Shown here: positions 1-64,000 of the stretch, piece by piece | Position numbering within the stretch: the stretch's first letter is position 1 | How the letters are laid out: the number at the start of each line of letters is the position of its first letter | Assembly (NCBI RefSeq): GCF_001625215.2 | Contig: NC_030382.2 | Location: 33,714,610 to 33,778,609 of the forward strand | Source of the DNA: Daucus carota subsp. sativus | Lineage: Eukaryota; Streptophyta; Magnoliopsida; Apiales; Apiaceae | Direction of reading: 5' to 3' | Length of the DNA stretch: 64,000 nt | The notes under the pieces: model-generated | What the model was told of the DNA's origin: nothing | What the model saw: the letters and a program-made list of their open reading frames with translations, nothing else | The model's database searches: none | Made by a program: the position numbers and the translations under genes

Positions 1-2740
1 GTTGGTGTAGGTATTGGCGTTCTGATAATTGGCATTATTTCAATGCTTATAGTCTGTTCATATACATCTCAGCAAGGGAAGAAAAAGGAGAAGACCTATG
101 TCACAGAAACTGGTAATGCAAACAATAATCCTTTCTTAATCTTATGTACCATTTTTTTGTTTCTTGTCTTTCATCTGAAAACATGAAACTTTGTAAAAAA
201 TAGCTAATTTTAATGCTCAAGTCTTTAGATTGTAAACTTTGAATTGCACTGTAACAATTTTTTTAGCATTTATAAATCATATATATAGGGTCCTACTCCA
301 CTGCAAACCTCCTTAATATACAAACTACAAACTAAATTAAAAAAATTAAGTCGCAATGAAATATAGCACATGTGGTATGCAAATTGATCGTTGGGAGATG
401 AAGAAAAATATAGTGAAGGCAGATGTCAAAAAATCAAATTAGATCCGATTGATGGGAAAAATCAAATTAGAATCGGAGGGGATCATGTATGAAAGAGTGT
501 ATTTTAACTGTGGCGACTTCTAGGGGGCCATTAGATTAGATTTATCTAGGGCTTAGATTTAGTTTGTAGTATGTACTCTAGTTTGGTTTGTATTTGAGCA
601 ATTGTCACTTGCCTTTATATATATATGCTAAGCTTTGTCCAGAAGAACACCTCAACTGAATCATTCTTCTTCCATTAAAATGAAACAATCAATACTTTTG
701 TTCTGAGTTCGTGATACTGCAATCCACAAATTGACTAATTGCCCACAGTAATCTATAGCCTTGCAGTCATGTCTATAACTTATTAAATTATAAAGATAAT
801 TAATATATTTTTTAAATGTCAGTGTCTCAAACTAAATCATGTTTGATTTCCTTCCATAATTCTTTTAAACTTCCATGACGCACTGAGTAAATAAGATCTA
901 GTTTCGTTTGTATTCAGCAAACAATTATACGACTCCACATACAAATTTGCTGAAGATGTGTTTTAAGGACTATCAGCTGGATAGTGTGAACTGATTGTTT
1001 TCTGAAATGTGTTTCTGATGAGGTTTTCAAACTACCATGTGTTGATATGTTTTAGTTTCCTGTAGATATTCCAGCCAAGTCCAAGACAGTCGATGCTCTT
1101 CCGAGAGTAGGGTCCCTTTCCCTCCACCCGACCAGCACACGCTTCCTTGCATATGAAGAGCTAAAAGAAGCAACGAACAATTTTGATTCTATTAGTGTGC
1201 TTGGGGAGGGTGGTTTTGGCAGAGTATTTAAGGGAATGTTAAGTGATGGTACGGCGGTAGCAATAAAGAGGCTTACGAGTGGAGGACAACAAGGGGATAA
1301 AGAATTTTTGGTTGAGGTTGATATGCTTAGTAGGTTGCATCATCGAAACCTGGTGAAGCTTGTAGGTTATTATAGCAATAGCGACTCTTCACAAAAGCTG
1401 CTTTGTTATGAGCTTGTCCCCAATGGAAGTCTGGAGGAATGGCTCCATGGTAATTAATTTTCATTATACATGTCCTTTTTGATCTTATGCCAGACACTAA
1501 ATTAGTTTACCGCTGTCTTGTTTGTTTTATGTTGGCAAGTGTTACAAACGAAGTTATAATTTGTTAGGTCATGGTATATAAGCTTCTGACAAATGTATAA
1601 TAATTTCCTGTATCACTGTAGGTCCTTTAGGACTTAATTGTCCTCTGAACTGGGAGACCAGAATGAAGATTGCCCTAGATGCTGCACGAGGCCTTGCTTA
1701 CCTGCATGAGGATTCCCAACCTTGTGTTATACACAGAGATTTTAAGGCGTCAAATATATTGCTGGAGAATAACTTCCAAGCTAAAGTTGCTGATTTTGGC
1801 CTTGCAAAACTGGCCCCTGAAGGCAGGCAGAACTACCTATCTACGAGTGTAATGGGTACCTTTGGGTCAGCCTCCTTTTCAACCTTTTCAATTGATCCGA
1901 TTAAGAATTCTTTCAACTGAAACTAGCAAAGAGAGTAATTCGCTTGCAGTAACTATTGATTCAGTAGTCAGTATTCTTCATGTTAAAAGTTGGCGCTAAG
2001 GTTGTTTGAAATGTTTTCAGGTATGTAGCACCTGAATATGCAATGACTGGTCATCTACTAGTAAAAAGTGATGTCTACAGCTATGGTGTTGTCCTCCTTG
2101 AGTTGTTGACAGGACGGAGACCTGTGGATATGTCACAGCCATCAGGACAGGAAAACCTTGTGACTTGGGTTAGTAAATATGATTGATGGACTCGTATTCC
2201 GTTTTCTTTAACCATATTATTTTTCATCTAATTATTAATGCTTTAGAGATGTTTCTTTATTTAAGTTGCTGATTTTCTTCATTTACTTCCTTCAAAATTT
2301 CTTTTATGACTTGCAGTAGATCATTTCTATTAAGTAATCAATCTAAACACGGCCGTGCAAAATCACAGAATTTGTATCTGTTTCAGGCCAGGCCTATTCT
2401 TAGGGATAAGGATCGTCTTGATGAACTTGCCGATCTCAGGCTTGGAGGAAAGTACCCGAAGGATGATTTTGCAAGGGTTTGCACCATTGCAGCAGCTTGT
2501 GTTGCCCCTGAGGCTAACCAGCGTCCTACTATGGGAGAAGTTGTGCAGTCACTTAAAATGGTGCAGCAAGTTACAGAGTATCAGGATTCTGTGTTGACCT
2601 CCAACAACCGTCCTACCTTCACATCAGACGGGACATCTTCTATCTTCTCTTCAGGTCCTTATTCTGGAATAAGTGCATTTGAAAATGATGTGATCTCTCG
2701 AACAACTGTATTCTCTGAAGACCTTCATGAAGGAAGATGA
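1..2740 (+). CDS. Receptor-like serine/threonine kinase (At4g02010/ALE2-like), 3' part
   Basis: Five exons are visible: 1-112 (cut by the window edge), 1066-1449, 1622-1865, 2021-2168 and 2387-2740. All junctions are GT-AG and in phase. Exon 1 encodes a transmembrane helix followed by a basic stretch. The kinase domain starts near [12 protein letters not shown] and has the VAIK lysine, the HRDFKASN catalytic loop and DFG, so it should be active. The sequence matches the Arabidopsis At4g02010-type plasma-membrane kinases closely, from memory. The ectodomain lies outside the window. Two conserved positions differ from what I expect: STSVMGTFG for STRVMGTFG in the activation segment, and ELADLRLGG for ELADPRLGG. 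The ligand and pathway cannot be read from this fragment. Confidence 0.93.
113..1065 (+). other. Intron of the receptor kinase gene
   Basis: This 953-bp intron separates the transmembrane exon from the kinase exon. It is AT-rich with GT at 113 and AG at 1064-1065. I see no gene or clear transposon end inside it. Confidence 0.8.
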
Positions 2741-2762
2741 TCAGGTAACTAGATAATCTAGC

Positions 2763-2763
2763 T

Positions 2764-2794
<31 letters not shown>

Positions 2795-2799
2795 GGGGG
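2763..2799 (+). repeat. T11-G26 homopolymer tract
   Basis: Eleven T are followed by an uninterrupted run of 26 G, starting 22 bp after the kinase stop codon, so within the expected 3' UTR. Such a long G run is rare in plant DNA and can form a G-quadruplex. It could also be a base-calling or assembly artefact. Confidence 0.9.
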
Positions 2800-3409
2800 A
2801 TGTTTGTACAGTCGCCCATATGGCGGGAGGATTCTTTTGCAAATTTAGGAGAATTTTGTTTAGGCAAGCTGATGTTTTAGGTCAGGATTAGGATATACTT
2901 GATCCTTACTTAAAACCCTTGTAGAGTACTTTCTTTTTCATCAATGGTTGTACCGTATCTCCATGTTGCATTCAAGTATCTACATGAGCTTTCCTTCGAT
3001 TTGTCTCTTTCATCTGACTTCAGAGGATCCAATCCTCTATCCATCTTACTTGAGTAGCTGAAATTTTATGGCAGGGTAACTACTAGATTTTCATTTCAAC
3101 TGATCTGGCTTGCTCATTATTTTCTGATTTTAGTTAAATAAAAGGGTCAAAGCAAAGCCAACTCTTAATCTCTCGTTGGAGCTGGGAATATACCCTGTAT
3201 TTAGGTAGCCCAAATATAGTTCATTAAAATCCTAAATTCATGCTTGACCATTCTTTAATTCCTTGATAACTGGGTATTAAAGCTCACCACCCATCCCAGA
3301 AAACCTCAAATCTTTGAAGACTGAGGTCTTCATCATTTCACCAGGTTGTTCGTCCTCCGATCCATACCCCCTATCGGTTAGCCTCCTCTCTTCTCCAAGA
3401 GAAGAGACA

Positions 3410-3901
3410 ATGGCTTCCAACATCAGCCAGGCGCTAGTCACCCTAGCGATTGCCTCCCTCATTGCCTTGTTTGCTCAGGCCGACTCGACGCCTGCAGCAG
3501 TAGGGTCTGCCCCTGAGCAGCCTGTCGATGCCAAGACACAGATGACTCAATTCATCGAGTCTACAATGAAAATTGCAAGCCACAAAGCTGAAGAATTCCT
3601 CAACACCATCGATGAGCAGGCTAAGAATCCAGCTACCTCTGGAATAACACGGGAATGCCTTCAGGAATGCAGAGAAGTTTATGGAGCAGCAATCGACGAC
3701 ATGAAGAACACCATCGACGACTTGAAATCAGAAAACTATTACAAGGCCAATGTGGATCTCAGCGCAGTCTTGTCAAACATCGATACCTGCAGAGACTGCT
3801 ACAGGGAGATGGTCGGACAAGAACCTAAAGCCAACTTCGACAGCTGGGTCATGGGAGTCGCCAGTGATTGCCTCGGAAAACTCGAAACCGTCACCTCTTA
3901 A
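3410..3901 (+). CDS. Secreted invertase/pectin methylesterase inhibitor-like protein
   Basis: This intronless gene encodes 163 aa. I start it at the ATG at 3410 because a hydrophobic signal peptide (ALVTLAIASLIALFAQA) follows at once. The in-frame codons from 3314 are 5' UTR. The mature part is a helical PMEI-type domain with cysteines in ECLQEC, TCRDC and a late C, which would form the family's disulfides. The family acts in the cell wall or vacuole on pectin methylesterases or acid invertases. Sequence alone does not tell which, and some members have other roles. Confidence 0.7.
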   Translation: MASNISQALVTLAIASLIALFAQADSTPAAVGSAPEQPVDAKTQMTQFIESTMKIASHKAEEFLNTIDEQAKNPATSGITRECLQECREVYGAAIDDMKNTIDDLKSENYYKANVDLSAVLSNIDTCRDCYREMVGQEPKANFDSWVMGVASDCLGKLETVTS

Positions 3902-4205
3902 ATATCTCGAATTGTAATAAATTAGTAAGGGTGATTCCAATCCTAATGACTCTCACGAGCTGAAAAAAGTACGGCACATGTTAAGTTCTAAATTTTACAT
4001 TCTCCGAATTCCATAAATTCTGTAAACCAAATGCCAAATAAGACATCAAATTAACTTTTAAAATCAAGATCACATGACCATGAATATATAGTGAACATTC
4101 AACTACAATAAACCAAAAAATCGTTTCTTAACAATAAGTCGTTATACGACGGGTCACAGAAATTTAAACACTCACGCAATCTCGACAATACTAAAAACAC
4201 AAAGC

Positions 4206-4661
4206 CTAGTTAGAATCAGCAACAACACTCATTCTTTGGATCAACCTATCTCTAATTTGCTGCAAATCATTCTTAACCGAAAGAAGATCATTGACATCAT
4301 CGCAAGTATCAACATTCAACGTCTCCAACCACGCCTTAAGCGCTTCCATCTCTTGAAAATCTTCACGCGCATCATCAGCATCATGATCACAAGCAGCGCT
4401 GCTATTTGTATGAGTTAGAAGAGGGTTTGGACTAGTAGCATTGTACAAGAACTTGTCGATAGTGTCAGCGAAACAAGGGTCGCCGTAGATATAAATTTTT
4501 CCGGCGGGCGAGAAAACGAGAACGGCCACATGAGCGGCGGAGAGAGAGTGGAGTTGATGGGCTTTCTTGAAAAGGCCTCGGCGTCTCTTGGAGAAAGCGA
4601 CGAGTCTGTCGGTTTCCTTTTCTTTTCTCTTTATCTCTATCTTCTTCTTTCCTGTACCCAT
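4206..4661 (-). CDS. Type I (M-alpha, AGL62-like) MADS-box transcription factor
   Basis: This intronless gene encodes 151 aa. The MADS domain covers about residues 2-60: a basic DNA-binding start (KKKIEIKRKEKETDRLVAFSKRR), LFKKAHQL, then the beta-strand part HVAVLVFSPAGKIYIYG. There is no K-box. The short C-terminus has a weakly helical tail. The lack of introns and the SPAGK motif point to type I M-alpha, whose members often act in female gametophyte or endosperm. The basic region is divergent (VAFSKRR where VTFSKRR is usual). It may be a fast-evolving type I gene or one on the way to loss. Confidence 0.9.
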   Translation of the reverse strand: MGTGKKKIEIKRKEKETDRLVAFSKRRRGLFKKAHQLHSLSAAHVAVLVFSPAGKIYIYGDPCFADTIDKFLYNATSPNPLLTHTNSSAACDHDADDAREDFQEMEALKAWLETLNVDTCDDVNDLLSVKNDLQQIRDRLIQRMSVVADSN

Positions 4662-4754
4662 CTCTCTCTCTCGCGTCTCTCTCTCTGCCTCTGTGATGAA
4701 CGTTTAGTTGATAGAAAAAACCTACTGTATAAGCGAGCGATTGCGGATTGTGAA

Positions 4755-4762
4755 TATATATA
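4755..4762 (-). promoter_or_regulatory. TATA box of the MADS gene
   Basis: TATATATA lies about 94 bp upstream of the MADS start codon on the minus strand. Between it and the ATG (about 4662-4690) is a GA/CT-rich 5' leader of the kind bound by BPC/GAGA factors. The assignment is by position and motif only. Confidence 0.5.
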
Positions 4763-5063
4763 GGGGTGCGAGTATCTATAGGCTACGCGGGGCTTTCCTA
4801 ATACACTTCCAATTTGGTTTTTGGACTGCTTAACAAATACTGGTACTATTTAAATTTTATTTTGAGGTGGCGTGATGCACTTGTAAAAGGTTTATAGCAA
4901 TTGAAAAATCTCCGCTCCAGTCTTGGTATATATCCGACCCGATTTCTACCTGTTTTGAAAATGATTCAAATTGAACAAAAAGATTAAATTTGAACAATAT
5001 ATGATCTCAAATATGAGTACTGCTCAGATTAGGTCTCATATTATTTTTTCATAATACAATAAT

Positions 5064-5360
5064 AGGGTCGCGCTCAAAAGAGAACCGGTGCTTAAAATAT
5101 AACCATAGAACCACTAAGGTTCAGCTACAAAACCCTAATTTTAAATAGATTTTTAAGATCTAAATCTAAATATATGTTTTTTTTCATGTTTTTTTTATCA
5201 TTTTGTGTGTTCAAAAATAATTTTAAAATATAATACATAGATATTGATATTTTTTGCATGTGAAATTCTGCCGCTGAACTCTAAACAATACGGAGTATTA
5301 AAAATAAGGTAAAGGTTGCATGAGTTCTCTCTCTCATGCTTATCTTTTGAACATGACCCT
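5064..5360. mobile_element. MITE with 21-bp terminal inverted repeats
   Basis: The left end AGGGTCGCGCTCAAAAGAG and the inverted right end AGGGTCATGTTCAAAAGAT match at about 17 of 21 positions. The 8-bp flanks ACAATAAT and ACGATCAT agree at 6 of 8 positions, which suggests an old hAT-like target duplication. The interior has no coding potential. The rest of 4764-5830 is AT-rich with no gene I can support. Confidence 0.6.
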
Positions 5361-5930
5361 ACGATCATAACCAAATACTTGAATATGATTCATATTCAAT
5401 TCGAACTTATATACGTTATATTTTTAACCTATTACATTTGTAAGTATAATCATCAATTTATAAAATTCTAATATTTTAAAATTTTATTCCACCGTGATAA
5501 TATACATTATCTTTATATATATTTAATAATTATACATACATATAACTATAAGTTTTAAGTTACAATTATTATATATTTATAATATTGTGTTTATTTAGAC
5601 TAAATGATGATTATTTAAATAATTAAAATGATAATGATTAGTAGATTATATCCGACTTATTCTGTGAATCACAAACCATCCGGTTAAAAATAAAATAAAA
5701 TAAATATATATATGATATTGGCTTATAATTTGATTTAAATCCGGATTTCAAATATCCAGGTCGACCTATATCCGAATAATGTAATCTCAAACCCTAATCT
5801 GGTCGACCTAAAATATGATCCCATACTTAACAAATGGGCACATATATCACTGCACTCTGCAGAGAGGGTACAAACATCACAATTCCTCTGAAACCCTCAC
5901 CAACTAGCTCTCCGCACAAACCCTCCCACC

Positions 5931-7277
5931 ATGTCTACGACGAGGGTCACTCCAGAAACAATCTCAAGTGCTGTCTCTGCTCTTCTCAAGTGGAAAGAGA
6001 CCAAATCAGCCTCAGAAAAGGCTCAGCTTTTGCCCCAAAACGACTTCTTTTACTTGACTCTCACATTGGAGCATATTCCTCAAGAGGGTCGTCGTGTAAA
6101 CCCCTACAAGATCCCTCTGCCTCACCCTCTGGTTCAAGACTCTGAGATTTGTTTGATTATTGATGACAGACCCAAGTCTAAGCTCACTTCAAAGGAGGCC
6201 AAGAAGAAGGTACAAGCTGATGGTATTAATGTTGCTAAAGTCTTGAATTTTAGTAAGTTGAAAAGTGATTATAAGACCTTTGAGGCGAAGAGGAAGTTGT
6301 GTGATTCTTATGATATCTTCTTTGCGGCTAAAGGGCTGATCCCCCTTTTGCCTAAGTTGTTGGGGAAGAGTTTTTTTAAGAAGAAGAAGGCACCTTTGCC
6401 GGTTGATTTGAGTCATAAGAATTGGAAGGAGCAGATTGAGAGGGCGTGTGGGTCGGGATTGTTTTATATTAAGAAGGGGACGTGTAGTGTGGTCAAGATT
6501 GGGAGGCTTTCGATGGAGGAAGGGGAGGTTTTGGAGAATGTGGTGGAGGGGATTAAGGGGGTTATTGAGTTGGTTCCGGAAGGGTGGGAGGGTGTTAGGT
6601 CTTTTCACTTGAAGTTGTCGGGGTCTCCTGGGTTGCCGTTGTATGAGGCTGTGCCGGATATCAAGTTGAAGATTGAGGGGGTTAGGGAGAGTGTTGAGGA
6701 GGGGAATGAGATTGAGGTTGAGGTTAAGGAGGGTGAGAAGAAAGATGGCAAGTTGGGGAAGAACAAGAAGAAGAAAGGGAGAATTCATGAAGTTAAGTAT
6801 ATGGATGTGAGTGGTGAAGATGAAGTGGCGAATGATGTTGATGAGGGTGAGAAAGAGAGTGAGAAGGTGAATGATGAGAGTGAATTGGAGGGGAAGAAGA
6901 CAAAGAAGAGGGGCTCGGCGAAAGAAAAGGCTATCGGGGAAGATAAGTTTGGCAAGAAGACTAAAAAAGCTGCTCGTGGAGTAAGAGTTGGTGCTAATGA
7001 GGAATATGTGAGTGAAGAAACTGATGATAAGCAAGATTTGGATGTCAAAGAAGTTGAGCTTAAGAAGAAGAGAAAGAAGGCTGATGCTGGAGGACAGGTT
7101 ACCGCTGATAAGAATGTGGAGAAGCCAGCAAAGAATACAAAAAAGAAGGCAGATGGTGATGAACAGGAGAAAAGTCAACTGCCTGTATCCACGGAAGAGT
7201 CAGCTGAAAAGAAGGGTAAGAAGAAGAGTGGTCTTGTTACAACAGCGAAGAAGGCTAAGATTAGTAAGAAGAAGTAG
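5931..7277 (+). CDS. Ribosomal L1 domain-containing nucleolar protein (RSL1D1/Utp30-like)
   Basis: This intronless gene encodes 448 aa. Residues about 8-255 form a ribosomal protein L1 fold (YLTLTLEHIP, RPHPL-like IPLPHPLV, FFAAKGLIPLLPKLLGKSFF, KIGRLSMEEGEVLENV). The remainder is a long, highly charged tail of alternating Lys-rich and Glu-rich blocks with many KKK/KRKK nuclear and nucleolar signals. Eukaryotic members act in ribosome biogenesis in the nucleolus. The start at 5931 (ACCATGTCT) follows a pyrimidine-rich leader and begins the conserved domain. Confidence 0.88.
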   Translation: MSTTRVTPETISSAVSALLKWKETKSASEKAQLLPQNDFFYLTLTLEHIPQEGRRVNPYKIPLPHPLVQDSEICLIIDDRPKSKLTSKEAKKKVQADGINVAKVLNFSKLKSDYKTFEAKRKLCDSYDIFFAAKGLIPLLPKLLGKSFFKKKKAPLPVDLSHKNWKEQIERACGSGLFYIKKGTCSVVKIGRLSMEEGEVLENVVEGIKGVIELVPEGWEGVRSFHLKLSGSPGLPLYEAVPDIKLKIEGVRESVEEGNEIEVEVKEGEKKDGKLGKNKKKKGRIHEVKYMDVSGEDEVANDVDEGEKESEKVNDESELEGKKTKKRGSAKEKAIGEDKFGKKTKKAARGVRVGANEEYVSEETDDKQDLDVKEVELKKKRKKADAGGQVTADKNVEKPAKNTKKKADGDEQEKSQLPVSTEESAEKKGKKKSGLVTTAKKAKISKKK

Positions 7278-8211
7278 AGTCCTGAATAGTAAGTTGAATG
7301 GAATCTTGGAAGGGACTCTAGGACTTCTGGATTTTATTCAATCAAGTAACATTCCATTTCTGGTCTTCAGCAAATTTTGGTCTAAGTATTACTATTAGAT
7401 TTTCTTATGGTTTGTTTGGTTTATTGCTTTGTAGTTCATGGAACAAGAAGTTAGTAGTTTAAGGTCCTGACATTGAAGAGTTTGGGGCTTATCTCACATT
7501 CAGTATTGAGAGTTATACACCTGCATTGCATTGGCTTAAAAAAAAACATCACAATTATATTTTAGTAATTTTAATAAGGCAGAGTGAAACTCGAACTGGA
7601 ATCCACTAAAGTTTTAAGATGTCCGGACTTTGCTTATTTCTGATTTGTTTTAACAAATGTAGAAGATACACTAGTGTTCTGTTTTTATTTGTGTGTATAC
7701 TTGTTTTAGTGGTGTTTTTTGTTATGATATTGCATTGTTTAGGTATGTAAGATGTTTTAGGGATGATTTTTGAGTCCTGTCATTACCATATTACATTGTG
7801 GTGTTGCTGTTGATCATATTATGGCAAACACAATATTAATTAGCTCAGGTTTTCTATCTTGATGCTGTTGATCCTAAGAAGGTTTGTTTTTCGTGTGCAC
7901 CATTCTCCTCTCAGTTTTCACTCTTTAGAAATTTTTTGGCATACGCTTATTTCATGTGCTCCTATACCTTAGTCGTTAGTTGCTGTTTAGATGTCTCTTT
8001 GAAGAAGGGGTAAGCTTGACGTATGTGCTCTCCTCAAGAAACTTGAGGTCTAAGCGCTGCAATATTCTGTTGTTTCCATGAAAACGAGACTAATTTTTCC
8101 ATGAATTTACTAATTGGTTGTTAGCTTCGAGCTACTACTGGGTTGGAGGGATTTTAATTGACATGGTGATATCTTTTACACTAATATTTTACAGAAGCTG
8201 GTTTATTATAT

Positions 8212-8735
8212 ACTGTTATACCCAAATATAGAATCCGCTGTCAAGTGTTAAAATCTCGTCATTAGGACGATCTATAAGGAAAGACAGGTCATTTCGGGAG
8301 TAATCTCGTCTGCTTCTCAGTGTCGCCTTATCTTGAGCATCACCTGGTGTCATCTGGTCACAAGACGCGATACGTTGTCGCCTGTTATGGAGGAGAAGCC
8401 TCGCCCGAGGTTCTTACCTGGCAGTCATTCACACACCACCTGCTATCTTTGACTAGTATACGCTAATGATTATCCTGGCCTGCTTATTGTCGGCCTAGCC
8501 TCTGCCTCTTACTGAGGAAGGACACCAGAAGTTGCTTGCCAGAATCTATTATGTTCATTATCCTGGGCTCAGGCTCACAATCAGCCTCGCCCTCAGCAAG
8601 GACTAGCTCATATAATCAACTCAAGGGAGATCCACATGGTCTACATTAGGGGTCAAAACCGGGATGTCGGGTCAGCCCATCCAGTCTCATGCTCTTTAGA
8701 GTAGGCTGGGTCTCGGCAGTGGCCCACTATGCTGG
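8212..8735. mobile_element. GC-rich insert, LTR-like fragment (uncertain)
   Basis: This block is clearly more GC-rich than its flanks and lies between two CLPP5 exon relics. It starts TGTTATACCC like an LTR end. I could not find a matching CA end or a target duplication. It may be a truncated LTR or another insertion, and it replaces the start of the second pseudo-exon. Confidence 0.3.
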
Positions 8736-10038
8736 AATTTAGGAATGAGGCCATATTTAACACAATGAGGCGTATTCAACCTGTTGTTTCACCTGTGTGT
8801 GTTGGTATGGCAGCTAGGTAAATTATTTTCGACCTTTCTTACTCACGCCAGTCCCAGGCTTTATGTTTTTTCTTACAAATTCATCTGTCAATTTCTGTGA
8901 CTATGCTGCATTGATTTTGATCAGTTGCTAGTCTTCCATGAGCGTGTCTTTGTAAAATCTTATTGTTGCATGAAAATTGCGTGGTTGCTCCAGTAATTGC
9001 TCTGTTATTGCTATGTATCTGCTTAAGATTCTCGTAGCTCAGTCATAAGAAACGGTGTTTAGTTCTCATTCATCTGAAATGGCGCTTCCCATTGCTTCCA
9101 TATAATCCGTGATTTTTAAATTTTTCTTGAACCTGTAGTCTAATTCTGATGTTATTAACTTATTATGCGATAAATTGTCATGGCTCTCAGTAATTTTATT
9201 TTTCTTATTCATGTATACCTTTCCTTCATTATGTGACAGTAATGGGAGCTTTCCTGCCAAGTGCTGGGACCAATGGTAGATAAGTAGTCTGTCAATTAAC
9301 TTGCATTGAGTGTCTTCCCTGACTAGTGTTGATCACAGTACCTGATATTTCCTGTCTTGAGGTCTCTTGAAGGTAAAAGACACAGCTTGCCCGAACTCAA
9401 GAATGATGATACATCAGCCTCTTGGTGAAGGTGGAGCACAAGGTGGACAGACTGATATATACATTCAGGTGGGTCTTCAGCTAATTCTAATTCTACAGGA
9501 ATTGTACTCTGTTGCTGATATTAACTTGGAATCTTGGTTTTGTTATGAGATTTTTTGGTAAGTTGTATATAAATGTTGCAAATTAAGTTATATCAGTCAT
9601 ATGTTTGGTATACATGTGTGTGTGCGCGCCCACACACACGCTCACTTATGCACAGACCAATATACTCCTAATATATTATGCCCAACTTAATTACAGATGT
9701 GATGCCCAGTCACCTAGTTATGATCCGTCTTTGACTTCGCGACAACCTTGTGCTGTGCAGAAGTTTTGCAGTTTAGGTTGTCTGATTATGACGTCTTCAT
9801 TGATAAGACCATGTCAATTTGTTTCTTAACTTGTATTCCTTATGAAGGTGAGAGTACTATCATAATCAACAAGTTTGCCAAATGCCTTATTTAGCTCTCT
9901 TTATTTTCAATATTCTACAGCTATTAAGCTCAGATTTGTTGTGAATTTATAACATTTAGCTGACAGACCCTGTGACATACTTATCAGAGCTTTTTTTGTT
10001 TAATTGGATATTAGTTGAGTGATTGTATTTCATGCTTA

Positions 10039-10399
10039 GAGCAAGTCCAAGAGTGTCCTAGTTCAAGCCCCAAATATAATATAAAATATCATGTCCTAGT
10101 AATTTAGGACATACTTTAGTAATTTGAACTCCAACAATGTGCCTTATTCTCACAATATGTCTAATATTTTATTATTAAAAACTCTCTTTGATCATTAAAG
10201 CATAATATAAAAGTAGAGAGAGAAAGAGAGTGTATAAAATATAAAATAGGGCAAGGAGAGATGTGCCCCAAAAATAGGGCTTGGGGAGGTTGTCCTAGTG
10301 ATATAGGGCATCACTAGGACATTGTTGGATCAAGTTTTTTCATCAATTGTCCTAAATTATAACTTAGGACATGAGATTGGGCATCTCATGGACTTGCTC
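10039..10399. mobile_element. Tourist-like (PIF/Harbinger) MITE, 361 bp
   Basis: The terminal inverted repeats are GAGCAAGTCCAAGAG on the left and GAGCAAGTCCATGAG inverted on the right. They are flanked by a TTA target duplication (10036-10038 and 10400-10402). It is inserted in the last intron of the CLPP5 pseudogene, and its right duplication abuts the splice acceptor of the last pseudo-exon. Confidence 0.85.
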
Positions 10400-10515
10400 T
10401 TAGGCCATTGAAATGTTGCATCAGAAAGCAAATCTGAATGCCTCTGTCCGAGCATACTATCCAAAGTCTGGAGAAGATAAACCAGCATACAGACCTTGAT
10501 TTCTATGTGGAATTT

Positions 10516-12492
10516 TTTTGAGATGCCTAGCACTACTCTTTTCCTGAGGATGTCACGTATGTAACACATGAATTAAAAAATAATTATGACATTAATGTTT
10601 GTGCATTCAAGATACATGTAAAAGGTTAAAAGATTGTTGATTTGAGACGAATGAAAATATTATATTAATCAGTTCTTGATTTGAAAATCTGATGTGGCCT
10701 ACTATCCCAACAAGACATTACATAATCCTTTGAGTTTCAATCCTGGATTTGTTAAACAATTCAATTAACCGTTTGTTAAAGATTACAAATGACTGATTGA
10801 ACATTGTAATTACAGACCGTTCATATAACTCAAATATTAATTTTGATATCGATCGATTTCCTCTTTTACGATTAATTTCGTTACAAGATTTAAATTAGAG
10901 TACAAATTTCAAACATCTAAAAAATACCTATAATCATTTATTAAGTTCAGTTAATTTGTTTTATGTTAAATTCGTTAATTTGTTATTGTAGATGAATTCA
11001 AGTTATATATGTAATTAAATAATGTTAAAGTTACCCTATATTTAACATGTAAAATATATTTGAAAATTTATGTAAACTCTCCTGAATGAGAGTAAAACTA
11101 CAGGTCCACGAAAAAGATCATTTGTCCAGAATATTACTTTATACTTTTAATCATTCTTTACATTTTATCCAATTTTTCATAAAATTGTATAATATAAAAT
11201 CAAGGGAATCTAACAAACTTACTACTTTTTAATATTTTATTGCAAATATATAGTTACCGCAAATATAAATATCTTCCGGATATCATTTAGATATTGACAT
11301 TCCCAAATGTTGAGCTTTAGATCAAAAGTCAGAGAGAATGGGGCATTAATTGGGCTTTGGAGGTCGTGGCAAAGTCTATCTCATACATCCATTTTCTCTC
11401 TATCATTATCATGACGGAAGAGCAGTACGACGATGGTGGTCGGATTGATTTCACTATCCCCTCTCTCTCCCTTCCCCCTTCCTCCTTTTCCTTTGCTTAA
11501 TCGAGCATCTGCTTTTAATTGATTTACCTTTGTAATTTTTTTTCTGAGACTTAGATCATAAATAAGCGCTGTTGATTGCATTGGAGTTGAAGTCGTCAGA
11601 GTTGATGGAGATGACAGATTGTAATGGAGTTGATGGAGATGACAAAGCAAATGGAGGTGGAGAAGTGAATGCATCTAGTGCAAGTGGAGGAGTGGTGGTG
11701 GTTGGAGGCGGCGTAATTGAATTAACGGATGTGTTGATGTTAGTCGATTTTATAGTTGCTTTTAGTTGATTTGATAGTTGCTTTTGTGATATTAGCATTG
11801 GATCCGCATGGACATTCATATTTTGTCAGTTACAACCATTTGCAACTGATTATGCAACAACAAATGATTTTCAAAAGATTCTTTCGAAATTGTATTTTTG
11901 GTTGAATATATGGTTGCTAGCAGTTGCAAATATGCTTGCATATGCAACATTCGTGTTTTTCCAAATATTTTTTGAAATATAATATTTTTGCAATTTGTTT
12001 TAAAAAATGACAGTATTTTTGCAAAAAGCCGTCTAGACTTGGGTATTTATGAAAAACCCTAAAATCAATTACCTACTACATTCTCCGTTATACTTATTTT
12101 ATATATTAAATATCAATTGATTCTATCATTATCCTCACTTTTCCTAATTTTCACTCATATATTTTCTTAACCTCAGTAGTAGTTCTTTTAGTAAAATTAT
12201 GCAATAATTTCGTATAAGGACACAACAATTACAAAAAGTTAAAAACAAAATTTATAATACGGTGAAAGCAAATCTACCTTTTTAATATCTTAAAATGGGA
12301 AAATGGAAACGTATCCCGCGTCCGTTGAAAAAGCCTTTTGAAATTTGAAATTCTCCCTCCTCACTCCCCACTATATAAATGTTTGTAATATAATACTATA
12401 TCCCCGTACATCAAACCAACCTAAATACTCTGTATATCTCTGCGCCGCAGCTGTGAAATCGATACACACACTCTCCTGTATCTATATCTCCG
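10516..12492. other. Intergenic region upstream of the ORTHRUS/VIM gene
   Basis: This is AT-rich DNA. The segment about 11556-11819 is a GGTGGA-type low-complexity stretch that stays open on both strands without looking coding. I see no RNA gene or complete transposon. Confidence 0.5.
12371..12380 (+). promoter_or_regulatory. Putative TATA box of the ORTHRUS/VIM gene
   Basis: CTATATAAAT lies about 115 bp upstream of the start codon. The leader that follows has no upstream ATG in a strong context. Confidence 0.5.
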
Positions 12493-15400
12493 ATGGCTCA
12501 ACAACTCCCTTGCGACAACGACGGTATTTGCCTTATCTGCAAAACGACGCCGTCCAGCGACCAGACACTCACCTGCAACACCTGTGTCACGCCTTGGCAC
12601 ATTGCTTGTCTCGCGATTAATGCGCAATCGTCCTCGTCGAATCTGTGGGAGTGTCCTGATTGCACCACGCTGGTGGACGCCGGAGCTCCGGCGGCCGGAG
12701 AGAAGTCGGAGCTGGTGGCGGCGATCCAGGCGATTGAGGCCGATGCTACGTTGACGGAGAAGCAGAAGGCGAGGAAGAGACAGGAGCTATTGAGTGGGAA
12801 AGAGGCGCCGGCTAATGAGAAGGAGGGGGAGAGGAATGAAGTGGCGGACATGATTAATAGCAATTTTAAGTGCTGTGTTTGTATTCAGTTGCCTGAGCGC
12901 CCTGTTACGGTACGGATTTGATTAAGTTTGGTGCGATTTTTTTTGTTTGTTTGTGTGTTTTTAGGCCTTGGATTAGGTATTTTTGATTGATTGTGTTGTT
13001 TTGTGGATGAGAACAAATTAGGGTTAGGGTTTGAGATTTTGCCAAGTCGGGCCGGGTTGAAATGATCAAGTTGGGTATTTAATATCTGTATATATTTGAA
13101 TTTGATTGAAAATGTATGCTTGTATGTTCGATCTTGAAATGGCGGTTGATTTGGGAATTTTGGTTTTCCCGTATCAAATGTGAAAATGAATGAAAGTTGT
13201 GAAATTTTGTGCAGGGTTTTTGTTTTATTTAATTGGATTTGGATTATTCGTATTATTGATCTTGAAATGCCTGTTCATTTAGGTATTTCGTATCTGCCAA
13301 TTTGATTGAAAGTTGCATGCTGAGTGTGAGTTTTCTTTTCTTTTCTTTTTTTCAAGTAATCGGACCCAATAATATGCAAATCATTTTCACATTGTCTCCT
13401 TTTTTATACTCTTCGTTTTATTTTGTTGATTATATTCCGCTGCCTTCATTTCTAGTTTCTGCGCATAAAGTTTGCATATCTCCAGTCTCCTGAAATTATG
13501 CTTTTAAATTTTATTATTCAACAATGTGGTTGACAACTCAGTGCCTTGTACTATAAAATGGTGATTGGAGCTTATTCCAATAGACTTGGCTTGAAATCTT
13601 GTGTGGTGTTATTTGTTAATCGAACTGACTGTAGGTGACTGCTTTTTACTTTCATAGAACTGATTTTGAATGAAATGTCTACTAGATTGGCATAGAATGT
13701 ACCATTAATGTCTATTGTTCAGTGATGTTCTATTATCTTTGCAATCTGAGACTTGCCACATACAAATTTAGTGTGAAAATTGAGATTGCAACTTGGTGAA
13801 CTAATTAAGTTATCTTCATTTATTGTTTTATTTATCATCTTGAAGACACCTTGTGGCCACAACTTTTGCTTAAGTTGCTTCCAAAAGTGGACCCGGCAAG
13901 GAAAGAATACTTGTATAAAATGTCGCTTCAGCATTCCTGCCAAAATGGCAAGTCAGCCGCGCATTAACTCTGCACTGGTTGCCGCCATTCGAATGGCCAG
14001 GATGTCGATGGCAAGTTCTACGGGGGGACAGCTAAAAATTTCTCATTTTGTGCATAACCAATGCCGACCTGATAGAGCTTATACGACAGATCGTGCAAAA
14101 AAGAGTGGAATGGCCAATGCTGCCAGTGGAAGAATTTTCGTAACTACACCATGTGATCACTTTGGACCTATCACTGCTGAATATGATCCAGTGAGAAATA
14201 GGGGTGTTTTAGTTGGAGAAAGTTGGGATCTCCGTATGGATTGCAGGCAATGGGGTATTCACTATCCTCCTGTTTCTGGAATTGCTGGACAGGCCAAATA
14301 TGGTGCTCAGTCTGTGGTTCTTTCTGGTGGTTATGAGGATGATGAGGATCATGGTGAATGGTTTCTTTACACTGGAAGGTTTGTTTAGACCAAATAGAAC
14401 TATAGTTTTTATTTTGTCATTTTGTGACCATTAAAATGTACAATCTTTTACTTGAATGCAGCAATTATAGTATGGAACTGTACTTGGGTTGTCTTAGTCT
14501 GGTTATTGCATTTCTAATAATATCCATATGTTTCCTTACTGATCTTTATCTCAAGTTTCAGCAAACGAGTTTGCATTTCTGACGGTCTTATGGTTTCTTT
14601 GTGTGCATCTAGATCTTAGTATTCTAATATTATACTTATGTATCAAAATAAATGCTTCAGTGGAGGAAGAGACCTCAGTGGGAACAAAAGGACTAACAAG
14701 GATCAATCATTTGATCAACAATTTGAAAGCTATAACGAGTCCTTGAGATTTAGCTGCAAAAAGGGATATCCAGTACGGGTAGTCAGGTAAAATATTATTG
14801 CACGATGCCCAACTTATATGTGTATACATTGATATTATTATCATTCTTGTTTTAATTGCAGTATATTAACTTTTTGCCTTCCAGATTAAACTTAAATCAG
14901 TTTTAAACATCCAGAGATATGGAAAATGCGGTTTCTACTTTGGTTTAGTAGAGAGAACCAACCCATTAGTTGTCAAACTAGTACGTGCTTAAAATGTTTC
15001 CTATTATTTAACCTAAAAAACTAAAATGGACAGTTGCTTAAAAGGTTATTGGTATACCAATTGTACATCCTTTCTGGTCACGTAGTGCAATAATATATTG
15101 GCCTCAGTTAGGTTCTGCTTGAAGTGTCCTTTTTTGTCAAACAAATTCAATAATGGCAGGGTGGCTGACTATAAAACGTAATTGACTTGTTTGTGTAGTG
15201 AATTCTATTATCATTCTCAGGACCCCTTAGAGCCGCCAACATAAGAATTATAATTCACCAAGATTCACAGATAGATCTGTGAGTTTAATGATCACCACAT
15301 GACTTACCTATCACATTTCTTAAGAAGCATTTTCAGGTACAATTTATAGAATCTGTTTGGACAGAAAATAAATATATAATAAAATAGGCTTTAAAAAATG

Positions 15401-17427
15401 TACTACGTTGACGTTTCTCGAGACGTACCTTTAAATATTTTTCTTATGGAGGATAATTACGACCTACGAGATGACTTGGCAACTAAACCAAATTTAATTT
15501 GCACTTTAATCGGGGCAAATAACCAAAACGTAGAAAAGGGACTCCTTTCAGATTATATCTGTTTCTAACTCATGACAGAGATCCTAAATTCTATGATTTT
15601 TTATATAATGTCGAGTATGATTTTGATGGCAGATCACATAAAGAGAAGCGATCTAGTTATGCCCCTGAAACTGGGTTGAGGTATGATGGTGTCTACAGGA
15701 TAGAGAAGTGCTGGCGAAAGGTTGGAAAACAGGTGAATACTGACACTGGACTTTCCTGGAAGATTCCTTTAGTTCATGTTAGGTTTAATACGAGAACTTT
15801 TATGTGCCAGGGTTTCAAGGTATGCAGATACTTATTTGTAAGATGTGACAATGAGCCTGCACCATGGACAAGGTTTGTTGCCATTCTGTATTTCTTCTAT
15901 TGCAGTTTCGCTTTTTGATAAATCCTTTCACTGCTTTTGACCGAATCCAAATTTTAATTCAGTGATGAGCATGGTGACCGTCCCAGACCCCTGCCAACAG
16001 TTAAGGAGCTTAAACCGGCAGTTGACATATTTGAAAGGAATGAGAGTCCTTCATGGGATTTTGATGTAAGCTCATTAATGGACCCTTTCTCATACTTCTT
16101 TTTTATTTTTATAATGATTTCATGTTAATATCCTTTGCTTCTATTCTGTATTAAAATGAAAAATTCTTAACTTATTGTTGTCTCTTGCCATCTTTATTTT
16201 ATCCACATCTTTTGACAATTTTCTGTAGTTCTTGCATGTTATTATCAATTCTATTTGGTGTTGCTTAAATTATACTATATATCAACTTTTAGGTTGAAGA
16301 CAATCTTTGGAAGTGGAAAAAGTCACCACCTGTGAGCCAAAAACCAGTAAGGGATGGTAAGCCTGAAGATATACAGAATGCAAGGATCGCAATAAGGAAA
16401 GCAGAAAAAACAGCATCGAAAGATAAACTTCTGAAAGGTCTTGTGCCCTAGACCGTTTTTATTTCAGTTACCTTTGCACTTGAACTTGGATTGTGTGATA
16501 TATAATAGTCATTTTGATTGATGTATAGTTTTTATAGTCTAGTAGGATAACTTTTATTTTTATTTTTGTGCAAAGAAAAAAACTAGTGCAGTATTCTTCA
16601 AGTAGGTGTTAATTCTTATTTTGTTGCATCATTTATCCATGGGAGATGGATAAAATTACTGCTATTCATTCTAGTAACCTTTTCATGTGCAGAGTTTAGT
16701 TGTCTCCTGTGCAAAAATGTGATGACTCTCCCTCTTACAACTCCATGTGCACATAACTTCTGCAAGTCTTGCCTAGAAGGAAAATTTGCTGGACAGTCTT
16801 TTATGATAGAGAGGAGTAGGGGTGGGAGAACTCTTCGATCACAGAAGAATACCATGACTTGCCCTGCATGTCCTACTGACATATCCGAGTTCCTTCAGAA
16901 TGCGCAGGTTTGCAATAGTACATGTTACTAGTCATTCATATTACTGGGCTAGATTTTATCCATAATAAGTTTCTTGCAGTTGACGGGCCTGCAAAATGTT
17001 TAAAGTATTCTACTTGTACTCCCCCCACCCCCCACCACCACAATTTTTGATCTCATAAAGAACAAATATTAAAGTACTCCCCATATCCGTACAGATTAAT
17101 AGAGAACTTATGGATCTAATAGAGAAACTTCAAGAATCAAGTAAGGAGGAAGCTGATGCACCTGTGGAGTTTCCGGCAGCTTCATCTGAGGATCCAGTCA
17201 AAGAAAATGAATCACCAAATCCTCAAGTGGAGGCAAAAACTGTGGAGGAGAATCCGGAGGCTTCATCCGAGGATCCAGACAAAGAAAATGGATTATCAAA
17301 TTCTGAAGCTGAGGCAAAAATTGTGGAGGACAAGAAGAGAAAAGAAGCTAATGCAAAACCTCCACCTAAGAACAAGAAAAGGAAAGTTAACAATGACAAT
17401 TTGCTGAAAGATGAAAATGCTTCTTGA
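12493..17427 (+). CDS. E3 ubiquitin ligase ORTHRUS/VIM (PHD-RING-SRA-RING)
   Basis: Nine exons join in phase to 677 codons: 12493-12909, 13846-14378, 14661-14786, 15633-15732, 15811-15872, 15963-16065, 16293-16437, 16693-16907 and 17095-17427. Domains in order: PHD finger (CLICKTTPSS..CNTCVTPWH), first RING (CCVCIQLPERPVT|TPCGHNFC, split by intron 1), SRA/YDG domain (GRIFVTTPCDHFGPI to CRYLFVRCDNEPAPW), second RING (CLLCKNVMTLPLTTPCAHNFC) and a charged Lys/Glu tail with a KKRK signal. Family members bind hemimethylated DNA, ubiquitinate histone H3 and recruit MET1 to maintain CG methylation. All metal-binding residues I checked are present, so it looks functional. Confidence 0.95.
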
Positions 17428-18510
17428 TATGAGCATGTTTGATGGTGTCAGTTACAACTTACACACCATTCTTTTGGAAAGCTTCTGTCGAACCAAATGG
17501 AAGAATTAAAGGACTCAAGGGAATTGAGTCGTTAGACCAAGGAAATGATTTGTGTAAATTTCTGTTGTTTCCAGATAGCTTTTACAGCTCTTGATACAAC
17601 TTCGAAGACAGTGTAGGAAAGCTTGCTTTGACTAGTTCCATTAAACAGTTTATCTACTTACTGAGGTTGGATAACTATTTTGCTATACTTATCTCCTTGT
17701 ACATCATTTTAAACTAGATTTTGCTAGGTGAGGTGTCTGGTTTTAATACGAGAGACGGATCTGACACCCATGTTAATTTCATGTCCGGTCATAAGATAAT
17801 TTATTGATCATGAAGCCAAAGAGCATTAGGCCAACTTCCAAAATGCATATACTGATGTGGTGTACGGCTATAAAGTGCCGGTTCTTGATTATGTATATAT
17901 TAATGCTTTAAAAGTCGGCGATTAATTGGGATTACTCGCTGGTTAATTATTCTTCGGACGGGTTCTGTCTTGATTATCCGATTATTAATCTTGAAAGCGC
18001 CATCACAGACTAAGTAAAATTCCCGTTTTTTATGATGATTGTATATATACAAATATATGTTAAATTGAGCTCAGTTTCGTTCCATAATTTATTTAAGCTT
18101 TTTTTCATCTGCTGAATATGGTTGCAGGCATGGTGGGGATGGAACAAGTGAATATGATGGGGGTAGGCCAAACCATATGTAAGTCGCAGTTCCCATGACA
18201 TCCTAAGAATACTCACCATGTTCGGTGTTCTGTATGTTTGAATTATGCTGACAAATGTGTGGAGTAAAGTTACCATGTTTTGTTAAATTATTACAGTACG
18301 TTGTTTGTTTTGTATAACCTTTTACCTTTATTTTCTTGGCCAACTATAACCTTTTCATTTTTTGCTGAGCTGAATGAACTCTTGTTATTAGATTTTCATC
18401 TACTATCACAATGGAACAATAGTATGTTATAAATCTATCAAAGCAGGGGAGGATAACTGTGTTGTCTGAAATATGCCATCCTGCTTATAAATATACCAGA
18501 TCCCAGCTTA
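17428..18510. other. 3' flank of the ORTHRUS/VIM gene
   Basis: This region holds the expected 3' UTR and AT-rich intergenic DNA. I see no additional gene. Confidence 0.5.
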
Positions 18511-19805
18511 TCTATTTCTATTTATATAATAATTCCTGAATGATGCCCAGTCACAAAGTCCACGTAATTCGTTAAAAACCACGTAAATGCCACATAAAAT
18601 CTAGCTCAGTTGGATGTTATGACACAATTAATTCGTGTTGAATGGCTGTCATTTTTGGTATGTATCCTATTTTTTCTTTCCTTCCTTACAATCATTCCAG
18701 CTTTTATTTTTAATTGTCTTAACCAATATGTAAAGCATTGATTGTTTTTCAAAATCAAATCAATTCTTATCATCTATTTTAAAAACTCAAATTCATCGGT
18801 ATCTCTCTCATCTTTTTTATTTTTCTCCTCCGGTTTCAAGTATGTTAATTGAATAATTAGTATAACTTGCACGGGAAGTTTACTAATTGTAACAAACTTT
18901 ATTTTACTTATTTTGATTCTTTTAATTGATTTCATATGTGTGTGTATATCCATATATTTGCGTATTAATAATTGTAATTAATTACTTCCAATTTCTCTTT
19001 GATTAAATATGGGAAGACATCCTAAGCAATCTGAAGACTTTATTGTACGATGTTGCATGAAAAATTAAAAATTCGAAAATTGAATTATCTCTTAAATTGT
19101 TGATCATCTTATCTTAAAATATTTAAAATTAAAATATATTTTAGAAAATTTCAAACAATAAATATCTTATCTTTATACATTTAATTTATTTCACATCTAC
19201 ATATATATTTTTGTATATTTACCTATTTTTAGTTGTAATTTTTTGCTTATCTCTTTCGAATTAAATTTGTAAAGACTTCCTAAGCACTTAAAAGATTTTT
19301 GTATGATATTGCATTAAAAATTCAATAGATTGAAAGAGTGATTACCTCTTAAACTGCTAATCGTCTTTTCTTAAAATATTTAAAAATAAAGTATAGTTAA
19401 AATATTTTCATAAAATTATATTAAAAAGAATAAGGTATTAATGCACGAATAAATATGTTATACTTTAAAAAATTATGATTTGACTATTATTTTGTTAAAT
19501 TTATTTATGTGTTATTGTTTCCTTCATTATTTTATTTTTTTAGTTTAAATAAAGTAATTCTTATATTAAAAAAAATGTGAGATGCGTCATTATATATGTT
19601 TTACTCTCTTATTTTTTATTTTAAAATAAATATGAAATTAATTCAAAATTATATACTAAAGCACTAACAGAGCTTCGCAATGGTAGGGTGTGTGAAGCAG
19701 CATTTAGTTGATATGGTTGTCTCGCTTCAATTATAGATTCAAATTTCCTTGATTATAGCTTTCGTTAAACAATAGTATGACAAGAATTAAAACAACGATT
19801 TTATT

Positions 19806-19981
19806 TATTCTAATTTGTTTGATTGATTTCATATCTATGTATATGTATATGTCTATATATCCATATATTTGGTAGAGAGTGGATATATATATTATGCTAA
19901 TTTGTTTGATTGATTTCATATCTATGTATATATGTATATGTCTATATATCTATATATTTGGTAGAGAGTGGATATATATAT
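19806..19981. repeat. Tandem duplication of about 92 bp
   Basis: Two near-identical units contain TTTGTTTGATTGATTTCATA, a TATATG-rich run and GGTAGAGAGTGGATATATAT. They lie inside the probable Helitron. Confidence 0.8.
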
Positions 19982-21204
19982 AACCGTCATCAAGACCTCA
20001 TATCCTTGATTGTTTGTATTCATTTTCATTTTTATTTTTCTTTTTTAAGGCTGATATGGTAATTTCACATTGGAGTGGATCAACCCATCAAGCTTCCGGT
20101 TCGACCCCGCATCTTCTTATTCAAATTAACACTGCGATGAAACATTTCGGATCTTCAAGAAACCCGACCCGAGTATCATTGGATCTGAGAGCACATTCAA
20201 ATCATATCACGATCATCATATCAAGATTAGAATTTCAAAATATCATTAATCACGCATCCTTGAATCGTGCCACTGATCACGACGTCAGTTCAGATTTAAG
20301 CTTTACTACTTATTTGCATATGATATTCTTATCAGATCAAAGCAGATAATTTTAATTTCACATTCAAAACCATTCTTTCTTCCAAGCCTTTAATCGTGAC
20401 GAGTATGTTTTCTTGCTTAGTTTTCGAACTGATTTGTGTCCTCGGTTGGATTTTACTGCAGTACTACTGATCTTGGCTTTCTTTTCACATTAATTTCTCT
20501 ACCTACGAACTTTGCTTTGCGCTTATTTACTTTATTTAATAATAGAATTCTACTTATCTTGCACAAATCGCGTTGATCCGTGTATGCATCAGGTAGTATA
20601 TGTCAAAGTCCTTTTGCGACGATGCTTCGACAAGGGATGACGTCTCGAAGTCAAAAAGAGAATAACACCATTGGTTGTGAAATAGGTTTGTACTATTTCC
20701 AGCTTAATTTATAATATTCGCTCCATTGTGTATATTTGTTTATTATATTATTGTTGAACGGGTTCTGAAGTTTGTTGTTTGAACGCTGCAGGTATCATAA
20801 TCAGTATATGATTTTGTATTTAATGTGTTTGATAATTTGCTACAGAGAAAAGCTGAGAAATCCATCCTCACGATTTCTATTGATTTCATGTTCCTGGAAT
20901 TTGAGATTATTTTTGATTTCTAACGATTATTTTTGCATAATTTCCTTTCGTATTGATAGTGATTACGATGCACATATGCACTCTAATGCATTTATTGAGC
21001 CACTTTTTGTTATTGAGTTTTCCTTGCAGCTGCTGAATAGAGATGCTTCGTCCATGCAACTATCGGATGCTCATCGTGTGAAAATTTATATTCACTTTTC
21101 CTCAACATCTGCTTATTGATCTAGACTTTTTGTTTACATCTTATCGTGTGTCATTGTTGTTTGACAAGAACCACCGAGAATGAATATGACGCAATTTCTG
21201 TCCA

Positions 21205-21960
21205 GATACATGAATCTAACCTGCTATAACTCATATGTAAATAGGGAAAAGTAGTCAAAATATTGATTTTCAATGATTTCAGCATTTATTTCTTTTGTAT
21301 AATATGAAGATGTTTCCCTATTCACTATATTTTAAGTTTCAAATCTAGACTTTTTGTTATAATTTCAAATTAATGGAGTCCTTTTTCACTCCACAATTTT
21401 AGCTTTTGAATATTCGGATACATGGATCTCGATTGTTATAGCTCATATGTAAATAGGGAAGTCAGACTTTATTTGATTTTCACTGATTTTGACATTAATT
21501 ACTAAAATACTTTTCTATTAAATTTTTGCAGTTTACATGTTCATTATATTCAATTTTCAAATCAAGACTTTTTGTTATAATTTCAAATAAATATCTCACT
21601 CCATAATTTTAACTCTTGATAAGGAAGGTTTTATATATTTTGACTTTTTTAATTTTTTTGATACATGGGTCTAGCCTGCTATAACCCATATGTAAATAAG
21701 GAAAAACAGTCAAATTTTATTTGATTTAACTGATTTTGGCTGTTATTATTACAATGTATAATATATACTGGTTTCCATATTCAATACATTTAATTTCCAA
21801 ATCAAGACTTTTTGTTATACTTCCTAATCAATGGAACACTTTTAACACCACAATTTAGCTCTTGATAATGAAATTTTTATATATTAATTTTTTTTTATAT
21901 TTCCCGATACATGGATATAGACTGCTATAATTCATAGCAAAAAGTATTTAAAATTTATAT
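21205..21960. repeat. Degenerate tandem repeat, period about 212-246 bp
   Basis: The marker GATACATG followed by a diverged CTATAACTCATATGTAAATA recurs at 21205, 21417, 21660 and 21906. The intervening segments also align (AGACTTTTTGTTATA in each). A similar duplication of about 259 bp is seen at 19012 and 19271. Confidence 0.8.
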
Positions 21961-22708
21961 TTATTTAAAATATTTTCAAACGATAATTCAAAGTATTGAT
22001 TCTAGCACAATCCCACAAATTATACATTCATTCTAGCTTTTGTTTTTAACTGTCTTAACTAATACGTAAGCATTGATTCGATAAGTGCTATAATTCAATG
22101 CATTTGAAATTTAAATTTATTTAAAATATTTTCAAACGATAATCTATTAAAATGGTTGAAGAAACGAAGACCACATAAGGATACTAAACCACCTGGTTGT
22201 GAAATTGTTTCCTCAGGTACCTCCAGAGTCGGAGCTTACAGTCTAACTTGACTTGCTCAAAATAAGAATTGCAAGACTAATACAAATATGATGCATGAAG
22301 AAATGATGGGTGGTAAGTCTGATGTTTTCATATCATGGACGAAGTAATTTCATCCGGGCTATGTTGATTTTAAATGACATTTTATTTTATTAAATTTAAT
22401 TTTTAATTTGGGATTATTTGATGGTTTGATTTTCTGTTCTTAATCATAAAAATTATTTCACCACGCCAAAAAAACAACAACTACAATATCAGGACACCCG
22501 TGCACGGAGTGCGGGTAAGAAAATCTAGTAATTAGATTAATACTAAAACACAAGAATAACCTTTTAATATATATATAATTATATATAATAAGTAAGAGTA
22601 TATAATATTTTTCCAGTTACATTTCAATTATATTATTGTTCTATAATTAAATATAACTTATTTGATTCGACCTAAATAACAACTGATCTGTGTATATTTT
22701 TAATAAGA

Positions 22709-22982
22709 GTGTACACATGTCGGGTCGGACGGATTGAGATCGTTTTAGCAACTTAACTCACAACTTAACTCACATAATCCGAATTTGAGTTTTTTTTATC
22801 CAGCTGAGCCAACTTTCAATTAATTCATTGTAAATTTTTTAATTCGAAAATCATACCCAACACATTACAATCGAGTTGAACTAATTTTGACCCAATATGT
22901 ATTGATTTGAATCTAACTTTTTAAAACCAGCCCAAAAAAAATAAAATCGGATTAGTTGGTTTCGCCGACCCGTGTATATCCC
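22709..22982. mobile_element. Possible MITE with CGGGTCGG-type ends
   Basis: The left end GTGTACACATGTCGGGTCGG resembles the inverted right end GATATACACGGGTCGGCG. No target duplication could be defined. The rest of 22529-23483 shows nothing else. Confidence 0.35.
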
Positions 22983-23483
22983 ATTTCCAAGAGAATAATT
23001 AATTGGGGTAGGATCCCTCATCCCTGTAACCTTATTACAGGCCATAGCTAGTGGAGAGTTGTGACAAACAGCACACGCACACTAAAAGAGATATTCATGC
23101 TTCTAGACACAAGCTTACAATCTGTAGACGCCAAAGAAATGCTTAACACATATCTTTGCACTCCACAAACTCCAACCACTCATGAATCATGATATAGAAA
23201 AACAGGGTCTTGTCATATTGCGAAATCCCTTTTTATCACCAAGCTTGTGATCCTCGTGCTACTTCTAGTTAGAGACTCTAACTCTCTCCAACTGGTTATC
23301 TATATGAATAGAATCCAAGAATATTAATACTAGCCACCACTGTATTTGCAAATACCAATATAATTTCAAATCACTGTGTGCTTCAAACCAGACTAGCTTT
23401 AATTATATATTAACAGAGGACTAAGTGCATGTTTTTAATAACAATGAGTTGAAAGCAGTGCAGAACTAGTTATTATAATGTAA

Positions 23484-26302
23484 CTACTGAATAAGAATCC
23501 TTTCCTCTGAGAAATTACTCCTCATGAATCTTGTTAAGGAAGATGATATGGGCAGTTCTCCGAGCTCATCGTAGAAGTCATATTCGTCTGTTGAGAATGT
23601 CATGAGATGAGGACAACAAAGTGGCTCTTCTGATTTTTCCTCAAAGACCACACTTTCTAACTTCTCTGTCAAAGGGCTGCCCAGTCTTTCTTCTTCGTAT
23701 TTGATGGTAGCGATCATGTCTTGGTGATCAGAGTTGCTAGTAAATGGAGACTGGCAGTAGTAAAACTCAGTTATATTTTCAGTACTAACTCCATCTTGGA
23801 CATTAACCGCTTCACCTTCTTGAACATTAACGGCTTCTTCAACTTTGTCATCCTCTTCTTTAGGTTCTTCTGTTATGTTGTTTTCAATCTTCAGTTCATC
23901 GTGTTTTGGATCTTCTGATTGTTTTGTATCTTCTACTTCTTTTGGATCTTCTGATTGTTTTGGATCTTCTACTTCTTTTGGTTCTTTGGGACTTTGATGG
24001 TTATGAGTTGAGGTATAAGTGATGATGAGCAAGGAAGCATCTGTTTTGCATCTTTCCACTTGTTTTTTGGCTGAACAACTCTTCGATGTGCTGCATTTGT
24101 AATATCCCCTGCAACGACATAATATTGAAGTGTCGATAAAATATTATTATCATGTAAATTCCAGTTTATAAGGATAGGTAAAGACTCATGTATGCCAGAT
24201 GCCATGTTTTGACATCTTAGATACATGCATATGTAAGAGGACCAATATTTCAAGGTCATTTGGGAAACTAGCCTTGAGAAACTGAAGAGAAAAAATTTGA
24301 TGGTTTGAGCCTCTATCTATACTTTTTAAGATACACATGAATGATTACAGTGAGATGGAGTTGCTAACCAATCCTATTACGGCTTTTGCCTCTTAAGAAA
24401 AAAAGGAATCCGTTTGATATGATAAAAGCTTTTCACGGATTACCTGGGATAGGGAGATCCTTTGATTGGTTTCTGCCCATATTTCCTCCAAGACCAACAA
24501 TCAGAAGGTGGCCCTTCACTCTTCTGCTTCTTGTCATATTCATTTTCATCGATCTTCACAGCTACTACTCTCTTCTGGTATATCTTCCTGTGTATATCAA
24601 CAACACATACATAGTAGATAATTTAGGTGCTACAAATTCTCATCATGAATGTAATACTCGGAAAGAGTTAGCAAACTAACTGTTTCTTGGAAGCCTCGGG
24701 TTCTGACATATCTTTTGAAATGTTTGTGCTCAAAATTCGGGAATGATCAGAGCTTTTCATGACAATATTCTTTCTCTTCTTGCTGGTACTTTCTGTGAGA
24801 AATTCAGGGGGTGGCAACAGTATTAGCAAATGAAGATGGTACAGTTGATCAAAATCAGAGAACCTTTTAATAATTGAGCAAGAAGGGAGAAAGAAGAAGA
24901 TATTAAAGGGGAGAGAGACAGCGAGAGGATAAGTTAATTACATAAGAGATGACAAACTCACAAGTTGCTTTCACTCTTTCCTCACTCTTTATATATAATA
25001 CTACTCCCATCCACACACAACACGCATTTCACCCCTCCCTATCTCCATATTTCTTAGCTAAGCAAATCTATTTACATCTATCAAAAATGTTTTGCGTATC
25101 TAAAAGAAAATCTGATATGATATACAGCCACAAACTAATAAATACTACGTTCACTAATTCTTTGAGTCTAATTTTTTTTAAAGACCATTAAAGCAATGAG
25201 ATGAAATCAAACCCCGAAATTTATAACTTGATCAATCGAACCTCAATAGATAGAGTAGGCATAGTTACTATTATAAACCTCAAACTTGTTAGATTACTTT
25301 AACTTATAAAACCATAAGCTATCAGTAGAGTGGCTTGATGGGATCATATGAATGACACCGAAGAATCTAATTGCATATCCTGACAGAGACGACGGGGGTA
25401 TACATGGGATAAAAAAAATTAGGAAAAATTAATGAAAGGAAGTGATCAAAGAAGCATGCATAAGAACTAGCATTGAAGATGAATTAGCATAACTAACAAA
25501 TTCATATATAGCTAGTTTTGGACTATCCGAAATCATAAGAATCCTCAACTAATGTTTTAGCACATTCAACTCTATGTGATGAAAACATAGTAAATGATTA
25601 TCTTAACTCAACATGTTAATACCAGTCCTCAAAATTTATTATCCTCTTCGATACTCTCATTCCTATATCTCCCCCTCCTGAGGTAAATCTTAATAGTCGC
25701 TAATTTTTACCTAGATCAAACTATCTAAACTTCATCGAAAACTTAATGAACCAAAAAATAGAACAAAATGTAAAAGTCCCCGTAATGATGAAACGAGTAA
25801 GAAACAAAAACAAAAATCACTTTGTTACTTTAAAAAAAGTCCCCAAAGAAGTAACTTTTCTATATTAATCAACCAGGCCTTAGTGATCTTGCTCAAAAAG
25901 TCGAGGGCTTAAGCTCAACAGAGAAATTACTGTTAATATATAAATTCCATAACTGAGTACATCAAAAAAAAATCTACAATAGCAGCTGAAAAACACAAAT
26001 AAATTACAGATTAAAACCCCACCAAGATAAACAGCTCAACATAAGATCCCCTCACATTCTTACAACTATACATACACATAACACACACATTTGGACCAGA
26101 CCCTATGTTCAATACACAAACACACACAAAATCATATAAATGTTGACTGAATAGCATAAGAAAAGACACATACTAACAATGTTCATCTGAACCCCACAGA
26201 AGATTTTTTTTTTTTTTTTTTTTTTGTAAATAAAGATTTAAAAGAAAAGAGATTAGTACCACAGGGAATAGTTGTATCAAGAACAGTGAAATTATCAGAC
26301 AT
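23484..26302 (-). CDS. WRKY transcription factor, group IIe type
   Basis: Four exons in transcription order: 26302-26260 ([14 protein letters not shown]), 24792-24677, 24574-24444 and 24108-23484, joining in phase to 304 aa. The WRKY domain has WRKYGQK and a C-X5-C-X23-H-X-H zinc finger. It is split by an intron at the PYPR|GYY position typical of this family. The [15 protein letters not shown] and [20 protein letters not shown] segments suggest group IIe. C-terminal to the domain is a run of imperfect [14 protein letters not shown] repeats and an acidic region. The junction between exons 2 and 3 is the least certain (donor GTTTGC). The factor would bind W-boxes (TTGAC) in the nucleus. Confidence 0.9.
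24793..26259 (-). other. First intron of the WRKY gene
   Basis: This AT-rich intron of 1,467 bp separates a 43-nt first coding exon from the rest. I see no further gene in it. A poly-T run lies near 26205-26225, close to its 5' splice site. Confidence 0.65.
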
Positions 26303-26459
26303 TGGAATAACTATCTCTTCAGCCTCCAGTCTCTTCAGTCATTAATGGCTTAAGTTTCAATTTTGAGACGACACATTTCGTATTTTTTGGCTTCTAGAAC
26401 CTACGGGGAGGCCATGTTAGCATACAATGTTTGTTTCAGGTTCGGTGTAATAAAAATAG

Positions 26460-27226
26460 GGATAAATATCAAGTAAGTCACTTGTTTCGTCCAAATGTAT
26501 CAAATGAGTCACTGATTCCCAAATTGACTCAAATGAGACGCTCATTAGAAAAATTTGTATCAAAAATATCACTCTATCGTTGGTCGAAATTTTGAAAGTA
26601 TTATATATTGAGTTTCGCACATTTTTTATGAATGGTAATACATCCAAATGAAAGATTCCGAGTTCTACTATTTTCGCTTATATTTTCAGATTTTTAAAAT
26701 TTTATCAACTATTTATAATTGAGTCACTGATATACAAATTGACTCAAATGAGACGCTCATTATAAAAATTTGTATCAAAAATATCACTCTATCGTTAGTC
26801 GAAATTTTGAAAGTATTATATTTTGAGTTTTGCACATTTTTTATGAATGGTATTACATCCAAATGAAAGATTCCGAGTTCTACTAGTTTTGCTAATATTT
26901 TTAGATTTTTAAAAATTTATCTCCTATTTATTTTTATTTAAATCAAATAAAACAATCAAAAAATTAAAAATAAATAGTTGATAAAATTTTAAAAATCTGA
27001 AAATATAAGCGAAAATAGTAGAACTCGGAATCTTTCATTTGGATGTATTACCATTCATAAAAAATGTGCGAAACTCAATATATAATACTTTCAAAATTTC
27101 GACCAACGATAAAGTGATATTTTTGATACAAATTTTTCTAATGAGGGTCTCATTTGAGTCAATTTGGGAATCAGTGACTCATTTGATACATTTGGACGAA
27201 ACGAGTGACCTACTTGATATTTATCC
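26460..27226. mobile_element. Foldback element with long inverted arms
   Basis: The ends GGATAAATATCAAGTAAGTC and its inverse (27205-27226) begin arms of about 250 bp that match over their whole length (26460-26715 against the complement of about 26970-27226). The left arm is partly duplicated in tandem (about 26719-26930). Similar open frames on the two strands (26417-26647 minus, 27039-27275 plus) are a by-product of the inverted repeat, not genes. It resembles MULE-type foldback MITEs; the target duplication is unclear. Confidence 0.8.
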
Positions 27227-28204
27227 TAATAAATATATACAGTTTGCTTTCGACGAGTATTATCGATTGTTATAAACATGGTATCTAAGTATAATTGTTT
27301 CCAATTTTCATACAATTTATACAAATAATAATTTCGTTAATTTGATATAAAAATTAGATAATTTTAGTGTAACATTTCTTGAAATTAATATATGTGTCAA
27401 AAAATTAAATTAGTCTATATCGAATTTCACATTCTATCACTTATTTTTTAATTGAAAGATAATATAAGTTTTCAAAATAAATCAAAATAGTATAAAGTGT
27501 GATATATATGAATCACAAAATAGTTTGATTCGTTTTTATTTGTTCAAGTTTGATACATATCATTTAGATCTGCATTGGGAACTTATTATATTTCCTAACA
27601 AAATTTAACTTGAGATTTAAACTATTAACCTAATTTCAATTAAGGATTTATATTATAGGAACTTTATCAAAATATAACTTTTTAAAATTCTTTTACGATT
27701 TTCGCCGTCTTCAAAAGTATTTATAAAAACGCGTTACAACTTAAAGACAACCAACATCTATTAAAACAAATTTGTTGGTTATAATTTTAATAACTCTTGA
27801 AATTGGTTATATTTATATCCAATCTTCTCCGAGCATAATGTCCAATTTAGCCGAACATATTAATTAATATTTAGAGACGTCGTAAGACATTGTCTGTTGA
27901 ATATTAAGATACTGATTGACTATATTTTAAATTGTATGTTACTTTTAGCTTAAATTATAATAAACAAAATATATTATTTTTTTATTTTTTTTCAAAATAT
28001 ATTATTTTAATAATAATAAATGATCTGAAGTTTTGTTATGTGTTTTTAAATGTTGGCTAAATATAGAAAACATTAAAAGATTGACTATAATCGTGTTCTT
28101 GGAGAGTTGGAGTTGTAAATTTCATACATATTGTTCATTAATAAATGTCACATGATTTTTTGTTTTTTTTGCTAAGAGCTTTTATAGGGTAGGACATTTC
28201 GTAC
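27227..28204. other. AT-rich intergenic DNA
   Basis: No gene, RNA or complete repeat was recognised here. Confidence 0.5.
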
Positions 28205-29573
28205 TGTTAGGTCCAGATACGATTGTAGAAGTGAGGTTGAATACAATCGTCACAAATAATCGCTGCGGAATAATCTGATTGGAGTATAACTTGTTAATCA
28301 GATTTAAATTAATTAATACAACAATTTTTAAGTCGTTATATAATTAATATGGTTCATTTTAATGTCCACTAGTTCGTAGAATAAATTTGACAGGAAGTAT
28401 TCTAACTTAGCGGATTAAAACAACCGAGTGATCAAAGCACTGAAAACTGTGGATATAACAATAGCAAGTTACAAACAACTTGAAAGTTTCCAAGGCAATG
28501 AACAACATACAAATGAAGAGGTGAAGGCCTATTTATAGGCAAATCACTTGAACTAGTATGACAAAGCTAGCCATGACAATCTAAGAAAATGCTATGATAA
28601 TCTAACAAAGTGCTATGACAATTTAATGAAAATGTATGACAATATAAGGCATTGTCATGGCACAAGTGGGAAGGTATGACAAACACAGGCATTGTCATAC
28701 CTTATCAAATCAGTATGACAAACGGTATGACAACCGTATGACAAACGGTATGACAATTAAACTTATCCCCTAAGCTTGAAACGGTATGACAAACGAATGG
28801 ATTGTCATACCTTATGATTTCGGTATGACAATCACCATTGTCATGTCTTAATCATTCGGTATGACAAACCAAATGATTTATCATACCGTCTGACTTAAGC
28901 ACAAGTCATGGTGCGGTATGACAATCCATTTGATTGTCATATCGTGCCCAAAAACAATATAAATTAGTATTTTCTTGATATAATTAATCCAATAATTATC
29001 TACTTAATTATATTAATTATATAAATTCATAAATTAAATTAATTCGAGTGTGAATCAATTTAATAAATAAATTACATAACTTATATAATTATTTTGAGAT
29101 GTGAATTAATTAAAAGAACAATTATATTGAGCACTTATTCAACAGCAGGTCTTCTGACTTCCGTTAAAACATCTGATTTTTTGTCTTGATTGAACGACCA
29201 CCTATTGTTGATGCTGAATATTTAATCTGAGTAGCTGACACACAAATCTGAGTGGCTTGTTCGTCGAGTCTTTGTCTTTGTAATTCTTCTTCATAAGTAG
29301 AAATAGTTTGGAATCTTTTGAATAAATAAAGTATTAAAACTTTATACTTTCTGGACTTCTGGACGTGCTACAGAATATTATTTGTACACTGAGACTTGAA
29401 CATATTAATGAACTTTTTTCAGTGGTGTGCAGCAGCATCCTGAAATTATTCAGACATATGATTTTAATAAATCACTTTACGTTCTTCGTATGGATTCCTT
29501 CAATAGTGCTTGCTATTTACTTTCTTTCTTATCAGAGTTGAGTTGATACTCTTAAATACAAATAGGCTTAACA
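28205..29573. mobile_element. Probable solo LTR of a Copia-type element
   Basis: It starts TGTTAGGTCCAGATACGATT and ends GGCTTAACA, so it has TGTTA..TAACA termini. It contains a leader-like block including GGCCTATTTATAGGC. It is 1,369 bp long with no coding region or second LTR nearby. The 5-bp flanks (CGTAC and TATGC) do not match, so a target duplication is not supported; it may be a rearranged remnant. Confidence 0.55.
28558..28940. repeat. Dense ATGACAA / TTGTCAT motif array
   Basis: I count 13 direct ATGACAA and 5 inverted TTGTCAT heptamers in under 400 bp, many as GGTATGACAA. It lies in the probable solo LTR. The core TGACA resembles TALE homeodomain sites, but no binding is shown. Confidence 0.85.
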
Positions 29574-29739
29574 TATGCCTTTCACTTACATCATTACAAA
29601 TATCTTTAAAAATAAAAATTAATTTTTTTTTCTGAATCATATTAAAATATGACATCTATAACATGCAATGATGAAGAAAGATATGGTGAAGCTGATTTTT
29701 TTTTTAAATTAAATTAAAAAGAGAAAGAATTATAGAAGA

Positions 29740-30781
29740 CTAGCTTATAACCCGTGCAATGCACGGGCGGTTATAATATTTGTTATTTCATCGTATATAT
29801 TTTAACTTAAACTAATTTTACTGTAAAAATAAAATTATGATAGAATAATATGATTAAATAAAAATTTTATTTAACAGATGATAAATTCTTAATAGTTAAT
29901 TTTGTCAAATGACTAACTAAAAATTAGGTCGAACATATATATTTTACTGAGAATGTTAAAATACGTTTTTTTTTATGTTATAATTTAAGAAGATCTATAA
30001 AGATCTATAAAATCATATATAAATCAACCAATCAATCTTTTAATATTTCGTTATTGATAATTAATAATATAGTATTGAACATATTAAGTTAAAAAAGACG
30101 CGTAAAATCAAATACTGACCCATCATATTAACGTAAATGTTTTGGTTTAATAGATAATAAAAAATAAATTATAACATATTATTAATCAAGAAGGTTCGTG
30201 GGTCGAATACCAACCGGCTCACTGAACTTGACTGCCCTACCGACTAAGTGACTAACTGAACTTTTCATGTTTCGGATTTAACAGTATAATAGTATATTAT
30301 AGATTTATAATATTACTTTTAAAGTGAGTCCATCAGTGTATTTTAAAATAATGTTAATGTATTTTGGTTGAAAAATATCACAGGTTATTTATTAATAATT
30401 ATATATAATGATATTATATTTTTATATATGTAGCTCGTGTTAAAAGATAATATATTTTAGTTAAAAAAAAATAATTGTTATATAGATAGGACCGTATTTT
30501 GGCCGTATAAAAGCCCGCGTATCGACTGATCAAAATTTTAATACTTCGGGTTTAATAGTATAGTATTTTTTAAGGTTTGACTTTAGTTTTGGTATAGTCA
30601 AATAGGTTTTATATTTGTTTTATGTTTTGATCGTATATTTGTTTTATATTTTAATTTGTTTATATTTTGTTTAAAGCCCACTAATTTTGTTTGAAGCCCG
30701 TTAATTATAAAAATCTGTATAAAAGCCCGCGTACCGACGGACCAAACTTTTAATGTTTCGGCTTTAATAGTATAGTATAGA
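29740..30781 (-). mobile_element. Compact non-autonomous Helitron, 1,042 bp
   Basis: On the minus strand it begins TCTATACTATACTATTAAAG with an A just before it. It ends with the perfect hairpin CCCGTGCATTGCACGGG, TTATAAG, then CTAG followed by T. This fits Helitron insertion between A and T. Two degenerate copies of the 5' end (near 30260-30300 and 30525-30570) lie inside, as if ends had been captured or duplicated. No Rep/helicase gene is present. Confidence 0.85.
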
Positions 30782-31567
30782 TGGGATAGTATATTTCAAT
30801 TATAGCCATTCATATTTGTTCGGAGTTTCTATTTTGTCGTTGTCGTGTTTCTCCTATATCCGATCGTACGTACCTTTTTCAACCATGAAACTGTTTTAGC
30901 CCAAGTGTCGTGCTAAATAAAAATTTATAAGAATGTGTATAGAGAAGATAGAGCACGCAAACGAAGAATTTTCTTTTCTTATCCTCCTACGACCTCATGT
31001 AATTTGGGCTGTCCCATGCCATCCATTTATTTTTGATATTGCATGCTTCTCGTTTTCAACATTTATTCCTTCAAAATTTAATTTAATTTCACGTTAGTCT
31101 CATTTTCATGACAACCAAAGCCCATGATGATGAATGATTATTTGGTAAAGCACTTCTTGAGGTTCTTGTCAAGACTATTATTGAACCTAACATCAACCCT
31201 AATTAATCATTTTCTCGAAGCTCAAACATAAAGTAAAATAATAGAACGGTTTTTCTAATGTGTGCCCAAGGGCACACAACAAGCACGAATTCTCATAAAA
31301 ATAGCTTCTTTTGATTGATGGAATTGATGTAAATACAGGTGTATCAACATTTATTATCCATCCACCAATCAAAAGCTAGTAAAGTTAATAAGTTAGTGAC
31401 TATTGTATGCCATAGACAAGTTATAGAAAATTCGATAATAGAAACCAGAAGATATGACCAAAATATATTATCTCATCACCAAGAGAATAATTAATATTAC
31501 TGTCAGGTTTCAACATAGAAAAAGAATGATATCAATATCATGTCCTTGTAGCAGTTAACTTGCATAA
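30782..31567. other. Intergenic DNA 3' of the F-box gene
   Basis: AT-rich. An inverted pair around CTTTTGATTG (about 31308-31378) may be a MITE remnant. Nothing else was recognised. Confidence 0.4.
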
Positions 31568-32530
31568 TCAACCAAACCATAACAAACTAACTGAGGAAAC
31601 GGCTAGAAGTAGCCAGGAAACCAATTTATGTCTTGTACAATCCAGTTTCTTTGCATACTCTTCCCATTGTCCACACTCTTTTCGTCTTTCACCACTCTCC
31701 ATAGCCTCCTTGAGAATTCTTAAACTCATTTCCCCATTCAACCGCGATTTCACCATGTCCACTAAACACAAACTCAGCGCCCTCAATTCAACATTGTGTC
31801 CTTTTTCGCAACCAAAACTAGCTACCACCCTGCATTCAACAAACTCCGTTGTATCAATGCCACAGGAATCTCCCGAAAGAATTGTGCTATAAGTGACCTC
31901 AATGCCAGTCTTATCAGACTGTGGCCGCACACAAACTGGCCTCAGACTCGACACATTGGCTGCGCGTTTTAGAATTGGATCAATAACAATCCAACTCAGT
32001 GTCAAGTTTTCCTCCAGCTTTGACTTGCACAAGTTTGCATCACCTTGGTATTTTAGCGGTATTTCCAGAGTTTCCTTGTGGTCAATTAAGTCGATATGAA
32101 ACAATGATCCAGGAAAGCAGCTAGCATTTGTATCCGTGACTGTCACTTTGGAGTAGACTTGATTATTCATGAAGTGCATATCAACAGCTGAAATGAGTTC
32201 CGAGGTGTCCACTTGACTACAGAGGCTCCCCCCACCAGAGCTTGCACCAAGGACAGGGAATGAATCAGAGTAAAAAGAACGATAGCCGCCTGGAAAGGAG
32301 GAGATCGCGTTCTGGACAAGTGGATGTTTCACGGAGTTCCAAGTGGAATCACAGATGTCCTTCCACAAGCTTTCTTTGTTGCAGAGAGGAAGCAATAATT
32401 TGGAAGAAGAGGCTAATGAGGCAAGAGATGGACCATCAAGCCTCGTTAACAAGTTGGTTTCGATGATATCAGAGTGAAGGGCAGCTAATGTAGTGGCTGT
32501 TAAGCCTTTATCAGAAGAGCTTGAAGCCAT
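31568..32530 (-). CDS. F-box protein (At2g27310-like)
   Basis: This intronless gene encodes 320 aa. I use the ATG at 32530 (MASSSSDKG) because the F-box (about residues 18-55: ALHSDIIETNLLTRLDGPSLASLASSSK) then starts at the usual distance. An in-frame upstream ATG at 32578 would add 16 aa. A C-terminal hydrophobic segment (SWLLLAVSSVSLLWF) may anchor it in a membrane. Family members are substrate adaptors in SCF ubiquitin ligases; the target is unknown. Confidence 0.85.
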   Translation of the reverse strand: MASSSSDKGLTATTLAALHSDIIETNLLTRLDGPSLASLASSSKLLLPLCNKESLWKDICDSTWNSVKHPLVQNAISSFPGGYRSFYSDSFPVLGASSGGGSLCSQVDTSELISAVDMHFMNNQVYSKVTVTDTNASCFPGSLFHIDLIDHKETLEIPLKYQGDANLCKSKLEENLTLSWIVIDPILKRAANVSSLRPVCVRPQSDKTGIEVTYSTILSGDSCGIDTTEFVECRVVASFGCEKGHNVELRALSLCLVDMVKSRLNGEMSLRILKEAMESGERRKECGQWEEYAKKLDCTRHKLVSWLLLAVSSVSLLWFG

Positions 32531-33048
32531 TTGATTGTCAAGCACCTTAAAAATCTTTGTTTCTGCTCTGCAATTCATGCTGAAATCCTCAGGTATTTAA
32601 ACTACCAAACAGGTTAACTGTTCTTAGCATCTGCATTTTGACACTAGCAAAAAAGCGCGTAAAAGACTAATAAAAGACTAATCGCGACTTCCATAACATC
32701 TTAGCCTAAGAAAACAAAGGAGACTCTCATCCATCAAGAATATCCTAAACATTCAAAACATGCATATAGATTTAACAAAATCTAGTGGATGCAAACAGGT
32801 TCGATATATATTAGAATATACGCTAAAACTTAAACAGAATCTATCGTTGGCACAGCTTTACAGTAGAATCCATCACCCAGGACAAAACTTATATCGTTAG
32901 AACGACAATTTGTTCGGTGTGAACTGTGGTCTTCACCTGCTATTTTGTGATGGAATGTTTTAGTTTATACTTTATTCCAAGTGTTACTACAATACATTTG
33001 AGTGAGTTGCACCTTTTAGGTATCATGGAGGAATTTAAAGTATGGAAA

Positions 33049-33208
33049 ATGCTTGGTGTACAGAATTGTGTACATAATGACATGTGCTGAGTTTTAATTG
33101 GAATGGACCCCTGTATTCACATCAACAATCCCAATTAAAACATTCCACATCAATTATCATGTCATTATGTACAAATTTTTTGTACACAATTATGTGCACC
33201 TAGCACTA
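33049..33208. mobile_element. Small MITE, about 160 bp
   Basis: The left end ATGCTTGGTGTACAGAATTG pairs with the inverted right end AGTGCTAGGTGCACATAATT, and the TACATAATGACATG block is also inverted. It is a near-complete foldback with no coding capacity. Confidence 0.6.
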
Positions 33209-33324
33209 CTCTTGAAGTATAAAGTATAGGGTTTAGTTTTGATAGTATTTGTTCTGGTTTATGGTAAACATTTTTTATACTTTATTCTTAATAATTTGTA
33301 TAGAAATAAAACCTATCGAGAAAT

Positions 33325-33480
33325 GTTTAAAAAGAGACAAGTGCAACATACAGCAGCAATAGGAAGTTCAGTAATCTTTGATTTCAAACTTTTTCGAGGT
33401 TGCAACGTTTGAGACGAAACCATAGACTTTGTCTCGAGAGGAAAATGATATGCTTACTGCGAACTTAATTTCATACTCCA
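33325..33480 (-). repeat. Relic of the 3' flank of the beta-propeller gene family
   Basis: The segment with AAAAAGAGACAAGTGCAACA, GATTTCAAACTTTTTCGAG and GAGACGAAACCATAG matches the DNA just downstream of both beta-propeller genes (about 34810-34880 and 51620-51780). It suggests a third, deleted copy. The DNA from 33481 to 35033 has no gene I can support; a 16-bp tandem duplication lies near 34250. Confidence 0.55.
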
Positions 33481-36439
33481 AAGGTGCAGTTGATGACACA
33501 ATGTTGTATAAAAACCGCAAACATACGTAAGATCAGAGGTCTTCTGACCAGTAATGAGCACAAGAAGTACGAGCCTAACTCCACGATAATTTGATATTAT
33601 CTGTTTTGGATCAAGCCTGCATCGCTCTTTTTTTGACATCTCCAAAAGGTCTCTTGTGGAGTTATCTAGCTATTTATATTTTAGCTTTCTACCATGCGCA
33701 GTAACTCCTAACAATCTCCTCCTTCACACATTGGCTTAAACCCATTCTAGGTGCTCCAGCCTGTCTGGTAATCTGCTCCACCTAGGCCATGGAAGGCCTT
33801 CATGTCTCATCCTTAAGCTCATCCAGGATAGCCCAATTGTCTCTCGCTCCCCTTAGACTCATAGTGGAAGTCCGTCTAGCTATCTCCTCCTACGCAAAGG
33901 CCCACCGACCTCTTATTCGGTTCGGTATTTCTCAGTTTGCTTGGAAGTCAAAACCGGTACCAAACCATTCAACTTTCGGTTTCGGTCAGGATCAGTATAA
34001 ATGATTCGATTTTTATCATTTTTACCAGTTTCAGTTATAATTCAGTGTTTATGATAACCCTAAACTAATCAGTCAAGGAGAAGTTTCTAGTGTTTTTTGC
34101 AAGCTCTAATTTCCAGGGATTAGCTACAGACGACACCAGAAAATCTCGGTGATGCTCATTTCCTACTCATTTCTGGAGCTTATTGCAATGCTTATGTTCC
34201 GGAGAGTAGCCAAGGATAACAATATGATATCCAGACAATGCTCTTCTCCCACTCAAGTAGTCTCCCACTCAAGTAGTAGAAGAAGATTATTATAGCAAAT
34301 CCAATGGTTGTGCTAAAATAGGTGCTATTGTAGCACCCAAGCTGAAAACTTTAACTCTAATGAGATGCTAAACTTGAATTTATACTTGGTGCTAAATATA
34401 AAATCAAGTATAGATGGCGGTATAATTGTCACATAAGCATGCAAGTGACAAAATGCATTAATAAAATAATAGTGACAAATATAGTTATGTACTTAAAGAT
34501 TATGTAATTAGAATATGGTTAATTATCTAATTGGGCACTCACTTCACACTAATATATCATCCGGGACACTCTCTAATTTTTGGTCTCATTCGAAACACCG
34601 TTTTCAGAAATTGTATGAATCTTAAAAATAAAATGTTAAATTCGAAAACAAATCGACAGTTTGAGAAGTGTTACTCATGTGGTTTTAACAAAGTAGGCTG
34701 TAGAGATTATACATGTACGATTAATTGAATTTCCACATCCAGAAAATGGGTAAAAATGATGGTGGAAGAGATGGGTTATGAACAACCCTAATAATCCATA
34801 TATAGCCATTTCAAACTTTTTCGAGATTGAAGTGTTAGAGACACGAAGACATACTGTCTGTCTCCAAAGTAATAACATATGCTCACAGCAAACGAAATGA
34901 ACTCTAGGTCTAGGGGTCTGCTGAGCATTAAAACGTTCTTCTACCACCCAACGTTTCATGAGATTGATACAACACAGAAGACTACATGATGGGATAAGAA
35001 AGGACCTGTGAATATATTAAATAACATCTTCTTCTATAGAACAGCGAAAACTGCTTCTGCAAGAACATGTTTCTTCTTGGGGTATCCCATACCAAACATG
35101 TGATTAATATATACCTTTGCATCCTTCACGGTTACTCCAGTGGCGAAACGGTGTCTAACCACCGGAGCCTTCTCCAGTATAGTTGCAGTCTCCCAATCAT
35201 CATTGCTCCCGACTAAACTTATTCCCAACATGCTAGCAACAACAAGCCTGTTTGGAGATAATAGTTCCAGACCATCGGGAAGTGACAAAGATTTGCCAAT
35301 CATTTTCACTAATTTAACCGCATTGTTGTTCATTATATCCACCTTGAAAAGATCTCCAGTGGTTGAATGACTAACTAATAAGTAGCCTTTAGGATGATAA
35401 ACAATCCCGTTAAGGGTTGCTAACTTGTGGTACCATACTGCTGGAGAAAAAATCGGACTTTCTATTGGCAACAAATATTCTCCGCTAACCCCAACCTTCC
35501 AGAGTTTACTCTTATTCAGATCTGTGATGTAAGCATTACCTTCTGCATCCACCGCTACGTCATCTGCCATGGATTTATCTCCTACATGATTGAGTGCAGC
35601 AAACTTATCAGGGCCTATAGTATCTACCTAAGAAAATCTAGAGGAATGAGAATTCAATCCAAAACTGGTAAGAATGAAAGTTAATTTAAATTTATAGAAT
35701 AGAATCAACGGAATTAATAAATGATATACAATAATGTCAAAAAAAAAAAATGTTCAGTTTTTTCCCTTTCCCCTGCAATTATTCATCCGGCTGACCACAC
35801 TCAAAGCAGTGCTTATGCCTTTATTATTGTAGGTTGATAAAGTCAGAATGCATTTAACTAACTTAACTTATTCATCTTCTTTGCTATTGTAGGTTGAGAA
35901 GGCATCTAAGTAGTGTGAATTTTTCAATGCCCTTAGTTATGTGTTTGGTAAAATTAAGACACTGCAAAGTCTAAATTGATGGGGCAATCCTAAGCAGAAG
36001 GAAAGAAGGCCACCTAACATCATACTAATAGCTTCATTATTATCTTGTTTCTAGCATAATTAAACTATACAAGCCATTGAATCTTTTGCATTAACCTGCA
36101 GTATCTTGAGAACAAAAGGAATGCATGAGGAGCTTTTATCAGGATATGAGGCATTTTATCCAACCGTTTGCTGCATTTGTACTTCGACGGGTGCATTTGG
36201 AGGGCAGAGCAAAATCAGATATGATGAATATTTACTACGAGAACGAATCTCTAGACTCTTCTGGCACTAGAGGCCCAATTGTCAATGCTGAGACACACAG
36301 TGTTTCTTAATTTGCTCATTTTCGAATTTTGAATAGCAATAGGTGCTCAAATTTGCACATTCTTATCTTAAACTCCAGTGCAGTTCATCAAAGTTGTAAT
36401 TGATATTTTAAATTTAAATGAGAATGTTGATCAGTTTCA

Positions 36440-36568
36440 CTCCTAATAGTTTTTTTCTTAGGATTTATGCTTATATACCTTACAAAGGAGTATTTGTTCT
36501 AATATGAGCCAGAGTCGAACCCGGGTGCTCAACGACAATGGAGGATAAACCCACCACTTAGGCTATCC
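36440..36568 (-). mobile_element. tRNA-derived SINE in the intron of copy 1
   Basis: On the minus strand there is a Pol III A-box match (TAGCCTAAGTGG, 36554-36565) and a B-box match (GGGTTCGACTC, 36512-36522) about 32 bp apart, then an A-rich 3' tail near 36450. The equivalent intron of copy 2 lacks this block. It is not a tRNA: the cloverleaf arms are absent. Confidence 0.7.
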
Positions 36569-36811
36569 AATCATGCTAAAAATGGAAATATAAATTAATA
36601 TGAGCGTTTTGTTAAACTAACTAAAAATCTCATAAACGGCAAATCAAGAATCACGAGTGGCAGTTGAAAACAACAGGGGGATCTTTAAGGCTCATTTCAA
36701 GTATGTAATAAATAAATAATTGAATATTAAGAAAAATACCTGGACCACTCAGTTGAGTTAGAAACAAGCGAGACCAATTAGTGAGATCATAAGCAGCAAC
36801 AGCGCTATACT

Positions 36812-37502
36812 TGATAACGCCAATCTCCGATCCTGGTCCTTCCTCCGCCGTGGATGACGGTTCTGCGGTGTAGCTGCTGGAAGGGCTCCTACAAAACAAC
36901 ACCGGAGGGGGGTTTTGGCCCCGCGGCGCCTCCGGCGTGAGAGTAAGAGCAGGCTTTGGAAGGATAAAGACTAGAAAGTGTGTTATCTATATGTGGTGGG
37001 TGAAGGTGTATGTGTGGTGGTTGCTGGTGGCTGGTGGCTGAGAGTATTTAAGTATATGCTGAGTGTAAGTGTGTGTGAGGATGAGTGTAGAGAGTGAAGT
37101 TAACCCTTAAACTCTTGATCCTTGGTCTATTTATAGGCCAGGGATTAGGGTTTAAGGGTGCGTACCTGTATCCTGGTCCTACACGTGTAGGGGTTTGATC
37201 CCCTACACGTGTCCAGGTGTCAGCGTAGAAGTAGTATTTTGGAATGTTCCCTGGCTTGTCTCTATCGCCAGTAGTTGACCGTTATGTTTGTCTTTATCGT
37301 GTCAGTCTGTGTCTTGTGCAGCAAGTGTCGGCTGGTACATGTGTATCCGGGTGAGTAGCGAGTCTCATGTACCCGGGTAAGCAGTCATGTCCGGGTTGTA
37401 TCACCTGTCAAGGCTGGGGATGTCCTGTTGTGTTGGTGGCTACCCGGGCTGGACGTTCCTCTTAAGGGACCCGGGTCCTTTTGCTCGGGTTATACCCTAT
37501 CA
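36812..37502 (-). repeat. 3' LTR of the Tat element
   Basis: 691 bp, from TGATAACGCC to TATACCCTATCA in plus orientation. It lies next to the polypurine tract (complement of 37503-37519, GGGAGTGGGGGGC). It is identical to the other LTR by direct reading. Confidence 0.95.
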
Positions 37503-37920
37503 TTTGCCCCCCACTCCCTTATATAGATTTTCTATGTGAGGGAGTAGAGCGGAGCCTTTGTTCTCGTTTTCGTACCCGGGTGTCTGTGTAAGGGTAATGG
37601 TCTTTGCCCCCCGGCCCGGTGAAGGTGAAATTTTCATGTTTGCCACTTTGATTGTATCCGGGTAACTTGTGTTTGCTCTGCTGCCCGGATAGACCTGTGT
37701 AGGGGCTTTCTTTCGCTTTGGTCGGGGAACGTCACGCCCTGTTCGGTTTTTTGATACCCGGGTTTGGAGGATGTGAAGCGTTTGTAATATGAAGGGGTTT
37801 TAACAGCTGTTTGTTTTGAAAATTGAGCCATCGCGCCTTTTGAGGGGGTGAATTATTACAGCTGTAATAACTTCACTCCCCCCAATAGGAAACTGCCACG
37901 TCACTCCTGATTTGATGGTC

Positions 37921-37929
37921 TATATAAAA
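37921..37929 (+). promoter_or_regulatory. TATA box for the antisense gene of the Tat element
   Basis: TATATAAAA lies on the plus strand, about 420 bp inside the 3' LTR and facing the antisense gene. The leader that follows has a good intron donor (ACG|GTAAGT, 38094) and an acceptor at 38890-38891, four bases before the ATG. Confidence 0.6.
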
Positions 37930-38895
37930 GAGGCTTCTCTTTTACTCTTTGGTTTCTCACTTCGCTTTTATCAGTTTCTCTGTAATTTCTTTCACCGTCG
38001 CTCGAGAGTTGTGTTTTCTCGGAAGGTTTCACTGGGGTCTCGGAGATCGTTGTCGTTGTCATCGCAGTTTTTGGTCCGTCGCTGGTTATCACGGTAAGTC
38101 CCCTTTTCGTCTTCTTTTTTCTTCTCTCTTTTTTTTTTTGCATTTCGGAGCTGTTGTATGTACTTTCGTGTTTTCTTCGTTCGTGCTTTTGTTGATTTCG
38201 TGCTTGCGCTTGCCGTGCTTCTTTGTATTCTTCGTCTTGGTATTTCGTTTTTTCGGTAGATTAGATCATACGCTTGCTGGGTTGTTTGATTTTGGGGTTT
38301 TACGGTGTCTCCTGGGTTTTGTGGTTCGAGTGGCTTTTTGTTTGATTGTTTTTGGTTTGAAAATCTGGGTTTTGTTGAATGTTCTTGATGGGATATATGT
38401 ATGTATATGTGTATAGCGGTTAGGGTTTGAAGTTTGATTTATGATTTTGGTTTGAAATGATTTAGAAACTGTTTGTGGCTGTTGGGATTCTTGGGGTTTT
38501 GACTGAACCCGGGTAGGGATTTCTTACCCGGGTTGGGTAGGCGGCATGAAGATTTTTTTATGTGGGGGGGGAGTACTCGGGTAGAGGTCTCGTACTCGGG
38601 TAGAGGCCTTCTTGTCTCTTGGCACTTGTAAGCCTTCTTATGATGGTGTGGTTATAGGATCGGGATCCGGGTACCATTTCAGTAGCTAGTGGTCTCCCCA
38701 CCGCGTAGATTTGAAAATAGGACCCGGGTGTTGTTTTTCAGAATGATGTGTCCGGGTAGTCGTAGTTACATTCTTGTGATTTCCCAACTTATTGTCCCTC
38801 ACATAGATCTAGGACAGGGTCCGGACCCGTATAAAACTTGTAATAAAACTGGTTGAATTTTGAACTGACCCGGGTTCTTCTTTTCCTTTAGGTCT

Positions 38896-41480
38896 ATGGT
38901 CCGGATCCGTAAGAGGGCCAAGAGAGATATTGTTGCGTTTTCTGGTGTGCCCGGGCAATATTCTAGTGATAGTGAGACCGACGAGTGCCAGTCACTAGCA
39001 GACCGTGCTTGTGAAAAGATGGCTGAGAGGGAGGTGGCTTCATCCGGGGTTGTCTCTGAGTTCCAGAAGGTATCCAAGGCCGAGGGGAAGCAGGTTATCA
39101 TGACCCCGGAGGGTATGTGGATGGATACGAAGTCCTACTTCATCACCAAGGCCCCTCTAGCGGATGAGAGGGAGTTTTACCGGGGAATCTCGTCTTTTTA
39201 TAAATTTAAGCACCCCAACGGTCCTCTGGGTGCTTATGATAAGAAGAAGTTCGATGAGGAGTTTAAAACATATGCTGTTGCCCGGGCTCCGTATCCCGTT
39301 AGGAGTTCCTTTAGGGAATTGCCGTGGAAGGTTCAGGATCGATTGATCCGGGTCTCGTTTCAGCTTCCGGATACGGTCGAATGGCGGTGGCCAGAACCCG
39401 AGGAGAGGATCTATCACCGGCCGGCTGACGGGTTTGTTCCAGTGTGGATGGAACACTTGAGATCCGGGTGGAATCCTAGGTGGCATCTGTTTTTTCGCCA
39501 TCTATGCAAGTATGAATATAAATGCTCCCCGATGCAGATCACTCCTAACGCGATCAAGTGGATGACGTGGTTTCTTTGTGCTTGTAACAAAATGGGGTAT
39601 CAGCCTACTCTCAAGTTGTTCCATATGCTTTTCCAATTTAAGAAGTCCGGGGAAAAGCCGTTGTATGAGCTCCGGTTCCGGTCCAAGGAATGTGGTTTGG
39701 GACCCGGGTTCCTGAAACCGGTGATGCATCAGACTTCTTTAAAGAATTGGAATCGTGAGATCCTGATGCTGAAGGGTCTTGATATTCATTATATGCCGTA
39801 TCTGGTAACTGATGATAAGTTGGTGAGAACCAATTTCGGTGCCCCGAGTGCCACGGGGAAGTTTCGAGATCAGCTGATGGAGTTTTGTGGATGTCTCGGG
39901 CAGCAACTGACCCGGGATACCTTTATGCAATTCGATAAGTTACATGAATGGGGATGTGAGTTTCCTTTGCTTTTTGTCGTGTAGGATGACCCGGATCTTC
40001 TGTTTGCCTTATTGTCTCGTTTCTGTTGTATTTTGTACTTAGAAAATTTCTCGAAGTATATGTAAACGGATGGATCCGGGTAATATTTACCCGGGTGTTG
40101 TATTTGGCACTTATTACTTCTTTCTCTCGTGTTTGTGTGTTTTGATATCTTGCTTGTCTATACTTGTTTATGTGACCCGAGTATTGACTTGTGCTTGCAG
40201 GTTTGCCGTATTTTGTTAAGGATCCTTGGAAGAAGATGTCTAACGACTCTTTTGCTGTGGCTTTAAGGAACTTGGGGGGAACTCACACAATCCCAAAGCC
40301 TGCTGCCAAGTCCAAATCTGGGTCAGGGAAAAATGATGAATCCGGGTCCTCCCAGCAAGGAGCGGCTGGTGGAGAGTCAAGTGTTGCCGTGGAAAAAGTT
40401 GCCCTCGGGATGACTGCCGAGGTTCAGGAGTCTGGCAGCCCGGATCTTGTTACCCGGGGGACGAAGAGGAAACAGCCCTCGGCGAGGAAGGCTCCTGCGA
40501 AGATTCCTAAGTCCAAATCCGATCAGGGCAAAGAGATAATGGTGGGGTCCGAGTCTGACTCCGATGAGAGTGAGGATCCGGAGAGGGAAGATACCCGGGT
40601 TGTTCTCGGTGCTGGCAAGTACTCAGCAAGGGAGATAATCAAGTTGATGTCTGGTATCCCAACTGATGAGGATTGGGTGAAGATGGATGACACCGGATTG
40701 GTTAATACCTTCAGAGAGATTGGGAGTCTTTGGGGCCAGGTAGATTCGATTTTGGCCTTTGTTTCTTTTGTCTTATTCCCAAGTCAATATTTTATCTTTT
40801 AGGCTGTTAACTTTGTGGGTCCGGGTTTGCAGCTTGGAGCTCGGTTGGCCGGGTTCAACACTATGGCTTTTGAGGTTATCAAGTCGGAGAGGGACACTGC
40901 TGACGCATGCGGCGAGAGGACCCGGAAGGCCGAGTCGAGCTTAGCTCAGGAGAAGTCGGAGAGGGAGAAGCTGGAATCTGAGCTGGAAAGGCGGGTGAAG
41001 GAGGCCGAGACCCGGATGCAGGCCGCGTGGAAGGAGAAAGTGGACGATGCTGAGGCCCGATCTGTTGATGCCGAAAAGAAAGCGTCCGGGTTCGAGGAGG
41101 AAGTGGGCGTCCTGAAGAGAACCCTAGAGGAGAGGAAAGAGGCTGGGGTTGTCATTGCCGAGTTTCAGAAGTCGACAGCGTATGCCGATGCTCTTAATCA
41201 TGCTGCGGCAGCGGAGGTGGTCCGGTGTTGGCATGTGGCTGAGCGGCATATTAAATCCGATCCGGGGGCTAATCTTCAGAGTTTCATAGAGGCGTACCTT
41301 GCCGCTAAGGACAACATCAAAGCCGGGAAGGGGGAACCTGAACCTTACGAAGGTCCTTCTCCGAGTTTTATTGTTCCTGCCAACCCGGGTAACCATGTTG
41401 TTCTGACTACTTCGGATGTGCCCGTTGATCCGGATTCTCAAGCCAACAACTCTTCAGCGAACGATCCTCCTGTCCTCTAG
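38896..41480 (+). CDS. Spliced antisense gene of the Tat element (putative gypsy-type transposon protein)
   Basis: Three coding exons, 38896-39955, 40201-40739 and 40803-41480, join in phase to 758 aa. A 5' UTR intron (38094-38891) is likely. The N-terminal half has a basic start (RIRKRAKR) and a conserved-looking globular region with CKYEYKCSPMQITPNAIKWM. This resembles the plant 'putative gypsy type transposon' proteins (PF04195-like). The middle has nuclear-signal-like KRKQPSARKAPAK, and the C-terminal third is a long coiled coil (ESELERRVKEAETRMQAA). The strand is opposite to the polyprotein. Its role in the element is unknown. Confidence 0.75.
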
Positions 41481-41689
41481 CTTTTATTTCCTTTGATTCT
41501 GAACATGTTGTCCGAAACAATCTTTTGTGACTCTGAATTAGTTTTTGCCGGATTTGAATATTTATCCGAGGTCCGTGTGGACCCGGGATGTGGATGCTTG
41601 CTTTGCTGCTTTTTATCAAATATTTTCCTGTCATATTTGTTTGTGAATGTTTTGTATGCTTTATGTATTCCAGATTGGCTGTTTGCAAT

Positions 41690-42720
41690 ATTTCTGTACT
41701 TAGAAAATTTTCTAAGTAATTGTAACGCAGGTGTGCCCGGGTCAGTCGTACCCCGGGTGGGTTGCTTTTAGGAAACTTTGTACTTAGAAAATTTTTCTAA
41801 GCAGAGATAATTGTAGTTGTGCCCGGGTAGAATGTACCCGGGTTGATTGCTTGAAATGGCCCGGGCAACGTCTACCCGGGTTGATTGTTTTATACATGTT
41901 TCCACTTAGAATTTTTCTAAGTAATGAAAATAGATGGACCCGGGCAATCGTCTACCCGGATTGATTGCTTTATATATGTTTGCACTTAGAAATTTTCCTC
42001 AGGAAATAAAATAGATGGACCCGGGCAACATACACCCGGGTTGATTGCTTTAATATGTTTGCACTAAGAAAATCTTCTAAGTAAATAAAATAGATGGACC
42101 CGGGGAGATCTTTCCCGGGTTGATTGCTTAAATATGTCTGCACTTAGAGTTTTTTCCAAGTAAAATAAAAAAGATGGACCCGGGCGATGCTTACCCGGGT
42201 TGATTGCTTGAATATGTCTGCACTTAGAATTTTTTCCAAGTAAATGAAATGGATGGACCCGGGCGACTTCCACCCGGGTTGATTGCTTTAGTATGTTTGT
42301 ACTTAGAAATTTTTCCAAGTAAATGAAATGGATGGACCCGGGAAACGTCTACCCGGGTTGATTGCTTTAATAAGTTTGTACTTAGAAATTTTTCCAAGTA
42401 AATGAAATGGATGGACCCGGGCAACCGCTACCCGGGTTGATTGCTTTAATATGTTTGTACTTGGAAATTTTTCCAAGTGAAATGGATGGACCCGGGCAAC
42501 CGATACCCGGGTTGATTGCTTTAATAAGTTTGTACTTAGAAATTTTTCCAAGTAAATGAAAGTGGATAGACCCGGGCAATATTTACCCGGGTTGGTTGCT
42601 TACATAGTTTTGTACTTAGAAATTTTCCAAGTTAATGATTGTATAGATGGACCCGGGTATACCATGCCCGGGTAGCTTGCTCGACATGTTTTGGTTGCCT
42701 TAGAAATTTTCCAAGTAAAT
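41690..42720. repeat. CCCGGG-bounded tandem array, about 13 units of about 79 bp
   Basis: Each unit has two CCCGGG sites about 15 bp apart (ACCCGGGCAACCGCTACCC type), then GGTTGATTGCTT, then a short hairpin-like ACTTAGAAATTTTTCCAAGT. Units start near 41733, 41820, 41860, 41938, 42018, 42099, 42178, 42257, 42336, 42416, 42489, 42570 and 42651. It separates the converging 3' ends of the antisense gene and the polyprotein gene. Open frames across it are repeat artefacts. Confidence 0.92.
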
Positions 42721-42855
42721 AGTAACACAGATTCATCAATCAGTAAAAGACTCCATTGATATATTAAACCTATTACACAGCTTTGAGGATGACCAAAAGT
42801 ACATGATTGCTTTTAGGTATATATAGCTGTCTTCTAGGATCCTTCCTTCTTGATT

Positions 42856-45800
42856 TTACTGATAGAACTTCCTCAACCTAAGACCATGCCAGGTGTTGGA
42901 TACTTCTGACCCATCCATATGCTCCAATTTGTAGGTGCCCGGCCTTAGGACTTCTCTGACTTTGTAAGGGCCTTCCCACTTAGGCATTAGCTTTCCTGTG
43001 TTAGTTGGATCTGAGGCTTCGGTGTCTCGTAGGACCAGGTCCCCTGCTTGAAAATTTCTAACCCGGGATTTCTTGCTGAAGTGGTCCCGGGTCTTCTCTT
43101 TGTACTTTTCCATTCTTGCGATTGCCTGATCTCGGACCTCATCTACCAAGTCCAGGTTGACCCGGAGTCCTTCCTCGTTTGCAATTTCGTCGAAGTTGAT
43201 TACTCTGTGGGAAGGTGACCCGACTTCGATTGGGAGCATTGCCTCCGTTCCATAGGCCAACTTGAAAGGGGTTTCTCCGGTGCTTGTCCGGGGACTGGTT
43301 CGGTATGACCAAAGGACATGAGGTAGTTCTTCTGGCCATTTGCTCTTGCTTTCTTCAAGTCTCTTCTCAATTCCTCTCAGGAGGATCCGGTTGGTGACCT
43401 CTACCTGGCCATTTCCTTGAGGATAGGCGACTGAAGACTTCTTGTGCTTGATGCCTCTTTCGGCCAGGTAGCTTTCAAAGTCTGACCCGATGAACTGGGG
43501 TCCATTATCTGAGACCAGGACTCTTGGTAGCCCGAATCTCATCAGGATGTTGTCCATGAACCGGATGACATCTTGTTGATTGATCGTCCGCATTGCCTTG
43601 GCCTCAACCCACTTGGTCATATAATCAATGGAGACAAGCAAGTATCTGAGGTCTCCTTTAGCCCGGGGGAAGGGTCCCATGATGTCTATCCCCCATACAG
43701 CAAAGGGGATCGGGGATAAGACCGAGGAGGGTAGGACGGGGCTTACCCGGGGCACGTTGCTGAATAGCTGGCAATTTTTGCACTTCTTAACAAACTCGAC
43801 GGAGTCTTGATGAATTGTTGGCCAGTAGTAGCCTTGCCGGATGATTTTATAGGCCAGGCTTTTTGCCGACATGTGATCTCCACAGATCCCTTCGTGAACT
43901 TCCCTCAGACAGTATTCGGCTTCCTCCGGACCTATGCATTTCAGGATTGGGGATGAGTAGGTCCGGCGGAAGAGGATCCCGCCTTCTACGAAAAACTTTG
44001 CTGCCTTAGCTTTTAGTCTTTGAGCTTTTCCCTTGTCCTCGGGTAACTCTCCTTTTTCTATGTAGTTGATCAGGGGAGTCATCCAGGTAGGGTCGTTGTT
44101 GATTTCAAAGATTTCTTCCTGCTCTATTGTGGGTTTGTGCAACTCTTCGAAATACACTGAGCTATCCAGGTCTGCTGAATTTTGGACCAACCTGGAGAGG
44201 TTGTCTGCCTCCGCGTTTTCTTCCCTGCTGACTTGCAAGATTTTGTACCCGGGGATCAGGGTAAGGTAGCTTTTCACCAAGGCTTGATACCTGGTCAGAA
44301 TTGGGTCTTTGGCGAGGTATTCCCCGTTTGTCTGCCTGACCACAATTTGTGAGTCGCTGTAAATGGTCAGGTTTTGGATAGACAGGGTCCGGACTAATTT
44401 CAACCCTGCTAGAAGAGCTTCGTATTCCGCTTGGTTGTTGGTTGCTGCGAAACCGAAGGAGATTGCTGTTTTGATTGTGAACCCATCCGGGCTTTTCAGG
44501 ATTAGCCCGGCTCCTGACCTTTCGGTTGTTGAGGAGCCGTCAACATGGAGTGTCCAAGACCCCGGGTTTGACTCTACCGGGGCTTCTGGTTCAGTTTCCA
44601 TGGGAGTTGATTGGTTTTCTGGGAAGTTGCATTCCACCACGAAGTCTGCCAGGACCTGGGCTTTGACCGCTGTCCGGGGTAGGAAGGTTAGGCTGAACTG
44701 GCTAAGTTCAATTGCCCAGTTGACTAGTCTCCCGGAGATGTCTGGCTTGTGAATGATTTTCCTTAGGGGCTGGTCGGTGACAATCCTGATCTCTCTTCCT
44801 TGAAAGTAGTGTCTGAGTTTCCTGGATGCGGTGATCAGTGCAAACGCAAATTTTTCTAAGTTGGGGTATCTGGTCTCCGCATCTTTGAGGACCTGGCTAA
44901 CATAGTAGACGGGCTTCTGCTGCCCGGCTTCTTCCCTGATCAAGGCTGCCCCGACGGCAAAGGGACCGGCAGACAGATATAGGTAGAGAGGTTCTCCAGG
45001 TAAGGCTTTTGTCAGGATTGGGGGTTTGGACAGGTATGCTTTGATTTCATCAAGGGCTCTTTGGCAATCCGGGCTCCATTCTACCAATTTCTGGTTTTTT
45101 GCCCCTTTTAACAACTCAAAGAATGGTAGGCATCTTTCGGCGAGTTTGGAGACAAACCTTCGGAGTGCCGCTAAGGACCCTGCTAGCTTTTGGACCTCCC
45201 TCTGAGTCCGGGGTGGTTGCATCTCTTGCACAGCTTTGATCTTCTCCGGGTTGGCCTCGATACCCCGGTTGCTTACCATAAAACCCAAAAACTTTCCAGC
45301 CTCTACTCCAAAGGTGCACTTGTCCGGGTTGAGCTTTAGCTTAGTCCTTCTCATGTTCTCGAAACATTCTTTTAGATCAGAAATGTGACCCGGGACCGAA
45401 GTGGATTTGGAGATGATGTCGTCGACGTAGCATTCCAAATTTCTTCCAAGTTGATCTTTGAAAATTTCATTCATGGCTTTTTGGTATGTGGACCCGGCGT
45501 TCCTTAACCCGAAAGGCATCAGTTTGTAGGCATAGACCGCTCGATGGGTTATGAATGCTGTTTTGGCTATGTCTGCTGGGTTCATCTTAACCTGATTGTA
45601 CCCGGAGAAGGCGTCCATAAAGCTTAACATCAGGTGTCCTGACGTGGCATCAATGAGCTGATCGATGCTCGGTAGAGGATAAGGGTCCTTGGGGCATGCT
45701 GCATTCAGATCCGTGTAGTCGACACACATCCTCCACTTGCCGTTTGCTTTCTTTACCATGACTACGTTAGCTAGCCACTCCGGGTATTTGATCTCGCAGA

Positions 45801-48642
45801 TGATATCTGCCTTCATTAACTTGCCAACTTCCTCATCTATTGCCTTCTGCCTTTCTGGTGCGAAATTTCTTCGTTTTTGTTTGACTGGTTTCTTCTCGGG
45901 GTCCACATCCAGGCTGTGCATTGCTAGTGACTCGTCCAACCCGGGCATGTCGTCCGGGCTCCAGGCAAAAACATCTGCGTAGCTCCGAAGTAGTTGGATG
46001 AGTTCTTCTTTAAAGACGGTATCCAAGCCTTTTCCAATTTTGATTTTCCTTGTCGGGTTGTCTTTTTCGATCAGGACCGATTCGGTCTCGACCGCAGCTT
46101 CGACCTTGGTTAGTTCTTGTGCCGAGATCATTTGCTGGATCCGGGCGTCAGTGTTCTTTTCCACAAAATGTTGAGCTGAGCTCATGGTTGCTTTCTGGTT
46201 GCTTTGTCCAGGACCAGGATTGGTGGCTCCCGGGTTGGTGTTACCCGGGTCAAGTTCGATCACCTGGACTTCTCCTTTGGGATTTGTTTTCGGGTAAGGT
46301 CGGTGTTTTTTGTTGCTCTTCTGTTTTTGAAAAACGGTTGCCTTTCTCTTGTTGTCCAGGTGTGTTTCTGCCATGACCAAAGCTTGGCTATAACATACCC
46401 CGGCTGTCGCCGAGTCTCCTTTGACTTCTCCTACCCCGAACGGGGTGGGGAATTTGAACTTCAGGTGTGGAATGGATGTGATAGCTTCGATCTTGTTCAG
46501 ACCTGGGCGGCCGATGATCACGTTGTAAGGTGAGGGTGTATCTGTGACATAGAATTTGATGGTATGAGTGACTTGGTTCGGAAGGGTTCCGAATCGGACC
46601 GGGAGATAGAGTGTGCCAAGGACCGGGACAATGCTATTCCCGAACCCATATAGAGGATCCTCCCTGTAGTCGTTCATCCGGATACTCCCGAGCTCCATTC
46701 GATCCATGGTGTGCTTGAACAAGATGTTGGCTGAGGAGCCGTTGTCCACCAGGATCCTCCTTACTTCATTTTCGGCCATGTCAAGGGTCACTACCAGGGC
46801 TTGATTGTGACCCCGGGTGACTCCTTCAAAGTCCTTGTTGCTGAAGGAAATTACTTGTTCGGGGAAGGTTTGGATGGACATTACTTCTTGACAGGAGCCC
46901 GGGCTAGGGGGAGGTGAACAAGATCCTCCCAGCACTACGTTGACAATGTTTTTCTGTTTCCCGGATCCCCCCGTTTTGTCGGCTGTATTCCGGGCTATAT
47001 ATTGCCCCATGTTTCCTTTACTGATTTGCTCTTCAATGAAGTACTTGAGGGATATGCAATTTTCAGTTTTATGACCATGGGTACCATGGTAGTCACAGTG
47101 TCTGTTGGTAGGTCTGCTTTCAGGAGGAGTTTGCATGGGTTTTGGTGGGTAGTAGAAGGGTTTGTCCCGGACCTCTTTGAGTATGTCCTCCCGGGGTCTG
47201 TTTAGAGGAGTCCATTCGGGCTCTGGTTTTGGTTCCCTGGTTGCTTTGTTTGGACCAGGGTCACTTCTGGACCCGGATCCCTGTTGGCTGGTTCTCTTGG
47301 AACCTGATTGCTGGATGAAGTTTGTCTGTCTGTCCGGTTTGAATTTCTTATCCTGGTGATATTCTTTCCTGGGTCTATCTTCGACTTGTTTTCCTTTTGA
47401 ACTGCCCTGTCGGGTCATCCTCATTGCTTGGAGCACATCGGTCTCCTTAATGAATTTTGCAGCCATGGCGTAGGCAGCTGCCAGGCTTTGGGGCTCTTTG
47501 TTGATTAATTCGACCACATATCTCTCATTTTGTTCCGGGTCCAGGTTCCTTCGGAATATGCTCAGAGCCTCACGCTCATCCAGGTTGGAAATTTTGTTGA
47601 TTGCTTCCTGGAAACGTTTCATGTAGTCTGAGAGTGCCTCATTGTCATATTGGCGAACCGTTTCCAGGTGACACATATGGAGTTCATGTGTCTTGTTTGC
47701 TCGAAACCTTCTGAGGAAGGCTTCCCTGAAATCTTTCCAGGACCCGATGCTCCGGGAGGGGATCCGGCTGAACCATCTCTGGGCCCCTCCCTTGAATGTG
47801 GATGCGAAGAAGCGGCACTTGGTCAGGTCATTGTAGTAGTAGATCTGGGCTATCTGTTCAAAGTAGTGCAGATGCTCCTCCGGGTCTCCCAGTCCGTTGA
47901 AAGATTCAAAATTGTAGTGTTTCATACCCTTTTGTCGGGGTATGGATTCCAAGGAGTGGCTGAAGGGAGTCAGGGTTCCCCCAATTTCAAGCCCGGCATC
48001 ATTCCCAATTTTCCTGTTGAGCTCATTGATCATGTCTCTGAGGTTGGTTTGCCCCGGTCTCTCATCCTCGTCATCAGAGATGAGTTCGGGTGTTGTTTCC
48101 TTTCGGTAGCGCTTGGACCGGGATCCTTTTGTTAACTTTTCCTCCTCGAGTTGGATCCGGAGGGCGATTTTTTGCTCAAGTTTTTCCTCTTCCTCTTTTC
48201 GGATCTGTTCTTTCCTTTCAGCCAAAATTTTCAACCGGGTTTCCTCACTTTCCTTTTGTTTCTTTTTCTTTGCTTTGTCTCCGATCCGGTCGAATACGGA
48301 ACCCCGGGATTGACGACTGTTCCCGGAGTCCTCGGATTCACCGATGTCCTCAAGTCTGCGGTTGCTTTCCCGGCGATCATGGTACTGCCGGATGGCTTCG
48401 GCCAACTCTATATTGGTGAGCTGGGACAGGTGGAGGGTGGTGATCGGGACATCGGTGTACTTGTACTGGTTTGCTTCGATCGTGACCCGGGCATCATTGG
48501 GGTGGATTGCTTGGTTCTCGTCCGGGTTCACATGGGTGAAAAGTGGTCCCGAGGCATGATCCTGGTTTGGGTTATCCTGGTCTGTCTGAGGGTTATCCGG
48601 GTTCTGAGGAAGACCCAGGTGGGAGCGTGTCCTTTTTGTCAT
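42856..48642 (-). CDS. Gag-Pol polyprotein of the Tat element
   Basis: One open frame of 1,928 aa without a frameshift. In order: a charged coiled-coil N-terminus; the retrotransposon gag domain (WFSRIPSRSIGSWKDF); a CDYHGTHGHKTENC zinc-knuckle variant; an aspartic protease (VDNGSSANILF, the variant usual in this lineage); reverse transcriptase (LMLSFMDAFSGYNQV, YVDDIISKS); an RNase H; a second, archaeal-type RNase H (WTLHVDGSSTTERSGAG..YSDSQIVV); and an integrase with HHCC zinc finger and DDE core (WGIDIMGPF, VSDNGPQF). It ends in WHGLRLRKFYQ with no chromodomain. All catalytic motifs I checked are present. Confidence 0.95.
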   Translation of the reverse strand: MTKRTRSHLGLPQNPDNPQTDQDNPNQDHASGPLFTHVNPDENQAIHPNDARVTIEANQYKYTDVPITTLHLSQLTNIELAEAIRQYHDRRESNRRLEDIGESEDSGNSRQSRGSVFDRIGDKAKKKKQKESEETRLKILAERKEQIRKEEEEKLEQKIALRIQLEEEKLTKGSRSKRYRKETTPELISDDEDERPGQTNLRDMINELNRKIGNDAGLEIGGTLTPFSHSLESIPRQKGMKHYNFESFNGLGDPEEHLHYFEQIAQIYYYNDLTKCRFFASTFKGGAQRWFSRIPSRSIGSWKDFREAFLRRFRANKTHELHMCHLETVRQYDNEALSDYMKRFQEAINKISNLDEREALSIFRRNLDPEQNERYVVELINKEPQSLAAAYAMAAKFIKETDVLQAMRMTRQGSSKGKQVEDRPRKEYHQDKKFKPDRQTNFIQQSGSKRTSQQGSGSRSDPGPNKATREPKPEPEWTPLNRPREDILKEVRDKPFYYPPKPMQTPPESRPTNRHCDYHGTHGHKTENCISLKYFIEEQISKGNMGQYIARNTADKTGGSGKQKNIVNVVLGGSCSPPPSPGSCQEVMSIQTFPEQVISFSNKDFEGVTRGHNQALVVTLDMAENEVRRILVDNGSSANILFKHTMDRMELGSIRMNDYREDPLYGFGNSIVPVLGTLYLPVRFGTLPNQVTHTIKFYVTDTPSPYNVIIGRPGLNKIEAITSIPHLKFKFPTPFGVGEVKGDSATAGVCYSQALVMAETHLDNKRKATVFQKQKSNKKHRPYPKTNPKGEVQVIELDPGNTNPGATNPGPGQSNQKATMSSAQHFVEKNTDARIQQMISAQELTKVEAAVETESVLIEKDNPTRKIKIGKGLDTVFKEELIQLLRSYADVFAWSPDDMPGLDESLAMHSLDVDPEKKPVKQKRRNFAPERQKAIDEEVGKLMKADIICEIKYPEWLANVVMVKKANGKWRMCVDYTDLNAACPKDPYPLPSIDQLIDATSGHLMLSFMDAFSGYNQVKMNPADIAKTAFITHRAVYAYKLMPFGLRNAGSTYQKAMNEIFKDQLGRNLECYVDDIISKSTSVPGHISDLKECFENMRRTKLKLNPDKCTFGVEAGKFLGFMVSNRGIEANPEKIKAVQEMQPPRTQREVQKLAGSLAALRRFVSKLAERCLPFFELLKGAKNQKLVEWSPDCQRALDEIKAYLSKPPILTKALPGEPLYLYLSAGPFAVGAALIREEAGQQKPVYYVSQVLKDAETRYPNLEKFAFALITASRKLRHYFQGREIRIVTDQPLRKIIHKPDISGRLVNWAIELSQFSLTFLPRTAVKAQVLADFVVECNFPENQSTPMETEPEAPVESNPGSWTLHVDGSSTTERSGAGLILKSPDGFTIKTAISFGFAATNNQAEYEALLAGLKLVRTLSIQNLTIYSDSQIVVRQTNGEYLAKDPILTRYQALVKSYLTLIPGYKILQVSREENAEADNLSRLVQNSADLDSSVYFEELHKPTIEQEEIFEINNDPTWMTPLINYIEKGELPEDKGKAQRLKAKAAKFFVEGGILFRRTYSSPILKCIGPEEAEYCLREVHEGICGDHMSAKSLAYKIIRQGYYWPTIHQDSVEFVKKCKNCQLFSNVPRVSPVLPSSVLSPIPFAVWGIDIMGPFPRAKGDLRYLLVSIDYMTKWVEAKAMRTINQQDVIRFMDNILMRFGLPRVLVSDNGPQFIGSDFESYLAERGIKHKKSSVAYPQGNGQVEVTNRILLRGIEKRLEESKSKWPEELPHVLWSYRTSPRTSTGETPFKLAYGTEAMLPIEVGSPSHRVINFDEIANEEGLRVNLDLVDEVRDQAIARMEKYKEKTRDHFSKKSRVRNFQAGDLVLRDTEASDPTNTGKLMPKWEGPYKVREVLRPGTYKLEHMDGSEVSNTWHGLRLRKFYQ

Positions 48643-49066
48643 GGTTTCAAGAACTTACACAGGGTGTATGGTCGCTGCTTTGGTGGTAGTGCCCACAGAT
48701 AGTATAGATAGTGACAGGATGACAAAAATAGTGTGCACCAGTAGTCAACTTACTATTTTCAGAGATACCACAAATAGTTAAGTGACAAAATGTGTGCAGG
48801 TGTGAGACAAAAGATTTTATGTGCTACAGACAAGATTAGGGTTTTGCTCAGACAGGGTTTGCTAACATGCTCTACTACAGACAAATTTAGGGTTTTGTTC
48901 AGGTGAGGTTTTCTATCATGCACATATCAAGAAAAGCCATGGCTGAGGGTTCTGAGAAGATGGGTGTTTGGTGAGAGCTTACTGGTGTTATTCGGACCCC
49001 CGTTTCAGGGGTTTGTTGTAGGAGATGAGTCCAGTGGCACCGTGACCACAGGACAGAGGACACCTT

Positions 49067-49084
49067 CCCCTCCTTCTAGCGCCA
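49067..49084 (-). other. Primer binding site of the Tat element
   Basis: Two bases inside the 5' LTR the sense strand reads TGGCGCTAGAAGGAGG. TGG pairs with a tRNA CCA end. I cannot name the tRNA with certainty. Confidence 0.65.
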
Positions 49085-49086
49085 AA

Positions 49087-49777
49087 TGATAACGCCAATC
49101 TCCGATCCTGGTCCTTCCTCCGCCGTGGATGACGGTTCTGCGGTGTAGCTGCTGGAAGGGCTCCTACAAAACAACACCGGAGGGGGGTTTTGGCCCCGCG
49201 GCGCCTCCGGCGTGAGAGTAAGAGCAGGCTTTGGAAGGATAAAGACTAGAAAGTGTGTTATCTATATGTGGTGGGTGAAGGTGTATGTGTGGTGGTTGCT
49301 GGTGGCTGGTGGCTGAGAGTATTTAAGTATATGCTGAGTGTAAGTGTGTGTGAGGATGAGTGTAGAGAGTGAAGTTAACCCTTAAACTCTTGATCCTTGG
49401 TCTATTTATAGGCCAGGGATTAGGGTTTAAGGGTGCGTACCTGTATCCTGGTCCTACACGTGTAGGGGTTTGATCCCCTACACGTGTCCAGGTGTCAGCG
49501 TAGAAGTAGTATTTTGGAATGTTCCCTGGCTTGTCTCTATCGCCAGTAGTTGACCGTTATGTTTGTCTTTATCGTGTCAGTCTGTGTCTTGTGCAGCAAG
49601 TGTCGGCTGGTACATGTGTATCCGGGTGAGTAGCGAGTCTCATGTACCCGGGTAAGCAGTCATGTCCGGGTTGTATCACCTGTCAAGGCTGGGGATGTCC
49701 TGTTGTGTTGGTGGCTACCCGGGCTGGACGTTCCTCTTAAGGGACCCGGGTCCTTTTGCTCGGGTTATACCCTATCA
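49087..49777 (-). repeat. 5' LTR of the Tat element
   Basis: 691 bp. On the sense (minus) strand it has a TATAAATA promoter box at 49410-49403 and, about 46 bp upstream of it, an inverted repeat holding two G-boxes (49456-49487). Confidence 0.95.
49456..49487. promoter_or_regulatory. Double G-box palindrome in the LTR promoter
   Basis: Two 13-bp perfect arms (ACACGTGTAGGGG and its inverse) are separated by 6 bp, each containing CACGTG. The copy in the other LTR is at 37181-37212. G-boxes bind bZIP and bHLH factors, so light- or stress-linked transcription is possible; this is inference. Confidence 0.7.
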
Positions 49778-50283
49778 ATACTTGTGCCCAAACGGATCCG
49801 ATATGACGACCACGACGCGGTTCCTCTTGCTGTCAATGGTGAGCCCCAGAGTTGCATTTCCGTATAAATCGGCGTCTTTGACAACGGGAATCTCATGGAG
49901 GACTGAAGTGGTGGTGGTGTTGGAAATGGGGATGATGCCGAGGCCGCCTTCCATGAAGGAGACAATGAAACGGCTGTTGAGGGCGTCGTATTTGGAGCAT
50001 TCTCGGAGGAAGCCGGCGGAGTGGAAGTGGTACTGGTGGGAGGAAGGTGTGGCGGATTCTAGAGAGATGAGAATGGCTATGGGAATGGCTGAGATTAGGA
50101 GGGTCAGGAGGACGAATCTTGTTGAACACAAGAAACCCATCAGAGAGATTCAGAGAGAGAGAGATTTTGAGAGAGATGAGCTGAGCAGTTGACTGTAGCC
50201 TGCAGGGGAATGGGAGGGAATAAAAAATACTTGGCATAAATTTTAACGACAAACATAATTTATACTCCTCCATGCAATCCTAA

Positions 50284-50587
50284 GAGCATCTCCAAGGGTT
50301 GAGACCTGTTAGTTAAAATATCTATGTGTCATCTAAATAACATTTTTAGATGATATGTAAAAAGAAATACTCTCCAACCATCATCATTTAGCAAAAAGAA
50401 TATAGATAATCATATTTGATTCAATAGATTTGTTGAACTAGTAAAGCTCTTATGTATAATTTTAACTTGACATAATTATACATAACTCCATCGGAGTGTT
50501 TTTCTCATCTGTTAGCAAAAAACTTATATAAACAATTTACATAATCATTATAGCTAATAAATTTAGAAATCACCCTTGGACATGCTC
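50284..50587. mobile_element. Tourist-like (PIF/Harbinger) MITE, 304 bp
   Basis: The ends are GAGCATCTCCAAGGGTTGAG and, inverted, GAGCATGTCCAAGGGTGATT, flanked by a TAA duplication (50281-50283, 50588-50590). The duplicated locus near 61670 shows the empty site with a single TAA between the same flanks. It sits 144 bp upstream of the copy 1 ATG. Confidence 0.9.
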
Positions 50588-50733
50588 TAATTACATTAAA
50601 ATACGTTGAGAGTTTAGCAAAAAAGAGTTTTATTTGTTTGCACAAGAGGAATGGAAATCAGTTTATTTTCCTTCTCTTAGTTTGTGTACTCCCAACAAAA
50701 TTACGGACCTAAATATAATATAGAATTATATCT

Positions 50734-51155
50734 AAGAGTAAAGTTCTATGGAGTACACAAAATATTGGAGTATTGGAGTACAAAGTTGGATAAAATGTAA
50801 TCTATTCATCTAAAATTCAATTTTTTTGTTCAATAATATTCGTAAACATTTAATAACCTGCACATTATGTTCTACACAACATAAACATTGTAATTTAAGG
50901 TAGAATAATGACTTTTATAAATTACAGGACTCTATGTTCTGCAATACAACTAATAAGCTGAACAATAATGTTAATACTTGTTAAAGTTGAAAGTTGTTAA
51001 CGATTGATAGACAATTATGTGCAAGACAACTTATAAATAATAGATTGTATATAAATTTGTATAATTAAATATATTATTTAAAAATTAAACTAAAAAATTA
51101 AGACTTGTACTCCAATACTCCAATGTTTTTGTGTACTCCATAAAACTTAACTCTT
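50734..51155. mobile_element. MITE, 422 bp
   Basis: Inverted ends of about 45 bp (AAGAGTAAAGTTCTATGGAG.. and the inverse of ..CTCCATAAAACTTAACTCTT) also share GGAGTATTGGAGTACAA. The flanking duplication is ATATCT (50728-50733, 51156-51161). Confidence 0.82.
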
Positions 51156-51272
51156 ATATCTAATATTCTTTTCAAACGTCTCTTAGTTGGGTGGTTTTAC
51201 CAATATGAAATCAACCAAATTCACTTGTTTAGTTGAGTTGATAAAGTTTGTACTTTTTCTGGTAAACATTTA

Positions 51273-51553
51273 CTCCCTCCGTCCCTTCCATTTCTTTACA
51301 CTTTCCTTTTTGGGATGTCTCATTCAATTCTTTACATTTCAAAATTTACTAAATATGGTCAATGGGTCCCACCATTTCTCCACTTTTCTTTCTTTTTCAC
51401 ACTAATTTTACTCCACTATCTCCCTTTTATACATTAAAAATCAGTAGGTCCCACCACTTCACCCACTTTTCTTTCTCTTTTCAACTACTTTATTCATATT
51501 TCTTAACCTCCGTGCCCAACCCATTCGATAAGAAATGGGAGGGACGGAGGGAG
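51273..51553. mobile_element. Stowaway (Tc1/mariner) MITE, 281 bp
   Basis: It has classic CTCCCTCCGTCCC ends, inverted on the right as GGGACGGAGGGAG, inserted at a TA dinucleotide that is duplicated on both sides. Confidence 0.92.
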
Positions 51554-51934
51554 TATATAGAACCAGAGTTATCAATTTCGCGTGCAATATTCATTGGTAA
51601 AAGGGTTAGACAGATGTTAAAAAGAGACAAAGGCAACATAACACCGGGAGGAACGGGGAAGAAAGTGGCTGAGAACACTTTGGTCCAGAATTCATTGATG
51701 TTTTGATTTCAAACCTTTTCGAGATGGTAGTGTTCTAGAGACGAAAACATACTGTCGTCTCCAAAGGAATAACATATGCTCACAGCAAACTAAATGAACT
51801 CTAGGTCTAGGGGGTCTGCTGAGCATTAGAACATTCTTCTACCACCCAACCTTTTCATAAGATTGATACAAACACACAAGACTACGTGATGGGATAAGAA
51901 GGGACCTGTTAATATATTTAAATAACATCTTCTT

Positions 51935-54164
51935 CTATAGAACAGCGAAAACTGCTTCTGCAAGAACATGTTTCTTCTTGGGGTATCCAATACCAAACAA
52001 GTGATTAATATACACCTTTGCATCCTTCACGGTTACCCCAGTGGCCAAACGGTGTCTAACCACTGGAGCCTTCTCCAGTATAGTTGCAGTCTCCCAATCA
52101 TCATTGCTTCCGACTAAACTTATCCCCGACATGCTAGCAACAACAAGCCTGTTCGGAGATAATAGTTCCAGACCATCCGAAAATGACAAAGATTTGCCAA
52201 TCATTTTCACTAATTTAACCTCATTGTTGTTCATTATATCTACCTTGAAAAGATTTCCGGTGGTTGTATGACTAACTATTAAGTAGCCTTTAGGATGATA
52301 AACAATCCCGTTAAGGGTTGCTAACTTGTGGTACCATACCGCTGGAGAAAAAATCGGACTTTCTATTGGCAACAAATATTCTCCGGTAACCCCAACCTTC
52401 CAGAGTTTACTCTTATTCAGATCTGTGATGTAAGCATTACCTTCTGCATCCACCGCTACGTCATCTCCCATGGATTTATCTCCTACATGATTGAGTGCAG
52501 CAAACTTATCAGGACCTATAATATCTACCTAAAAAAAGCTAGAGGAACGAGAATTCAATCCAAAACTGGTAAGAATGAAAGTTAACTTAAATTTATAGAA
52601 TAGAATCAACGGAATTAATAAATGATATACATAAATGTTTAAAAAAAAATGTTCAGTTTTTTCCCTTTCCCCTCCAATTATCATCCGGCCGACCACACTC
52701 AAAGCAGTGCTTATGCCTTTATTATTGTAGGTTGACAATGTCAGAATGCATTTACCTAATTCATCTTCTTTGCTATTGTAGGTTGAGAATGCATCTAACT
52801 AGTGTGAATTCTTCAATGCCCTTAGTTATGTGTTTGGTAAAACTAAGACACTGCAAAGTCCAAATTGATGGGGCAAACCTAAGCAGAAGTAAAGAAGGCC
52901 ACCTAACATCATGATAGCTTCATTTTCAAAGAAAGTTAACCAACTTATTATTACTTGTTTCTAGCATAATTAAACTATACAAGTCATTGAATCTTTTGCA
53001 TTAAAAGATGGCAAGGTAACCTGCAGTATCTTGAGAACTAAAGGAATGCATGAGGAGCATTTATCAGGATATGAAGCATTTTCTTCTACCGTTTGATGCA
53101 TTTGACTTGGACAGGTGCATTTGGTGGGCAAAGAAAACTCAAATATAATGAATATTTACCAGGAGAATAAAAATCTAGACCACTTCTGGCACTAAAAGCC
53201 CAACTGTCACCGCTGAGACACACAGTGTTTCCAATTTGCTCGTTTTTGACTTTTAAGCGGCAATAGGTGCTCAAATTTGCACATCTTATTTTTGAATTTC
53301 AGCACAGTTTATCAAAGTTCTATTTGGTTTTTTAAATCAAATACAAAATGTTGATCACTTTCACTCCCAATCTAAACTCGGTTATCAGATTATGATAACA
53401 CATTCTTTTCTGTCTGTTTACATGATTTTCGAGTATTTAAGCTTAGATGGAACCCGAATTCAGTTCAAATTAAAAAAAAACTTATGTTAACATCATTTTT
53501 CGCAGAAATAATCTCAAGCACATATACTTATGACAAAAAATAGAAGAGCATTTTTTGCAACCGGAATGGAAACTAAAAATCCCATATTCCAATAAACGCC
53601 AAATCAGGAATCATGAGTGGCAGATGAAAACAACAGGAGGATCTTTAAAGCTCATTTCAAGTATGTAATAAATATACACACCTATCCAATTTGGTACTAA
53701 ATAAATAATTAAATATTAAGAATAATAATAATACCTGGACCACTTAGTTGAGTTAAAAACAAGCGAGACCAATCAGAGAGATCATAAGCAGCAACAGCGC
53801 TGTACTTGTTCCCCAACAAGTCCGATATGACTACCACGACGCGGTTCCTCTTGCTGTCAATGGTGAGACCCAGAGTTGCATTTGTGTATAAATCGGCGTC
53901 TTTGACGACGGGAATCTCGGGGAGGACTGAAGTGGTGGTGGAGTTGGAAATGGGGATGATGCCGAGGCCGCCTTCCATGAAGGAGACGATGAAACGGCTG
54001 TTGGGGGCGTCGTATTTGGAGCATTCTCGGAGGAAGCCGGAGGAGTGGAAGTGGTACTGGTGGGAGGAAGGTGTGGCGGATTCTAGAGAGATGAGAATGG
54101 CTATGGGGATGACGGAGATTAGGAGGGTCAGGAGGACGAATCTCGTTGAACACAAGAAACCCAT
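51935..54164 (-). CDS. NHL/SMP-30-type beta-propeller protein, copy 2, intact
   Basis: Relative of Arabidopsis At2g01410. Exon 1 is 54164-53735 and exon 2 is 52524-51935, joined in phase to 339 aa. The N-terminus is a signal-anchor helix (FVLLTLLISVIPIAILI), then RECSKYDAPNSRFIVSF and propeller-type strands (GDDVAVDAEGNAYITDL, WETATILEKAPVVRH). The protein should be secreted or face the lumen. The superfamily includes strictosidine-synthase-like proteins and Ca-dependent phosphotriesterases; the substrate here is unknown. It is closely similar to copy 1, so the duplication is fairly recent. Its upstream region is interrupted by the MULE 138 bp before the ATG. Confidence 0.85.
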
Positions 54165-54301
54165 CGGAGAGATTTCGAGAGAGAGAGAGATTTTGAGAGA
54201 GATGGGCTGAGCAGTTGAGTGATAGGAGAATGGGGGGAGAATGGGAGGGAATAAATAATACTATGGCTGGCATAAATTTTAACGATAAACATAATTTAAC
54301 C

Positions 54302-54726
54302 GGCTCCCTCTCATTTCTAACCAATTTATTCAACCACTTTTCAAAACTAACCAGTTTTTTTTCGAGAAAACGCGACCTGAACGAAAAACTTTTTACAGCA
54401 CGGGTCGCGCTTTGAAACAGCGACCCAAACACAAAAAACCCCATTGGGGTCGCTCTTTCAAAGAGAGACCCATGCTGTAAAAAGTTCCATATGGGTCGCC
54501 CTTTGAAAGAGCGACCCATATGGGTTATTTTAAAAAAAAAATTCAAAAATCGGAAAATATTATTTCAAAGGGCGACCCATATTATTTATATTATAATATT
54601 TTATAATATAATTTATATAATGATATAATATAAAAATATTTTATATTATATAGTGATACATTATTTGTGATATTATATTTTATATTATTATATTATGTAA
54701 TGATATAATATAATATTATAGATTGT
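54302..54726. repeat. Left terminal inverted repeat of the MULE
   Basis: The outer 250 bp hold GGGTCGC..GCGACCC palindromes; the inner part is almost pure A/T. It matches the complement of about 61076-61597. Confidence 0.9.
54402..54517. repeat. Three 25-bp palindromic boxes in the MULE end
   Basis: Imperfect palindromes of the form GGGTCGC-N11-GCGACCC lie at 54402-54426, 54447-54471 and 54493-54517, spaced 45-46 bp start to start. A half-box follows near 54570. Counterparts occur in the right end. Confidence 0.88.
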
Positions 54727-55077
54727 AATATTATATTTTTTAATTTAATTTAATTCGGAAATATTTTTTCCTTTATCTAATTTTTACCTAATATTTTTTT
54801 ATTTACCTAATATTTATAGTTTATTAATTATTTATCTAATATTTAAAGTTTTATTTACCTAATATTAAAATGTGATGCAGAGAATTATTTTTTGAGGAGT
54901 GTGCAAATAATTTTGATTGTATGGTCACATCTAAGGCAGTAGGTTTTTTAGCTTTTTATTACAAAACATTGATTTAACACTGGACAAAGCTGCCAACTTC
55001 ATTGAAATCATTCAAGAATTCAATAAGCCAGCCTGTTGTTACTGCTCAAATATTCACTTTTTTGCTGAGAGGACGTT

Positions 55078-55974
55078 TAAAGTCATGCAATTATGTGTTT
55101 TTAAACAGTGTGCAATAGCTTTTTTCGTATTGTCACATCCTCACATTTAACACATAGTGCAGCATGCAATAATATCAATGGATTTATGCAGTAGCTTGTT
55201 CAGAGAATCATTCATTACTTTATTGCTCATTGATAGATTGACTGCATACCAATAAGTGGACACAAAAATTGCATGCACTATTGAAGCACAGTGGTTAACT
55301 TTGAAATTCGTCCTTAAAAGCTGAAGCATTTGAAATTCGTCCTTAAAAGTCTCAATTTAATTTAACGGTTATATAATATAAAATATATAATGTAAATAAT
55401 AAATATATATATAAATTAAAGATTGAAAAATATATATATATATATATATATTTATTTATATATATATATATATATATTATATATATGTGTGTATATATGT
55501 ATATTATTTAATGTATTTTTCTAAAGAGTGTGAAAAAAATTTAAAACGTATGGTCAAATCATCTGTTTGCAATTATGATTTTTTTGAAAGTGTGCATCAT
55601 CTGTTTGCAATTATGAGCTCGTTTAAAGTCATGCAATTATGAGTTTTTGAACAGTGTGCATCAGCTTTTTTTGTATGGTCACATCCCTCACATTTAACAC
55701 ATAGTGCAGCATGCAATAATATCAATGGATTTATGCAGTAGCTTGTTCAGAGAATCATTCATTACTTTATTGCTCATTGATAGATTGACTGCATACCAAT
55801 AAGTGGACACAAAAATTGCATGCACTATTGAAGCACAGTGGTTAACTTTGAAATTCGTCCTTAAAAGCTGAAGCATTTGAAATTCGTCCTTAAAAGTCTC
55901 AATTTAATTTAACGGTTATATAATATAAAATATATAATGTAAATAATAAATATATATATAAATTAAAGATTGAA

Positions 55975-56047
<73 letters not shown>

Positions 56048-56438
56048 TGTGTGTATATATGTATATTATTTAATGTATTTTTCTAAAGAGTGTGAAAAAA
56101 ATTTACAACGTATGGTCAAATCATCTGTTTGCAATTATGATTTTTTTGAAAGTGTGCATCATCTGTTTGCAATTATGAGCTCGTTTAAAGTCATGCAATT
56201 ATGAGTTTTTGAACAGTGTGCATCAGCTTTTTTTGTATGGTCACATCCCTCACATTTAACACATAGTGCAGCATGCAATAATATCAATGGATTTATGCAG
56301 TAGCTTGTTCAGAGAATCATTCATTACTTTATTGCTCATTGATAGAGTGACTGCATACCAATAAGTGGACACAAAAATTGCATGCACTATTGAAGCACAG
56401 TGGTTAACTTTGAAATTCGTCCTTAAAAGCTGAAGCAT
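55078..56438. repeat. Triplicated block of about 550 bp upstream of the transposase
   Basis: Two full units and one partial unit share the marker CACATTTAACACATAGTGC (about 55142, 55689, 56251). Each full unit contains a (TA)n microsatellite (about 55430-55490 and 55978-56045), which accounts for the length difference. A 60-codon minus-strand frame recurs in each unit, without signs of being a gene. The last unit ends next to the transposase leader. Confidence 0.92.
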
Positions 56439-56548
56439 TTGTGGTTGCCTATCCACAAAACCATCATCACTTGAAAAAACCTCATTGGCAAGCTATCAGA
56501 AAACCAAAACCACCAAAATCAAACCACTCCAAAAAAACCAAAACAAAG

Positions 56549-59412
56549 ATGGACGGTTACGTAAACGTCAATTTCTTCTGGGGAGGTGAAATCATAAAAC
56601 AAGATAACGATGTTCTCTACACCTTAGATCCGAAAGAAATGATGTATGTGAAATTGAGCAGCTCACTTGAAGAACTACGAGATATGGTGTTCGGGTTGAT
56701 GCATATAAGTAGGCATCATTGGGATGTCAAGCTTAGTGTGAAATATCCTCGAATCGGGGTTAGTAACCTCGTTTCGGGGTTCTTTGTGAAGTCTGTTAAA
56801 TCGGACGACGATGTTCGTAGGATGTTAAGTATCCCCGAGAGATTTCACTTGGGTGGAGACGTATCATTGTTTATCGAGGCCGAGAGTATTGCTCAACCCA
56901 GCCAACACTATGGAGGCGAGTATGGGGGGAACTATGGACAAACCGGACAAACCGCTGCAGGTGGCCAAGTTTCAAATTATGTTGAAAACTACGGTGGGAG
57001 TTTTGGAGGCGATTATGGGGGAAACTATGGACAAAGCCAGGGCATGCAAGGGTGGTCTAGCGGCTACAACTACGGGACGATTGGAGAGTATGGTGGTGGC
57101 TCGAGTAATACGGGTCGTTTTGTTGTTGAAGAGGTTGTGGACGAGGACGATTTGAGTGGTAGACAGCCATCACCGGCTCGTCAAACCCCGAAAAGAGGTG
57201 CAGCTATAGCTCTTGCACTGGAGAACCAGGAGGATGATGAAGAGTATGGCTCGGAAAGAGCCATAAGCAGCAGTGACGATTCGGAGTGGAATCTATCACA
57301 GGAGGATGTTCCGGAAAGTGAAGATTTTTCGGAGGTTGATTCCGATGAAGAAAGAGAGGGAAACATGCACTTGCAAACACAGGCATTGTCTATTCATGAA
57401 CCTAGAGCTGCATGGTTTGGATCCCAGGATTACGAGCCTGTGATTGTGTCCAACAAGGACGCAGTTATGTCACTCGGGTTTGATCCCGCCAACGATGAGT
57501 TGACTGAAGGAGCTCTATTTGCTACCAAGGAAGTGCTCATAGCTGCTGTGAAACATGCACACATAAGTACAGATCGAAATTTCATCGTGGAGAAAAGCTC
57601 CACGCAAGTCTACAAAGTTAAATGTGTGGTTTCAAACTGCAAGTGGAAGCTAAGGGCCGCGAAGAAGAAGTCCCACGGCCTTTTTCAAATAACTAAATGT
57701 CCAGAGATTCACACATGCCTACTGGATAGACCCACGCATGACCACTGCAAAATTTCAGCAAAAATGATTGGCTATGTGGTTGCTCCCTACGTAAGTCCTA
57801 CAACCTTGGATATCATTATATGTCTAAATATTATCGTTTATTATTCATCGTTAATGTTAATATATTTTGTTTCAACAGATCTCCCAGACCCCTCAATTGA
57901 AGGTAAGCAACATCATCACAATGGTCAATGATGAGTACCACCATTTGGTTAGTTACTTGAAAGCATGGAGGGGGAAGATGGCCGCCATGGAAAGCGTTTA
58001 TGGAAGCTGGAAGACAACCTACAACGAGCTCCCTCGGTTCCTTAATGTCATGGCCAGTACAAATGTCGGAAGTATAGTTGTGGTTGAGGTTGTTCCACAT
58101 CATAAAGAGAGGGGTACATCGACATTTGTTCGTGCATTTTGGTGCCTAAAAGCAATGATTGATGGTTGGCAGTATGCACGGCCAGTTATTTCCATTGATG
58201 GTACATTTCTTAAGGGAAAGTATAATGGGAAATTGCTGGTCGCGGTGGGAGTCGACTCTAATAACCACCAATATCCCATATGCTTCGCCCTTGTTGATGA
58301 GGAAACAACTGAAAATTGGTCTTGGTTTCTACGTCTTTTACGTAGACATGTATGCCGAGATAGATTGGGGGTTTGTATTATATCTGACCGTGCGACGGGG
58401 ATCCTTGCTGCAATGAATGACGAAGCGAGTGGTTTTACCCCGCCGATGGGCTATCACAGATTCTGCCTCCATCATGTTAGGAGCAACTTCTCCAAGGCAT
58501 TCCCGGGAAAGGAGCTTAAAATGTTAATGTGGCTAGCCGGCAATACGCCACAGATTAGGAAATATGATGCCTACATGAAGAAGATTGGAGAGCTTTCGCC
58601 TCAAGGCTTGAGGTGGTTGCTAGGGATAAGTCCAGCCCTCTGGACTATTTGTCATGACACAGGCCACGCTCGTTTCGGCCAAGCTACCACAAACATCACG
58701 GAGAGCTTTAATGGTAACGTGCGCGTGGCTCGGCACCTACCTGTGACCGCAATGATTGAATTCATGTTTTATAAAACTGTTAGGACGGTCAATAAGGAGA
58801 GGAACGCAGTGCTTGAGGGCATTGGGGAGGGTCATGAACTTTGTCTAAGGACGAGAAATAAGTTGGAGAAGATTGCAGCCAAAGCTAACACACACCGGGT
58901 CGAGACATTTAATAGAGGAACCGGTTTGTTCTCCGTAAAGACGCAAAGGTACATCGTACATGGTAAAAGGGTGCAATAAGGGCGGGAACACGCAGGTGGT
59001 TGACATAACTCAGCGTACATGCACTTGCGGGAAATGGGCTTGCCACCGCCTACCGTGTTCACATTTGATTGCTGCTTGCAACCACAATCACTTAAACTGG
59101 AAACAGTGGATTGGCCACTTCCACTACAACTCTACTTTGTTGAAATTGTGGGAGCCAATGATATATCCATTACCAGCAACTGGGTATTGGGATATTGATT
59201 TGCCAGTGCAATGGAGAATGTTTGGAACTGTGGTACCGAACGAGGCCTTGCGAAAGAGAAGGCGTAAACGAGGAGAAAGGGGTCAATCCGTCAGAATACG
59301 CACGGAGATGGACAGTTCCCGTACAAGTCACAAATGTGGCCGCTGCAAGCAAGAAGGACACACTAGACATAGTAAAAGGTGTCCATTGTACAATGTTGAC
59401 CCTACTGTGTAA
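56549..59412 (+). pseudogene. MuDR-type transposase of the MULE, one apparent frameshift
   Basis: Exon 1 is 56549-57790 (414 aa) and exon 2 starts at 57879; the junction is in phase. Residues about 121-184 are Gly/Tyr/Gln/Asn-rich and 194-272 acidic. A MuDR DNA-binding domain follows (about 320-400, with Cys/His pairs). The DDE core has D521 (VISIDGTFL), D584 (IISDRATG) and E689 (TNITESFNG). The SWIM zinc finger (CTCGKWACHRLPCSH) and terminal CCHC knuckle (CGRCKQEGHTRHSKRC) are in the next frame. The shift is near the AAAA run at 58965-58968. It is either a one-base mutation, a sequencing error or, less likely, programmed. Confidence 0.9.
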
Positions 59413-59745
59413 TTTAATTGCCATTTTCTTTTTAGTCCTTGTTTTTAATTGTTAATTTGTATTTTCCTTTTCAGTCCTTGTTTTTTATTGTTACTCTGTA
59501 TTTTTCTTTCGTTTTTTATTGTTAATCCAATTTTGTTAATTAATTTAATGTAATGGTGTTGAAGCAATAAATAAACTTCAAGGAAACAGAAGCATTCGGG
59601 ACAAGATATTACACACTGGCAAAAGAAAGGCTGTAAAGAAAAGATTCTGCTCAGTTAAAGGACAATATATAATAAAGTAAAGTGATGTGAAAAGAAAGGC
59701 TGTATAGATTAGACTACACACTGGCAAACCATAGCAAGCAACGAA

Positions 59746-59868
59746 ATAATGCTCATATTCACATGATCAACAGTTGTATCTCATAATGCTGATATTCACA
59801 TGATCAACAGTTGTATCTCATAATGTTGATATTCACATGATCAACAGTAGTATCTGATAATGCAGAGG
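59746..59868. repeat. 37-bp tandem repeat, three units
   Basis: ATTCACATGATCAACAGT recurs at 37-bp spacing between the transposase gene and the second MULE gene. Confidence 0.85.
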
Positions 59869-60025
59869 GTCACATGGTGTACAGTAGGTCATAAAGTAAA
59901 GGTTCTGCAAAAGTAAAGTGCCTCACTGTAAAGATTAGACTGTACAAAGTTTCTCACTTTATAGATTAGACCCACGTTTTCATACTGCCAAACCATAGCA
60001 TGCATTGAAAGAAAAGATTCAGCTC

Positions 60026-60069
60026 ATTTAAAGGACTTGTCAATTCAAAAATTGACAAGTCCTTTAAAT
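60026..60069. promoter_or_regulatory. Perfect 20-bp inverted repeat upstream of the second MULE gene
   Basis: The arm ATTTAAAGGACTTGTCAATT and its exact inverse are separated by CAAA. It ends 29 bp before a TATAAATA box (60099-60106), which is 73 bp before the ATG at 60179. It could be a binding site, a cruciform or a transcript hairpin. Confidence 0.85.
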
Positions 60070-60178
60070 ATATTCAGCTAAACAATAATCCATTCGCCTA
60101 TAAATAGGTCTTCATTATGGTTGATACACATACAAGCAACTAAACAAACACAAAATTCACTCATCACTTAAGCTGAAA

Positions 60179-60940
60179 ATGGATAAGGGCAAGGCACCAA
60201 TGGATAAGGGGAAAGCACCAATGACCCCCGGCTGCGAAAAACGCCTCAAACAGCAACAAGATAGGAGACAGCCGGAGCTTGTGTTGGGAGGGATGCGCAA
60301 CAACCGAAGCAACCAACCTAAACCAGCTCCTAAAAGCAAGGCACCACCGGTCGTGCAACAAAAGAAAACTCGGCCACCGTTGGGACGGATGCGCACTGAC
60401 TTTGACATCAAGAAAATGATAGAGGAGACGAGAGAAGAGAGACGTCTCGAGGTTGAACATCAAAAGAACGTGAAGAAGTGGAACAAACTCTTCCGTTATA
60501 TTTGCAGGTATGTTTATAGGAGGATTAGAAGGGGCAAAGATTGGGTGATGACGGAGGCGGAAGATGATATCCATAACAGAAAATTCCCTGAAGTTCACAA
60601 ACTCTATTTTCAACGCCATCGTGAGATGGGTGAGATGGATATCCCATTTGGTGATTCTCGCATGAGGTATTATGCGACTAAAATCGATGAAGAGTGCGCC
60701 GCACTGCAGGCTAAACTCGAGGGAAGTCAGGAAGCCAGATTTTGGGCCGAGTGGGGAGATGTGGACAATGTAACTTATCAGTGCCGTCGAGTGCAAATGC
60801 CTACCCCGTGGGTCGATGAAGATGAAGTGGAAGGCGGTGTTGCTGATGATGGTGGAGACGATGATGCTCACGCTGAGGACGATGAAGATGATGATGAAGG
60901 ATATGATTCCGACTATATTGTGGACCTCACTCAGGATTGA
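60179..60940 (+). CDS. Second MULE-encoded protein, unrecognised
   Basis: This intronless gene encodes 253 aa. I do not recognise the family. It starts with a repeated MDKGKAP, followed by a basic, Pro/Lys-rich region (about 16-70) and a helical, highly charged middle (IKKMIEETREERRLEVEHQK; about 75-200, with RYICRYVYRRIRRGKDW). It ends in a strongly acidic tail (about 210-245) and the C-terminal DYIVDLTQD, which has the form of a SUMO-interacting motif. The TATA box and leader look like a genuine promoter. By position it recalls accessory genes such as mudrB, but I see no similarity to MURB. Confidence 0.75.
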   Translation: MDKGKAPMDKGKAPMTPGCEKRLKQQQDRRQPELVLGGMRNNRSNQPKPAPKSKAPPVVQQKKTRPPLGRMRTDFDIKKMIEETREERRLEVEHQKNVKKWNKLFRYICRYVYRRIRRGKDWVMTEAEDDIHNRKFPEVHKLYFQRHREMGEMDIPFGDSRMRYYATKIDEECAALQAKLEGSQEARFWAEWGDVDNVTYQCRRVQMPTPWVDEDEVEGGVADDGGDDDAHAEDDEDDDEGYDSDYIVDLTQD

Positions 60941-61075
60941 GAACTTATGTCATGTTCTCATTTTAATCATATGTAATTTCCCTTCAGTTTATGTAATGCT
61001 TCTGTTTCGTTTAAGTTTATGTAATGCGAATTACCTTTTAAGTACAATCTATATGAGCTTAAATATTTAAATATG

Positions 61076-61597
61076 ACAATCTATAATATTATATTATATC
61101 ATTACATAATATAATAATATAAAATATAATATCACAAATAATGTATCACTATATAATATAAAATATTTTTATATTATATCATTATATAAATAATATTATA
61201 AAATATTATAATATAAATATTTACTAAAACTTCAATTAAATATATAAATATATATATATATATCACTATATAATATAAAATATTTTTATATTATATCATT
61301 ATATAAATTATATTATAAAATATTATAATATAAATAATATGGGTCGCCCTTTGAAATAATATTTTCCGATTTTTGAATTTTTTTTTTTAAAATAACCCAT
61401 ATGGGTCGCTCTTTCAAAGGGCGACCCATATGGAACTTTTTACAGCATGGGTCTCTCTTTGAAAGAGCGACCCCAATGGGGTTTTTTGTGTTTGGGTCGC
61501 TGTTTCAAAGCGCGACCCGTGCTGTAAAAAGTTTTGAAAAAAAACTGGTTACTTTTGAAAAGTGGTTGAATAGAATGGTTAGAAATGAGAGGGAGCC
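61076..61597. repeat. Right terminal inverted repeat of the MULE
   Basis: It is the inverse of the left repeat. It is longer because of an internal duplication in its AT-rich part (about 61145-61320). One segment of the left repeat (near CGAGAAAACGCGACC) is missing or changed on the right. Confidence 0.85.
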
Positions 61598-61607
61598 TAA
61601 TTTAACC

Positions 61608-63347
61608 GTCTTTATTGGAAAAAAGAAACAAAAAATGTCCCCTTTGGTTGAATAAATTATACTCCTCCATGCAGTACTAATTACATTAAAATATGTGGAT
61701 TTTTTCAAATAAATGCTGAAATGAATTTTACTTTTTTACATGGAGGATCAAAAATCTGTTTTTTTTTTTCACATTAAAGAGAGAGATAAAATGGAATAAT
61801 ATATCAGTATTTGATTTTCAGTTAATCCGAGTATATAATGTAATGATGAGCGGAAGAAAACAGGAAGGCCAACCTCCCCGGCGGAGGCGGAGATGAGTTG
61901 AAACTTGTATAGGCAGCGAGTCGGGTACCATTTTTTGTTTTATGTATGTCTGATATCAATTCTCAACTTGTTTATGCGTCTAAACATTATCACATGGACC
62001 ACCTTAGTTCCAACAAAATTACGGCCCTAAACAGAATAAAGAATCCATATCACGTACTGATTTCTTTTCTGTAAAAGATTTGATTATTCTTTTCTTCTTT
62101 TCTAAATTGTTGGATTCTTTATTCCTATACCAACCGGCTCAATTATTCAGGACGCCCTGTGTAATAAAAAAGAAATGATATATGTATTAATTTTATGGTC
62201 TTGTAAATTGGGGGTCCTCTAAATTTTGAGGTCATGTAGTAGCCTTTTGCGGATGTTATTCACGGACCCTCACACTAACGCATGTTACCTATACTCTGGT
62301 TTTGCGTTGACATTTTAAAATATGTGATGCAAAAAGAAATATAGGATCAACAAATATTAGTTTTTAGGAACATATCTGAATCGTCCAGAGTAAGTTGAAC
62401 AAAATTAATTTGGAATTCACCAAAAAATGGAAACTAAGAAATATAATTAATTCAACAATTATAGAATAAATCAAATACTCCCCTCTATCTCACTCATTTC
62501 TATATAGTTTTCTCGATTACTTGACAAGCATTTTAAGACATCAATACCAGAATTTAGCAAAGGGCGGAGGATCAAGGGTAATTTTGAGACATTGAGACTT
62601 GGGGTGAATCAAAAGTGATTGTTAGCAACTTGCCTGTGGATAGATGATCTGGACTAATTAAGTTGTTTAGGTAGACAATAGTGAAGTTAGTCTGAATAGA
62701 TATAGTCAGTTATTCTTGCAAGTTTTGTTTCATCAGCTGCTGATCATATGTGTTTATGAAATAAGATATGCAGGTTTGGCCTTTTGGTTGATTTATTGGA
62801 CAAAGTCCCTTTTTCTTTTAGAAAAATGTATATAGAATAACACAATTGTCTATTGTGACTCTGCTGTTTGATTTGCATATCCTCTGTTAATACCAAAAAT
62901 GCCCAGCTACAATATTACGATGATTCAGGAGGAAACACCCAAATTACCACACATATATAACATGAGTTGGGCAATTCAGCATGCTCCTAGGAGTGCACTT
63001 TTGAAGCACATTCATCCCTCTTCAAGAAAAATCAGTAAAAAAACACCTTAATGGGTACTACCTAAATCCAAAATGATGTGAAATATGAAATGTGAATCAA
63101 GAATGATACTCCATGTATATTTATAATAGTGAGTAAATATTACTACTGATTTCATACAGTATGTAGGCTTTCAAGTATATCCGTGTAAATTTCAGATTTA
63201 CAAGCCAGGCTATGATTCATAAACCCAAACACCAACAACGACTAACATAGATAAAAATTCACTCAAAGCATCTAATGATAATCAGATTCTTATAAAAAGT
63301 TGGCACCAGGATATATATGCTTCCACAGATTGGACAGCTCCGTAAAA
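61608..63347. other. Intergenic DNA between the MULE and CP12
   Basis: 61608-62050 is collinear with the region upstream of copy 1 (shared ACTCCTCCATGCA and AACAAAATTACGG blocks), so it is the displaced upstream region of copy 2. Beyond that I see AT-rich DNA without genes. Confidence 0.6.
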
Positions 63348-63734
63348 TCAATCATCATAAGTGCGGCACTCCTGAGTCTCAGGGTTTTCCTTGCAGTACT
63401 CCTCCAAGGGGTCACTGTCTTTCTTCTTGTCCTTGGCATGGCTAGCTGCTGCGCTCAACTCCTCAACCTCGTCCCACGCAGCTACACATTCTCCGCTCAC
63501 AGGGTCCCCTGCACAAGCCTCCTCTGCTTCCTTGATGCTCTCAGCCACCTTGTCAGACAGGTCTGCAGGTTTTGCTGCCACGGGTCTCAGTATCATCCGG
63601 CCTGCACTAAACTGAGTGGATTTTTTCCATGGCTGGCTGAGTTTCAGCCACGGGGACTTGACGGTTGGTGCTTCTATGGCCTTGGCCAAGAATCCTGGAG
63701 TCGAAAGGCTAATACCAGATAAAGTTGCAGCCAT
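63348..63734 (-). CDS. CP12: Calvin-cycle regulator CP12, chloroplast
   Basis: This intronless gene encodes 128 aa. About 50 residues of Ser-rich, basic transit peptide precede the conserved protein. It has the AWDEVEEL motif and two cysteine pairs with C-X8-C spacing (CAGDPVSGEC, CKENPETQEC), and ends ECRTYDD. CP12 is a small disordered stromal protein. When oxidised it forms disulfides and holds GAPDH and phosphoribulokinase in an inactive complex in the dark. All four redox cysteines are present. Confidence 0.96.
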   Translation of the reverse strand: MAATLSGISLSTPGFLAKAIEAPTVKSPWLKLSQPWKKSTQFSAGRMILRPVAAKPADLSDKVAESIKEAEEACAGDPVSGECVAAWDEVEELSAAASHAKDKKKDSDPLEEYCKENPETQECRTYDD

Positions 63735-64000
63735 TGCTTATTATTAACCACTGGGTTTTGAAAAAAGTGAGGAAGGGTGGGATAAAATGAAGAGCTAAGT
63801 GTGAAGATATAAGTTGGGGTGCAATGAATTTTAAGCACTGGTTTCTTATCATCTATTTGCAAACTAAGACCATTCAAGTGTCATACATATTGACAACAGC
63901 TCTGAACCTTGTGATATTTAACAGCTTTTGGATTCTTATGCTCCTTGCTTCTTTTGAATGACTATCCCAGTCACAGACTCACAATATATATTGTGTACAA
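63735..64000 (-). other. Upstream region of CP12
   Basis: This holds the 5' leader and proximal promoter of CP12. A TTATATCTTC element near 63806 on the minus strand could serve as a TATA box. Nothing else is visible before the window edge. Confidence 0.4.

Follow-up and report, generated by a model that had tools for sequence, protein, structure and literature searches.

The 64,000-nucleotide stretch of the carrot genome analyzed here (C2:33714610-33778609, referred to as the window) contains a gene whose first exon is interrupted by a long insert, which raises the question of what this insert is, how recently it arrived, and what its closest relatives reveal about the way in which such elements are copied. 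The answer held with high confidence is that a full-length, probably autonomous carrot Retand element struck exon 1 of one gene of a tandem pair, splitting the coding sequence (CDS) by 13 kb. On the same reading, the insertion probably dates from the last few tens of thousands of years, with an upper limit of about 0.2-0.3 Myr, and the element is one of a young set of recombining copies. The structure of the element, its TSD, its identical LTRs, a near-identical sister copy, and mosaic relatives were all found directly in the genome, of which 441,086,747 bases on 11 contigs were searched.

The host gene lies on the minus strand, where its exon 1 occurs as a 5′ part at 49783-50140, beginning with the ATG at 50140, and a 3′ part at 36740-36811, giving a total of 430 bp when the TSD is counted once. 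Its exon 2 (35034-35614, minus strand) is open. An uninterrupted tandem paralogue on the same strand possesses an exon 1, likewise of 430 bp, at 53735-54164 and an exon 2 at 51935-52515. As the preliminary description had noted, exon 1 without the insert has the length of that of the paralogue; the two are collinear and contain no indel. The end coordinate of 50140 given there coincides with the ATG of the host gene. The spliced CDS, with splice sites read from the sequence and not from RNA, measures 1,011 bp in both paralogues, with 48 differences and no internal stop, corresponding to a dN of 0.032, a dS of 0.106, and a dN/dS of ~0.31. Apart from the insertion, the split gene carries no lesion. 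These last two observations indicate that the pair was under constraint and that the break looks recent, in agreement with the earlier proposal that the allele was disrupted very recently.

Concerning the encoded protein, Pfam searches with the single host exons returned nothing, while the spliced paralogue gave only sub-threshold matches to Str_synth, Mala_s_1-like, and NHL profiles (E 0.17-0.26). Sequence comparison with solved chains likewise yielded weak matches, some of which were to propellers, the best E being 0.006, and the predicted fold of exon 2 alone had a mean pLDDT of 35, too low to use. The beta-propeller label attached to the host gene, which derives from these sub-threshold profile matches and the weak chain matches, is thus uncertain. 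Next to the paralogue, a MULE with MuDR and MULE domains occupies 54303-61597 and lies ~140 bp upstream of the ATG; its inverted ends measure ~460 bp (87%), and its TSD is 11 bp long (TAATTTAACCG). With the Retand copy in exon 1, both members of the pair have a transposable element in or adjoining their coding sequence. Elsewhere in the window, at 26460-27226, inverted repeats of 257-471 bp with 88-98% identity perhaps represent a MITE or fold-back element.

The insert is bounded by the TSD ATACT at 36807-36811 and 49778-49782 and lies on the minus strand, thus sharing the orientation of the host gene. Along this strand, the order is 5′ LTR, PBS, leader, gag-pol, tandem array, antisense ORFs, PPT-like tract, and 3′ LTR. 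The 5′ LTR (49087-49777, minus strand) and the 3′ LTR (36812-37502, minus strand) match at 691 of 691 positions. A TATA box, TATAAATA, is present in the 5′ LTR at 49403-49410 (minus strand), and we infer that R-U5 of this LTR extends over approximately 49087-49370. The PBS (49067-49084, minus strand) is complementary over 18 nt to the CCA-bearing 3′ terminus of tRNA-Asn(GTT), while the PPT-like stretch adjoining the 3′ LTR at 37503-37520 (minus strand) was read directly and presumably functions as such. GC content in 2-kb steps is 0.44-0.50 within the element, as against 0.36 and 0.34 in the neighboring steps.

Between these signals, a gag-pol frame of 1,932 codons stop-to-stop without internal stop spans 42856-48654 on the minus strand, with its first Met at residue 5. 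On the same strand, Pfam identified a gag domain (47539-47814; PF03732, E 1.1e-16), a reverse transcriptase with a YVDD motif (RT; 45277-45756; PF00078, E 5.3e-29), a first RNase H (RH; 44695-44997; PF17917, E 1.5e-20), a second RNase H of the RVT_3 type (aRH; 44191-44544; PF13456, E 2.3e-13), and integrase (INT) zinc-binding and core domains (43426-43926; PF17921, E 5.2e-9, and PF00665, E 2.9e-13). Toward the 3′ LTR follow a tandem array with a 79-bp unit in 10.1 copies (41856-42657) and the antisense part of the element on the plus strand. The latter consists of two open stretches in a single frame with one stop between them (40188-41480) and an ORF with a Transposase_28 (TRP28) domain (38869-39984; PF04195, E 1.5e-7). 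Both of the former stretches recur in the C3 and C6:35.44-Mb copies discussed below, and splicing of an intron across the separating stop is possible.

A structurally complete element is thus supported, with LTRs, PBS, PPT-like tract, gag, RT, RNase H, integrase, and an antisense TRP28 ORF. Checked for autonomy, it has gag, RT, RH, and INT in an open frame by Pfam, whereas a protease is suggested only by a DNGSS motif at residue 637 of the gag-pol frame, which would be the protease site. The Pfam search of the element gave no protease match, and this is counted against the explanation given above. In its account of the element, the preliminary description proved right on the identical 691-bp LTRs, the intact ATACT duplication, and the stop-free polyprotein of 1,928 aa; its apparently complete Tat retrotransposon also stands, subject to the same qualification for the protease, and within Tat the structure is that of Retand.

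Because element and gene both lie on the minus strand and the LTR contains a TATA box, transcription of what is left of the exons could in principle be driven by the 3′ LTR, so that the host product would not be fully abolished. As the first 358 bp of the CDS (119 codons) are severed, such an outcome is considered rather unlikely.

The assignment of the element to Retand (Tat, Ty3/gypsy) is made by structure. Its polyprotein carries two RNase H domains (RT_RNaseH and RVT_3), a combination described as unique to Tat in the consulted sections of Neumann 2019 (PMC6317226). By the Pfam coordinates aRH lies between RH and INT, the position that the same sections report for Ogre and Retand. Between these two, the antisense ORF at 38869-39984 with its PF04195 domain points to Retand; according to the same sections, 23% of Retand elements have Transposase_28 and 57% of Ogre elements have the plant mobile domain, a mark of Ogre, and no plant mobile domain occurred among the Pfam matches of the element. 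In the consulted part of Vicient 2025 (PMC11963269), 97% of the young Retand clusters are reported to contain antisense TRP28 ORFs and about half of them to contain tandem arrays, with ranges of 315-1,194 bp for the LTR, 7,380-12,869 bp for the internal region, and 2,933-6,566 bp for the region from pol to the 3′ LTR. The corresponding sizes of the window copy, calculated from coordinates, are 691, 11,584, and 5,353 bp, all of which fall inside the published ranges. It resembles the Retand elements of these two sources (PMC11963269, PMC6317226) in the position of aRH, the antisense TRP28 ORF, the tandem array, and the long region between pol and the 3′ LTR, and the young Retand set of Vicient 2025 in combining identical LTRs with a TSD.

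Carrot is absent from the 63 clusters of Table 1 in that study, the full list of which comprises 122 clusters. The Retand lineage in carrot is nevertheless already known, as 493 intact DcRetand copies with a mean age of 1.24 Myr were counted in an earlier carrot assembly (Kwolek 2022, PMC9324142, in the part consulted). DcRetand comes from the same species and, judged by structure, falls in the lineage of the window copy, but neither the window copy itself nor the mosaic, the PBS features, or the details of the host gene are mentioned in that part of the source. There, the larger eccDNA clusters from callus are placed in ten LTR-retrotransposon subfamilies, all Copia, which is counted against a probably autonomous young Retand. 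Viewed on its own, the window element is a very young but ordinary member of Retand.

The age of the insertion was estimated from its LTRs and from a sister copy. With 0 differences over 691 positions, the one-sided 95% upper bound is 310 ky at a substitution rate of 7e-9, or 167 ky at 1.3e-8. The latter is the rate used by Kwolek 2022 (PMC9324142), as stated in the part consulted. A second copy with the same LTRs was identified at C3:5535107-5548074 by an LTR search in which 40 of 383 candidates were scored; its TSD is AAATG and its flanks differ from those of the window copy. Over 12,968 bp, the two copies are distinguished by 7 substitutions and one 2-bp indel (99.93% identity). Polarization of the substitutions, with the C6:35.44-Mb copy as the main reference, placed 4 as new in the window copy and 2 in the C3 copy, leaving 1 unclear. 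The two copies would accordingly have split ~22 ky ago (8.8-45) at 1.3e-8 or 41 ky ago (16-84) at 7e-9.

Close relatives are similarly young. A 1-kb RT fragment is matched at 100% in four copies and at 99% in a fifth, the next match being 94% (40 of 393 candidates scored). Among 16 LTR pairs, which are the closest LTR or RT matches and not a random sample, 8 are identical (one of them, L024/25, over 681 bp only), 3 have 1 difference, and 5 have 2-13, and two further pairs beyond the 16 are also identical. A convincing TSD was lacking in four of the 16 (L022/23, L024/25, L030/31, and L038/39). Young copies are thus the usual case among the closest relatives of the window element.

Identity between LTRs can also arise by gene conversion, a process known in general for LTRs, and this is counted against the preferred explanation. 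Combined with the difficulty of assembling repeats, it allows for an older insertion whose LTRs were secondarily made identical by conversion or by assembly collapse. This is very improbable in view of the C3 copy, which in other flanks and with another TSD retains 99.93% identity over the whole element, each of the two copies having private changes. The host gene without other lesion and the recurrence of identical LTRs in 8 of 16 pairs argue in the same direction. A very young insertion, as originally described, is therefore retained on the basis of 0 of 691 LTR differences and only 7 substitutions relative to the sister copy, and the preliminary description was right overall on both facts and recency.

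A further relative is the copy at C6:35439222-35452267 (L044, L045), whose body is near-identical to the window copy but whose LTRs both contain a foreign R-U5. Each LTR differs from that of the window copy at 61 sites in LTR positions 408-691, whereas the rest of the element outside the array shows 18 differences in all (1 per U3, 2 within the leader, 4 within gag-pol, and 10 within the non-array 3′ region); the array itself has 17. The two LTRs of the C6 copy are identical to each other, and their foreign R-U5 is 77% identical to the one replaced. The first difference of the block is located 40 bp beyond the beginning of the TATA box TATAAATA, and from there the block extends to the LTR end beside the PBS. 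It thus spans the interval of minus-strand strong-stop DNA and is read as a transfer of strong-stop DNA from another RNA. In the proposed pathway, which is the usual one, the RNA would start slightly downstream of the LTR TATA box, tRNA-Asn would prime at the PBS, and strong-stop DNA (R-U5) would pass to the 3′ R, either on its own packaged RNA or on another one; the 3′ end of the tRNA would then be copied back into the PBS before integration. We read the R-U5 block of the C6 copy as the footprint of an inter-molecular first-strand transfer. A precedent is provided by ONSEN in Arabidopsis, for which most LTR recombinants fit a first template switch via R homology, according to the consulted part of Sanchez 2017 (PMC5668417). 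ONSEN is, however, a different family studied in transposition bursts, while the carrot copies form a natural set in a reference genome with R-U5 regions that are only 77% identical.

The block could instead have been introduced at the DNA level, by conversion or ectopic crossing-over. Other mosaics in the family break elsewhere, the majority of significant LTR breaks falling at positions 100-200, and the C2:55.12-Mb copy (L046, L047) shares gag-pol alone with the window copy. In that copy, gag-pol is 100% identical (rounded, in 300-bp steps) at element positions ~1200-6000, whereas most of the remainder is 76-98% identical, with LTRs, leader, and 3′ part of another sublineage; it is read as reflecting another exchange. 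For the C6 copy, conversion or crossing-over would require two events, since the block is present in both of its identical LTRs. The block also begins close to where transcription is expected to start and continues as far as the end of the LTR, the interval of minus-strand strong-stop DNA. A DNA-level origin is hence judged unlikely, and strand transfer during reverse transcription remains the preferred reading.

A family-wide clustering of LTR breakpoints at the transcription start was also considered and rejected. For this, 14 elements were compared in 91 pairs, the C3 copy and C7:32.87 Mb being left out as near-duplicates of others. Breaks stronger than any obtained in 60 permutations were seen in 70 pairs, with 53 of them at LTR positions 100-200 and 7 at 350-460. 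Two elements with divergent U3, C5:0.52 and C9:32.35, are involved in 21 of the 22 strongest breaks listed. Near-identical U3 and leader joined to divergent R-U5 were seen only in window/C6:35.44 and C3/C6:35.44 among the 25 most discordant pairs listed. The lack of such clustering in the wider family is counted against the main explanation.

The PBS may preserve a trace of the second transfer. Twelve genome sites carry a 3′ end matching PBS 49067-49084 (exact pattern), 10 with C59 and 2 with G59, complementarity at the two G59 sites being 17 of 18 positions. All 10 loci scanned are tRNA-Asn(GTT), one of them (L057) in the G59 form. Nucleotide 18 of the PBS is G in the window copy, which fits C59, and C in the C3 copy (C3:5547354-5547381), which fits G59. 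Genome-wide, PBS sites with exact flanks have G at this position in 70 cases and C in 2, the second being a different element (L088, C8:32892964-32892991) with 92% identity to the window copy; neither A nor T was found at such sites, nor were variants at nucleotide 17. A C is likewise present in the C5 copy L084, which is 86% identical over the compared 5′ stretch, but there the flank is altered in a way for which the tRNA does not account. Of 46 copies examined, 3 yielded no PBS. In HIV-1, the 3′ end of the tRNA is copied as far as m1A58 (PMC13191261, in the part consulted).

The fit of the C3 copy to a minor tRNA-Asn isodecoder (G59) is suggestive, on the strength of few events. An ordinary mutation matching the minor tRNA-Asn by chance has a real, though smaller than even, probability. 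Such a mutation would be in keeping with variation at just 2 of 72 exact-flank sites and with the altered flank of L084, but all three variants are C, the base that would be templated by the minor tRNA, in three diverged elements (L088 with 92% identity to the window copy, L084 with 86% over the compared 5′ stretch), and the lack of A and T at exact-flank sites points the same way. The alternative, considered about as likely as not, is that plant Ty3/gypsy Retand elements inherit sequence from the priming tRNA, the PBS recording the tRNA-Asn isodecoder up to nucleotide 18 beside A58; together with the R-U5 swap, this would constitute a natural map of both strand-transfer steps. Literature searches, based on titles and hence weak evidence of absence, returned no title on a tRNA-isodecoder footprint in plant elements.

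Taken together, the window element and its sister copies carry unusually clear marks of element copying and recombination. Among these, the new details that might be of specialist interest are the swap of R-U5 and the dimorphism of the PBS. In a crop genome, very recent movement of the Retand lineage has split a gene, and the insertion provides a ready presence/absence marker. Natural variation among the sister copies would moreover separate two steps of reverse transcription, namely the RNA source of R-U5 and the tRNA source of the PBS, for which induced or laboratory systems are otherwise used.
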